Positions 1 through 45,777 of a stretch of DNA of 45,777 nucleotides are shown here, in pieces. The position numbers and the translations under genes were made by a program. The notes below the pieces were generated by a model. It did no database searches, had not been told where the DNA came from, and saw nothing but the letters and a program-made list of their open reading frames with translations. How positions within the stretch are numbered: the stretch's first letter is position 1; each line of letters begins with the position of its first letter. Origin of the DNA: Endozoicomonas sp. G2_2 (lineage in GTDB: Bacteria; Pseudomonadota; Gammaproteobacteria; Nevskiales; Salinisphaeraceae); assembly GCF_017744135.1 (NCBI RefSeq), contig NZ_JAGHQU010000019.1, forward strand, positions 1-45,777, in the 5' to 3' direction.

Positions 1-76
1 CGTCGTATCGTCTCGCATGGTGGTGGCACCTCTTCTGTCGTCTGAAATCAGTGATTGGTCTTACTAATTTCAGCAG

Positions 77-625
77 GTGGGTGCCGCCTCCTTCAATCGC
101 TCATACACCAGAAATGAGCGTAGCTCCTTGGCCCGTGCCGGCATGATGACCGGACTGGGCGTGCTCGCGGCCGTGATTGGCGCCCGATTCCTAGGCATCC
201 AGCACGGCTTGTGGATGGCACTGGGCAGCTTGTATGTCGCACTCGGTTTGGCATATCTGGCGGGCGGCGCGCCGTGGCTGATTCGCCAGAGCGACCGGCT
301 GCTGCCCCACGTCCCAACGACGTCCGGGGGCGCCGCGCTCGGCGTTTTGTTCGGCTTCAATATCCCGGCCTGCGCGGCGCCGTTACTGGCGGTATTGCTC
401 GGTGGCGCAGCCGCCCAGGCCGCCGCCGGCGGCGGAATGGCCTATGGCGGCGTGTCCCTGCTGATCTTTGGCCTCGCATTGTCCAGCCCGCTCGTGCTCG
501 CGGTGTTCACCCAACGTGGAAGGCGGCTATTGAATGCGATCGCCCGTTTCGCCGCCCGCATGCCGCGCATCACCGGCGCAGTGCTCGTACTACTCGGTGT
601 TTGGTCCATCGGGCTGGCGTTGTGA
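77..625 (+). CDS. CcdA/DsbD-beta-like membrane protein, short at the N terminus
   Basis: Inner-membrane protein of the CcdA type, a family that passes electrons across the membrane through a cysteine pair to keep periplasmic thiols reduced. The 182-residue product starts at GTG 77. Hydrophobic segments lie near residues 21-40, 45-65, 86-117, 119-145 and 163-182. The second-half signature FNIPACAAPLL is present with Cys99. The usual first helix with its own Pro-Cys motif is absent: the frame is closed by TAA at 65-67 and the codons before that do not encode a hydrophobic helix. It is therefore either a shortened variant or a gene that has lost its 5' end. It lies 69 bp before the GDCCVxC gene, so a role in reducing metal-binding cysteines is plausible but inferred. 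Confidence 0.72.
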   Translation: MGAASFNRSYTRNERSSLARAGMMTGLGVLAAVIGARFLGIQHGLWMALGSLYVALGLAYLAGGAPWLIRQSDRLLPHVPTTSGGAALGVLFGFNIPACAAPLLAVLLGGAAAQAAAGGGMAYGGVSLLIFGLALSSPLVLAVFTQRGRRLLNAIARFAARMPRITGAVLVLLGVWSIGLAL

Positions 626-694
626 GGCCGTGTCTTGCGAGCGCACAGCCGGGCAGTTTCTTTTCGATATGCGTATCTGCACGCGGAGTGACCT

Positions 695-907
695 ATGAGT
701 ACCGTGACGCTGGAAACCACGCTCGTTTGTCCAGCCTGCGGGCATAACGCCCCGGAGACCATGCCGACCGATGCCTGCCAGTACTTCTACGAGTGCGGTG
801 GCTGCGGTGCCTTGCTGCGCCCCGAAGCTGGTGATTGTTGCGTGTACTGCTCTTATGGGTCGGTGCCCTGTCCACCAGTGCAGCAGGACGGCGACTGCTC
901 ATGTTGA
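695..907 (+). CDS. GDCCVxC-domain small cysteine-rich protein
   Basis: Seventy-residue soluble protein with eleven cysteines. They include two CxxC knuckles (VCPAC at 11-15, ECGGC at 33-37), the hallmark GDCCVYC at 46-52 and a C-terminal CSC. This matches the family named after the GDCCVxC motif, found in mercury and other metal-resistance operons; some members carry selenocysteine in the motif. Here every position is an ordinary TGT/TGC codon and no SECIS-like need arises. The ATG at 695 is the only sensible start. Position between a CcdA-like protein and a metal ATPase suggests it binds or hands over a thiophilic metal, or acts as a thiol redox partner; no biochemical role is claimed. Confidence 0.85.
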   Translation: MSTVTLETTLVCPACGHNAPETMPTDACQYFYECGGCGALLRPEAGDCCVYCSYGSVPCPPVQQDGDCSC

Positions 908-955
908 GGCGAACACGCATTGTGCACCGCGCGTTCTCCATTAAAAGGTGATGCC

Positions 956-3379
956 ATGAACAAGACAACCGCAAATTCCGACGCGCTTCACCCGTGGAGC
1001 GATGACACCACTGGCGATTCCGGCATCCGCAGCGTGCGCGCCCATATCGGCGGCATGCACTGCTCGTTGTGTACCGGCACCATCGAACGGGCACTGGGTG
1101 CCAAACCCGGCGTCCAGCGGGTGGCGGTCAGCCTGACCCACGAGCAGGCGCTGGTCGAATACGACGATGGGCAGACCGACGCCGAAACCCTGATGGGCAC
1201 CCTCCAGCAGATCGGCTATACCTTGAGCGATCCGCGCAAGGTCGAGCCGTTCGAACGGCAGGAGCAGGCGCTTGCCATCGAGCGCAACCGCTTCCTAGCA
1301 GCGCTGACACTGAGCCTGGCCGCGGTGGGCCTGATCGTGGATACCACCAGCGCCTGGACCCTGGGCCTGTCGTCGCTGGTCTATGTCAGTCTGATCGGCT
1401 TCGGCTATGCCGTGCTGCGTGGGCGCGGCCACGCCACTGCACTGGCCGGCAGCGCAGGGCTGGCCGCCGGCGGGCTGATTCTATTCGCGCTGCGCGCGAG
1501 CGGCATGCTAGCCGGTTACGAGCCGGTGCTGGTCGCCGCGCTCGCGCTCGCCATGATGTTCGGGCTGGCCCGGCATATGCTGGTGATGGCTGTTCAGGCG
1601 CTACGCCGTGGCATTCTCAATCAACACGTACTGGTCGAGATCGGCGCCTTCGCCGGTCTGATCGGCGGGGCGATCGGGTTGGCAGCGCAACCGCCGGGTT
1701 ATCCGACAGCGGCGTTTTTTGCGGTGTCGGTGATGGTGCTGACCTATCACCTGTTTTCCGAATGGCTGTCGCTGATCGTCAAGACCCGCAGCGCACAATC
1801 GGTCAAGCGGCTGCTGGATCTGCAGCCCGAGACCGCGCACGTGGTCACCGATGACGGCGAGCAGGATAAGCCCGTGGCGCAGGTTGCAGCCGGCATGACC
1901 GTGCGTGTGCGTCCTGGCGAGCGCATTCCGGTCGACGGCGAAGTGACTGACGGCGGCTCGGCGGTCGACGAATCGTTGATCACCGGCGAGCCGCTACCGG
2001 TGGAAAAAACCACCGGCGACAGCGTCGTCGGCGGCGCCATCAACGGCAACGGCACCCTGCTGATCCGGGTCACCGCGGTCGGCGACGACAGTTTTTTGCA
2101 TCAAGTGATATCCAGTGTCGAAGACGCCCGCGCGCTCAAGCCCGGCCTGCTGCACATCGTCGATCGGGTGTTGCAAGTCTATACGCCGACGGTGCTCGCG
2201 ATTTCCGCGCTCGCTTTTCTGGGGTGGGCCCTCGGGCCGCTGGCCTTCGGCGCCGACCCCGAATTCCAGCGGGCGGTGTTCGCCGCGCTGACGGTGCTGG
2301 TAATGGGCTATCCCTGCGCGGTCGGCATCTCCGCGCCGTTGTCGATCGTGCGCGGTGCCGGCGAGGCCGCGGACAAGGGCGTGCTGATGCGCACCGGCGA
2401 AGCCTTCCAGGCGTTGCGCAAAATCGACACCGTGGTGTTCGACAAGACCGGCACGCTCACCGAAGGCCGGCCGGCGGTGCGTGATATCCATGGCGTCGAT
2501 GGCAACGACGACACGCTGCTGGCGGTTGCCGCGGCGGTGGAAGCAGCGTCGGAGCATCCGCTGGGCCGGGCCGTGGTCGAAGCCGCACTTGAACGCGGAC
2601 TGGGTTTCCCCGACGTGGCCGATTTTCAGGCCGAGTCCGGCCGCGGCGTGACAGCGCAGATCGACGGCGAGACCGTGCGGGTCGGCAGCCCGGCGTTCCT
2701 GAGTGCGGCCGGCATCGCGTTGGATGCCTTGCAGGAACGCATCGACGCTGCCGAACAACAGGGCCACACGGTGATTGTCGTGGCCCGCGGCGATCGCTTG
2801 CTCGGCGCAATCGCGCTTGGCGATGCGCTGCGCGCCGACACCGTCGATACCATCGCCCGCTTGCACGAGTTGGGCATCCGCACCGCCATGCTCACCGGCG
2901 ACAACAAGCGCACTGCGACCCATATCGCCAAACGTGCCGGCATCGACGACGTGTATGGCGGCGTGCTCCCCGATCAGAAAGCCGAACGTCTGCGTGACAT
3001 GCAGCACAACGTGCGTCTTGCGATGGTCGGCGACGGCATCAATGACGCCCCGGCGCTGATGCAGGCCGATATCGGCATCGCCATGGGCTCAGGCACCGAC
3101 ATCGCCATCGACGCGGCCGATATCATCATCCTCAACGGACAGCTCGGTGCGGTCATCACGGCCTGGCAGATCAGCCGCTGGGGCTATCGCAAGATGTTGC
3201 AGAACGTGGGCCTGGCTTTTTTGTTCAACGGCATCGGTATTCCGCTGGCAGCCACGGGCCTGATTTACCCGGTGTGGGCCATGGTCGCCATGGCGGCCAG
3301 CGTGACCGCGATCTTCGTCAACTCGCTGTGGCAGCGGCCAACGATGTTTTTCGATGCGGTGGCGAGTGTGGCCGACTGA
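956..3379 (+). CDS. Heavy-metal P1B-type ATPase with YPC transmembrane motif
   Basis: ATP-driven metal pump of the inner membrane, 807 residues from ATG 956, which has an AAAAGG ribosome site just upstream; a longer reading from TTG 920 is less likely. An N-terminal HMA domain carries GGMHCSLC (Cys36, Cys39). The actuator TGEP motif, the phosphorylation motif DKTGTLT (Asp496), a SEHPLG nucleotide-binding motif and the GDGINDAP hinge are all intact, so it looks functional. The helix-6 metal motif is Tyr452-Pro-Cys454 rather than the Cys-Pro-Cys of copper, zinc or cadmium pumps. Late helices contain FN and MAAS, reminiscent of copper pumps. Substrate is unresolved; a thiophilic cation such as copper, silver or mercury is the best guess. 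It ends the operon with the CcdA-like and GDCCVxC genes. Confidence 0.93.
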
Positions 3380-3424
3380 ACGAAAAAGCTCGCCGTTTAT
3401 CGATTTTGACATGGAGCCGAGCCA

Positions 3425-3832
3425 ATGAGAGTGGAACGACAAGTGTGGTCGCTTAATCGATGGCAGACCATTACGCTGATTGTATTGCAACTTTTATTCG
3501 CCGCCTGCGCGACCAGCGTTCTGATTTACCGCGCCCAAGGCTGGGCGCCGGAGGTGATCAATTTCGGGTGGCTATCGTATCGCGCCTGCAACATCTATAT
3601 CTCCCTTGCTTTGGTCGCGTACTTCGTCGTTGGTTTGTGGCGAGGGCATCGTTATATCGCACCGCTGCTTACGCTGTTCGTGCTGTTTCATTTGGTTGAG
3701 GGGGCGATCATCGGCTTCTGGACCAAGGCGATCCTGCAACTCGCGGCGCTCGGTGTGTTGAGTTGGAGTATCTGGCCCGCGCTTCGTACGCCCGCGCCGC
3801 TGAAAAGCAGTTCAACCAACAGGGCGAGATGA
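3425..3832 (+). CDS. Small four-helix membrane protein, unknown function
   Basis: Unrecognised 135-residue hydrophobic protein from ATG 3425, starting 45 bp after the metal ATPase and probably in the same transcript. Four likely membrane helices cover roughly residues 14-34, 55-73, 78-99 and 102-118, followed by a short polar tail rich in Ser, Thr and Arg. There are only two cysteines and no histidine cluster, so it is not an obvious metal-binding protein. Its only clue is position. It could be a small accessory subunit of the pump or an unrelated membrane protein. Confidence 0.6.
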   Translation: MRVERQVWSLNRWQTITLIVLQLLFAACATSVLIYRAQGWAPEVINFGWLSYRACNIYISLALVAYFVVGLWRGHRYIAPLLTLFVLFHLVEGAIIGFWTKAILQLAALGVLSWSIWPALRTPAPLKSSSTNRAR

Positions 3833-4033
3833 CCGGACTTTGGAATCAACGCCGAAAACAGGCAAAAGCGACGCTGCAAACCCATGGCCTCAACCGTCGC
3901 CGCTGCCCCGGGGGGAAGTCCGTGCCGCCGCATTGTCGTTCCCCTTACCGTTGTTGCCATCGCCAGTAACCGGGCACCACGGATTGTCAGGCACGCCGGC
4001 GCAAGGATCGGGCATGGGCGGCTGATCGGGTAA

Positions 4034-4356
4034 CGGCAGCAGTTAGGCCCCGACGGCGCGTTCGTGCGCACATGGGGCGGGGGCCGTTCGGGGTCAATAT
4101 CTTTGGCCCGTTCAAGGGTTGGTTCACCACCGTCAACTCGGTCGCCGTCGGCCCGCAGGGCAACGTGTTCGCCGCCGACTTCTATAACGATCGTATCCAG
4201 AAGTTCGATGCCGAAGGCGACTATTTGACGGCCTTCGCGCCGGATAACGTCGGCGGGCCCGGCCATACCGAAACCACGGTGGCCGTGGCCGCCGACGGAA
4301 CCGTATTTTCCGCCAACTTCAAGGGCAACCGGGTGGAAAGATGGCAGCGCCCATGA
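4034..4356 (+). pseudogene. NHL-repeat beta-propeller remnant, frameshifted
   Basis: Fragment of a secreted-type NHL-repeat protein. Reading from just after TAA 4031-4033 gives LGPDGAFVRTWGG, the end of one NHL blade. The next blade continues in a different frame from about 4072 (GPFGVNIFGPF, then VAVGPQGNVFAADFYNDRIQ), and a third begins at VAVAADGTVFSANF before the stop at 4356. The frame change falls in the G-rich run at 4072-4085, which fits a one- or two-base indel. Neither start codon nor signal peptide is visible and only about two blades remain. The 200 bp before it (3833-4033) show no convincing gene. Confidence 0.6.
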
Positions 4357-4504
4357 CTTGCACCATCTGCGATTAACTTACCCCGACGGCTGCTGCGTTG
4401 CCCGGCCCTCTTAATCTGTTCGAGGAATAACCAAGCCGAATCCGTCACGACAGCCACACCGGCAACGTGCTCGGCTGCCGGGCTCAGGCGCCTGGGAGAA
4501 AAAC

Positions 4505-4535
4505 TTGACTCCGTACCACAGTCCGGACTTAATGT
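4505..4535 (+). promoter_or_regulatory. mer-like MerR-family promoter/operator upstream of the cus genes
   Basis: TTGACT at 4505-4510 and TAATGT at 4530-4535 are separated by 19 bp, the overlong spacing typical of promoters activated by MerR-family regulators. The spacer holds an imperfect dyad, CCGTAC then GTCCGG, and the whole site strongly resembles the classical mer operator (TTGACT, CCGTAC dyad, 19-bp spacer, TAAGGT). It drives the leader gene at 4566 and presumably cusCBA. No cognate regulator gene is next to it; the PbrR-like regulator at 11776 has different operators, so the regulator may lie outside the window. Confidence 0.72.
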
Positions 4536-4565
4536 TTACGCTTGTGGCATGAATAGGTCGTTATC

Positions 4566-4913
4566 TTGAAATCTCCGGTTGCCTTTCGTCTATGGGTGTT
4601 CGTACTGGCGGTACTTACCGTGCTGCCCGCGCTCGCCTTGGCGACAAGTGTTAATGCGCAATCGCTGGATCAGAAAACGGCCCAGGCTTCGGTGGTTCCC
4701 GTCACCGATACCGCGGTCATGGCCGATAGCCATTGTAACGGCGAGATCTTTTGCCAGGCGCCTTGCGCCGTCGGCTGTGTTGCCTTGGTCGACATGCAAA
4801 AACCATTGCCGGTTACGGTGACAGCCAGGCAGCGCCCGGATGCCCAACCGGGCCATCCCACACCGCCCCACGACCACGAATTGATTCGCCCCCCGCTCAT
4901 CTCCCGGATCTAG
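4566..4913 (+). CDS. Small exported Cys-containing leader protein of the cus operon (CzcI/CopL-like)
   Basis: A 115-residue protein with a clear signal peptide (hydrophobic stretch about 9-27, cleavage near SVNAQS). Four cysteines are clustered in HCNGEIFCQAPCAVGC, and the C terminus is proline-rich and His-containing (PPHDHELIRPPL). It reads from TTG 4566 because no in-frame ATG fits. Such short secreted genes head many metal-efflux operons (CzcI and CopL are named examples), but this one matches only in layout, not in detailed sequence. Probable role: periplasmic metal sensing or buffering. It sits 31 bp after the mer-like -10 element and 64 bp before cusC. Confidence 0.65.
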   Translation: MKSPVAFRLWVFVLAVLTVLPALALATSVNAQSLDQKTAQASVVPVTDTAVMADSHCNGEIFCQAPCAVGCVALVDMQKPLPVTVTARQRPDAQPGHPTPPHDHELIRPPLISRI

Positions 4914-4977
4914 CTCTTTTCCAGGGCGCGCGCATTGGCATGCGCGGCTCTTGTTCAGCATTTTCCGGAGATGACAC

Positions 4978-6369
4978 ATGTCCCCTGGCATATTCACGCG
5001 CTATCGGCGCGCGCATGGCGGCGCCCGCGAGTGGGCGTTCGCGACAATACAAGAAATCGCCTGCGTCGGCGTGCTGCTGGCCGCCGTCCTGTTGCCCGCC
5101 ACGCAGGCGCTGGCGCAAGACACCGCGTATGACTCGGCGCGCCTCGAACCCGACACGCTGGTCGCGTCGGTTCTCGATCGCAACGCCGGTCTGGCCGCGA
5201 TGCGCTCGGCGGTCGACGCCGCCGAAGCGCGTATCGAACCCGCCGGGGCGCTGCCTGACCCGCAACTTTCGGGTGCGGTGGCGCCGGAGACCATTGGCGG
5301 CTTTGAAACGCCGTCCGGACGTGAGCGCAGTACCAATATTCGTTTCGAGGTCAGCCAGGATTTTCCCTGGCCCGGCACCTTGGGTCTGCGCGCGGACGCT
5401 GCGCGTAAAGAAGCGCTCGCGGCCGACGATAACGTCGCGGCGGTGCGGCTGCGCCTAGCCTCGGCCACCCGCTCGGCTTATGCCGAATGGTATTACGTAC
5501 ACCAGGCGCTGGAGATCAATGTCGCCAATCAAGACTTGGTGGATGAGCTGCGCCGGATAGCGGAAAATCGCTACGCTGCGGGATTGACCGGCCAGCAGGA
5601 TGTGTTGCAGGCCGAGGTTGAACTCCAGCGCCTGAAACACCAGGCCATCAAGCTGCGACGCATCAAGCGCAGCGTGCGGGCCAAAATCAACAACCTGCTC
5701 AATCGAAAGGCCACCGCGCCCGTTGCCGGGCCGGCAGGGTTGCCCCTCCCCGGAAGCTTGCCGCCCTATAGCCGCTTACGCCGCAGCGCCCTGTCCAGTC
5801 ATCCCGAACTGGCGCAAATCCAAAAGCGCATTGCCGCCGATGAGGACCGCGAAGCGCTGGCCAGAAAAGCGTTCTATCCCGACTTCAAGGTCTTCGGCGG
5901 CTATAACAGCCTGTGGGACGCCGGCGAGAAACGCTGGATCGCCGGTGTCGGTATCAGCCTCCCGCTGGACCGCAGCAAATACCGCGCTCGCCTCGACGAG
6001 GCCAAAGCCGAGACCATGCGCACGGAATACGAGCTGGCAGACCGCCGGACCACGCTGCTGAGCCAATTGGAACAGGCCCACGCCGCGGTGGAGGAAGCCA
6101 AGCACGCCATCGCCTTGTACGAGAACGAGCTGATCCCGCGCACGCTGGAAAACCTGGGCGCCGCCCGATCCGAATACGGCGCCGGCGGTGGCGCGTTCCT
6201 GGATGTGATTACCGCCGAGCAACGCAAGCTCAACGCGGAACTGGAACTGGAAAGCGCCCGCGCGGACTACTTCACCGCGCTGGCTGAATTGAGGCGCTGG
6301 AGCGGCGGCGAGCTGACAGGCATCACGGTGCCGGCCGCCATGAATTCCGAGGAGTTTATGCATGAATAA
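4978..6369 (+). CDS. cusC: Outer-membrane efflux channel of the Cus system
   Basis: TolC-family outer-membrane channel, 463 residues, forming the exit duct of a tripartite RND pump. The start ATG 4978 has GGAG seven bases upstream. The signal peptide is preceded by a rather long basic stretch, with cleavage near TQALAQD (about residue 46). Two outer-membrane efflux domains follow, recognisable by the repeated long amphipathic helices (roughly 55-230 and 260-440) and by SSHPELAQIQKRI at the start of the second. No lipobox is seen, unlike E. coli CusC. The stop codon overlaps cusB by 8 bp, so translation is probably coupled. Confidence 0.9.
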   Translation: MSPGIFTRYRRAHGGAREWAFATIQEIACVGVLLAAVLLPATQALAQDTAYDSARLEPDTLVASVLDRNAGLAAMRSAVDAAEARIEPAGALPDPQLSGAVAPETIGGFETPSGRERSTNIRFEVSQDFPWPGTLGLRADAARKEALAADDNVAAVRLRLASATRSAYAEWYYVHQALEINVANQDLVDELRRIAENRYAAGLTGQQDVLQAEVELQRLKHQAIKLRRIKRSVRAKINNLLNRKATAPVAGPAGLPLPGSLPPYSRLRRSALSSHPELAQIQKRIAADEDREALARKAFYPDFKVFGGYNSLWDAGEKRWIAGVGISLPLDRSKYRARLDEAKAETMRTEYELADRRTTLLSQLEQAHAAVEEAKHAIALYENELIPRTLENLGAARSEYGAGGGAFLDVITAEQRKLNAELELESARADYFTALAELRRWSGGELTGITVPAAMNSEEFMHE

Positions 6370-7879
6370 GAGATTAGTGATCAGCGCCCTGATCGCGATC
6401 CTGGCGGCGGCCGGCATCGGCGGCTGGCTGCTGTTGCGCGACGCGGGTGGCGCCGACGCCGGCCCGGCATCCCTGGCCCAGGCCCCGACCTACCAATCGG
6501 GACCGTTTCGACTCGCAATTGCGGTCTCCCCCGAAACGCCGGTGGTCGGTAAAAACCGGCTGGCCATCCGGCTAGAAGACAGCGACGGCAATCCAGTCTC
6601 CGGTGCCAGCATCAAGGCGGTGGCCACCATGCCGGCGATGGGGGGCATGGCGGCCATGCAGGCCCCAGCCGAGCTCGAAGAGACCGAGCCGGGGCGCTAC
6701 GCGGGTCCGTTCAACCTGAAAATGAGTGGTGCCTGGCCGCTAACCCTGCAGATCAAGAAGGCCGGCCTCGGCAAAACCCGGATCAGCTTCGACCTGGCGA
6801 CCGGTCGACAGGGCTTACAGCTCGCCACCGGCGGCCGTCGCCTCGGCGGCGGAGCCAAGGGGGAAATGGATTCAGGCGGGCAAGTCGCCGACGCAGCTTC
6901 GGACATGCCCACGATCAACCTCGATAACCGCCGGCGGCAGCTCATCGGCCTCGAGACCGGCAAAGTCGAACGTCGCCAGCTGGTGCGCGAGATTCGCGCC
7001 GTGGGCGAGGTGGTCTACGACGAAACCGAGTTGAGTGATGTCACGCTCAAGTACGACGGCTGGGTCGGCAACCTGAAGATCGACTACGTCGGCGCGCCGG
7101 TCGAGCGCGGCCAGATGCTGTTCGGCATCTATAGCCCCGAGTTGTTCTCGGCCCAGCAGGAGTATCTGCAGACCCTGCAGCGGCTGTCCCGCCGCGGCCC
7201 GGACGACAGCCTGGTTCAGGCCGCCCGCCAGCGGTTGATGCTGTGGGATATCGCCCCGGCGCAGGTGCGCGCGATCGAGCGGCGCGGTGAGCCGATCAAG
7301 TACCTGCCGATCCATGCGCCGGCGACCGGCACAGTGGTAGAGAAGAACGTGGTCGAGGGCTCGGCCGTCAAGAAAGGCCAGATCTTGATGCGCATTGCCG
7401 ATCTGTCCACGGTCTGGATCGATGCCCAGGTCTACGACAGCGAGCTGCCGCTGATCGATGCGGGCATGACCGCCGAGGTCACCCTGCCCTATCTGCCCGA
7501 CGCCCACTACGAGGCCGAGGTCGACTACGTCTACCCCTACTTCCAGGGGCAGACTCGCACCGGCCAGATCCGCCTGTCGTTGCCCAACCCGGACGGGCGG
7601 CTCAAGCCAAACATGTACGCCGAGGTCGAGCTGCAGGCCGATCTCGGGAAGCGTCTGTCTGTACCCGAGTCGGCGGTCCTGTTCTCCGGCGACGCGCGCG
7701 TGGTGTTCGTGGACCTTGGCGACGGCCGCCTGCAGCCGCGCTACATCGAGACCGGCCAGCGCAACGAGGACTACATCGAAGTCACCTCCGGGCTGGAGGC
7801 CGGCGAGACGGTCGTGACCTCCGGTAACTTCCTGATCGACGCCGAAACACGCCTGAAGACGGGGATCAAGCAATGGTGA
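6362..7879 (+). CDS. cusB: Cus periplasmic adaptor with N-terminal FixH/YtkA-like domain
   Basis: Membrane-fusion protein of the RND efflux system, 505 residues, joining CusA to CusC. A membrane anchor (about 5-25) is followed by a beta-rich domain (about 40-145) with PVVGKNRLAIRLED and MPAMGGMAAM, resembling the FixH/YtkA-like fold; its methionine cluster could bind Cu(I). The adaptor part proper (about 185-505) has the barrel-sandwich segments GWVGNLKIDYVGAPVERG and PATGTVVEKNVVEGSAVKKG and the final ETRLKTG typical of CusB. E. coli CusB lacks the extra front domain. It overlaps cusA by 7 bp. Confidence 0.92.
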   Translation: MNKRLVISALIAILAAAGIGGWLLLRDAGGADAGPASLAQAPTYQSGPFRLAIAVSPETPVVGKNRLAIRLEDSDGNPVSGASIKAVATMPAMGGMAAMQAPAELEETEPGRYAGPFNLKMSGAWPLTLQIKKAGLGKTRISFDLATGRQGLQLATGGRRLGGGAKGEMDSGGQVADAASDMPTINLDNRRRQLIGLETGKVERRQLVREIRAVGEVVYDETELSDVTLKYDGWVGNLKIDYVGAPVERGQMLFGIYSPELFSAQQEYLQTLQRLSRRGPDDSLVQAARQRLMLWDIAPAQVRAIERRGEPIKYLPIHAPATGTVVEKNVVEGSAVKKGQILMRIADLSTVWIDAQVYDSELPLIDAGMTAEVTLPYLPDAHYEAEVDYVYPYFQGQTRTGQIRLSLPNPDGRLKPNMYAEVELQADLGKRLSVPESAVLFSGDARVVFVDLGDGRLQPRYIETGQRNEDYIEVTSGLEAGETVVTSGNFLIDAETRLKTGIKQW

Positions 7880-10800
7880 GCGAAAAAATGCACGGCGCCG
7901 GCGACCGGCCGGACTGGATCCAGCGGCTGATCGCGTACTGCGCGCGTAACTGGCTACTCACCCTGATCGTGGTAGCCGCGGCCACAGCCTGGGGCTGGCG
8001 CTCGCTGGACGGCGCGCCGCTGGACGCGATCCCCGATCTGTCCCCTGTGCAAGTGATCGTGTTCACGGACTGGCCCGGCCGCAGCCCGGACCTGGTCGAG
8101 GACCAGATCACCTATCCGCTGGTCACCTCCATGCTCGCCGCGCCCAACGTTGAATCGGTCCGCGGCCAGAGCTTCATGGGCCTGTCGTTCGTCTACGTAG
8201 TCTTCGAGGGCGGAACCGACATCTACTGGGCGCGTTCGCGAGTACTGGAATACCTCAACTCGGCGAGCAAGGACCTGCCGGAGGGCGTCAATCCCACCCT
8301 GGGCCCGGACGCCACCGGCGTCGGCTGGGTATACCAGTATGCCTTGAAGGATACATCCGGTAACCAGAATCTGGCCGAGCTGCGCAGCATCCAGGACTTC
8401 AACATCCGCTATGCCCTGGAGGCGGTCGACGGCGTCGCCGAGGTGGCCTCGGTCGGCGGCTACGAGAAGGAATATCAGGTCAACGTCGACCCCAACAAGC
8501 TGGCGTCTCAAGGCTTCTCGCTGGACCAGGTGATCGAGGCGGTGCGCGAGTCCAACAACGATGTCGGCGGCCGGGTGCTGGAGGTCTCCGGCCACGAGCA
8601 CTTCATCCGGGGCCGCGGCTACGTGAAATCCGTCGATGATTTGAAGCATGTCGTGCTGGGCACCGGGCCCGGCGGCACACCCGTCACCCTGGACCAGGTC
8701 GCCGACATCCACCTCGGGCCGGCCATGCGCCGCGGCCAGGCCGACCTCAACGGCGACGGCCTGACCGTAGGCGGCACCGTGGTGATGCGCTACGGCGAGA
8801 ACGCGCTGGACGTGATCGACCGCGTCAAGCAGCGCCTGGACGAGGTCCGGGCCTCGCTGCCCGAGGGCGTGGAGATCGTGCCCGTCTACGACCGCTCCTC
8901 GCTGATCGAGCGTGCCATCGACACGCTCAAGCGGATTCTGACCGAGGAGATGCTCATCGTCTCCGTGGTGCTCCTGGTGTTCCTGCTGCACCTGCGCTCG
9001 GCGCTGGTGGCCGTGATCACCCTGCCGATTGCGGTGCTGCTGGCCTTCATCCCGATGTACTACCAGGGCCTGACCGCCAACATCATGTCGCTGGGGGGCA
9101 TCGCCGTGGCCATCGGCGCCATGGTGGACGCCGCTATCGTCATCATCGACAACATCCACAAGCGGTTGGCCGCCTGGCAGTCTGGCGAAGCGCCGCCCGA
9201 AGAGCTCGCCAAATCGCGCACGGCGGTGATCATCGAAGGCATGCAGGAGGTGGGACCGTCCATCTTCTTCTCGCTGCTGATCATCGCGGTGTCGTTCCTG
9301 CCGGTGTTTGCCCTGGAAGGCAGCGAAGGGCGTCTGTTCAAACCGCTGGCCTATACCAAGACCTATTCCATGTTCTTCGCCGCGCTGCTGTCGGTCACGC
9401 TGGTGCCGGCCCTGGCCGTGCTGCTGATTCGCGGCAAGATCCGCGGCGACAAGAGCCGACTGAACCGTGGCCTGCAGCGGGCCTACATGCCGGTGGTTCG
9501 GGCCGCGGTCCATGCCCGTTGGCTCGTCATCGGCCTGGCCGCGGCGGCCCTGGTGGCCACAGTGCCGGTGTATCAGCAGCTCGGCAGCGAGTTCATGCCG
9601 CCGCTCAACGAGGGCTCGATCCTGTACATGCCCACCGCCCTGCCCGGCATGTCCATCGAGCAGGCCAATCAAACGATTCAGACCATGGACCGCCGGTTGA
9701 AGGAATTCCCCGAGGTCAAGCGTGTGTTCGGCAAGGTCGGGCGCGCCTCCACGGCCACCGACCCGGCCCCGCTGAACATGTTCGAGATCAACATCATGCT
9801 CGAGCCCAAGGACCGGTGGCGCGAGGGCATGACCTGGGACAAGCTGATCCAGGAGATGGACCAGGCGATGGACTTCGCCGGCATGCCCAATATCTGGTGG
9901 ATGCCGATCCAGACCCGCACCGAGATGCTGGCTACCGGCATTCGCTCGTCGCTGGGCATCAAGGTGCTCGGCCCGAATCTGAAAAAGATCGAATCCACCG
10001 GCATCGCCATCGAACAGGCTCTGCAGGAAGACCCACGGACCGCACCGTACACGCGCAGTGCCTTCGCGGAGCGTACCACCGGCGGCTACTTCCTGGACTT
10101 TATCGTGGATCGGGCCGCCGCCGCCCGCTACGGGCTCAACGTCGGCGACGTCCAGGACGTGATCGTCGCCGCCATGGGCGGCCGTGCGGTGTCGCAGACG
10201 GTCGAGGGCCGCGAGCGCTACGACATCCTCGTGCGCTACGCGCGTGGCTTTCGGGATGACATCCAGTCGCTCAAGCGCACATTGGTCACCACCGCCGACG
10301 GTGCCCAGATCCCGATCTCCCAGGTGGCCGACATCGAGTTCACCACCGGGCCGCCGAGCATCCGCGACGAAAACGGCCAGCTCGCCGGCTACGTGAACGT
10401 GGATGTCAAATCCGAAATCGGCATCGTCGACTATGTGGCCAAGGCCAAACAGGTGGTCGCGGACCAGGTCGACATCCCGCCCGGCTATCGCCTGGAGTGG
10501 GCCGGCAAGTTCAAGTACTACCAACGGGCCGCGGCACGCCTGCAAATTTTGGTGCCGCTGACCATCGGCCTGATCTTCTTCATGCTGTTCATGCATCGGG
10601 GTTCGCTGGTCGAGACCGCGATCATCATGCTCAGCCTGCCGTTCTCGCTGGTCGGCAGCGTCTGGCTGCTGTGGGCGCTGGGCTACAAGCTGTCCGTAGC
10701 AGTCGCCGTGGGCATTATCGCAGTCTCCGGCCTGGCCGTGGAGCTGGGCCTGCTCATGATGGTGTATCTGGATTTGTCCTGGCTGCGCTACCGCAACGAA

Positions 10801-11109
10801 GGACTGATCCACAGCCACACGGACCTGATCGCGGCCATCGAAGTCGGCGCTACCCACCGCATCCGGCCAATGTTGATGACAGGCCTGGCCCTGTTCATGG
10901 GGCTGATCCCCATCATGCTCAGCCACGGCTCGGGCGCTGAGATGATGAAGCGCATTGCCGCGCCCATGCTCGGCGGCGTGGCTTCGGCGCTGGTCATGGT
11001 GCTGATCGTGTTCCCTGTGATTTTCTCGTTCTGGCGGGGACGCGGTTTGTCGCGGGAGGCCGACACGGAGTCGGGCACAACCAGACCCGGAGGACATCGT
11101 GACGCTTGA
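7873..11109 (+). CDS. cusA: CusA copper/silver RND efflux transporter
   Basis: Inner-membrane RND pump of 1078 residues, proton-driven, exporting Cu(I)/Ag(I) from periplasm or cytoplasm through CusB and CusC. Twelve helices with two large periplasmic loops are evident. The HME4-type helix signature AIGAMVDAAIVIIDN identifies the monovalent-cation branch. Met-bearing segments that form the CusA metal relay are present: NEGSILYMP, PLNMFEINIML and WWMPIQTRTEML. The protein is full length and starts inside the cusB stop region, as expected for a translationally coupled operon. The hydrophilic tail is rich in Arg and Gly. Nothing suggests loss of function. Confidence 0.96.
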   Translation: MVSEKMHGAGDRPDWIQRLIAYCARNWLLTLIVVAAATAWGWRSLDGAPLDAIPDLSPVQVIVFTDWPGRSPDLVEDQITYPLVTSMLAAPNVESVRGQSFMGLSFVYVVFEGGTDIYWARSRVLEYLNSASKDLPEGVNPTLGPDATGVGWVYQYALKDTSGNQNLAELRSIQDFNIRYALEAVDGVAEVASVGGYEKEYQVNVDPNKLASQGFSLDQVIEAVRESNNDVGGRVLEVSGHEHFIRGRGYVKSVDDLKHVVLGTGPGGTPVTLDQVADIHLGPAMRRGQADLNGDGLTVGGTVVMRYGENALDVIDRVKQRLDEVRASLPEGVEIVPVYDRSSLIERAIDTLKRILTEEMLIVSVVLLVFLLHLRSALVAVITLPIAVLLAFIPMYYQGLTANIMSLGGIAVAIGAMVDAAIVIIDNIHKRLAAWQSGEAPPEELAKSRTAVIIEGMQEVGPSIFFSLLIIAVSFLPVFALEGSEGRLFKPLAYTKTYSMFFAALLSVTLVPALAVLLIRGKIRGDKSRLNRGLQRAYMPVVRAAVHARWLVIGLAAAALVATVPVYQQLGSEFMPPLNEGSILYMPTALPGMSIEQANQTIQTMDRRLKEFPEVKRVFGKVGRASTATDPAPLNMFEINIMLEPKDRWREGMTWDKLIQEMDQAMDFAGMPNIWWMPIQTRTEMLATGIRSSLGIKVLGPNLKKIESTGIAIEQALQEDPRTAPYTRSAFAERTTGGYFLDFIVDRAAAARYGLNVGDVQDVIVAAMGGRAVSQTVEGRERYDILVRYARGFRDDIQSLKRTLVTTADGAQIPISQVADIEFTTGPPSIRDENGQLAGYVNVDVKSEIGIVDYVAKAKQVVADQVDIPPGYRLEWAGKFKYYQRAAARLQILVPLTIGLIFFMLFMHRGSLVETAIIMLSLPFSLVGSVWLLWALGYKLSVAVAVGIIAVSGLAVELGLLMMVYLDLSWLRYRNEGLIHSHTDLIAAIEVGATHRIRPMLMTGLALFMGLIPIMLSHGSGAEMMKRIAAPMLGGVASALVMVLIVFPVIFSFWRGRGLSREADTESGTTRPGGHRDA

Positions 11110-11246
11110 TCGCCGCCGATCAATACAGAGACTCGCGTGCCGGATAGAACGGCGGGTGACAGACCCTGGGCACAGCGCCAGCCCCCCGGCATCCGTAGCT
11201 TCCACAAATCGAGGACCTCGTTTCAACCACGCTAAGGAGCAAGACC

Positions 11247-11486
11247 ATGAAAATACTTGAAAGCATCTACCTCACTCTCTTCGCCCCGTTCGCCGGCATC
11301 GCCAACGCCGCGGAGCAAACCGGGCCCGGCCGGATGGGCGAGGGCGGCATGATGGACGGAGGAATGATGAACGGCGGCATGATGATGGGCGGGCCGATGA
11401 TGTTCGCCTGCATGCTATTCGCGCTTCTTGTCCTCGTCGTGCTGGTGCTTGCCATCGTGGCGCTCGTCAAGTATCTGCGCAGCTAG
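11247..11486 (+). CDS. Met-rich single-pass membrane mini-protein (copy 1)
   Basis: Seventy-nine-residue protein with AAGGAG ahead of ATG 11247. It has a signal peptide cleaved near IANAAEQ, then a Met/Gly-rich extracytoplasmic stretch (repeats of GGMM and NGGMMMGGPMM), one membrane helix (about 53-74) and the tail KYLRS. Two further genes in this window, 15215-15451 and the minus-strand 44806-45039, encode the same architecture and nearly the same C-terminal half. Methionine clusters facing the periplasm typically bind Cu(I) or Ag(I). Function is inferred: a metal-buffering or delivery peptide for CusA or a multicopper oxidase. I know no named family for it. Confidence 0.75.
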   Translation: MKILESIYLTLFAPFAGIANAAEQTGPGRMGEGGMMDGGMMNGGMMMGGPMMFACMLFALLVLVVLVLAIVALVKYLRS

Positions 11487-11540
11487 ACCGGTCATGGGGG
11501 CCGGAAACTACCGATCGTCGATGGCCCGTCAATATTCGCC

Positions 11541-11801
11541 ATGAACGAGAGCGACCACACCCGTCGGCGGTGGATGGCGAGTGTAACGAGTATCGGCGCA
11601 TTGTCGCCGGGATTCCTACTCGTCGGCGTTAAAAACGAAGCTGAGATTGATAACGATAGAGATGTTGGCACCATCGTGACAGCGCGAAAAGCCCATTTGA
11701 CGTTGACGGGGTCATCTCACGAAACGGAAAAATCGTACGCTAACTGCGACGCTTGTCCGCAGCGTATCGGCAACGCTAGTGGTTATTCGCCAGGGCCTTG
11801 A
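11541..11801 (+). pseudogene. Possible remnant of a Tat-exported oxidase start
   Basis: An 86-codon open frame beginning with a twin-arginine-like segment (TRRRWMASVTSIGALSPG), after which the sequence loses any recognisable domain. In the second copy of this layout, the Met-rich mini-protein is followed at once by a multicopper oxidase whose Tat signal starts in the same way (PRRRMLLRC). By analogy this may be the decayed 5' end of a similar oxidase. No ribosome site is evident and the 3' end overlaps the regulator gene on the other strand, so it may equally be chance. Confidence 0.25.
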
Positions 11802-12183
11802 CGATGCGGCAATCTTCGATCCGCCCCCCATGGCAGGCATGGATCATATCGTCCAGTGAGTTTTCCAAAGCTTGCAAGGTCGCAAGCTTGTCACGCACGG
11901 CTTCAAGATGCTTTTCTGCGAGTCGAGCGACGTCTTCACAGGAAGCCTCACTCTGATCGGCATGTGTCAGGAGCGTGCGTACATCGTCTTGGCTGAAACC
12001 CAGTTCCCGGCAACGTTTGATGAATATGAGCCGTTCAAGGTGAGATGTGTCGTAATAGCGCTGACCCCCCTCACTGCGGCCCGCTTCCGGTAGCAGACCT
12101 ACATCGCCATAGTAGCGGATCGTGGCCACGCCTACGCCCGTGCGTCGGGCGAGATCGCCAATACGCAGATCGGATTGCGTCAT
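11776..12183 (-). CDS. MerR-family divalent metal sensor, PbrR/CadR-like
   Basis: Transcriptional activator of 135 residues. The N-terminal winged helix-turn-helix (about 6-72, RIGDLARRTGVGVATIRYY) is typical of MerR proteins, followed by a dimerisation helix and a C-terminal metal loop. Cys82, Cys117 and Cys125 match the three-cysteine set of ZntR, CadR and PbrR; CueR-type copper sensors carry serine at the first position. This points to a divalent metal (lead, cadmium or zinc). The gene diverges from lnt, and matching dyad operators with 19-bp spacers lie at 12197-12227 and 13815-13845, so it probably controls lnt, the CDF gene and lspA as well as itself. Confidence 0.9.
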   Translation of the reverse strand: MTQSDLRIGDLARRTGVGVATIRYYGDVGLLPEAGRSEGGQRYYDTSHLERLIFIKRCRELGFSQDDVRTLLTHADQSEASCEDVARLAEKHLEAVRDKLATLQALENSLDDMIHACHGGRIEDCRIVKALANNH

Positions 12184-12196
12184 GAATACCTCGTGC

Positions 12197-12227
12197 TTGA
12201 AGCTCTAGCAACTCGAGGATTTATCGT
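12197..12227 (+). promoter_or_regulatory. PbrR/CadR-type operator-promoter before lnt
   Basis: TTGAAG (12197-12202), a 19-bp spacer and TATCGT (12222-12227). The spacer carries the dyad CTCTAG-CAA-CTCGAG (12203-12217), close to the operators of PbrR and CadR. It lies in the gap between the divergent regulator and lnt, as expected for a MerR-type switch that controls both directions. Confidence 0.78.
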
Positions 12228-12271
12228 GGCGCTCCTATCGCCCGCTGGCAACTCAAGCGTAGGAATATCGT

Positions 12272-13810
12272 GTGTGCAAGCAAGCATTGATCAACCGCGT
12301 GCCGGCGCGCAACATAACAGTATTCCCGGGCCTGCTCGCGGTCTATAGCGTGGCTTTGCTTGCTGGCGCGCTTCTGCCGCTAGCTTTCGCGCCGTTGGGT
12401 TGGTATTGGCTCGCCGTGCTGTCGCCGGCTGCTCTATTCCTACTGGCCGCCCATCTACCGAAACGCCAAGCGCTCTGGACGAGCTATTTCTTCGGCCTGG
12501 GTTACTTCGGCGTAGGCGTGTCCTGGGTGTTTATCAGCATCAGTCGCTACGGCAGCGGGCCTGCGCTTGCCATGTTCCTCACTGCGGCCTTTGTGGCCTT
12601 GTTGGCCTTGTTCCCGTGGTCAGCGATATTTCTCGTGCGCACCTTATGCTCGCGGACGGGTGGTTTCGCACTGTGGCTTGGATTGCCGGCGGCATGGGTA
12701 TTGAGCGAATGGGTCCGGCTCTGGTTCCTGACCGGCTTTCCTTGGCTTTTTCTAGGTTACAGCCAGATCGGCACACCGCTTGCCGCAATCGCACCGGTGT
12801 TTGGCGTGCTGGGCGTGAGCTTTGTTGTGGCCGTGATGGCAGGTGCTCTGGCGTGGACGATGCTTCGTTTCAGCTTGTGGCGCCTGGCAATCACAAGCGG
12901 CGCACTGGTGGCGCTATTGCTCGGCACATCACTGCTTGATCGTGAATGGACCGAGCCGGTCGCCAAACCCCTGTCCGTCGCGCTTGTGCAGGGGAATATG
13001 AAACAAGACAGGAAGTGGAAGCCGGAGGCGCTCGCGTTCACCTTGAGGCGCTATCGAGCGCTTACCCAACCCTACGCGGGAACCGACCTTATCGTCTGGC
13101 CGGAAACCGCCGTGCCGGCGTGGTTCGGTCAAGCCTCTGAATATTTAGACCGATTCCAAACACGCCTCGGCGCACGCGGATCGACCCTGATACTCGGGAT
13201 TCCCGTGCGCACCGACCAAGGCCAGGCATACAATGCCGCCGTCAGTTTGGCTCGTCCGCGTCGGTTCTATTACAAGCGCCATCTGGTGCCCTTCGGTGAA
13301 TACGTCCCACTGCGCGGACTCGTCGGCCCATGGCTCAATATCCTGGGCGCGCCGGTAGAAGACTTCAGTGCAGGCCAGCGACCGCGACTGCTATATGCCT
13401 CCGGCGTGCCCATCGGTGCATTGATTTGCTTTGATGTGGCGTTCGGCGCTGAAGTCGCCGACCTGCTCCCGGCCGCGCAGTTGTTGGTCAACCTGAGTAA
13501 CGACGCCTGGTTCGGGGATTCCCTCGGGCCGCATCAACATCTGCAAATTGCGCAAATGCGCGCCATTGAGACTGGGCGTCCGCTCTTACGTTCAACCAAC
13601 ACCGGCCTCACGGCCATGATCGACCACAACGGTCAAGCGCTGGCCCGCGCGCCACAGTTCGAGTCGACTGTTTTGCCGGCAGAGGTTACACCGCGCACGG
13701 GGACCACGCCCTACGTCCGCTGGCGGGACAAGCCGGTACTGGCTTTCATTGGGATCGCGCTGAGCATGCTCGTTTGGGCAGGGAAAAGGCAAAGGGATTC
13801 TTCGCGCTGA
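12272..13810 (+). CDS. lnt: Apolipoprotein N-acyltransferase
   Basis: Inner-membrane enzyme that adds the third acyl chain to the N-terminal cysteine of lipoproteins. The 512-residue product starts at GTG 12272, with AGGA seven bases upstream. Several N-terminal helices (to about 225) precede a nitrilase-like domain. The catalytic triad is in place: Glu278 in WPETAVP, Lys335 in KRHLVPFGEYVP, and Cys386 in LICFDVAFG, where the usual CYE is CFD. A second lipoprotein-processing gene, lspA, follows downstream, and both lie in a metal-responsive cluster. It is likely an accessory copy; the housekeeping gene would normally sit elsewhere next to corC. Confidence 0.93.
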   Translation: MCKQALINRVPARNITVFPGLLAVYSVALLAGALLPLAFAPLGWYWLAVLSPAALFLLAAHLPKRQALWTSYFFGLGYFGVGVSWVFISISRYGSGPALAMFLTAAFVALLALFPWSAIFLVRTLCSRTGGFALWLGLPAAWVLSEWVRLWFLTGFPWLFLGYSQIGTPLAAIAPVFGVLGVSFVVAVMAGALAWTMLRFSLWRLAITSGALVALLLGTSLLDREWTEPVAKPLSVALVQGNMKQDRKWKPEALAFTLRRYRALTQPYAGTDLIVWPETAVPAWFGQASEYLDRFQTRLGARGSTLILGIPVRTDQGQAYNAAVSLARPRRFYYKRHLVPFGEYVPLRGLVGPWLNILGAPVEDFSAGQRPRLLYASGVPIGALICFDVAFGAEVADLLPAAQLLVNLSNDAWFGDSLGPHQHLQIAQMRAIETGRPLLRSTNTGLTAMIDHNGQALARAPQFESTVLPAEVTPRTGTTPYVRWRDKPVLAFIGIALSMLVWAGKRQRDSSR

Positions 13811-13814
13811 CTGC

Positions 13815-13845
13815 TTGACCCTTTAGTTGCTAGAGGTTTTATCGT
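13815..13845 (+). promoter_or_regulatory. Second PbrR/CadR-type operator-promoter, before the CDF gene
   Basis: TTGACC (13815-13820) and TATCGT (13840-13845) with a 19-bp spacer that contains the dyad CCTTTAG-TTG-CTAGAGG. It has the same -10 hexamer and spacing as the site at 12197 and the same CTAGAGG-type half site. It begins 5 bp after the lnt stop, giving the CDF gene its own regulated start. Confidence 0.8.
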
Positions 13846-13899
13846 CGCTATATGTTCAACAGAGTCGGTGCACGATTGCGCCGGTGGAGGTAACACGCG

Positions 13900-14529
13900 A
13901 TGGCCGATTGCGGCTGTGAATTCGAGGCCGAAGACCAGGCCCAACAAAAGGCGCTCTACTGGCTGCTGGCGATCAATGGCGTCATGTTTCTGGCTGAATT
14001 CGGGATTGGTTTGCTGGGCGGCTCCACCGCGCTGATCGCCGATTCACTCGACAACTTCGCCGATGCGGCGGTTTATTCTGCCGGGCTGTATGCGGTGGGG
14101 CGCGCCGTCCATCACAAGGCGCGCGCGGCTTCCATTGGCGGCGTTGTGCAGATATTGCTCGCTTTGTTCGCCTTGGGCGAAGTGGTCCGGCGGACCGTTA
14201 TGGGCAGCGATCCCGAGCCCGCCTACATGATAGCGATGGGCTTGGCGGCACTTGTCGCGAATATCACGTGTTTGCTCATCATCGCCCGCCATCGGGAAGG
14301 CGGCGTCCATATGCGCGCGAGTTGGATCTTTTCGGCCAACGATGTGATCGCCAATGTTGGCGTCATTGTCGGCGGCGCGCTTGTCTACTACTTCGACACG
14401 CGTTACCCCGACCTCATTATCGGTCTGGTCGTTGGTTTCATCGTCCTACGCGGCGGTGTCCGCATCCTGAAGGACGCGCGCAAAACGCGAGACGAACTTC
14501 AGGCATCGTCGCCCACGGGAGCCCTTTGA
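13900..14529 (+). CDS. Cation diffusion facilitator family transporter, short form
   Basis: Inner-membrane cation/proton antiporter of 209 residues, led by a GGAGG site. Six helices are visible, but the cytoplasmic C-terminal domain of typical CDF proteins is almost missing (about 20 residues). The helix-2 metal motif reads ADSLDNFAD, giving Asp51 and Asp55 where zinc transporters have His and Asp. The helix-5 motif is SANDVIANVG, giving Asp148 and Asn152. An N-terminal CGC plus several acidic residues could be a metal hook. Substrate is probably a divalent cation, in keeping with the PbrR/CadR-like control. Confidence 0.85.
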   Translation: MADCGCEFEAEDQAQQKALYWLLAINGVMFLAEFGIGLLGGSTALIADSLDNFADAAVYSAGLYAVGRAVHHKARAASIGGVVQILLALFALGEVVRRTVMGSDPEPAYMIAMGLAALVANITCLLIIARHREGGVHMRASWIFSANDVIANVGVIVGGALVYYFDTRYPDLIIGLVVGFIVLRGGVRILKDARKTRDELQASSPTGAL

Positions 14530-14571
14530 CGTGGCGATATATACGTGCACTGCGAACAGGAGTCACAGCTC

Positions 14572-15078
14572 GTGTCTACGGGGTCGATAGGCGGCACGCT
14601 GAAAAGTGCTAGCCCGACCGACAAGCTGCGGTGGCTGGGGTTGTCTCTTGCGCTGCTGCTCGTAGATCAAGCAGCCAAGTACGCGGCCAGCACCTATCTT
14701 GACTATGGTGAGCGCAGAGCCGTCACAGAGTTTTTTAGCTGGACACATCTACATAATACGGGTGCCGCATTCAGCTTTCTGGCCGATGCGGGTGGGTGGC
14801 AACGGGCATTCCTGATCGGTGTCGCCGTTGTCATATCGGCCTTTCTGTTGCGCTGGCTGTGGCGCGGGGTGACTTCGCAAGGTCAAGGGATCGCGCTCAG
14901 TGCGATTTTAGGCGGTGCGCTGGGCAACTTGACGGATCGCCTGCTACGCGGCTACGTCGTGGACTTTCTCGATTTCCATTTCGCACAGTACCACTGGCCG
15001 GCATTCAACCTGGCCGACGTCTGGATCACAACCGGCGCTGCATCACTGATGTGGGCACATGCAAGATACCGCGAGTGA
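14572..15078 (+). CDS. lspA: Lipoprotein signal peptidase, accessory copy 1
   Basis: Signal peptidase II, an aspartyl protease of the inner membrane that cleaves prolipoprotein signal peptides. GTG 14572 is chosen because CAGGAG lies nine bases upstream; it gives 168 residues. Four helices and the two catalytic aspartates, Asp122 in GNLTDR and Asp149 in FNLADVW, are intact, as is NTGAAFSFL. PbrC of lead-resistance operons is the same enzyme family, which fits the PbrR-like regulator here. A closely similar second copy lies on the minus strand at 45144. It starts 42 bp after the CDF gene. Confidence 0.94.
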   Translation: MSTGSIGGTLKSASPTDKLRWLGLSLALLLVDQAAKYAASTYLDYGERRAVTEFFSWTHLHNTGAAFSFLADAGGWQRAFLIGVAVVISAFLLRWLWRGVTSQGQGIALSAILGGALGNLTDRLLRGYVVDFLDFHFAQYHWPAFNLADVWITTGAASLMWAHARYRE

Positions 15079-15214
15079 GCGTATCGGCCCGATCGCTGAG
15101 TCCCGGCTCGGGCTGCCCGAATCCCCACCGCTGGCCGGGCACGCTAGAGTAATTTTGAATGACAAGTACGGCTCGATACCTGAATCTCTACCGACCAAAA
15201 GCATGGAAAACACC

Positions 15215-15451
15215 ATGAAGCTATTCGTAGCATTGCTGTTGAGCCTGCTTGGCTCCATTATCGGGATCGCCCCTGCCGCGGGACAGACCGGCCCGGGCCG
15301 CATGGGCGACGGCGGTCTGATGAACGGATCAATGATGCAATGCGGCATGATGGGTGGCCCGATGATGGCCGCGTGGGTGCTGTTTGCACTTCTCGTGTTG
15401 AGCGTATTGGTGCTCGCCGTGGTGGCGCTGATCAAATACCTGCGTAGCTGA
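15215..15451 (+). CDS. Met-rich single-pass membrane mini-protein (copy 2)
   Basis: Seventy-eight residues from ATG 15215. Signal peptide to about APAAGQ, then a Met/Gly-rich segment with a single Cys (SMMQCGMMGGPMM), one helix and the tail KYLRS. It is a paralogue of the proteins at 11247 and 44806. Its stop overlaps the start of the multicopper oxidase by one base (TGATG), so the two are translationally coupled. This coupling is the best hint that the mini-protein works with periplasmic copper oxidation, for instance by offering Cu(I) to the oxidase; that is inference. Confidence 0.75.
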   Translation: MKLFVALLLSLLGSIIGIAPAAGQTGPGRMGDGGLMNGSMMQCGMMGGPMMAAWVLFALLVLSVLVLAVVALIKYLRS

Positions 15452-17055
15452 TGACGACTATCGACCCCAGACGCCGCATGCTATTGCGTTGCGTGGGCGG
15501 CCTTGCGGGTATCACCGCTTTGACGCCCACAGCTCTGTTGACGGCGTGTAAAGACAACGCGGCCGCGGGTACGAAACGCGAAGGCGCGGGCCATTACGGC
15601 CTCGAAAATGGCCCCTTCGACGTCGACATTCGGCTGCGCGCGCGTCCGGATACCGTGCCCATTTTGCCCGGCACGCCAAGCGAAGTCTGGCGCTACACGG
15701 CCGAACTGCGTAATGGCCCCGCGGATACCATCACCCCGGTGGGCGACAGCTACACCGGGCCGCTGATCCGGCTGCGCCGCGGCCAGCGTTTCCACGCCCG
15801 GTTGGAGAACAGCCTGCCGGAGGACACCACCGTGCATTGGCACGGGCTGCACGTGCCGCCGGATGTGGACGGCCAGCCACGGCTGCCGATCAAGCCCGAC
15901 GAAGCCATGACCGTAGCCTTCGATGTGCGCGACCGCGCCGGGCTGTACTGGTACCACCCGCACCCGCACGGACCGGACGGCGGCCGGGTGGGCTTTCAAA
16001 GCTATGCGGGTTTGGCCGGCCCGCTGGTCATCGAGGACGAGGCCGAGCGCGCCCTGGGGCTGCCGGCCGGGGATCAGGAAATGATCCTGGTTCTGCAAGA
16101 CCGCCGCTTCGCCGGCGACAACGAGTTGACCTATATCGGCAGCGGCATGGGCACCATGATGACCCGCATGCGCGGCTTTCTCGGCGACCGCATCCTGGTC
16201 AACGGACAACCGGATAGCGCACGCGAAGTCGCCACCCGGCCGTACCGTCTACGAATACTCAATGGCTCCAACTCGCGCATCTACAAACTGGCCTGGAGCG
16301 ACGGCCGGCCCATGACTGTGCTCGGCACCGACGGTGGCCTGCTGGCGGCGCCGCGCCAATATCCCTTCGTGGCCCTGGCGCCGGCCCAGCGCATCGATCT
16401 GTGGGTGGATTTATCCGCAAACGACCCCGGCGATGAACTGCGCCTGCTCAGCGACAGCTACCAGGCCGGGATGATGGACAACATGATGGGCGGCGGAATG
16501 ATGGGTAGCGGCATGATGGGCGGCGCAGACCTCCCCGCAGGCACACGCGTCCCGTTACTCGCCTTGCGCGTAACACGGCGCGAACGCGGCAAGGAACGAC
16601 TGCCTGAACGTCTCGCCGAGGATTTGCAGACGCCACCGGTCGAGCGCGACACCCCGTTGCGCCGCTTCAAGTTGGGCATGGTCATGATGCGCGGCTTCGC
16701 CATCAACGGCCGCCGGTTCGAAGGCGCCACCGTGGCCGACCACGAAATCGTGCCCCTGGGACACACCGAGGTCTGGGAATTTGTCAATGACTCCATGATG
16801 CCGCATCCCATGCACGTGCACGGGCTGCAGTTCGCGGTCGTCGGGCGAGAGCAAATCGGCGGCCGCCGGGGCTGGAGCGGTCTGGCGGCCGGACTGGTCG
16901 ATTCCGGGCTACACGACACGGTGCTTGTGTTGCCGGGCGAACGCGTGCGTGTCGCGTTGACCTTCGCCGACTTCGAGGGGCTTTATTTGTATCACTGCCA
17001 CAACATGGAACACGAGGATAACGGCATGATGCGTTACTACCGCGTTCGTTCATAA
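15451..17055 (+). CDS. cueO: CueO-like multicopper oxidase
   Basis: Periplasmic oxidase that converts Cu(I) to the less toxic Cu(II) with oxygen, 534 residues. A twin-arginine signal (DPRRRMLLRC) ends in LLTAC, so it may be a Tat lipoprotein. All four copper-binding blocks are present: HWHGLHVP (from His129), WYHPHPHG, HPMHVHGLQF and YHCHNMEHEDNGMM. A Met-rich insert near residues 340-355 (NMMGGGMMGSGMMGG) corresponds to the CueO substrate-binding region. The gene begins inside the stop of the Met-rich mini-protein. A distinct CopA-type oxidase lies at 24423. Confidence 0.93.
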   Translation: MTTIDPRRRMLLRCVGGLAGITALTPTALLTACKDNAAAGTKREGAGHYGLENGPFDVDIRLRARPDTVPILPGTPSEVWRYTAELRNGPADTITPVGDSYTGPLIRLRRGQRFHARLENSLPEDTTVHWHGLHVPPDVDGQPRLPIKPDEAMTVAFDVRDRAGLYWYHPHPHGPDGGRVGFQSYAGLAGPLVIEDEAERALGLPAGDQEMILVLQDRRFAGDNELTYIGSGMGTMMTRMRGFLGDRILVNGQPDSAREVATRPYRLRILNGSNSRIYKLAWSDGRPMTVLGTDGGLLAAPRQYPFVALAPAQRIDLWVDLSANDPGDELRLLSDSYQAGMMDNMMGGGMMGSGMMGGADLPAGTRVPLLALRVTRRERGKERLPERLAEDLQTPPVERDTPLRRFKLGMVMMRGFAINGRRFEGATVADHEIVPLGHTEVWEFVNDSMMPHPMHVHGLQFAVVGREQIGGRRGWSGLAAGLVDSGLHDTVLVLPGERVRVALTFADFEGLYLYHCHNMEHEDNGMMRYYRVRS

Positions 17056-17083
17056 ACCGAGTTACTATCGTGTATAAAAAACC

Positions 17084-17136
17084 TCGACTCCGTACCCGGC
17101 TTCAGTCTTGTAAAGATAAAATCCAAGCCCTATAGT
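17084..17136 (+). promoter_or_regulatory. Promoter region of the second leader gene
   Basis: Two overlapping possibilities. (a) TTGTAA at 17108-17113 and TATAGT at 17131-17136 with a 17-bp spacer, a good sigma-70 promoter that would start transcription almost at ATG 17143. (b) TCGACT at 17084 followed 19 bp later by TGTAAA, resembling a MerR-type site; the stretch GACTCCGTACC (17086-17096) is identical to the one in the mer-like site at 4507-4517. Site (b) may be an operator for (a). Confidence 0.5.
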
Positions 17137-17142
17137 TTTTAT

Positions 17143-17472
17143 ATGAAGCGGTTCATTGCCCAATTGCTCGTGATGATCGTTATGCTCGGCAGCGTACTGG
17201 CGAGCCCCGCGGTCATGGCATGGTCCATGGAGTCCGAGACCCGGATGGACGATTGCGCACTTTGCCAGAACGAGTTGTCGAATCAGCCGCATTCGGCATC
17301 GGCTACCGCCAGCTGTGCCGTGGCCGCCTGCGCGATGGTCGCCAGCATGAACCGTACCGATATACCGGTTTTTCATCCGGCGCCCGCGGCGCTGTTTCCT
17401 TCCCCGTCCGCCCATCGCGGCCGGCTGCTGGATGGCCCCGATCCCTTCCCTCCGCGTGACCTCCACGCCTGA
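17143..17472 (+). CDS. Small exported Cys/His leader protein 2 (CzcI/CopL-like)
   Basis: A 109-residue secreted protein. The signal peptide (to about PAVMAWS) is followed by DCALCQNE and, further on, SCAVAACAM, giving two cysteine pairs. The C terminus is proline-rich (FPSPSAHRG, then PFPPRDLHA). Layout agrees with the leaders at 4566, 23091 and 43806. It heads the DUF411, Met-rich and peroxiredoxin group. The role is probably periplasmic copper sensing or binding; the sequence itself is not assignable to a named family with certainty. The start codon lies six bases after a TATAGT box. Confidence 0.65.
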   Translation: MKRFIAQLLVMIVMLGSVLASPAVMAWSMESETRMDDCALCQNELSNQPHSASATASCAVAACAMVASMNRTDIPVFHPAPAALFPSPSAHRGRLLDGPDPFPPRDLHA

Positions 17473-17524
17473 TCCGACGGGCGCCTAACGCGCCACGTTC
17501 CTCGGATTCTTCCTGGCGGTCGCT

Positions 17525-17541
17525 CGGGCAATTTGTGCCCG
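17525..17541 (+). terminator. Short hairpin after leader gene 2
   Basis: CGGGCA-ATTTG-TGCCCG forms a perfect 6-bp stem. No U-tract follows, so it may only attenuate transcription or stabilise RNA. Confidence 0.3.
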
Positions 17542-17660
17542 ACCGCAGCGCTCCGCAGCACACGATCGTCGTGACCCGACGAAATACGGGTAATGCGAAA
17601 ACCGTGCCCCTGAGGATGAATCCGGACACATCGATTCAAGTCACGTGGAGTCATATTCCG

Positions 17661-18101
17661 ATGAAGAACATTCTAATTCGCGCCATAGCGATGTGGTCGC
17701 TCCTGGCGTTTGCCTCGGCCTTTACCGGCATCGCTTTCGCGGCGCCGATCCAGGCCGCCCTGTATCACAACCCCGGCTGTATGTGCTGCGAGAAATACGC
17801 CGACTACCTCAATGAAAACGGTTTCGACGTCGAAGTGCTCGACACCAACGATATGGCCGGCATCAACCGTCAGCACGGCGTGCCCGCCAAGCTCTCCTCC
17901 TGCCACACCATGATGGTCGGCAACTATGTCGTCGTCGGCCATGTGCCGGCGCAAGTAATCAACAAACTGCTGGACGAACAGCCCGATATCCGTGGCATCT
18001 CGCTGCCCGGAATGCCGATGGGATCCCCCGGCATGGGTGGCGAAAAGCAGGAACCTTTCGTGATTCACACGCTGAGTGATGACGTTTACACGACGTATTA
18101 G
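17661..18101 (+). CDS. DUF411 periplasmic metal-binding protein
   Basis: Exported protein of 146 residues from ATG 17661 (the open frame reaches further upstream without a signal peptide). Signal peptide to about GIAFAAP. The DUF411 hallmarks follow in order: HNPGCMCCEKYADYL with a CxCC motif, HGVPAKLSSCHTMMVG, VVVGHVPAQVINKLL and ISLPGMPMGSPGMGG. Family members occur in copper, silver and mercury clusters and are thought to bind metal with these cysteines and methionines. The position fits copper handling. The gene lies 31 bp ahead of the small membrane protein at 18133. Confidence 0.88.
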   Translation: MKNILIRAIAMWSLLAFASAFTGIAFAAPIQAALYHNPGCMCCEKYADYLNENGFDVEVLDTNDMAGINRQHGVPAKLSSCHTMMVGNYVVVGHVPAQVINKLLDEQPDIRGISLPGMPMGSPGMGGEKQEPFVIHTLSDDVYTTY

Positions 18102-18132
18102 GCCTGTCTTCAGGCAACCATCGAGGAAATCA

Positions 18133-18465
18133 ATGGTGAAAAGCTGCAATTCCGAAGCATCGACTTCGTCGTCCGACTCGGGTCATCCGGCCCGGCGCTG
18201 GCTCGAGCCACGCAGCGTGCTCGTGGGCGGCTTGGTCGCCGCGGTAATCGGGCTCGTATTCAACTGGAACTGGGTCGTGGCCATCGGGGCCGTGCCGCTG
18301 CTGTTCATCCTGCCCTGCATGATCATGATGGGCTGGATGATGTGGAGCATGCGACCGAAAGCTACTGATGATTCAACGGCCCGACAGGAACCAAACACGC
18401 AAACCCGTTATTCACAGCAGACAGCGCCGTTGAGCGCGCCTTCTGCACAATCCAAAGAGGACTAG
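18133..18465 (+). CDS. Small two-helix membrane protein in the copper cluster
   Basis: A 110-residue protein from ATG 18133, preceded by GAGGAA; the longer open reading from 18076 would overlap the DUF411 gene. Two helices lie near residues 30-45 and 47-68 (the second ends in CMIMMGWMMW), followed by a long polar tail rich in Gln, Ser and Thr. It recalls the small hydrophobic proteins often found between metal genes, but I cannot place it in a family. The Met/Cys-containing helix is the only hint of metal contact. Confidence 0.6.
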   Translation: MVKSCNSEASTSSSDSGHPARRWLEPRSVLVGGLVAAVIGLVFNWNWVVAIGAVPLLFILPCMIMMGWMMWSMRPKATDDSTARQEPNTQTRYSQQTAPLSAPSAQSKED

Positions 18466-18469
18466 AACC

Positions 18470-18757
18470 ATGCGTACAACAGTAAAAACGATTATTGCCG
18501 CCGCTCTGATCGCGGGCGCACCCGCCGTACTCGCCGCCACGCCAGGCGACGATACCCAGTCGGCACCCGCGGACAACATGGGGCAGATGATGCAAGACGA
18601 TAGTGAAAAGGGTCATGGCATGGGCATGAACAACAAGGACATGCCGATGATGAAAATGATGACCCGGATGAACGACATGATGGAAACCTGCAACAAGATG
18701 ATGCAGAGCAAGATGGAGAATATGAACGGCCCGGACGGTTCGACCGACAAGGGCTAG
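18470..18757 (+). CDS. Met-rich periplasmic protein
   Basis: Ninety-five residues with a signal peptide cleaved near AVLAATP. The mature part is strikingly rich in Met (DMPMMKMMTRMNDMME and MMQSKMENM) with a GHGMGM segment and one Cys. It is soluble and probably helical, unlike the three membrane-bound Met-rich mini-proteins. Clusters of this type bind Cu(I) or Ag(I) in proteins such as CusF and PcoE, so a periplasmic metal sponge is likely. It starts 4 bp after the preceding gene, in one operon. Confidence 0.7.
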   Translation: MRTTVKTIIAAALIAGAPAVLAATPGDDTQSAPADNMGQMMQDDSEKGHGMGMNNKDMPMMKMMTRMNDMMETCNKMMQSKMENMNGPDGSTDKG

Positions 18758-18767
18758 ACACGAATGC

Positions 18768-18798
18768 GCCGGCGGCCCCAATCCCGGTGGCCGCCGGC
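18768..18798 (+). terminator. GC-rich hairpin terminator
   Basis: GCCGGCGGCC (18768-18777) pairs perfectly with GGCCGCCGGC (18789-18798) across an 11-base loop, followed by CTCTTCTT. It lies in the gap between the Met-rich gene and the peroxiredoxin gene and probably ends or attenuates the copper operon. Confidence 0.65.
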
Positions 18799-18826
18799 CT
18801 CTTCTTGATCGAACAGGAGTATAGAA

Positions 18827-19462
18827 ATGAGCTTACATCTAGGCGATACCGCCCCGAATTTCACCGCCGATACCACCGAAGGCGAGATCGATTTCCACGA
18901 ATGGCTTGGCGACGGCTGGGGCATGTTGATGTCGCATCCGGCCGACTTCACACCGGTGTGCACCACCGAGCTGGGCGCGGTCGGCGGTCTCAAGGAAAGG
19001 TTCGCCCAGCGCAACGTGAAAGCCATCGTGGTCTCGGTGGATTCGGTGGATGATCACAAACGCTGGTCGGCCGATATCGAGGAAACCCAAGGCCAGTCCG
19101 TGAACTTCCCGATCATCGGCGACTCCGACCGCAAGGTCGCGGAACTCTACGACATGATCCACCCGAACGCCGGCGACACGTCGACCGTGCGCAGCGTGTT
19201 CATCATCGATTCCAACAAGAAGATCCGGATGACGCTGACCTATCCGAAGAGTGCCGGGCGTAATTTCGACGAGATTCTGCGGGTGATCGATTCGTTGCAG
19301 CTGACCGACAACTACAAGGTCACCACCCCGGCCAATTGGCAGGACGGCGACGACGTGATCGTGTCGCCGGCGTTGTCCAATGAAGAAGCCGAGAAGCTGT
19401 TCCCGGCCGGCTGGAACGAACTCAAGCCCTACCTGCGCATGACCAAGCAGCCGAACAAGTAA
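18827..19462 (+). CDS. 1-Cys peroxiredoxin (Prx6 type)
   Basis: Thiol peroxidase of 211 residues, reducing hydrogen peroxide and alkyl peroxides. The peroxidatic Cys45 sits in HPADFTPVCTTELG. There is no other cysteine in the protein, so it is a true 1-Cys enzyme that needs an external thiol for recycling. The C-terminal extension (about 165-211) with NWQDGDDVIV and FPAGWNELKPYLR is typical of Prx6. Copper generates peroxide stress, which explains its place here. It is flanked by two hairpins and may form a single-gene transcript. Confidence 0.94.
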   Translation: MSLHLGDTAPNFTADTTEGEIDFHEWLGDGWGMLMSHPADFTPVCTTELGAVGGLKERFAQRNVKAIVVSVDSVDDHKRWSADIEETQGQSVNFPIIGDSDRKVAELYDMIHPNAGDTSTVRSVFIIDSNKKIRMTLTYPKSAGRNFDEILRVIDSLQLTDNYKVTTPANWQDGDDVIVSPALSNEEAEKLFPAGWNELKPYLRMTKQPNK

Positions 19463-19479
19463 CGACTGAGAGTGTGCTG

Positions 19480-19516
19480 CCCCGGATACAGGCGCGTCGC
19501 GTTGCTGTATCCGGGG
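19480..19516 (+). terminator. Perfect 12-bp hairpin after peroxiredoxin
   Basis: CCCCGGATACAG (19480-19491) and CTGTATCCGGGG (19505-19516) form a perfect stem with a 13-base loop, 18 bp after the stop codon. No T-run follows. Likely a transcription end or a 3' stabiliser. Confidence 0.65.
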
Positions 19517-19609
19517 CGTTACCGGCGATCACGTCATGAGCCGTCCGCGCTGGGTATGGACCCGATCGATGCATGACGTCGGCCATCCAATCAAAGGCTT
19601 GTTTCCGAC

Positions 19610-20245
19610 ATGCAAACCCAAGCTCCGTACCAAGAGGTTGTCGCGGAATACGCTCGGATTGCGGGCCGCTATGATCGGAAGTGGTCGTTCTATATCGAGG
19701 CGACGATGCAGGAGACGATCGCGCGTTTGCCGCTGGGCGAGGAGGATCGATTACTCGATGTGGGCTGCGGAACGGGCGCCCTGCTTTATCGTCTTGCGAC
19801 CGTTCATCCCCCAACTCGGCTCGTGGGCGTGGATCCGGTACCCGCCATGCTCAAAATCGCGCGCCGCAAACTCCCGTCTGATATAGCGCTTCATGAGGGA
19901 TGGGCAGAGCAGCTCCCATTTGCCGACGCACAGTTCGACCTCGTCGTTTCCTGCAGCATGTTTCACTACGTCGCGCGGCCGCTCGACGCGTTGATCGAAA
20001 TGCAGCGCGTGCTGCGACCCGGCGGCCAGCTCATGCTCACGGACTGGTGTGGCGATTATCTGATGTGCCGGCTGTTCGAGCGCTATCAACGGCTGCGCGC
20101 TCATGCGCACGCACGGACCTATCGAACGCATGAGTGCGCTCGAATGCTCAAAGAAAGCGGCTACGCCGCCGTGCAGATCGAAACCTACAAAATCAACTGG
20201 CTCTGGGGGCTCATGACCGCCCGTGGTACCCATGTTCAAGCTTAA
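19610..20245 (+). CDS. Class I SAM-dependent methyltransferase
   Basis: Soluble methyltransferase of 211 residues. Motif I is LLDVGCGTGALL (about 46-57), followed by an acidic VGVDP, then FDLVVSCSMFHYV (motif IV) and LRPGGQLMLTDW (post-motif), the order of the UbiE/Methyltransf_11 group. The substrate cannot be read from sequence; quinones, thiols, metalloids or small metabolites are all possible. It opens a four-gene run with a TVP38-type protein and the split DsbD, which suggests a periplasmic or membrane theme rather than biosynthesis. Confidence 0.85.
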   Translation: MQTQAPYQEVVAEYARIAGRYDRKWSFYIEATMQETIARLPLGEEDRLLDVGCGTGALLYRLATVHPPTRLVGVDPVPAMLKIARRKLPSDIALHEGWAEQLPFADAQFDLVVSCSMFHYVARPLDALIEMQRVLRPGGQLMLTDWCGDYLMCRLFERYQRLRAHAHARTYRTHECARMLKESGYAAVQIETYKINWLWGLMTARGTHVQA

Positions 20246-20281
20246 TTTCCTACCGAAACGAAAAGATCGGCGAGAAGCCCG

Positions 20282-21100
20282 ATGGCGATGAACGCAGATT
20301 TGCTGTTCGTCTGCCTGGCGTTGGCCGCACTGGGCCTCGTATTGTTGGCCGTGGTCTTCCGCACATTGCTACGCACCGCGCGCAGCGGGTGGCTGATAGC
20401 GGCTGTGGTGCTAACCGCGGCATTGCTTTGGATCGATATCGTTATCCTCTGGTGCTTGGTCGAATACACCCTGTTTGCTGTCGATTTTAGTAGCGATGGT
20501 TTGCACGCGCTCCTTGAGCGCGCTGGTCCCTGGGCGCCTGCGGCTTCCATCGGCCTGATGACGGCTCACTCTTTCGTGCCGTTTCCGGCCGAGGTGATCG
20601 CAATCGCCAATGGCGTCGTCTTCGGCTCCGGGCTGGGTGTACTGCTCACCTGGGCGGGTGCAATGATCGGCGCAATACTGAGTTACGAGATCGCAAGGGC
20701 CCTGGGCCCGGCCGCACGGTCACGCTTGGTTCCGCTGCGTTACCAGGCGCGGTTGGATGCATTCGTGAGTGATAGCAGTATTACGACACTGCTGACCGCG
20801 CGCCTGATACCGATCATGTCCTTCAATCTGGTCAATTACGCCGCGGGACTCGCCGGCGTGCCGCGATGGACGTTCGTCTGGACCACCGGCGTGGGTATTT
20901 TGCCGCTGACCGTACTGAGCGTACTGCTCGGCAGTCAGGCGCTGCACTTTCCGGCCTATATCTGGATTCTCGCAGGCATTGCCGCGCTGATCTTGTTTGG
21001 CGCGGCGCGACTCACTCGATCGCGTGTCGCATATGAGAACGACGGCCGTCGCGCCAAATCCGAGACCCGGAATCGCCGCCGAGAAAAGACCACACGATGA
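20282..21100 (+). CDS. TVP38/TMEM64 (VTT-domain) membrane protein
   Basis: Integral membrane protein of 272 residues, from ATG 20282. After two N-terminal helices comes a VTT/DedA-type domain with FVPFPAEVIAIANG, a GAMIGAILSYEIAR segment and the RLIPIMSFNLVNYAAGLAGV stretch typical of the TVP38 branch. The C-terminal tail is strongly basic (RRAKSETRNRRREKTTR). Relatives occur next to mercury and copper genes and have been implicated in lipid scrambling or transport; no firm function is known. Its stop overlaps the next gene by 4 bp (ATGA). Confidence 0.85.
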   Translation: MAMNADLLFVCLALAALGLVLLAVVFRTLLRTARSGWLIAAVVLTAALLWIDIVILWCLVEYTLFAVDFSSDGLHALLERAGPWAPAASIGLMTAHSFVPFPAEVIAIANGVVFGSGLGVLLTWAGAMIGAILSYEIARALGPAARSRLVPLRYQARLDAFVSDSSITTLLTARLIPIMSFNLVNYAAGLAGVPRWTFVWTTGVGILPLTVLSVLLGSQALHFPAYIWILAGIAALILFGAARLTRSRVAYENDGRRAKSETRNRRREKTTR

Positions 21101-22284
21101 CGATCTGGACGAATCTCCTATTGGCGATGTTTGCCGGCGTGCTGCTAAACCTCACGCCGTGCGTTCTTCCCGCTTTGCCCATCAAGTTGCGCACGATCGC
21201 ACGTGTGGTGGGCAACGGTTCGCGACAACGCTTTTTGGCAGCGATCGCGCTGCTGGCCGGCACGCTCACCTTCTTCGGCGCGCTCGCTTTGGCGACCGCC
21301 ATGCTGAACTGGACCTGGGGCACCCTGTTCCAGGCGTTCTGGTTTCGCGCGGCCCTGGCTTTTCTGCTTGCCGGCCTCGGCGTTTACAGTCTCGCGGGCC
21401 GCGGCGTGCAACCGCCCCAATGGGTCTATCGCGTCCAGGGCAACGGCTATGCTGAACCCTACTTTGCGGGTTTTCTCGCGGCCGTCTTATCCGCGCCCTG
21501 CACCGGACCTTTCCTGGGCGGCGTTATGGCATTTGCTCTCACGCAGACGCCAAGCACGATCTTTGCCCTGTTCATGGCGGTGGGCGTTGGGCTGGCCTTG
21601 CCCTACCTCATCCTCCTCGCGCAGCCCGGGCTATTGACACGTATACCGCGCAGCGGCGTGTGGCTGTCGCGAGTCCAGCAGGTCATGGGCTTGATCCTTC
21701 TTGCCGGCGCGACATTCTTTGCAACAACCGTTCTCGTCGAGCGCGTCGGCACCCTGCTGTGGACCGCCTGGCTCGGGACTCTGGCTTTCTGGTTGATCCG
21801 TGCATTGGTGGTCGGCCCCGGACTCGGCGCACGTTTGGTACCGGCGCTCGTTTTGGTGATTGGCCTGAGCGGCGCCGTCGCACTTGGCTTTGATGGGAAC
21901 TCGCACGGCCAGAACGCGCTACCTTGGCAACCGTTGACCGAACACGCGCTGGCTGACGCCCGCGCCGTAGGCGCGCCGGTGCTTGTCGAGTTCACGGCGG
22001 ATTGGTGTATCAACTGCAAGGTTCTGGAACAAACCGTTTACGCCGACGCCACGATTGCGCAAGCCGTCGATGCAGCCCAGATGCGCGTTCTACGCGCCGA
22101 TCTCACCCGGCCGGACGCTGCGCTTGACGCCTACCTACGATCCTTCGGTGGCGCCGGCCTGCCTTTCGCCGTGGTCTTGAAGCCAAACGGGGCGGTTCAC
22201 CGGCGCCTACCCGATCTATTTACGGTGGGCACTTTGAAAACAGCCATCGAAACCAGTGGAGAGCAGACGCGTGTCGACCCGTAA
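21097..22284 (+). CDS. DsbD-like protein: membrane (beta) plus thioredoxin (gamma) domains
   Basis: Transmembrane thiol reductant of 395 residues. The CcdA-like half has the two membrane cysteines, Cys22 (NLTPCVLPALP) and Cys135 (SAPCTGPF). The periplasmic C-terminal thioredoxin domain carries ADWCINCK (Cys304, Cys307), the DsbD-gamma active site. The N-terminal alpha domain of classical DsbD is missing and is encoded by the next gene. Electrons from cytoplasmic thioredoxin would pass to periplasmic partners, for instance reducing metal-binding cysteines in DUF411 or leader proteins. It overlaps both neighbours, which implies coupled translation. Confidence 0.92.
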   Translation: MTIWTNLLLAMFAGVLLNLTPCVLPALPIKLRTIARVVGNGSRQRFLAAIALLAGTLTFFGALALATAMLNWTWGTLFQAFWFRAALAFLLAGLGVYSLAGRGVQPPQWVYRVQGNGYAEPYFAGFLAAVLSAPCTGPFLGGVMAFALTQTPSTIFALFMAVGVGLALPYLILLAQPGLLTRIPRSGVWLSRVQQVMGLILLAGATFFATTVLVERVGTLLWTAWLGTLAFWLIRALVVGPGLGARLVPALVLVIGLSGAVALGFDGNSHGQNALPWQPLTEHALADARAVGAPVLVEFTADWCINCKVLEQTVYADATIAQAVDAAQMRVLRADLTRPDAALDAYLRSFGGAGLPFAVVLKPNGAVHRRLPDLFTVGTLKTAIETSGEQTRVDP

Positions 22285-22897
22285 AAGTTTTGTCCTCACT
22301 TGGCTATTGCCAGCGACCATCGCTATCACGGTCAGCGGCCTTTTTCTTTTCTGGCAATGGACAGTGCCTGGTACGGAATCCGAAGTGCAATCGACGACCG
22401 ACCAGTCGACCGTTAATACCCGGGATGGCAAGCAGGACGTTGTTGACCTCTATACCGCGTCAGAGTCATCAACAGCCTCGAAGTCCGTCCCACCGCAAAC
22501 ACAGCGTTTTAGCGCGGCCCACGTGGATCTCGATGCAACGCGCGAAGGCGATACGATCCAAATAGAACTGGACATCGCATCGGAGTGGCATATCAACGCC
22601 AATCCCGCCTCCTTCGACTTTCTTATTCCGACCGACATCAAAATATTTGCGAACGGCGTGCTGTTATCGACCGAGGTTGCGTACCCAACGGGTGAGGAAC
22701 TCAGCGTCGGCCTCGAAGACCCGATCCGGGTGTATTCGGGCAAGGTTAAGTTGATAGCGGCCCTGGATGAAGTTGTCGACAACGACGTACCCACCGTCGA
22801 GGCTGTGGTACAAGCCTGTAATGACTCGGGGCTTTGCCTTCCGCCCTCAACGCTTTCTACGTCTATTCCGAGCACCGTGAACCCATCGCTACCTTAA
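22271..22897 (+). CDS. Stand-alone membrane-anchored DsbD alpha domain
   Basis: A 208-residue protein read from GTG 22271, with GGAG eight bases before; GTG 22256 is an alternative. A single N-terminal helix (about 8-28) anchors it and a Ser/Thr-rich linker follows. The domain from about 75 onward has EWHINANPASFDFLIPT and ACNDSGLCLPP, whose C-x5-C matches the active pair of DsbD-alpha (Cys103/Cys109 in E. coli). It therefore supplies the missing domain of the upstream protein as a separate polypeptide, overlapping it by 14 bp. A short Ser/Pro tail follows. Confidence 0.85.
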   Translation: MSTRKSFVLTWLLPATIAITVSGLFLFWQWTVPGTESEVQSTTDQSTVNTRDGKQDVVDLYTASESSTASKSVPPQTQRFSAAHVDLDATREGDTIQIELDIASEWHINANPASFDFLIPTDIKIFANGVLLSTEVAYPTGEELSVGLEDPIRVYSGKVKLIAALDEVVDNDVPTVEAVVQACNDSGLCLPPSTLSTSIPSTVNPSLP

Positions 22898-23028
22898 GCT
22901 GCATATGAGCTTCAAAAAACCTCTAAGGCCTCCGGTCGATAATGCAAGCAAAGCGGAGAACATGTCCGACCTTGCATGCGTGCGCTTCGCGCCTTAGAAC
23001 CACCCAACCTCGATGATTTAAAACTTTC

Positions 23029-23086
23029 TTGCTCGAGCAAAAACTTAGGCGACGGCCATTGCTAGCCTCGTCTATTTTGATATAGT
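23029..23086 (+). promoter_or_regulatory. Palindrome and promoter of the cop leader gene
   Basis: A perfect 12-bp palindrome TTGCTCGAGCAA (23029-23040) lies 18 bp upstream of a sigma-70-like promoter: TTGCTA (23059-23064), 16-bp spacer, TATAGT (23081-23086). The ATG at 23091 is so close to the -10 box that the message may be nearly leaderless. The palindrome is a candidate operator. The remaining gap 22898-23028 shows nothing recognisable. Confidence 0.5.
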
Positions 23087-23090
23087 CAAC

Positions 23091-23459
23091 ATGATGCGTG
23101 CCTTCTTGGTTCTAATTTTGCTGTTGCAAGCTTTGGTCGCCCAGGCGGGCGTTCCGGGGATATCTTGCCTGCACGATTCCGAGCACGCTAACGCGGAAAC
23201 ATCCGCTGTTACGAACCCGGGTGCCACGGCCAGCGGGCATTCACACGCGACCAAGCACGTCGAGGGTAGTGGCGACTCCCCATCGCATGATCGATGCTGT
23301 TGCTCGGTCATGGGCCATTGCTCCTCTAGTGCGGTCGACACCAGCTTCCCAACCGATGCGCTGTTTCCCCCTGCGGCGCACTTGGTAAGCCGTGCGCTTG
23401 TCGCGGTCGCCCCCGGGTTCGACCACCCCCCCTATCGGCCGCCGTCTATCCGCGTCTAA
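23091..23459 (+). CDS. Small exported Cys/His leader protein 3 (CopL-like)
   Basis: A 122-residue secreted protein. The signal peptide ends near VAQAGVP. The mature part is rich in His and Cys (GHSHATKHVEG, then SHDRCCCSVMGHCSSS) and ends in a proline-rich tail (DHPPYRPPSIRV). It heads the cytochrome c, copA and copB genes, as CopL-type leaders do in copper-resistance operons of other proteobacteria. Probable role: periplasmic copper binding tied to cop expression. The family link rests on layout and composition only. Confidence 0.65.
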   Translation: MMRAFLVLILLLQALVAQAGVPGISCLHDSEHANAETSAVTNPGATASGHSHATKHVEGSGDSPSHDRCCCSVMGHCSSSAVDTSFPTDALFPPAAHLVSRALVAVAPGFDHPPYRPPSIRV

Positions 23460-23629
23460 TTGAAGCTTCTGGTGCATTTCACATGCGCCAAACATCAATC
23501 AGGACGGTGGTTGCGGCTTCTGCGAAGTGGTCTACCGGGATTTGTCGAGTGGCACCAAAACTTGGTGTTGATCTTGGCTAATATTCCCTAGATCGCTCCA
23601 CCGCGTCACCGTTCCGACGGAGACGCAGC

Positions 23630-24358
23630 GTGCGAACTTTGAAAATTATTGTTGCGACGTTAGTCGTGAGCCTGCTAATCGCAGGCGGCGTGGCAGCCGG
23701 CATCATTTATTCCGGTGCCTACAACGTGGCCGCCACGAGCGAACACTGGCCGATCACGCACTGGGCTTTGCAGAAAACGGTCCATCGCTCGGTTGAAAAA
23801 CAGGCCGCCCGCATCGAAGCCCCGGAGCTGGGCTCTGGAGAACAGCTGCTGGCCGGCGCGGCCAACTTCGACGCCATGTGCAGCGATTGTCACGCCTCGC
23901 CCGGCGGCCAGCAGTCAGTCGCGGCGCGCGGCATGTATCCCAGACCACCCGAGCTCACCCACGCGGCCAAAGAGAAAAGCCCGAGCGAAATCTTCTGGGT
24001 GATCAAGCACGGCATCAAGGCGTCCGGCATGCCCGAGTGGGGCTCGTCACACAGCGACGCAGACATATGGGCTATGACCGCGTTCGTCGAGAAATTGCCG
24101 GGAATGTCAGCGGCCGACTATCACCAAATGCTGGCGCGGGCCGAAGCGAACGGCGTCGGACACCACGCCATTGGCGGCGCACCCGATCATGGTGGTGGAA
24201 ACGCAACTCGCGAAGTGGATGCGACGACCGGCTCGAGTAAAGGCCATAACGACGCGCACAGCGCCGGCTCGAACGAGGAGCATCACGATGAGGGCACCAA
24301 GGGGCCAGAGAGCGGCGGCGACTCAACCGCGGGTCACGACGATGGGCACGCGCATTAG
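23630..24358 (+). CDS. Mono-haem c-type cytochrome with His-rich tail
   Basis: Membrane-anchored cytochrome c of 242 residues from GTG 23630. One N-terminal helix (about 5-28) is followed by the haem-binding CSDCH (Cys84, Cys87, His88) and an axial Met in KASGMPEWG. After the haem domain, from about residue 170, comes a tail rich in His, Gly and acidic residues (GHHAIGGAPDHGGG to DDGHAH) that could bind copper. It stands just before copA and may take up or give electrons in copper oxidation. Such a His-rich extension is not usual in this cytochrome class. Confidence 0.85.
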   Translation: MRTLKIIVATLVVSLLIAGGVAAGIIYSGAYNVAATSEHWPITHWALQKTVHRSVEKQAARIEAPELGSGEQLLAGAANFDAMCSDCHASPGGQQSVAARGMYPRPPELTHAAKEKSPSEIFWVIKHGIKASGMPEWGSSHSDADIWAMTAFVEKLPGMSAADYHQMLARAEANGVGHHAIGGAPDHGGGNATREVDATTGSSKGHNDAHSAGSNEEHHDEGTKGPESGGDSTAGHDDGHAH

Positions 24359-24422
24359 GCGCGCAATCGTCGAAACACGGCTCGCATGTCATCCGAACCA
24401 ATTGAATAACGAGGATATTTAA

Positions 24423-26399
24423 ATGACTCGACATACACACGATAGCGACCGACGTCGCCTGTTGCGCGCCATGGGCGCGACCGGCGTGCTGGCCGGCTTC
24501 AATGCGTTGTTACCAGCCTATGCCCGCAACGGCCTGGCCGCTGGCGCGGCAAGATACCTCGACACCGCCGCCGCTCAGGTCCCGGGCGGCGCCGCACGCG
24601 ATGTGGTGATGGACGTCCATGTCCGCCGCGAGATGATCGATATCGCCGGCGGTCGCGCGTCGGCCATTACGCTGAACCACACCACGCCCGGCCCGATCGT
24701 CGAACTCTGGGAAGGACAGAACGCCCACCTGCGGGTGCATAACCATCTCGACGAGTCGACCTCGATCCACTGGCACGGCATTTTGCTGCCGTTCCAGATG
24801 GACGGCGTGCCCGGCGTCGCCTTTCCCGGCATCGATCCCGGCGAGACCTTCGAAGTCGATTTTCCGGTGCGCCAGGCCGGCACCTACTGGTACCACAGCC
24901 ATTCCGGGCTGCAGGAGCAAGTTGGCCAGACCGGGCCGATCGTGATTCATTCGCAAGGCGACGACGGCATCAATGCCGACCGCGAGTACGTCATCGTACT
25001 CAACGACTGGACCTTCGAGGATCCGCATCGTCTGCTCGCAAAGCTCAAGGAAATGAGCGATTACTACAACTTCAGCGAGCGCACGCTCGGCGATCTGGCC
25101 GAGGATTTTCGCCAATCCGGCGTCGCCACCACGCTGAAGGATCGCCTTGCCTGGGGCGACATGCGCATGAGCCCGCGCGATATCGCCGACGTCACCGGTT
25201 ACACCTATAGCTACCTGATGAACGGCGTACACCCGGATGCGAACTGGACCGGCCTGTTCACGCCCGGCGAGCGTATTCGCCTGCGCGTGATCAACGCCTC
25301 CGCGATGACCTATTTCAACGTCCGCATGCCGGGCTTGCCGATGACCGTGGTAGCGGCCGACGGCAAGGAAGTGCAGCCGGTCGAGACCGACGAGTTTCAG
25401 ATCGGCGTGGCCGAGACCTTCGACGTGGTGGTCGAGCCCCGGGCCGATCAGGCCTACACGATCATGGCCGAAACCATGGACCGCAGCGGCTATGCCCGCG
25501 GCACGCTCGCGCCGCGGGCGGGCATGGTCGCGCCCGTGCCGGCGCTGCGCGAACAGCCGCAGCGCACGATGGTGGATATGGGCATGGACATGAGCCAGAT
25601 GGACATGGGCGGCATGGACATGTCGCACCGCCAAGGCCAGAAGGCGATGGATCACGGCTCGATGCAAAAGATGGCCATGCCCCAAAAGGAATCGGGCATG
25701 GCCGGGATGTCGCATCAGGGCCACAAGATGGCCGACTCGAAGATGTCTGGAAAAATGGCCGGCATGGGCCACGATATGAAAAAGATGGCCCATGGCACGG
25801 GCCCGAATGCCGGGACCATGGGTACGGGCGCAATGATGGAACAATCCGGGCCGGTGATCGCCAAGCACGGCCCCGACATGCACGGTGCCGGCAATATCAA
25901 CATCGCCAACGTACAGCGTGATCGCCTCGCCGAGCGCGGCACCGGGCTGGAGGACGTCAATCATCGCGTGCTCACCTACAGCCAGCTGCGTAACGTCGTT
26001 CCAATGCAGGACCGGCGTGAACCGTCGAAGACCATCGAGATCCATCTCACCGGCAATATGGACCGCTATATGTGGTCGTTCGACGGTGTGAAGTACTCCA
26101 ACGCCACACCGATCGAGTTTCCGTACGGCGAGCGGATTCGGCTGATCATGGTTAACGACACGATGATGGAACATCCCATCCATCTGCACGGCATGTTCAT
26201 GGAGCTGGAGAACGGCCAGGGCGAGCACCTGCCGTTCAAGCACACCCTAAGCGTGCTGCCGGGATCCCGCGCATCGCTGCTGATCACGGCAGACGAACCG
26301 GGCCGCTGGGCCTTTCACTGCCATCTGCTCTATCACATGGAAATGGGCATGTTCCGCGTCGTGCGCGTGAGCGATCAATCCGGAGACAAGAATGCTTAA
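24423..26399 (+). CDS. copA: CopA/PcoA copper-resistance multicopper oxidase
   Basis: Periplasmic multicopper oxidase of 658 residues, exported by Tat (DRRRLLRAMGATGVLAG). Copper ligands appear in the normal order: HWHGILLPFQMDG, YWYHSHSG, HPIHLHGMF and FHCHLLYHMEMGMFR. Between about 380 and 490 lies a long Met/His-rich insert with MDMSQMDMGGMDMSH repeats, which binds several copper ions in the Pseudomonas and E. coli homologues. A gap-free reading frame and all ligands point to an active enzyme. It overlaps copB by 8 bp. Confidence 0.96.
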   Translation: MTRHTHDSDRRRLLRAMGATGVLAGFNALLPAYARNGLAAGAARYLDTAAAQVPGGAARDVVMDVHVRREMIDIAGGRASAITLNHTTPGPIVELWEGQNAHLRVHNHLDESTSIHWHGILLPFQMDGVPGVAFPGIDPGETFEVDFPVRQAGTYWYHSHSGLQEQVGQTGPIVIHSQGDDGINADREYVIVLNDWTFEDPHRLLAKLKEMSDYYNFSERTLGDLAEDFRQSGVATTLKDRLAWGDMRMSPRDIADVTGYTYSYLMNGVHPDANWTGLFTPGERIRLRVINASAMTYFNVRMPGLPMTVVAADGKEVQPVETDEFQIGVAETFDVVVEPRADQAYTIMAETMDRSGYARGTLAPRAGMVAPVPALREQPQRTMVDMGMDMSQMDMGGMDMSHRQGQKAMDHGSMQKMAMPQKESGMAGMSHQGHKMADSKMSGKMAGMGHDMKKMAHGTGPNAGTMGTGAMMEQSGPVIAKHGPDMHGAGNINIANVQRDRLAERGTGLEDVNHRVLTYSQLRNVVPMQDRREPSKTIEIHLTGNMDRYMWSFDGVKYSNATPIEFPYGERIRLIMVNDTMMEHPIHLHGMFMELENGQGEHLPFKHTLSVLPGSRASLLITADEPGRWAFHCHLLYHMEMGMFRVVRVSDQSGDKNA

Positions 26400-27201
26400 A
26401 CAATCGACCCCAACCATCCTCGGCGCGGCCGTTCTTCTTTTGGGATCTACGGCCCCAGCTTTTGCGGCATCCGATGGCAAAGCCGATCTCGACTCGGTCA
26501 TCCCCCAGGGGCCCGTCGAGCCCTCAAGCGGGGCGCCGCTGGCCTGGAAAAAGCCCATCAAAGATCAGCAGATTCATAAGTTCTTCCTGATCGATCGCCT
26601 CGAGTACGGCGACGTCGAGGGCACCAACAACTATCTCTGGGACGCTCAGGGCTGGATCGGCGGCGACTACAACAAACTCTGGTTCAAGACCGAGGGCGAA
26701 GGCCCGATGCGCGGTGGCTCCCCCGAGAGCACCGAATTTCAGGCGCTCTACAACCGCACGATCTCGCCGTTCTGGAGTGCGCAGGCCGGTCTGCGCTACG
26801 ACGTCAACCCGAATCCGGACCGCGGCTTTGCCGTGTTCGGGTTGCAGGGCTTGGCGCCGTACTGGTTCGAGTCCGACACATCCCTGTTCGTCAGCGAGGA
26901 CGGCGACGTAAGCTTTCGCGGCGAGTTCGAGTACGAGCTGCTGCTCACCCAGCGCCTGATCCTACAGCCGCGCGCCGAAATCAATGCCTCAGCCCAGGAT
27001 GTGCCGGAATACGGACTGGGCAGCGGTCTCAATAACACCGAGATGGGGATCCGGCTGCGCTACGAGATCAAGCGCGAGTTCGCGCCTTATATCGGCGTAC
27101 GCTGGGAGCAGACCTATGGCGAAACCAAGGACATCGCCCAGGCCGAAGGCGAGGAAACGTCGTCGACCGCTTTCGTGGTCGGTATCCGCGCCTGGTACTG
27201 A
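26392..27201 (+). CDS. copB: CopB/PcoB copper-resistance outer-membrane protein
   Basis: Outer-membrane beta-barrel protein of 269 residues partnering CopA. Signal peptide to about APAFAAS. Typical CopB sequence follows: FFLIDRLEYGD, WDAQGWIGGDYNKLWFKTEG, EFQALYNRTISPFWSAQAG, FEYELLLTQRLILQPR and the C-terminal WY, whose final aromatic residue is the barrel-insertion signal. The Met/His-rich N-terminal repeats of Pseudomonas CopB are absent here. It starts within the copA stop region; the next gene begins 97 bp later on the same strand. Confidence 0.95.
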   Translation: MLKQSTPTILGAAVLLLGSTAPAFAASDGKADLDSVIPQGPVEPSSGAPLAWKKPIKDQQIHKFFLIDRLEYGDVEGTNNYLWDAQGWIGGDYNKLWFKTEGEGPMRGGSPESTEFQALYNRTISPFWSAQAGLRYDVNPNPDRGFAVFGLQGLAPYWFESDTSLFVSEDGDVSFRGEFEYELLLTQRLILQPRAEINASAQDVPEYGLGSGLNNTEMGIRLRYEIKREFAPYIGVRWEQTYGETKDIAQAEGEETSSTAFVVGIRAWY

Positions 27202-27298
27202 TAGGGAAATCACCGGATGTATGGAGGGCGTTCATCTCATTAGCATGTCTGTGGACTTCGCGTACGGGCTTGCAGCGAGCCAAAGAGGATAAAACGCA

Positions 27299-27649
27299 AT
27301 GGCGTTAACGGGCCTACTCACCATCATGGGCACGATCGTGGCGGGCGCCCTGCTGTTGCAGTGGGTTGCGGCACGCACTCGTCGCGATCGCGTGGTCGAG
27401 CCGCAGAAGATCCCGTTTCTCGGGGGTAGCGCACCGAACACGCACGCCTGGCAGCGTTTTCATGTGCGTTACTACTCGATGACGCTGCTGTTCATCGCCT
27501 TCGAGATGGAGATGATGTTCATGTACCCATGGGCGGTCGTGTACGTCGCCGAAGGCGTCAAGGCGCTCGCGGAGATGGGCATGTTCCTCGCCATCCTCAC
27601 GGTGGGCATTCTCTACGGCTGGCGCGAAGGTATCTTTCGGTGGCAGTGA
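27299..27649 (+). CDS. NuoA-like subunit of a non-canonical complex I membrane arm
   Basis: Three-helix membrane protein of 116 residues, the ND3/NuoA homologue, from ATG 27299 with AGAGGA upstream. Conserved NuoA features are RFHVRYYSMTLLFIAFEMEMMFMYPWA, split here as RFHVRYYSMTLL and FEMEMMFMYPWA, corresponding to the FDLE/FPWA region. The loop that in true complex I reads YECG, whose cysteine lies near the quinone site, is FLGG here, so that cysteine is lost. First gene of the operon 27299-35451; no strong promoter is visible in the 97-bp gap after copB, so co-transcription with cop is possible. Confidence 0.88.
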   Translation: MALTGLLTIMGTIVAGALLLQWVAARTRRDRVVEPQKIPFLGGSAPNTHAWQRFHVRYYSMTLLFIAFEMEMMFMYPWAVVYVAEGVKALAEMGMFLAILTVGILYGWREGIFRWQ

Positions 27650-28902
27650 AGATGCTCGAGCGCCTGGCGGCACGCGCTCCCGTGCCGGTATTCGTGGCCA
27701 TGGGGCGCGACCGCGCCCCTGCCGTCGAGCGCTTGCTGCGGAATGCGGATATCGACGTGACCGCCACACCCCGGCACGCCAGTATCCTGTTGGTCGCGGG
27801 CCGCGTCCGGGATAGCGACCAGGCCTACCTCGACCGGCTCCACGACCAGCTCCCCCACCCACGCGCCACGTTCTGGTGGGGGGACGAGCCTCAAGCCGAC
27901 GTGGACGACGCCCAGCGCGCTGCGTCATCCGACGATCCAGTAATTTCTTTACGTGCGCTTTACCGCAACCTGATTTCCGGCGCCCATGCATCGGAGACGC
28001 ACCGGCTCCCGGACGAGCCACCCGCTCCCTGGCGCGGCAAGGGCGATCACGGTCAGGGCGGCGAAGGGATGATGGGTGGCGTGCCCTACGGGCGCATGAT
28101 GCCCATGCCGCCGACGCCGGATATTCGCGACGGGCTAACGCTGGATGTCTACACCACCCAGATCGGCCCGTTCATGCCGTACTGGCCCGCTGGACTGGTA
28201 CTGGAGGTGACGTTCCAGGGCGACGTGATCCAGTCAGCCGAAGTGGTTAACCCAACCTATCCGCCGCGCGACGTCGATCGCGTACCGTTCGATCACTTGC
28301 TGCACGAAACGACGGCCCTTGCGCAGATCGAGCGAGCACGCGCTGCGCACCATCTCGTGTGCATCGCCCGCCTCCTGTCGCTCGTCGGATTGCCAACACT
28401 GAGTCGGCGCGCCCAAATATTGGCGGCACGCGTACGCGCGAACGAGACCATCGCTATTGCGCCGCTGCGAAAAGCGGCCGCCCGATCCGGTTTGAAGGCT
28501 GCACTCGCGCCGGGGCTCGGTCGGATCGATGACCGACTGGCGCGTGAACTCGGCGGCCCGGTACAACGCGCTGCCGGCCACGCCATCGACCACCGCAGCG
28601 ACAACCCAACGTACACACGACTCGACTTCACGCCGGTCATGCAAACACAAAGCGACTGTCGAGCGCGTCTGGCGCAGTGGTTCGACGAAGCCGAACAAGC
28701 GCTGGCGCTCGTTTCGGCGGCACCCGACGCGATGATCGACCATGGCGCACTTATCGAGGCGCCATGGGCGCATCGGGCACCGCCGATCGATTATCGCGTA
28801 ACCGAGCTGTTACCGGGGCTTGAATGGAGTGAGGCGCTGCTGGTGCTCAACAGTTTCGATAGCGCCGCGCTGTGTCGCATGGCGCCACTGGAGGCCCCAT
28901 GA
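27640..28902 (+). CDS. Fused NuoB/NuoD-like protein lacking Fe-S cysteines
   Basis: A 420-residue soluble protein, read from GTG 27640 (AAGG nine bases before; ATG 27652 is an alternative), overlapping the NuoA-like gene by 10 bp. Residues 43-84 resemble NuoB (TPRHASILLVAGRV, then LHDQLPHPRATFWWGDE), but the position where NuoB has the first N2-cluster cysteines is GDE and the whole NuoB-like part has no cysteine. A Gly/Met linker (GEGMMGGVPYGRMMPMPP) leads to a NuoD-like part: DIRDGLTLDV, GPFMPYWPAGLVLEV, FQGDVIQSAEV and ERARAAHHL. The true NuoD quinone residues cannot be located. It probably serves as a redox-inactive peripheral cap or coupling subunit. Confidence 0.78.
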   Translation: MAVKMLERLAARAPVPVFVAMGRDRAPAVERLLRNADIDVTATPRHASILLVAGRVRDSDQAYLDRLHDQLPHPRATFWWGDEPQADVDDAQRAASSDDPVISLRALYRNLISGAHASETHRLPDEPPAPWRGKGDHGQGGEGMMGGVPYGRMMPMPPTPDIRDGLTLDVYTTQIGPFMPYWPAGLVLEVTFQGDVIQSAEVVNPTYPPRDVDRVPFDHLLHETTALAQIERARAAHHLVCIARLLSLVGLPTLSRRAQILAARVRANETIAIAPLRKAAARSGLKAALAPGLGRIDDRLARELGGPVQRAAGHAIDHRSDNPTYTRLDFTPVMQTQSDCRARLAQWFDEAEQALALVSAAPDAMIDHGALIEAPWAHRAPPIDYRVTELLPGLEWSEALLVLNSFDSAALCRMAPLEAP

Positions 28903-29813
28903 CCCCGATCGTTCTAACCATGACCTGGGTCGCTTTCCTCCTCGGCATGGCGTGGTACATAGCCGTGCTCGACGGGCTCTGGGCGGCCGCGCGCGAAGGT
29001 CGACAGCCGCGCGCGCCGCTCGCCAACCCGCTCTACCGGTGCGCCACGATACTGCGTCAACAGTCCAACCTGACCGAAGCGCCGGATTTGCTGAACTGGC
29101 GCTTGGCGCCTGCGCTGTACGCTGGGCTGGCTGGTACCGGTGTCGCACTCGTGCCTTTTTCCAGCACCAACGTACTTGCGGACCTCGAAGTCGGCATCGT
29201 CTGGTGGGGCGCCGTCGAAGCGCTGACGGTTGTGGTCGTCTTCCTGCACGGTTGGTCGGCCAATTCCCAATTCGGCCTGATCGGCGCCTACCGCTATGTC
29301 GCCATCGGACTGCCGGTGATGCTGATCAGCATGTTCGTGCTTATCGCCGCGGCGTTGCCCGCCGAGTCGCTGGCTGTTCCGAAGATCATCGAATCCCAGC
29401 GCGAACTCTGGAATGTCATCCGCCAGCCGCTCGGGCTCCCGCTTTTCCTGCTGCTTGGCCTGTCTCTAAGCTTCAGAGGCCCGTTCAACTATGCCGACTC
29501 GGCGGATATTGCGGGCGGCACCGCGGCCGAGGTATCCGGCGCGCCGCGACTGGTCTGGGAATTCGCGCGGCTCGCGATGCTTACAGCGGTGGCCACCGTA
29601 GCGGCCAGTGTATTCCTGGGCGGCTACCTGGGGCCCTGGCTGCCCGGGCCGGTATGGCTGGTGCTCAAGACCGCAGCCGTGCTTCTGGTCCTGGTCGGCC
29701 TCAGCCACCAGCTGGCTCGGATTTCGCCGAGTCGGATGATGACTTTGATCTGGACGGTGCTACTGCCGCTATCGTTCCTGCACCTGGTATGGGCCGGAGT
29801 ATTGGCGCTATGA
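28899..29813 (+). CDS. NuoH-like membrane subunit without the quinone-site loop
   Basis: A 304-residue membrane protein from ATG 28899, overlapping its upstream neighbour by 4 bp. It aligns by eye with NuoH: LADLEVGIVWWGAVEAL and HGWSANSQFGLIGAYR match the DLNIGLLY and GWSSNSKYALLG blocks. The acidic loop that in NuoH reads AETNRPPFDLPEAESEL is replaced by FRGPFNYADSADIAGG, and the ERK-QDRKGPN element at the N terminus is gone. Those are the parts that build the quinone cavity, so the subunit likely keeps only the structural or ion-path role. Confidence 0.8.
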   Translation: MTPIVLTMTWVAFLLGMAWYIAVLDGLWAAAREGRQPRAPLANPLYRCATILRQQSNLTEAPDLLNWRLAPALYAGLAGTGVALVPFSSTNVLADLEVGIVWWGAVEALTVVVVFLHGWSANSQFGLIGAYRYVAIGLPVMLISMFVLIAAALPAESLAVPKIIESQRELWNVIRQPLGLPLFLLLGLSLSFRGPFNYADSADIAGGTAAEVSGAPRLVWEFARLAMLTAVATVAASVFLGGYLGPWLPGPVWLVLKTAAVLLVLVGLSHQLARISPSRMMTLIWTVLLPLSFLHLVWAGVLAL

Positions 29814-30412
29814 ACGTCACCGATATCACATTCTGGATCTTCGCGGCGATCGCCGTGGTAAGCGGCTGGCGCGTGTTCTGCACCGACTCGATGGTTCGCG
29901 CCTCGTTCCTCCTGATGCTGTCGTTCATCGCCGTCGGCTTGATCATGGTCTTGCTGAACGCGCCATATCTCGGCATCGCGACCGTCTTCATGATGGCAGT
30001 GGAGATGATGGTGATGGCGTTGTTCATGGTCATGTACATGATGAACCCGGCGGGCCTGAATCCGATGATGATGGTGCACCAGCACCGTTTCTCGATCGCG
30101 GCCGGCGTCTTCCTCTTCGCGGCACTGGCCGGTCTGATCATTGTCACGCGCTTTGCCTCCAACCCGGTCGCACCGGGCACCGAGGTCGTCGCCGGCCTCG
30201 GCAAGGAACTGCTCGGCGACTCGATGCTGATCTTCGAAACCGCCGGTGTCACGCTGCTGGCAACCATGGTTGCCAGCGTCATTCTGTCGAGCCGCAGCGG
30301 ACGCTTCGGCGCCGCCGATACGGGCTCGGTACCGCCGCCCCTGGAACCGGGTGGCGAGCCGGCGGGCCGTCAGCCGGAACAGGGCGGCGGCCACGCCCAT
30401 CATCACCACTGA
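29810..30412 (+). CDS. NuoJ-like subunit with Met-rich helix and His tail
   Basis: A 200-residue membrane protein, NuoJ homologue by position, size and topology (five helices), overlapping the NuoH-like gene by 4 bp. Residues 59-91 contain a dozen methionines (VFMMAVEMMVMALFMVMYMM and NPMMMVH), far above normal. The C terminus ends in a Pro/Gly-rich stretch and GGGHAHHHH, which is a natural His cluster. Both features are reminiscent of metal-binding segments elsewhere in this window. Glu65 sits inside the Met-rich helix. The NuoJ assignment leans on context more than on sequence. Confidence 0.75.
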   Translation: MNVTDITFWIFAAIAVVSGWRVFCTDSMVRASFLLMLSFIAVGLIMVLLNAPYLGIATVFMMAVEMMVMALFMVMYMMNPAGLNPMMMVHQHRFSIAAGVFLFAALAGLIIVTRFASNPVAPGTEVVAGLGKELLGDSMLIFETAGVTLLATMVASVILSSRSGRFGAADTGSVPPPLEPGGEPAGRQPEQGGGHAHHHH

Positions 30413-30425
30413 TCGAGAGGCGCTC

Positions 30426-30731
30426 ATGACACTCACAACGATATTGGTCGTCGCCGCCGCGCTCATCGGCATCGGGCTCTACGGCACGTTGTCGCAACAG
30501 TCTTTCGTGATGCTGATGATGGGCCTCGAACTGATGCTCAACGGCGTCATGCTCGCAGCGGTCGGTTTCTGGTCGCTTACCGCAGGCGGCCTGCCGACAG
30601 GCCAGCTGCTGACCATTATCGTGATGGCCGTGATGGCGGTCGAAATGGCCGTAGGCTTCGCATTGATCACTGCGGTCTACCGCAATCGCCAGGCTGATGT
30701 CACCGAAGGCCTGACGACGCTGAAGCATTGA
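30426..30731 (+). CDS. NuoK-like subunit
   Basis: A 101-residue, three-helix membrane protein matching NuoK in length and pattern, beginning 13 bp after the NuoJ-like gene. The two functional glutamates are kept: Glu35 in MMGLELMLNGVMLAA and Glu73 in MAVEMAVGFAL, equivalent to Glu36 and Glu72 of E. coli NuoK. They form part of the proton path, so this subunit looks competent in ion translocation even though the electron-transfer parts are missing in the operon. Confidence 0.9.
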   Translation: MTLTTILVVAAALIGIGLYGTLSQQSFVMLMMGLELMLNGVMLAAVGFWSLTAGGLPTGQLLTIIVMAVMAVEMAVGFALITAVYRNRQADVTEGLTTLKH

Positions 30732-30733
30732 TC

Positions 30734-32557
30734 ATGCTCTGGCTTGTCGCCCTGTTTCCGCTTTTCGCTGCCGTCATCGTTCATGCGTCGCCGATGCAGC
30801 GCCGTCCCGCTCTGGGCGCTACGGGCTGTGGTGTGCTGCTGGTCACACTATTGCTGACGGTTTTCGCGGGCCTGGAGGGCTGGGTCGGACGATTCGCCTG
30901 GAGTACCCCGCTTCAGTTCGAGGTGGTACTGACCTCACGGTCGGTCGTCATGGCGTTGCTGGTACCGGTCATTGCGCTACCCGTGCTGGCCTACGCCGCG
31001 GCCCACGAACGCTTGCAGGGTTTGAACCGTCTGGTATCGCTGTTACTGCTGTTCGTCGGCGCCATGCTGTTGCTGGTGATCGCGGCCGACCTTATCACCC
31101 TGCTTATCGGCTGGGAGCTAGTCGGCGCCTGCTCTTGGGCGTTGATCGGGCACGAACGGCAACGCGTATCGCATGCGGCCTCGGCGCGCTACGCATTCGT
31201 GATGACCCGTTTCGGCGATCTCGGACTGTTCGTCGCGGCCATGGTCGTGTTCAGGGATACGGGTACCTTCGCTTTTGCCGCGCTCGAAACCCTCGGTGGG
31301 CCGCAGCAAACGATTCTGGTTGCCGGGATCGTACTGAGCGCGGCCGCGAAATCCGGGCAGCTCCCGTTCGCGCCGTGGTTGTTTCGTGCCATGGACGGGC
31401 CGACGTCGGTGTCTGCCCTGCTGCATTCGGCCACCATGGTCGCTGCAGGGGCCTATCTGTTGATCCGGCTCGAACCCATACTCGCTCAGATGCCTTGGTT
31501 TGGACCTGCCTCAATCGGCATCGGACTCGCCACGGCGCTTGCAGGCGGTTTGACCGCCCTGCTCCAGCCTCACGCAAAGAAATTGCTCGCGGCTTCCACC
31601 TCTGCACACTACGGTTTGATGTTCGTCGCGGTCGGCGCTGGCTATCCTGAAATAGCGCTGCTGCATCTGGTGGCGCACGCGGTATTCAAGGCATTGCTGT
31701 TTCTAAGCGCCGGCATCGCGGGCCGTCAGGCCGTGAGTTTCAGCCTGACGGAGATGGGCTTCGGGCGCGTCCTCCCAATCACGGCCGTGGCAACCGCGGT
31801 CGGTGCGCTCGCCTTGGCCGGTATACCACCCCTGGGCGCAGCGTGGACGAAGGAAATGATGGTCACGGCCGCCGGGCATTTCAGCCCTTGGTTGGCGTTT
31901 GCCGTCATGCTTGCCGGCGCCCTGAGCGCGGCCTATGCCATGCGCTTTGTCTATAGCGCCTATGGCCCTAGCGCCAACGATAGCAGCGCCACGTCGCGAA
32001 CGACCGAAACCATAGCGACCGGTTCGCTGGCTGCCACCAGCCTGGCGCTTGCCCTACTCTGGCTGCCAGGCATACAGCAGGCGTTGGGCGGCTGGTTCGC
32101 GACCCCGTTTCCGGCGCCCCCGGCCTGGGAGACCATCGGCTCGTTGCTGGCTGTCGGTGTCGGTCTGTACGCCGGCCTCCTGATCGCGCGCCTGCACCCG
32201 GCGCTGGGCGCGAGCGGCGCGCTCGCAAGCTGCGCCGACTGGCTTGGCCTGCCCTTCGCGATCGATCGCTTGATCGGGCGCCCCATTCATGCGCTCGCAC
32301 AGCGCTGCGCAGGATTCGACGATGCCATCATCGATGGCGCCGTGCGCCGAATCGGCGCCGGCGGGCTCTTCACAGCGCGTGTCGCCTATCGAGGGCTAGA
32401 CCGTCTTGCCGACGGCCTGCCGGAGGGCGCCAATCGCTGGTTTGCCCTGAGCGGCGATGACAGCCGCCGTTTCCAGACCGGGCTTTCACACCACTATCTT
32501 GCCTTCATGGCCGCGGGCGCCGTGGTGTTGGCGATCATTCTCTTTGTGGGGCGCTAG
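30734..32557 (+). CDS. NuoL-like antiporter-type subunit
   Basis: Large membrane protein of 607 residues from ATG 30734 (TTG 30728 is also possible). Mrp/NuoL-type motifs are kept: Glu128 in GWELVGACSWALIGH, Lys206 in AAKSGQLPFAPWL, followed by MDGPTSVSALLHSATM, and the KE pair in AAWTKEMM. The family carries out proton or cation transfer. A C-terminal part (about 490-607) is present, though whether it forms the long lateral helix of NuoL cannot be told by eye. All residues needed for a channel seem intact. Confidence 0.93.
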   Translation: MLWLVALFPLFAAVIVHASPMQRRPALGATGCGVLLVTLLLTVFAGLEGWVGRFAWSTPLQFEVVLTSRSVVMALLVPVIALPVLAYAAAHERLQGLNRLVSLLLLFVGAMLLLVIAADLITLLIGWELVGACSWALIGHERQRVSHAASARYAFVMTRFGDLGLFVAAMVVFRDTGTFAFAALETLGGPQQTILVAGIVLSAAAKSGQLPFAPWLFRAMDGPTSVSALLHSATMVAAGAYLLIRLEPILAQMPWFGPASIGIGLATALAGGLTALLQPHAKKLLAASTSAHYGLMFVAVGAGYPEIALLHLVAHAVFKALLFLSAGIAGRQAVSFSLTEMGFGRVLPITAVATAVGALALAGIPPLGAAWTKEMMVTAAGHFSPWLAFAVMLAGALSAAYAMRFVYSAYGPSANDSSATSRTTETIATGSLAATSLALALLWLPGIQQALGGWFATPFPAPPAWETIGSLLAVGVGLYAGLLIARLHPALGASGALASCADWLGLPFAIDRLIGRPIHALAQRCAGFDDAIIDGAVRRIGAGGLFTARVAYRGLDRLADGLPEGANRWFALSGDDSRRFQTGLSHHYLAFMAAGAVVLAIILFVGR

Positions 32558-32558
32558 C

Positions 32559-34043
32559 ATGCTCACGGCCACCATTCTGATCCCGCTGCTGGGCGCGCTC
32601 GCGTTCAGTTTCTTACGCCTGAATGAACCAGCGTACCGATGGCTCGCCTGCGGCGTAGGCAGTGCGCCGTTGCTCCTGCTCGCAGCGGTCTGGCTCGGCT
32701 TCGATACCAGCACGGACGCACCCGCGTTTCAGTACGTTGTCGACTATCCGTGGATTCCGGCGCTCGGCATTGGCTGGCGTATGGGTGTCGATGGTATCGC
32801 GCTGGTAGTCGCCACAATGAGCGCCCTGCTGTTCGTCGCGGCGATCGCTTGGCCCGCCGAAACACGAGGGCGGGCGCGAGAATACTACGCGTGGTTTCTA
32901 TTTCTCGAAGCGGTATCGCTCGGCGTGTTCCTTACCCTGGATCTGGCGCTGTTCTATGTCTTCTTCGACCTGAGCCTGGTCGGTCTGTTCTTCCTGATCG
33001 GGCGTTGGGGCCACGGCGATGCCGAGCGAGCCGCGATCAAGTTCTTCGTCTATACATTTGCCGGTTCTTTGGCCATTCTGCTGGCGATCATCGGCCTGGT
33101 GCTAGCGACCGACCCGCTGACCTTCGACATGCGTACGCTGATCGCCGAACAGGCACTCGCAGGCATGGACCTGCGCGCGACGCTAGTCCTTGTGGGATTC
33201 GTCGTCGGCTTCGGTATCAAGACGCCGTTCGTACCCCTGCATACCTGGCTGCCGCCAGCGCACGTGAATGCGCCCGGTCCGGCTTCGGCCGTGCTCGCGG
33301 GCGTGCTCCTCAAGATGGGCGCCTATGGTCTCATTCGCATTCCCTATTCGATGCTCAGCGAGACCTTCGCACGCTATGCTTTCGCGCTGGCCGTTCTGGC
33401 GGTCATCTCGATCCTCTGGGGCGCGTTGGTCTCGATGGCGCAGCGCGATCTCAAACGCCGCATTGCCTATACGTCAGTCAATCATATGGGTTATGTGCTG
33501 CTGGGTATCGCCGCGGCCGCAACGATAGGCGGCGAGCAGGCCGCGCGGCAGATGGCGTTAACCGGTGCCACCGTAGAAATGGTCGCACACGGACTGATCA
33601 CCGGCGCGCTGTTCTTAATCTGCGGCGCGTTCTGGCAGCGCACCGGCGACTACGACCTCGAGCAGTACGGCGGTCTGAGCCAGGTCGCGCCGAACCTCAC
33701 ACGTTTCACGGTTCTCGCGTCGTTCGCGAGCCTGGGTTTGCCGGGGCTCGCCGGTTTCGTTGCCGAGCTGCAGATATTTGTCGGTGCTTTCAGCGTCTAT
33801 CCGTGGCTGGCCGCCATCGCGCTGCTGGGTATTCTGATTACCGCCGCGCTCTTCCTGCAGATGCTGCAACAGCTGTTTTTCGGTGAGCTGCCGGCGGACC
33901 GCAAGAGCTTCGGCGATCTCGCGCGCGTCGAAATCGGCGTCCTCGCCATACTCGCACTGCTGATCGTGGTGATCGGCATATATCCAAATTGGCTGCTGAC
34001 ACCGATCAGCAGTGCAACCGCCTTATTGACGGCCGGGTTCTAG
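32559..34043 (+). CDS. NuoM-like antiporter-type subunit
   Basis: A 494-residue membrane protein from ATG 32559, beginning 1 bp after the NuoL-like stop. The NuoM landmarks are present: FFLIGRWGHGDAERAAIKFF, Lys221 in FGIKTPFVPLHTWLPPAH, and the GVLLKMGAYGLIR helix. The key glutamate of the LFFVFWEL block (Glu144 in E. coli NuoM) is Asp137 here, in LFYVFFDLSLVG. Aspartate may still carry protons but this change is not usual. The stop is one base from the NuoN-like start. Confidence 0.93.
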   Translation: MLTATILIPLLGALAFSFLRLNEPAYRWLACGVGSAPLLLLAAVWLGFDTSTDAPAFQYVVDYPWIPALGIGWRMGVDGIALVVATMSALLFVAAIAWPAETRGRAREYYAWFLFLEAVSLGVFLTLDLALFYVFFDLSLVGLFFLIGRWGHGDAERAAIKFFVYTFAGSLAILLAIIGLVLATDPLTFDMRTLIAEQALAGMDLRATLVLVGFVVGFGIKTPFVPLHTWLPPAHVNAPGPASAVLAGVLLKMGAYGLIRIPYSMLSETFARYAFALAVLAVISILWGALVSMAQRDLKRRIAYTSVNHMGYVLLGIAAAATIGGEQAARQMALTGATVEMVAHGLITGALFLICGAFWQRTGDYDLEQYGGLSQVAPNLTRFTVLASFASLGLPGLAGFVAELQIFVGAFSVYPWLAAIALLGILITAALFLQMLQQLFFGELPADRKSFGDLARVEIGVLAILALLIVVIGIYPNWLLTPISSATALLTAGF

Positions 34044-34044
34044 G

Positions 34045-35451
34045 ATGCCGGTCAGCGACGTTCTCCCCGAACTCAGCGTTCTGGTCAGCGCGGTGGTGCT
34101 GCTACTGGCGGCGAGCTTCATGCGCGAGCGCGATCAGTGGTTGGCTGCCCCGGGCGCGCTCATCGGTCTGACCGTGGCAGCCGCGTTCTGTCTGGCCCAA
34201 TTGGGCGAGGCCCCGAGACTGACTTTTTCGGGGGTCTGGGCCCTCGACGGCGCCAGCATCTGGGCGCGCGTGATCATCCTGGCCACGGCTGCCTTGAGCG
34301 TTCTGCTGACGCCCGAATGGCTGCGCAGCGACCGGCGCCACGGCGAATACTATGCGATCTTGTTGTTGGCCACACTCGGGGCCATGCTGCTTGCCGGCGC
34401 GGCAGACCTGATGCAACTGATTATGGCCGTCCTGCTGTCCTCGGTGACGGGCTATACGCTGGCCGCGTACCACCGTAGCTGGCCGCTGTCGGTCGAAGCC
34501 GGCATGAAGTATTTTCTGGTTGGCGCGTTGGCGAACACCCTGCTCGTGCTCGGAGTGACGTTGATGTTCGGGCTGTTTGCCACCACGGACTACGGCGAGT
34601 TGGCCGCCCGCACGAACGACAGTCCGCAATGGATGACGCTCGTCGCCTTCGGCCTCGTCGTTGTGGGTGTCGCGTTCAAGCTCGCTGCCGTGCCGGCCCA
34701 TACCTGGATGCCGGATGTCGCCGAGGGCGCGCCGCCGCCCGCGGCCGCCTTTCTCACTATTGCACCCAAGGTCGGCGCGGCCATCGCGCTGGCCCGCTTC
34801 GTCGATCTGTTCCCGCAGCAAGACATTGCCTGGCGCGCCGTGGTTGCTACGATCGCGGTCGCGACCATGACCATCGGCAACCTGGGCGCGCTTGCTCAGA
34901 ATGACGTGCGGCGCATGCTGGGCTGGTCCTCGGTCTCGCAATCCGGCTACGCACTGATGGCGGTTGTCGTGCTGGGGCTCGACCCCTATGCCCTGCCGGC
35001 TTTGCTGTTCTTTCTCGCAGGTTATGCCGTCGCGAACCTCGCAGCATTTGGTGTCGTGACGCAACTACGCGGGCGCACGAACCTGGCCGACTATCGCGGC
35101 CTCGCCACCGCTCATCCGCTGCTCGCGGCCGCACTGATCCTGAGTTTCCTATCGCTGGTGGGTATTCCACCGCTTGCCGGTTTCGTCGGCAAGCTGGCGC
35201 TGTTCGTCACCACGATTGAATCCGGCTACGCCTGGCTGGCGGTGCTCGCGCTGGTCAATACCGTGGTCTCGCTCGTTTACTACCTACGCGTGTTGGCACC
35301 CGTATATTTCGCCGAGCCGGCACGGCCCATGCACACACTCGGCTACTGGGCGGCACTCTCTGTCTTCTTATGTGCGTCGTTTACCGTCGCTCTGGGCGGC
35401 TTGGCGGATCCTCTCTGGCGGATGCTGTCACAAGCGACCCTAATTCCCTAG
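34045..35451 (+). CDS. NuoN-like antiporter-type subunit
   Basis: A 468-residue membrane protein, last gene of the complex I-like operon. Lys212 in FKLAAVPAHTWMPDVAEGAP and Lys242 in TIAPKVGA are the conserved lysines of the family, and SVEAGMKYFLVGALAN is clear. The helix-5 glutamate of NuoN (about Glu133 in E. coli) aligns with Leu130 in DLMQLIMAVLLSSVTGY, so the acidic half of the usual Glu/Lys pair is missing. The ion path through this subunit may be silent or changed. Nothing downstream continues the operon. Confidence 0.92.
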   Translation: MPVSDVLPELSVLVSAVVLLLAASFMRERDQWLAAPGALIGLTVAAAFCLAQLGEAPRLTFSGVWALDGASIWARVIILATAALSVLLTPEWLRSDRRHGEYYAILLLATLGAMLLAGAADLMQLIMAVLLSSVTGYTLAAYHRSWPLSVEAGMKYFLVGALANTLLVLGVTLMFGLFATTDYGELAARTNDSPQWMTLVAFGLVVVGVAFKLAAVPAHTWMPDVAEGAPPPAAAFLTIAPKVGAAIALARFVDLFPQQDIAWRAVVATIAVATMTIGNLGALAQNDVRRMLGWSSVSQSGYALMAVVVLGLDPYALPALLFFLAGYAVANLAAFGVVTQLRGRTNLADYRGLATAHPLLAAALILSFLSLVGIPPLAGFVGKLALFVTTIESGYAWLAVLALVNTVVSLVYYLRVLAPVYFAEPARPMHTLGYWAALSVFLCASFTVALGGLADPLWRMLSQATLIP

Positions 35452-35611
35452 GCAGCTACTGAAATAGCCTTTGAGTGTTCGCACGGTGCTCGGCCGGAAA
35501 AGTGAGCCGATGCGGATGCCGACATCGCCTATTCTGAGCAGATTTGCCAAATGACTTGTTCTTTCAGAACATTTCGACGGTCGCACGCGTTTCGAACGGC
35601 ACAAGGCGTAA

Positions 35612-35650
35612 CACTTCTAATTTGACCGATGAAACACTCGACTAGAAGTG
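35612..35650. repeat. Inverted repeat between convergent operons
   Basis: CACTTCTA (35612-35619) and TAGAAGTG (35643-35650) are exact inverted copies with a 23-base loop, in the 216-bp gap where the nuo-like and czc operons converge. It could act as a weak bidirectional terminator. Otherwise the gap contains nothing recognisable. Confidence 0.35.
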
Positions 35651-35667
35651 GTGGCATTAACCGGTTT

Positions 35668-36693
35668 TTAGTCTTCGAAAGCCTCGGCCTGCTCAGGCAC
35701 GAACGCTTCGAGTCCTGATATTGGTTTTGTGGCTCCTACACTACGCCGACTTGCCACCTGGCGATCATGAGCTTCATTCAGATCAAGCGTCTCGCTCCGG
35801 TCAGCAATTAGAGTTTTGGCTCGTTTGATTTGCTCGTCGGACATTAAGCTCAGGAGGAGCGCCTGCTCTTTTAAAGCCGCTTCTAGCCCTTTGTTTGCTG
35901 CTAATGAAACCCACACGTAGGCCTCGACGAGATTGACCTCATCGCTCTGCGCGCGCTGGTACAGCTTACCAAGGTTGTACTGAGCGACCGCAGAATTCTG
36001 TCTTGCTGCGCGCTTAAACCATCGCCGAGCCTGCGTCAGGCTTTTATCAACGCCCCTGCCCTGGGCGTACTTCACCGCCAAGTTAATCTGGGCATCGACG
36101 TGGCCCTGCGTCGCGGCTTTCAAGTACCACCGAGTGGACTCGACGTCGTTTTGGAGCACCCCAATGCCTTTTTCATAACACCATCCGGTATAAAACTGCG
36201 CGGCCGCAAAACCCTGCTTTGCAGCCAACAAGTAATACATTGCGGTGCGCTCACGTCGATTTTCGTGAGCTTCTCTACCTTTGCGATAGAGTTCTGCGAG
36301 ACTGAATTGTGCAGGAAGAACTCCTTGGTCGGTCGCTTTTTGCAACCATTGCATTGCAGCCTCCGAACTTTCCCCAAGACTAGGGCTTTGGCGCAACAAA
36401 AGGTACAAATTGTATTGGGCAGCCGCATGACCTTGCTCAGCTGCCTTGCGCAGCCAGCGATACGCCGCGGCGGCGTCCTGTGTCACGCCTTCTCCCACAG
36501 CCAATGCGCCGCCTACTGAATTTTGTGCGTTAGGGTCGCCACGCTCCGCGCGCTGCAGGGTGGACTCAAAACGCTCTCGGATCACTTCGCTTGTAGCAGT
36601 AATTTCGACCGCGAGAGCGTTGCTATGGTCCAGAGTAAGTAAGCTCGCGAATATGGCAATAACAACCCGAACAACTTCACACTTCTTTGCCAT
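35668..36693 (-). CDS. Sel1-repeat (TPR-like) exported protein
   Basis: A 341-residue protein from ATG 36693 (a GTG three codons earlier is possible). The N terminus has a signal-peptide-like helix (to about NALAVEI). About six Sel1-like repeats follow, each with the pattern AQYNLGKLY ... A-W--KAA-QG (about residues 55-275), and a charged C-terminal tail ends the protein. Such repeats mediate protein-protein contacts. It begins 26 bp after czcD on the same strand and may be its last co-transcribed gene. GC content appears lower than in the copper region, suggesting a different origin. Confidence 0.85.
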   Translation of the reverse strand: MAKKCEVVRVVIAIFASLLTLDHSNALAVEITATSEVIRERFESTLQRAERGDPNAQNSVGGALAVGEGVTQDAAAAYRWLRKAAEQGHAAAQYNLYLLLRQSPSLGESSEAAMQWLQKATDQGVLPAQFSLAELYRKGREAHENRRERTAMYYLLAAKQGFAAAQFYTGWCYEKGIGVLQNDVESTRWYLKAATQGHVDAQINLAVKYAQGRGVDKSLTQARRWFKRAARQNSAVAQYNLGKLYQRAQSDEVNLVEAYVWVSLAANKGLEAALKEQALLLSLMSDEQIKRAKTLIADRSETLDLNEAHDRQVASRRSVGATKPISGLEAFVPEQAEAFED

Positions 36694-36719
36694 GGTTACC
36701 ACCGTTAACGCTACGCAAT

Positions 36720-37628
36720 CTAGCGGCGTGCTGCAGGCCCCGCGAGATGCGAGCTAGCGTTTTGATTGGTTTCCGGCTGCAATGTGCTGTGTCCGACACC
36801 AAAATCCCGCTGCAGCAGTTCTTGCAGCTTGGGGAGAACTTCTTCCCACTGTCCGATCTGGTCGAGCTTTATTTGCGCCGATAACGCATGTCGGCTCGAT
36901 GAGAGAGACCAAACATGAATGTGGTGGGCCTCCACAACACCCTCGACCTCTGCCATAGCGCGCTTCAGATTATCGATATCGACATGACCGGGCGTGCCTT
37001 CCATAAGGACGCGTAGAACATCACGTAGAACGTTAATGCTCGCAAAGCCGATCAGCACACTGATGAATAGTGACAACAGCGGATCAATCGGGAGCCATCC
37101 CGTGAGATAGATGATTAGCCCGGCCAGCAACGCTGCGACCGAGCCCGCCAGATCACCCATCACGTGCAACAACGCGGCACGCACGTTCATGCTTTTCTCG
37201 CCCCGCATGAGAATCCACGCGACCGCGATATTGACGAGTAAGCCTATAAAGGCAACCACCATGACGGTGGTTCCACCTACTTCCTGTGGGTTTGCAAGCC
37301 GCTCGAAAGCGGCTACGACAATCCAAACGACAACGCCCAGCATGAACAGGACATTCACCAACGCCCCGATAACTTCGGCGCGGGCATAGCCATACGTGTG
37401 TTTTGTCGATGCACGCCGCTGGCTCAGCCACGCAGCGAATGCCCCAATGCCGAGAGACATGGAATCGGTGATCATATGACCTGCATCAGCGACCAGGGCC
37501 AATGAATTGGCCCAGAGTCCACCGATCACTTCCACAATCGCGAACCCGGTCGTGAAAACGAGAGAGATGATCAGTAGCTTACCGCTGGCATGCCCGTGGC
37601 TATGACCGCCGTGGTCGTGCTCACTCAT
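36720..37628 (-). CDS. czcD: CzcD-type cation diffusion facilitator
   Basis: Inner-membrane Zn/Cd/Co-proton antiporter of 302 residues. The start is ATG 37628, preceded by AGGAG and followed by a His-rich hook (MSEHDHGGHSHGHASG); the open frame upstream of it is antisense noise. Six helices with ADAGHMITD (helix 2, H and D of the zinc site) and HVMGDLAGS (helix 5) are canonical. The cytoplasmic C-terminal domain has HHIHVWSLSS, the usual metal-binding fold. It overlaps the PII-like gene by 8 bp, so both are made together. Confidence 0.95.
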   Translation of the reverse strand: MSEHDHGGHSHGHASGKLLIISLVFTTGFAIVEVIGGLWANSLALVADAGHMITDSMSLGIGAFAAWLSQRRASTKHTYGYARAEVIGALVNVLFMLGVVVWIVVAAFERLANPQEVGGTTVMVVAFIGLLVNIAVAWILMRGEKSMNVRAALLHVMGDLAGSVAALLAGLIIYLTGWLPIDPLLSLFISVLIGFASINVLRDVLRVLMEGTPGHVDIDNLKRAMAEVEGVVEAHHIHVWSLSSSRHALSAQIKLDQIGQWEEVLPKLQELLQRDFGVGHSTLQPETNQNASSHLAGPAARR

Positions 37629-37974
37629 CTGAATCTCCTGCCTTCGGCGAGTGGCGAACGGCGTTTTCATTGCGCTGTCCGTCGCTGATTCGAATGGCAT
37701 CCCGCAAGTCCGAGATGAAAACCTTCCCATCACCAAGATGGCCTTCACCGGTACGCGCACTTGCCACGATCGCGTCAACCACCCTATCTGCAAGGGCTTC
37801 CGGCACGTCGATTTCGAGCTTGGCCATTTTGACCCGCTCCAATCCGCCGTCTTGGACATGGCCGTATTCACGCAGGTGCACCACAGCAATCCCGGGTATG
37901 CCGTCAATGTCCGCCAGGGCTGACATCACCTGTTCGAGCATGACCTCTCGTACATAAGCCTTGATTTCTTTCAT
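37621..37974 (-). CDS. PII-like regulator linked to metal efflux
   Basis: Cytoplasmic trimeric signal protein of the PII superfamily, 117 residues, starting MKEIKAYVREVMLEQVMSAL, with a short T-loop and the C-terminal block ASARTGEGHLGDGKVFI that in PII proteins binds the nucleotide. A distinct PII group (often called PII-NG) is known to sit next to heavy-metal RND genes, which agrees with the place here between czcA and czcD. It may bind the efflux protein or sense a nucleotide or metal; the partner cannot be read from sequence. It starts 14 bp after czcA. Confidence 0.88.
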   Translation of the reverse strand: MKEIKAYVREVMLEQVMSALADIDGIPGIAVVHLREYGHVQDGGLERVKMAKLEIDVPEALADRVVDAIVASARTGEGHLGDGKVFISDLRDAIRISDGQRNENAVRHSPKAGDSDE

Positions 37975-37988
37975 GGTCAGCCTCCTTC

Positions 37989-40900
37989 TTATAGCTCTAC
38001 TTCGCGACGTGGTTCGGCGAACCAGCGGTACACGGCCGGCAAAACCAATAGCGTCAGGAGCGTTGAGGTCACGAGCCCGCCAACGACTACCGCAGCCAAA
38101 GGCCGTTGCACGTTAGACCCAATACCGTTGGCCATGAGCAGTGGAATCAAGCCCAGAATCGCTGTTAGGGCCGTCATGAGTACGGGTCGCAGCCGATGTT
38201 CTGCGCCGGTGCTGACCGCTTCATCAAGCTCCATACCGTGATCACGCAACTGATTGATATAGGAAACCAGGACTACCCCGTTTTGAACGGCCACGCCGAA
38301 CACGGCGATAAAGCCCACCGCAGCGGGGACGGATAGATACAGCCCGGATATCCACAGCGTGAAAATGCCGCCGATGATTGCAAACGGCACGTTCAAGAAG
38401 ATTAGCGCCGCATAGCGGAGGCTCGAGAATGCGCTGTAGAGCAACAAAAATATCAGCGCCATAGTTATGGGCACGACGAGATAAAGCCTTTTCATGGCCC
38501 TCTGCTGGTTCTCGAACTGGCCGCCGAAGTCGACGAAATAGCCGGGGGGCATGTCGATCTCGCGATCGATGCCGGCACGCAGGTCATTCACGACGCCGCC
38601 CATATCGCGACCGCGTACGTTCATCTGCACGTACAGGCGCCGGCTGGCGTTGGAGCGGGAGATCTGCTTGGGGCCGGTATAAACCTCGACATTCGCCACG
38701 CGAGACAACGGAATCAATGCGCCGTCGGGTGCTCGAAGATTCAAGTTGCGAATCGCGTCGATCCGCTCGCGCTGGTTCGCCTGCAGACGCATGAAAATAT
38801 CGAACCGCCGCACGCCGTCAAAGACCTGGCCAACGGAGGCGCCACCGACGCCGACGGACACGGTGTTCAGCACATCGTCCACGCTGATCCCGTAGCGTGC
38901 CAAGGCCTCGCGATCCGGTTTTATTACGACCTGCTGCTTGCCGCCTTGCTGTTGGGCTCGCACGTCCACGGCGCCAGTGGTGTTGCGCGCCAGCTCTGCA
39001 ACCTGCTGGCCGACCTCGGCAAGCTTGTCGAGGTCGTCACCGAAGATACTTACGACGAGCTGTGCTTGAACGCCTGAGAGCAGCTCGTCGGTTCTAAGCT
39101 GGATCGGCTGGGAAAAGTTGTTCGCCAACCCGGGGACACGCGCTGCGAGCCGTTCGGACATCGCGTTCTGAAGGGCCTCGTAAGAGCGTCCGCTCTGCCA
39201 GGCATCGAGAGGTTTCAGGTTGATCGTTGTTGCGACGACGTTGACTGGCTCCGGATCACCGCCCACCTCGGCACGACCGACACGCGAATAAGTGCCGGTG
39301 ACTTCTTCGAACTCGCCGACCGTATCCTGGACCCGCTTACCGTATGCAATCGCGGAATCCAGGCTCGCCCCGGGCGGTAGGGTGGAGCGAACCATGAATG
39401 TGCCTTCCCGCAGGGTCGGGATGAACTCCGTACCCAACTGCGGAAACACAGCGAGGCTGGCGATGAACAACACGACCGCCGTTCCCACTACGACTACCGG
39501 AGCCTTAAGCGCGGCATCCCGCATCGGCCGATAACCCGCTTTCATCCATGACACGAACCGTGGTTCCTGCATCGTGGTCACCCGTCGGAATGCCAGCACG
39601 GCCAGCACGGGAACCAGCGTCAGGGATAGCAACAGCGCTGCGGCCAACGCGAAGCTGATCGTATAGGCCATCGGCGAGAACAGTTTGCCCTCGACACCCT
39701 GGAGCGTGAACAACGGCAGGAACACGAGGATCACAATCGCGACAGCGAACACGATCGGCCGACCGACTTCACGCGCCGCGGCCCCGACCAGATCGGACAT
39801 GCTCGCGGCTTTAAGGTCACGTTCCTCAAAATGCCGGAAGATGTTTTCGATCATCACGACCGAGCCATCGACCATCATGCCAATGCCAATTGCTAGGCCA
39901 CCGAGGCTCATCAAGTTCGCGGATAAGCCCGACACGCGCATTGCGATGAATGCCACGAGCAGTGATAGCGGCACACTCGACACCACAATAAGCGTTGACC
40001 GCACGTTGCCGAGGAACAGATACAGCAAAACAAGTACGAGTACAGCGCCAATTAACAGCGCTTCGACGACCGTGCTAGTTGCCTTGTCTACCAGTTCGGC
40101 CTGCGAGTAGTAGACCTTGGCGACCATCCCGTCGGGCAACGACTTGTTGATTTCATCAAGCTTGGCATTGGTATCCTCGAGGACACGCTGTGTATCCGTT
40201 CCGATCAGCTTGAGAACATAACCACCAACGGATTCCTCGCCGTTAGCGATTTCCGCGCCGCGTCGAATTGCCCGGCCATAACCAACTTCGGCGATGTCCT
40301 GAATATAAACCGGCTGGCCATTACGCGTGCCGACACGGGTGTTGCGCAGATCGGACAAACCTTGATCGCCCGACGACACCCAGCCGTAGCCGCGAATAAT
40401 GTATTCCTCACCACCGCGCTCGATGAACGAGGCACCGACGTTACGATTATTGCGCTCCAGCGCTTGGCGCACATCCGCCGGGGTCAACCCGCGGGCGGTC
40501 ATGGCACTCATGTCCAAGCGCACTTGGTATTGCTTTTCGTAACCGCCGATCGAGAGCACGCCCGTGACACCATCGACGGTTCGCAGCTGCGGCTTGATCA
40601 GCCAGTCCTGCGCTGTCCGTCTTTCCGTAAGCGAGTAATCTGCGCCGGGCTCGTTTTCGACCGAATACATGAGAATTCGGCCGAGCCCGGTCGTAATGGG
40701 CCCGAGCTGCGGCTCGCCTAGACCTTCGGGGATATTGCGACGCGCCTCCGATAGCCGCTCGTTCACGAGCCGGCGGGCAAAGTAGATATCCGTGCCGTCT
40801 TCGAAATAGACGTCCACACGCGATAGCCCGAAGATGGACGTGGACTGTACTTTTTCGAGGCCCGGCAGCCCGTACATGCTGATCTCGATCGGATAGGAGA

Positions 40901-41093
40901 CCAGTGTTTCAATGTCTACCGGCGACAGTCCTTCGCTAGCGGTATATACCTGCACGAGGGCCGGCGTCGCGTCCGGAAATGCATCCACGGGTAGTGCACG
41001 CAGCGAAAAATAGCCGCCGATAGCCAGCGCGAAAACTGCGACGAGCACTATGAGCCGGTTCGCCATCGCCAGGCGAATAATTGCGTTAATCAT
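37989..41093 (-). CDS. czcA: CzcA-type heavy-metal RND efflux transporter
   Basis: RND pump of 1034 residues, driven by protons, moving cations from periplasm to outside with CzcB and CzcC. The twelve-helix layout, the N-terminal ALPVDAFPDATPALVQVY and YPIEISMYGLPGLEKVQS are standard. The helix-4 motif is GIGMMVDGSVVMIEN, with the conserved Asp and Glu of the proton relay but different from the DFG-type of classical CzcA, so the substrate class (Zn/Cd/Co against another cation) stays open. It starts 9 bp after czcB and ends in EPRREVEL. Confidence 0.93.
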   Translation of the reverse strand: MINAIIRLAMANRLIVLVAVFALAIGGYFSLRALPVDAFPDATPALVQVYTASEGLSPVDIETLVSYPIEISMYGLPGLEKVQSTSIFGLSRVDVYFEDGTDIYFARRLVNERLSEARRNIPEGLGEPQLGPITTGLGRILMYSVENEPGADYSLTERRTAQDWLIKPQLRTVDGVTGVLSIGGYEKQYQVRLDMSAMTARGLTPADVRQALERNNRNVGASFIERGGEEYIIRGYGWVSSGDQGLSDLRNTRVGTRNGQPVYIQDIAEVGYGRAIRRGAEIANGEESVGGYVLKLIGTDTQRVLEDTNAKLDEINKSLPDGMVAKVYYSQAELVDKATSTVVEALLIGAVLVLVLLYLFLGNVRSTLIVVSSVPLSLLVAFIAMRVSGLSANLMSLGGLAIGIGMMVDGSVVMIENIFRHFEERDLKAASMSDLVGAAAREVGRPIVFAVAIVILVFLPLFTLQGVEGKLFSPMAYTISFALAAALLLSLTLVPVLAVLAFRRVTTMQEPRFVSWMKAGYRPMRDAALKAPVVVVGTAVVLFIASLAVFPQLGTEFIPTLREGTFMVRSTLPPGASLDSAIAYGKRVQDTVGEFEEVTGTYSRVGRAEVGGDPEPVNVVATTINLKPLDAWQSGRSYEALQNAMSERLAARVPGLANNFSQPIQLRTDELLSGVQAQLVVSIFGDDLDKLAEVGQQVAELARNTTGAVDVRAQQQGGKQQVVIKPDREALARYGISVDDVLNTVSVGVGGASVGQVFDGVRRFDIFMRLQANQRERIDAIRNLNLRAPDGALIPLSRVANVEVYTGPKQISRSNASRRLYVQMNVRGRDMGGVVNDLRAGIDREIDMPPGYFVDFGGQFENQQRAMKRLYLVVPITMALIFLLLYSAFSSLRYAALIFLNVPFAIIGGIFTLWISGLYLSVPAAVGFIAVFGVAVQNGVVLVSYINQLRDHGMELDEAVSTGAEHRLRPVLMTALTAILGLIPLLMANGIGSNVQRPLAAVVVGGLVTSTLLTLLVLPAVYRWFAEPRREVEL

Positions 41094-41102
41094 GACGCCC
41101 TC

Positions 41103-42449
41103 CTAGTGGCTGTGTGCGGCGCTACGGCCACCGGCGGTGAGAGCAGCTTTAAGATCGAATGCGCCGCGCACGACCAGGGTGTCACCAGCTCGAATCCCTT
41201 CCCGGATTTCTACCTGGCCTTGGTTTTCTGCGCCGGTGCTTACCGGTCGAAACGTGTAAGCACCCTCATGGTCGGCGGGCACGAATACGCCTTCACGCTC
41301 ACCGATTTGTTGCACCGCGTCCACGGGAACGAGCGCAATACGTGAGCGCTCACCGCTAGACGCCCCGGCGTCGATGTTGGCGTCTGCAAACATGCCGGCT
41401 CTAAGCAAACCGTCGGGATTTTCGACGACAGCGCGGGCACGTACCGTTCTGGCTTGTTCGTCGAGCTGTGGCGAGATCCAGTCGATCGTGCCCACGAAGG
41501 TTTCATCCGGCAGTGGCCGCACCGTGAAGCGCACTTTTTGGCCTGCTTCCAACACCGGCAAGGCTTGCTCGGCCACATCGATCATCAACCACATTCGCGT
41601 GTTATCGACGACATGGATCGGGGTTTCGTTGGCGCTCAGCGTTTGGCCGGCGACCAAGTCGCGTTTCGCGACGACGCCATCGCGTGGCGACGAAAGTTCC
41701 AGTCGCGACAAGGGCTCGTCCCCGCCACTGCTAATGGCGTCGACCGCCGCATTGTCTAGGCCGTAGAGCTTGAGCTCAGCACGCTTGGCGCGTCGCTCGG
41801 CCTTGGCTTGTTCGTATGCGGCACGAGACTCGGCCAAATCCGAATCACTCACGATCTGATCCGCAGCCAATTTGCGGTCTCTCGCATAGGCGGCCTGGCG
41901 CGTGTTGAAGCGCGCGGCCGCGGTGAGATATGCCGCCTTTTCCTTGCCTAAAGCGACACTGTCGAGTACTGCAAGCGTTTCACCGCGCGATACTGCTTCA
42001 CCCAGATCCGCCGATACCTCGACCACCTTGGCTTGCAATCGCGGGCCCACACGAGCGACGCGGTCAGCATCGAAATGCAGAGTCGCTGGGGCTTGGATCG
42101 ACGCGTTCGCCGTACCGCTCTCTGCCGGGCCGGTGGCGATATCCAATTGCTCAAATTGCTCGGCGCTAAGCTTGACGCGATCCGGATTTTCTTCGCCGTG
42201 CCCCTCGTGGCCACCTTCGCCTTCGCCCTGAGCTGATTCGTGTGCGCCTTTTTCGGCGTCGCCGTGTTCCTCTCCTTCGTGGCGGGCTTCGTCGTGATCT
42301 GCATGATCGCTTTCTTGCGCTTGCGCCGACCCGGCGGTCTGCGGCCCTTCGGCGTCGCCGCTGTTGGAGTTACAGCCCGTTAGCAAGAAAATCGCAGCGA
42401 GCAGTAGAACGGGGATTCGGATGTGCCTCATGGATTTCTGTCTATTCAT
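41103..42449 (-). CDS. czcB: CzcB-type periplasmic adaptor, His-rich lipoprotein
   Basis: Membrane-fusion protein of 448 residues. A lipobox (FLLTGCNSN, Cys about 26) marks it as a lipoprotein. A strongly His/Glu-rich stretch (about 45-90, with HADHDEARHEGEEHGD and GGHEGHGEEN) can bind divalent metal, and the C terminus ends in AAHSH. Barrel-sandwich and beta-barrel parts contain VGPRLQAKVVEVSADLGEAV and SPRDGVVAKRDLVAGQ. Its start overlaps the czcC stop by 4 bp (ATGA). Confidence 0.93.
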   Translation of the reverse strand: MNRQKSMRHIRIPVLLLAAIFLLTGCNSNSGDAEGPQTAGSAQAQESDHADHDEARHEGEEHGDAEKGAHESAQGEGEGGHEGHGEENPDRVKLSAEQFEQLDIATGPAESGTANASIQAPATLHFDADRVARVGPRLQAKVVEVSADLGEAVSRGETLAVLDSVALGKEKAAYLTAAARFNTRQAAYARDRKLAADQIVSDSDLAESRAAYEQAKAERRAKRAELKLYGLDNAAVDAISSGGDEPLSRLELSSPRDGVVAKRDLVAGQTLSANETPIHVVDNTRMWLMIDVAEQALPVLEAGQKVRFTVRPLPDETFVGTIDWISPQLDEQARTVRARAVVENPDGLLRAGMFADANIDAGASSGERSRIALVPVDAVQQIGEREGVFVPADHEGAYTFRPVSTGAENQGQVEIREGIRAGDTLVVRGAFDLKAALTAGGRSAAHSH

Positions 42450-43744
42450 TGCGATGCTCCGCGGCTGTCCATCACGAGCAAACCACCCGTGGCGCGCTCT
42501 AGATCGGTGCCGGCCGTAACCAGCGCGCCAAGCGCGTCGAGGTAGTCGCGGCGCACATCAAAAAGGTTGTTCTGCGCAGAGGTAATCGCGGTTGCCCCCA
42601 CCTTGCCGGCTGCGAATGAGCGTCGGGTGAGCTCCAGAGAACTCTCCGCGGCCTCTAAAACCGCATCACTTAGCGCATCTGCTCGTTCGCGCCCGGCGTC
42701 ATATGCACTGATGGCCGAAAGCACCTGCAGTCGAACCTCGCGCTGAAGGTTGTCCTGATCGAGCTGTGCTTGCGCTAGATCAGCGGTCGCAATCTGGCGC
42801 TCGCCTTCATAGCGATCCAGCAGCGGCAGCTCGAAACCAACACCGCCGCCGGTGATATCCGAGCCACCTTTGTCACGACCACCCGCTTCCTCGCGGTAAA
42901 AACCGAACACGGTGAGGTTCGGTATGATTTCGCGATTGGCGAGCGACAATTCCTTTCGAGCGGCAATCACGCGCGACGCAGCGGCCTGCAAGTCCGTGCG
43001 CCGCTCGACGGCGCGCGTCAGCAAGCGATCACGATCCGGCATATCGAGCAGCGCAAAACTCAGATCGCCCTCGATCGCGAGCCGGCGCGTGGGATCGATC
43101 GCGAGCAGGTCCTTGAGTTCCAGCCGCGCCTGGGTCGCCGTATTTCGAGCCGCGGCGGCGAACGCACGTGCTCGCTGCAACCCAAGACGAGCTGCGTTGG
43201 ATTCGATTCGGGTACCTGCGCCTGCGTCGAGTCGCTTCCTGGCGTAAGTCTCGAGCTGCTCGTTGGTATCAACGACGCGCTCGGCGGTGTTTACTGCCTG
43301 CTCCGCGACCAAGACAGAAAGGAACGCCGCACGCACACGCGCCGTCGTTGTGGCCGCCAGGAAATCGTAGTCAGCGCGCGCGGCGCCCAACCTACTTGTC
43401 GCAGCGTCCTCGCGTAGACCGCCCTGCCCAGCGATCCAGAATTCTTGGCTGAGCTGAATACCGATGTCGGTACTTGAGCCGTTCGGCTGATCGCGCTGGC
43501 CGGCTTCCAGTTCCAAGCGCGGGTTAGATGGCACAGGGACATCCGCGTGAATGGCCTCGCCACCGAGGCGTTGGATACGCAGACGAGCCGAACGCAGCGT
43601 CGGATTATATTCGCTCGCCCAATTCAGGGCGGCATTGAGAGTCAGAGGTTGAGGTATCTGCGTGACCGCGGAGGCGGACAGCGAAACCCATAGCATGCAA
43701 AGTCCACAGGCAGCTTTGCCCGGGAGAAAACGGGGGAAATACAT
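42446..43744 (-). CDS. czcC: CzcC-type outer-membrane efflux channel
   Basis: TolC-family protein of 432 residues with a signal peptide (cleavage near SASAVTQ). Two outer-membrane efflux repeats are seen: LNAALNWASEYNPTLRSARL with the following helices, and RTDLQAAASRVIAARKELSL in the second half. The typical GGGVGFELPLLDRYEGE block is present. It lies 61 bp after the small leader gene. Sequence relation to cusC at 4978 is distant, so the two pumps use separate channels. Confidence 0.93.
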   Translation of the reverse strand: MYFPRFLPGKAACGLCMLWVSLSASAVTQIPQPLTLNAALNWASEYNPTLRSARLRIQRLGGEAIHADVPVPSNPRLELEAGQRDQPNGSSTDIGIQLSQEFWIAGQGGLREDAATSRLGAARADYDFLAATTTARVRAAFLSVLVAEQAVNTAERVVDTNEQLETYARKRLDAGAGTRIESNAARLGLQRARAFAAAARNTATQARLELKDLLAIDPTRRLAIEGDLSFALLDMPDRDRLLTRAVERRTDLQAAASRVIAARKELSLANREIIPNLTVFGFYREEAGGRDKGGSDITGGGVGFELPLLDRYEGERQIATADLAQAQLDQDNLQREVRLQVLSAISAYDAGRERADALSDAVLEAAESSLELTRRSFAAGKVGATAITSAQNNLFDVRRDYLDALGALVTAGTDLERATGGLLVMDSRGASQ

Positions 43745-43805
43745 TGTGAATCCTCATCGCAATAGAAGAGGCGCCTGCAATGAAGCAGCGCCCGGCGAAG
43801 AAGAT

Positions 43806-44141
43806 TCAGGCTATGGGGGGGTCGACTAGGGGGGTGTGAGCCAAACTGCGATAAAGGTCGCGATGTCGTCCATTACGCGACGATATTTTGTGGAGCTCCA
43901 TATCCGGCGTGCCACTTTGTATTCCTACCAAGTGAGCGGATGCATGGCTGCAGTGATCATTATGTTCAGCGCTAACGCCGGAATCGGCACCATCTACCGC
44001 AGTGGACTCAACGTGAGAGTACGTTTCGCCATCAGATGACGGCCAATCCACGTGGCTCGCCCACGCCTGCGCACTCAGTGCCACAATCACTGTGAGCACT
44101 ATCGCCACAAGTCGTTGTAGATTGGTGCGGGACGACGGCAT
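43806..44141 (-). CDS. Small exported leader protein of the czc operon (CzcI-like)
   Basis: A 111-residue secreted protein from ATG 44141; the open frame extends to 44210 but that part is not signal-like. The signal peptide ends near AQAWASH. The mature part has histidines and one central Cys (EHNDHCSHASAHLVG) and ends in LAHTPLVDPPIA. Placement directly before czcC and this layout agree with CzcI, a small periplasmic protein of czc operons. Sequence similarity to the leaders at 4566, 17143 and 23091 is limited to architecture and the proline-rich end. Confidence 0.65.
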   Translation of the reverse strand: MPSSRTNLQRLVAIVLTVIVALSAQAWASHVDWPSSDGETYSHVESTAVDGADSGVSAEHNDHCSHASAHLVGIQSGTPDMELHKISSRNGRHRDLYRSLAHTPLVDPPIA

Positions 44142-44805
44142 GCGTTGGAAGCTACCACACACGCTACCCGAAACGCTACAACGACCGTGACGAGAAATTC
44201 CGTAATGCAATCTGCGAGCATACCCCTGAGCGCTATCGCGTATGGCAAGATCCGGCTACCGACCAGTAACGGGAAATCATCCGCCGCTGATCATGAGTCA
44301 ACCGAGTTGCTGAACTCCCGCGCGCAAGAACATGCGAACGCGATCTATCCGCTTGCCACTATGCATCGATGACTTTCCTTCCTCGATACATCGATGGGGC
44401 CACCTACGCCACCGCACCTAGAGCCACGCCTTAGGTGCCGTGGAGAATACACAAGCGATAAATACACGTACTGACATCGCCTGTATCTCGACTCGCCCGT
44501 TGACAGGATCCGATTGCCCCAAAAGCTCCGTCCCCGCGGCATTAACTGGCCCCCCCCTACCGCTTACCGCTATCACGACCGAAGCATTCGCCCGAACCTG
44601 TCGAGTTCTCAAGGCCGCTCGCACGCTCTGCAGTCTACCGCCAGACTTTGCACCACATGCCAAGTCGAAAAGTCATACTTTCGCAGGCGGCAATACCCTA
44701 AAGACTGCCTCGGCAGCGCCCTAGCATGCAGCGAATTTGGTCAATACTTATTGTGTACGACCTCTGCGAGCTTTCTCCTCGATTGGGATAGACAAATGTG
44801 CCCGC
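44142..44805. other. 664-bp stretch without a recognisable gene
   Basis: Between the czc leader and the third Met-rich gene. Short open frames occur on both strands (for example minus 44418-44663 and plus 44440-44724) but none has a convincing ribosome site, domain or membrane pattern. The czc promoter must lie near its left end, though I cannot pick it out. Close to 44700-44800 the minus strand may hold the decayed continuation of the duplicated segment, where copy A has the oxidase gene. Confidence 0.5.
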
Positions 44806-45039
44806 TCAGCTACGCAGGTATTTGACCAGCGCTACGATAGCGAGCACCAACCCGACAAGCACCAGGAGTACGAACAACATCCAGACGATCATCATCGGAC
44901 CACCCATCATGCTGCATTGCATCATTGATTCGTTCATCATGCCGCCGCCCATGGGGTCCGGGTCGCTCTGACCCGCGGCTGGGGCGATGCCCACAATGGT
45001 GCCCAGCAGGCTCAACAGTGGTACTACGAATAGTTTCAT
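44806..45039 (-). CDS. Met-rich single-pass membrane mini-protein (copy 3)
   Basis: Seventy-seven residues from ATG 45039, with GGAG upstream. The signal peptide ends near APAAGQS, followed by MGGGMMNESMMQCSMMGGPMM with a single Cys, here split as MGGGMMNES and MMQCSMMGGPMM, one helix and KYLRS. It is closest to the copy at 15215, with which it shares its upstream lspA neighbour and intergenic sequence. Unlike that copy, no oxidase gene follows. Presumed to bind Cu(I) or Ag(I) on the periplasmic side. Confidence 0.75.
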   Translation of the reverse strand: MKLFVVPLLSLLGTIVGIAPAAGQSDPDPMGGGMMNESMMQCSMMGGPMMIVWMLFVLLVLVGLVLAIVALVKYLRS

Positions 45040-45143
45040 TGTTTACTCCAAACTTGTGCTCTAAAGAGCTTGTATCGCGTCTTCTGAGCCATGGTGGGGA
45101 TGCAGGCAGCCCGAGCTGGGACTGAGTAATACGGCCGATACGC

Positions 45144-45644
45144 TCAGTTGCCGTATTTTCTATGCGCCCAGATCAGTAATGCGGCTCCCGTGGTAATCCA
45201 GACATCGGCCAGGTTGAATGCCGGCCAGTGATACTGTGCGTAATGGACGTCGAGAAAGTCGACCACATGGCCGCGTAGCAGGCGATCCGTCAAGTTGCCC
45301 AGTGCACCGCCTAGAATTGCACTGAGCGCGATCGCTTGACCTTTCGAAGTCCCCCCGCTCCACAGCCAGCCCAGCAGCATGACCGATATGACAATGGGCA
45401 CACCGATCAGGAATCCCCGCTGCCAACCACCCGCATCGGCCAGAAAGCTGAATGCGGCACCTGTATTGTGTAGATGGATCCAGCTAAAAAACTCTGTGAC
45501 GGCTCTGCGCTCACCATAGGCGAGATAGGTGCTGGCCGCGTACTTGGTTGCTTGATCCAGAAGCAGCGTCACGAGGGATAATCCCAACCAACGCAACCTG
45601 TCGGCCAGGCTAGAACTTTTCAGCGTGTCCTCCCCTATCGTCAC
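45144..45644 (-). CDS. lspA: Lipoprotein signal peptidase, accessory copy 2
   Basis: Signal peptidase II of about 166 residues, very similar to the protein at 14572 over its whole length (HLHNTGAAFSFLADAGGWQR is identical). Catalytic aspartates in GNLTDR and FNLADVW are intact. GTG 45644 is chosen by alignment with copy 1; GTG 45665 and TTG 45695 are alternatives without a clear ribosome site. The region that should hold its promoter is taken by the left end of an IS3-family element, so the gene may have lost its native control. Confidence 0.9.
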   Translation of the reverse strand: MTIGEDTLKSSSLADRLRWLGLSLVTLLLDQATKYAASTYLAYGERRAVTEFFSWIHLHNTGAAFSFLADAGGWQRGFLIGVPIVISVMLLGWLWSGGTSKGQAIALSAILGGALGNLTDRLLRGHVVDFLDVHYAQYHWPAFNLADVWITTGAALLIWAHRKYGN

Positions 45645-45689
45645 CCCCGCACGACCATCCCCCACTATTGAGTAGCAGGCCGATCTGGA

Positions 45690-45719
45690 GTCCAATCACC
45701 CGAAGTCTGGAGATTGGAC
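45690..45719. repeat. 8-bp inverted repeat before the IS transposase
   Basis: GTCCAATC (45690-45697) and GATTGGAC (45712-45719) are exact inverted copies with a 14-base loop, ending directly before the ATG of the transposase. They probably belong to the left end of the insertion sequence. The true terminal repeat cannot be fixed with only one end in view. Confidence 0.5.
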
Positions 45720-45777
45720 ATGAAGAAGCGTTACACCGAAGAGCAGATCATCGGTTTTCTGAAGGAGGCCGAGGCCG
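45720..45777 (+). mobile_element. IS3-family transposase OrfA, 5' part only
   Basis: The first 19 codons (MKKRYTEEQIIGFLKEAEA) are cut off by the window edge. This start is typical of the small helix-turn-helix OrfA protein of IS3-family elements (IS407-like group), which is normally followed by OrfB carrying the DDE catalytic domain through frameshifting. The element would continue to the right. Its left end lies between about 45650 and 45719. Confidence 0.85.

Follow-up and report, generated by a model that had tools for sequence, protein, structure and literature searches.

Results

An eight-gene operon between copB and czc-type genes

The window, the whole 45,777-nucleotide stretch of DNA that was analysed, contains an intact operon of eight genes at 27299-35451 on the + strand, to which all coordinates below refer. 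The genes lie in the order A-X-H-J-K-L-M-N, and all frames are present and open. Seven encode homologues of the complex I subunits NuoA, H, J, K, L, M and N, and X encodes a NuoB/NuoD-like fusion; Pfam and profile searches agreed with the initial annotation on these identities. The tight packing described there also stood, but its overlaps of 4-10 bp did not. Exactly 4 bp are shared at the A/X, X/H and H/J junctions; a 4-bp overlap at K/L requires L to start at TTG 30728, and gaps of 1, 1 and 13 bp separate the other genes.

The operon follows copB directly, as had been claimed: copB (26392-27201; PF05275, E 2e-90) lies on the same strand, with 97 bp between its end at 27201 and the start of A at 27299, and a copA-type multicopper oxidase gene (24423-26399; Pfam multicopper oxidase domains) lies upstream. 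The operon also faces czc-type genes, the opposite-strand genes directly downstream being those for Sel1, CDF and an RND efflux set of the CzcCBA type. With no input gene among the eight and copA and copB upstream, the description of a complex I-like membrane arm that lacks an electron-input module and sits in a copper-resistance cluster was borne out. The objection that nuoCDEFGI-type genes might belong to the same operon just outside it fails because copB adjoins upstream and opposite-strand genes adjoin downstream. The host genome is Salinisphaera-like and has a separate canonical complex I elsewhere; its Mrp-like cluster, assigned as Mrp from scores, also sits elsewhere (contig C1).

Scanning for promoters and terminators gave no signal above shuffled sequences. 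Upstream of A, in regions measured from its stop-to-stop frame and not from its start codon, the CueR operator pattern was found at 0/91 loci and a CsoR-like pattern at 7/91 against 1.8 expected. A CopY-type pattern occurred at 5/91 against 0.3 expected, four of the five being Halomonadaceae sequences that are nearly identical. Searches with CueR, CsoR, CopY and CopR-like patterns gave no convincing copper-regulator site upstream of A.

X has lost the redox residues and carries a metal-binding insert

X (27646-28902; 418 aa from GTG 27646, with ATG 27652 as an alternative start) joins a NuoB-like half, a metal-binding insert and a NuoD-like half. Pfam recognised the 49-kDa/NuoD domain (PF00346, E 2e-8), with NuoB (PF01058) below the cut-off at 0.049. 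Profile searches backed the NuoB half with matches to PDB chain 8b9z_B (E 5e-8) and NDUFS7 (E 7e-8), as did hhalign with a match to NuoB (E 2.7e-7). The AlphaFold2 model of X (pLDDT 84.3) had NdhH, 6nbq_H, as its top Foldseek match (E 1e-6).

The ligands of the N2 cluster in NuoB are E. coli Cys63, 64, 129 and 158. The window's X has no cysteine anywhere in its NuoB half, and none was conserved across 13 aligned rows; the NuoB homology ends at E. coli residue 128, ahead of Cys129. Both histidine columns of the NuoD quinone-site motif GPxHPxxHG were replaced in 13/13 X sequences. The window's X has no CxxC pairs of the NiFe-site kind, only three scattered cysteines at residues 239, 338 and 410.

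Between the two halves lies a Met-rich insert with conserved Met and Gly (residues 126-155, PAPWRGKGDHGQGGEGMMGGVPYGRMMPMP; 28021-28110). All 13 aligned X proteins have a metal-binding insert here, and by its nature they fall into three types: Met-rich, His-rich and HMBD. HMBD stretches fused to the 49-kDa domain number three in locus L023 and two in L179. Met142, Met143, Met152, Met154 and most of the glycines were invariant in the 7/7 proteobacterial X proteins found by whole-protein searches. The same positions were invariant in 55/55 of a larger set, but 54 of these rows had been retrieved with the insert motif itself as the scan pattern, so the constancy of the proteobacterial motif is partly a result of selection. 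Residues 139-160 are disordered in the AlphaFold2 model.

Changed residues in the membrane subunits

The A subunit (27299-27649; 116 aa; PF00507, E 5e-25) has the loop HAWQRFHVRYY and the TM2 sequence FEMEMMFMYPW. Its His49, His55 and Met70/72/73/75/95 are gains, which 88-100% of the 91 rows in the family share and which occur in 0/10 canonical sequences. The NuoJ-like subunit (29810-30412; PF00499, E 2e-17) has a Met-lined TM3, a Met/His-bearing TM3-4 loop and a His-rich C-terminus. Its soft-metal signature (residues 61-90, MMAVEMMVMALFMVMYMMNPAGLNPMMMVH; 29990-30079) is conserved across the family: Met61, 62, 66, 69, 73, 77, 78, 86 and 88 and His90 were found in 91/91 rows, spanning all three X types, and a new glutamate in helix 3, Glu65, in 90/91. 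Among 32 canonical J sequences, no signature residue occurs in more than 6%. The canonical TM3 Tyr59, present in 32/32 of these, is Met in 91/91 family members. The signature sites were no part of the search pattern. K (30426-30731; PF00420, E 2e-17) retains Glu35 and Glu73 and has gained Met29/31/67/70/74 in 91-100% of the 91 rows.

Of the pump residues tested in the antiporter-like subunits, L keeps nearly all, M most and N the Lys. In L (30734-32557, or from TTG 30728; PF00361, E 4e-51) the equivalents of Glu144, Lys229 and Lys399 were retained in 90, 90 and 89 of 91 sequences. The TM5 Glu of M (32559-34043; PF00361, E 4e-63) has become Asp in 84/88, and that of N (34045-35451; PF00361, E 1e-60) Leu in 83/86. 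In H (28899-29813; PF00146, E 1e-38) the equivalent of E. coli Glu157 was retained in only 7/91.

The canonical sample comprises Pseudomonadota throughout, with some genomes present twice, and the other controls are PDB chains, with no actinobacterial complex I among them. The family set of 91 is rich in close Halomonadaceae, and was thinned, to 38 loci, for the Met-column conservation only.

Methionine enrichment in A, J and K

Methionine content has risen in A (8.2% against 3.0% in canonical subunits), J (8.9% against 4.3%) and K (9.2% against 4.0%); in H, L, M and N it lies below canonical values. Conservation of the Met-consensus columns over the 38 non-redundant loci was 0.89 in A, 0.89 in J and 0.85 in K, compared with 0.62-0.73 for the four remaining subunits. 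The excess of Met columns over other hydrophobic columns was 0.34 in A, 0.24 in J and 0.12 in K but 0.17 in L, and is thus not confined to the three enriched subunits.

Seven gained residues of J TM3 fall within a 160-degree arc (p 0.012-0.017), a result that weakened to p 0.087 when Met78 was added; confidence in the J model was modest (pLDDT 66.8). The one-face test for K TM3 was borderline (p 0.056), and the gained Met residues of A TM2 and K TM2 showed no single helix face. On the architecture of complex I, including the placement of J TM3, as given in the sections available of PMC10212512, the Met, His and Glu gains of A, J and K map to the E-channel and the loops of the quinone cavity. 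In complex I these three subunits form the E-channel together with H, and H shows no rise in Met.

Distribution and copper neighbourhood

Members of the Gamma-, Alpha- and Betaproteobacteria and of the Actinomycetota also carry the gene set, some of them on plasmids. X was found in 90/91 loci, that of L178 being missed by our own query. A NuoN match was absent from 5/91, four of them at contig ends and the fifth, L088, also without M. Low-scoring X-profile matches (L122-L131, near 30 bits) were presumed to be canonical NuoD and left out of the counts. Many carriers belong to marine or halophilic genera; others, including Pseudonocardia, Rhodococcus and Mycobacterium plasmids, come from soil, river sediment and sputum.

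After two short loci (L038, L044) had been removed from 80, 78 genome loci were counted. Copper genes flanked 37 of them (21/38 genera or titles) compared with 1/38 control stretches (Fisher p 2e-7 by locus and 3e-7 by genus), and lay near 10/13 plasmid loci, a set that leaves out the interrupted or fragmentary L026, L027 and L030. The commonest flanking families are of the resistance type: multicopper oxidase, CopB, P-type ATPase, CusA and CueR. We set the marker thresholds ourselves, and the CuATPase marker required a CPC or CPH motif plus DKTGT. No copper marker was detected by the 11 marker queries in the fetched flanks of the other 41/78 loci, and several copper-free loci stand alone amid unrelated-looking genes. 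Two plasmid loci that were inspected had no copper gene. As to whether the set recurs beside copper genes, a question raised with the initial annotation, wide recurrence was thus found and copper neighbours accompany about half of the loci.

NuoE, NuoF and NuoI homologues were found in 0/94 related stretches (phmmer, with the host genome's own genes as queries), and NuoG-like matches in 3/94, one of them annotated fdhF. All eight genes gave dN/dS values of 0.05-0.25 against two relatives. In a NuoH tree the family lies on its own side of a branch, with the outgroup, E. coli HyfC, on a very long branch.

Discussion

Comparison with known systems

Like complex I/NDH-1, the operon has the full set of membrane subunits, all seven of A, H, J, K, L, M and N; X has the NuoB and NuoD fold, and antiporter residues are retained in L and, for the most part, in M. 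Against the nuo models of NCBIfam, K, M and N score above one cut-off each, and no cut-off is reached by A, H, J, L or X. The operon differs in lacking the NADH/FMN module and the electron-wire subunits E, F, G and I, in an X that has no N2 ligands or quinone-site histidines and carries a metal-binding insert, and in the Met, His and Glu gained by A, J and K. Membrane-bound hydrogenases and Fpo- and Hyf-type complexes likewise combine a complex I-like arm with another input module, but X has no paired cluster cysteines. Mrp antiporters, according to the parts of PMC7419157 available to us, are redox-free relatives of complex I that swap a cation for protons. The operon probably shares this freedom from redox chemistry, but carries NuoA, NuoH, a NuoB/NuoD-type head and soft-metal ligands, and has no MrpA-G set.

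Similar truncated nuo clusters had been expected elsewhere, and besides the related sets in many lineages they are already in print. A 'partial NDH-1', nuoAHJKLMN, was described as a marine adaptation gene set by Penn and Jensen (2012, PMC3314556), and the portions available of Ian (2014, PMC4018334), Sun (2018, PMC6002675), PMC6676996 and PMC8622039 give the same salt or marine reading. As far as the accessible text goes, the Penn and Jensen operon has the same seven nuo genes without other nuo genes and is scattered in Actinobacteria with proteobacterial kin, but is interpreted as a Na+ or H+ pump. By its gene names, it is probably the same family as the operon described here, so that a Na+/H+ reading is apparently already published for this gene set. 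We found no mention of X, the Met signature or a copper link in the available portions of these accounts. The initial annotation did not foresee the metal-binding insert of X or the conserved Met, His and Glu of A, J and K, and the rebuilding of A, J and K is new here.

A putative soft-metal/H+ antiporter

With its electron chemistry gone, metal-binding residues added in its core and copper-resistance genes next to it, the complex may be an unrecognised machine for copper export. That it is redox-inactive and handles metal is highly probable, and metal handling in particular is well supported. We infer that metal crosses the membrane, and likewise which metal it is, that it moves outwards and that protons drive it. 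On balance, the chances seem about even that the product is a redox-dead branch of complex I working as a PMF-driven soft-metal/H+ antiporter, most likely for Cu(I) and possibly for Ag(I). A full Cu(I)/H+ export cycle is somewhat less secure. In such a cycle the insert of X, whether Met-rich, His-rich or HMBD, would pick up cytoplasmic Cu(I). The former quinone cavity, bounded by the His-bearing loop of NuoA and the Met/His TM3-4 loop of NuoJ, would accept the ion, which could then cross the membrane through the Met-lined former E-channel formed by J TM3, K TM2/3 and A TM2. Transport would be paid for by protons that enter through L and M, the antiporter-like subunits, and partly through N, and CopA/CopB and the RND pumps would then handle the periplasmic copper. 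CusA and CTR1 have Met ligands along their copper paths.

Of the roles first suggested, a metal-cation antiporter is favoured by the new evidence, and Na+/H+ exchange stays as a rival. A role in salt or marine life, as a pump or antiporter of the Na+/H+ or H+ kind, would conform to the published reading of the nuoAHJKLMN operons of marine actinomycetes, as far as the available excerpts show. Marine and halophilic carriers are common, so this reading also fits, and L and M hold nearly all the tested pump residues. We nevertheless consider it unlikely: Na+ chemistry offers no obvious use for the conserved Met, His and HMBD ligands, copper genes neighbour about half of the loci, and soil, river sediment and sputum also yield carriers. 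A little less doubtful is a copper-gated proton valve or sensor, in which metal on X would open or close the arm and alter membrane potential or pH without itself crossing. A metal-binding soluble head on an antiporter arm, the copper context and the loss of the NuoN TM5 Glu would all suit a valve, but the conserved intramembrane Met of J TM3 and K TM3 exceeds what a sensor needs.

The same ligands would also suit import, and an importer supplying copper or another soft metal, for example to copper oxidases, could account for the stand-alone loci; the resistance-type families that dominate the flanks make this improbable. A redox pump with copper as electron carrier, or one borrowing quinone chemistry, would make sense of the kinship of X to NuoB and NuoD. 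X has neither conserved Fe-S cysteines nor the quinone-site histidines, and no electron partner is found among the eight genes, and we hold such a pump very unlikely. That the operon is a decayed copy of an ordinary complex I, a doubt raised at the outset, would explain the lack of NuoC, E, F, G and I. We reject decay, whose probability is negligible, on the dN/dS values and the NuoH tree; moreover, the same set is conserved across many lineages, and the genome has its separate canonical complex I.

For complex I it has long been asked how events in the quinone cavity are coupled to proton channels far away. In a natural relative where metal seemingly replaces the redox step, coupling could be studied without electrons, and NuoJ helix 3, a proposed gate, is precisely the part that has been rebuilt. 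If the soft-metal/H+ antiporter reading is true, the operon would add one more type of copper efflux machine, found in the environment and on plasmids, and the salt-adaptation reading repeated since 2012 would be corrected. It would share its presumed task with the P1B-ATPase, RND (CusA) and CDF copper exporters, but no domain of theirs occurs in the eight genes, and it would add a fourth design, made of several subunits and set in the inner membrane. A new class of copper transporter, in which complex I has become an exporter of Cu(I) driven by protons, its quinone chamber a metal-loading site and its E-channel a Met-lined path, and which has spread on plasmids from actinomycetes to proteobacteria, has in our estimate a little under an even chance of being right. 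If right, it would have no precedent known to us among complex I relatives in having a soft transition metal as its transported cargo. Its subunits are currently annotated as 'NADH-quinone oxidoreductase'.

Conservation and setting of the operon

The eight genes A, X, H, J, K, L, M and N lie at window 27299-35451, all on the + strand, with 4-bp overlaps at three junctions and gaps of 1-13 bp at the rest (that at K/L is set by start choice). All but X encode Nuo-like subunits of the same letter, while X, the second gene, is a 418-residue fusion of a NuoB-like half, a metal-binding insert and a NuoD-like half. Upstream on the same strand, copB ends 97 bp before the operon starts, and a Sel1/CDF/RND block on the far side is transcribed towards it. 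The 3.73 Mb source genome contains a single X, whose gene has its nearest named relative in Salinisphaera japonica (98%). A canonical complex I is encoded on a separate contig, C27, where a search identified nuoA, H and J-N, and position and length were the sole grounds for assigning E, F, G and I. Contig C1 carries an Mrp-like set.

A profile of seven proteobacterial X sequences found 117 relatives in named bacterial genomes, and the 80 best loci among them were retained. As the patterns for the genome scan were two stretches of the Met-rich motif of X, the scan finds only the Met-rich, proteobacterial type. Plasmid records gave 23 matches with X, and more actinobacterial plasmids matched with H or J. 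The 91 loci examined were 78 of the 80 genome loci and 13 plasmid loci, the latter chosen among the matches for variety, not at random. A, H, J, K and L were found in all 91, X in 90, M in 88 and N in 86. The gene order A-X-H-J-K-L-M-N was seen directly in annotated plasmid records; some overlapping neighbours are swapped in our own order listing because it follows stop-to-stop frames. One locus, L088, has A-X-H-J-K-L and no match to M or N, though its contig runs on.

The operon is a conserved family. The gene set is conserved, dN/dS against two relatives is 0.05-0.25 across all eight genes, and in the NuoH tree one branch (SH-aLRT 95) separates 31 family rows from 21 canonical ones, all of these from Pseudomonadota, with HyfC as an outgroup on a very long branch. 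These three results rule out the operon as debris. Among 398 evenly sampled Pseudomonadota genomes, the J profile gave nine, the source genome included, a score of at least 203 bits and the next best one 63 bits, a clean separation.

Loss of redox residues

A search for NuoE, NuoF, NuoG and NuoI in the fetched stretches of 94 loci found no homologue of NuoE, NuoF or NuoI, and NuoG-like matches in three, one annotated fdhF. Residues 37-80 of X align to NuoB (hhalign E 2.7e-7; PDB profile search E 5e-8), the match ending just ahead of E. coli Cys129. This half has no cysteines in the window’s X, and scattered, non-conserved ones in other members. The second half aligns to NuoD (E 1.1e-6; Pfam 49-kDa E 2e-8), and the two histidines of the quinone-site motif GPxHPxxHG are replaced in 13/13 rows. 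The Foldseek matches of an AlphaFold2 model of X (55 sequences, pLDDT 84.3) were led by chains of NdhH, MBS and the complex I 49-kDa subunit; those of NuoB type came in at ranks 44 and 50. As far as sequence allows, redox chemistry is excluded for the complex.

In L, Glu144, Lys229 and Lys399 are retained. Asp replaces Glu144 in 84/88 rows of M, and Leu replaces Glu133 in 83/86 rows of N, whose lysines remain; Glu157 of H is kept in just 7/91.

Gain of metal ligands

The insert between the halves of X is disordered in the model (139-160). In X of the proteobacterial type it reads GGEGMMGGxPYGRxMxM, and Met142, 143, 152 and 154 are invariant in 7/7 rows from whole-protein searches and in 55/55 of a larger set, there partly by selection through the motif-based scan. 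The actinobacterial insert is rich in His and Met, with long HGE runs in Pseudonocardia at the extreme. A third type of X is annotated with heavy-metal-binding domains (Paracoccus, Nitratireductor, Sulfitobacter and Rubrobacter), and Pfam HMBD was confirmed at two loci, L023 (three stretches) and L179 (two). Thus one and the same site in X is filled by different metal-binding devices.

Methionine makes up 8.2% of A, 8.9% of J and 9.2% of K, where the canonical controls (18-47 Pseudomonadota sequences per subunit) have 3.0, 4.3 and 4.0%. In H, L, M and N its share is instead below the canonical one, at 2.8, 2.2, 2.9 and 3.0% against 4.2, 4.5, 5.1 and 5.0%. All 91 family rows of J carry Met28, 61, 62, 66, 69, 73, 77, 78, 86, 88 and 139 and His90, each of which is seen in no more than 6% of 32 canonical rows. 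Met62 stands at the position of E. coli Tyr59, which is Tyr in 32/32 canonical rows, and a new mid-helix glutamate, Glu65, is found in 90/91 family rows. K gains Met29, 31, 67, 70 and 74 and keeps both glutamates, Glu73 being Asp in 8/91. Against only 10 canonical rows, A gains His49, His55 and Met61, 70, 72, 73, 75 and 95.

Across 38 non-redundant loci, Met-consensus columns reached a conservation of 0.89 in both A and J and 0.85 in K, compared with 0.64 in H, 0.70 in L, 0.73 in M and 0.62 in N. Their excess over other hydrophobic columns was largest in A (0.34) and J (0.24), followed by L (0.17) and K (0.12), and was 0.04-0.07 for the remaining H, M and N. Seven gained residues in J TM3 fall within a 160-degree arc (p 0.012-0.017, or 0.087 with Met78 added); the same test was borderline for K TM3 (p 0.056) and found no one-faced clustering of gained methionines in A TM2 or K TM2. 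Some J proteins end in His-rich tails (window 30380-30409; plasmid loci L028 10799-11701 and L029 10877-11587), that of L028 being about 100 residues longer than the window’s.

In complex I the E-channel is built by A, J, K and part of H, the key tyrosine of its pi-bulge gate sits in J TM3, and the quinone cavity is where the loop between TM3 and TM4 of J communicates with that between TM1 and TM2 of NuoA (PMC10212512). The gained ligands fall exactly in these elements.

Copper neighbourhood

A copper marker (11 queries; at most 10 kb fetched per side, sometimes less) was present at 37/78 genome loci and 10/13 plasmid loci, against 1/38 control stretches (20 kb each, drawn from 13 genomes, mostly ones that lack the operon). 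Counted by genus or title it was present in 21/38 (Fisher p 3e-7 vs controls). It was absent by these queries from 41/78 genome loci, some of which stand alone, and a search upstream of the operon found no regulator site. The commonest flank families were multicopper oxidase, CopB, EgtB, Cu-ATPase, EgtD, CusA and copper-type regulators. EgtB, an enzyme of ergothioneine synthesis, matched in the flanks of 17/78 genome loci, often directly 3' of N (L022 20102-22374; also L052, L055, L062, L099 and others). Ergothioneine is a soft-metal-binding thione, and such neighbours would fit a copper role of the operon.

Proposed working

Metal handling by the complex is well supported. Soft-metal ligands now stand at the soluble inlet, in what was the quinone cavity and at the old gate of the E-channel, with the proton-handling arm probably largely retained. 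The simplest machine for such parts, and the most likely one, would be a Cu(I)/H+ antiporter powered by the proton-motive force; we infer the passage of metal, its direction and its coupling.

A different role has been proposed for what, by gene content, is probably the same family. Seven nuo genes of Salinispora, described as a ‘second partial NDH-1 operon’, were read as pumping Na+ or H+ for marine life (PMC3314556), and this reading was carried over to Streptomyces and Kocuria, the genes being nuoA, H, J, K, L, M and N (PMC4018334, PMC6002675, PMC6676996, PMC8622039). Two of these papers name strains from copper-rich sources and, in the text available, draw no copper link. A 2025 survey of prokaryotic complex I reports partial Nuo sets on plasmids (PMC12361115), and neither ‘copper’ nor ‘metal’ occurs in its main text. 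Among open-licence papers, as far as their text was accessible, we found none linking such an operon to copper.

Other features of the loci

The metal-resistance island in the window holds two lspA (signal peptidase II) genes, at 14545-15078 (+) and 45144-45695 (-), and lnt at 12272-13810. A P-II-like regulator gene at 37621-37974 (-) has a CzcA-type RND gene on one side and a CDF transporter on the other, and overlaps the long CDF reading frame. On Mycobacterium avium group plasmids (L177, NZ_AP012556.1), genes for a P-type ATPase and a MerR-type regulator are found near the operon, and five records share an identical J over the matched 87%. On three plasmids (L026 8168-8584, L029 7750-8154 and L180 5996-6874) the operon has a potassium-channel-type gene a short way upstream.
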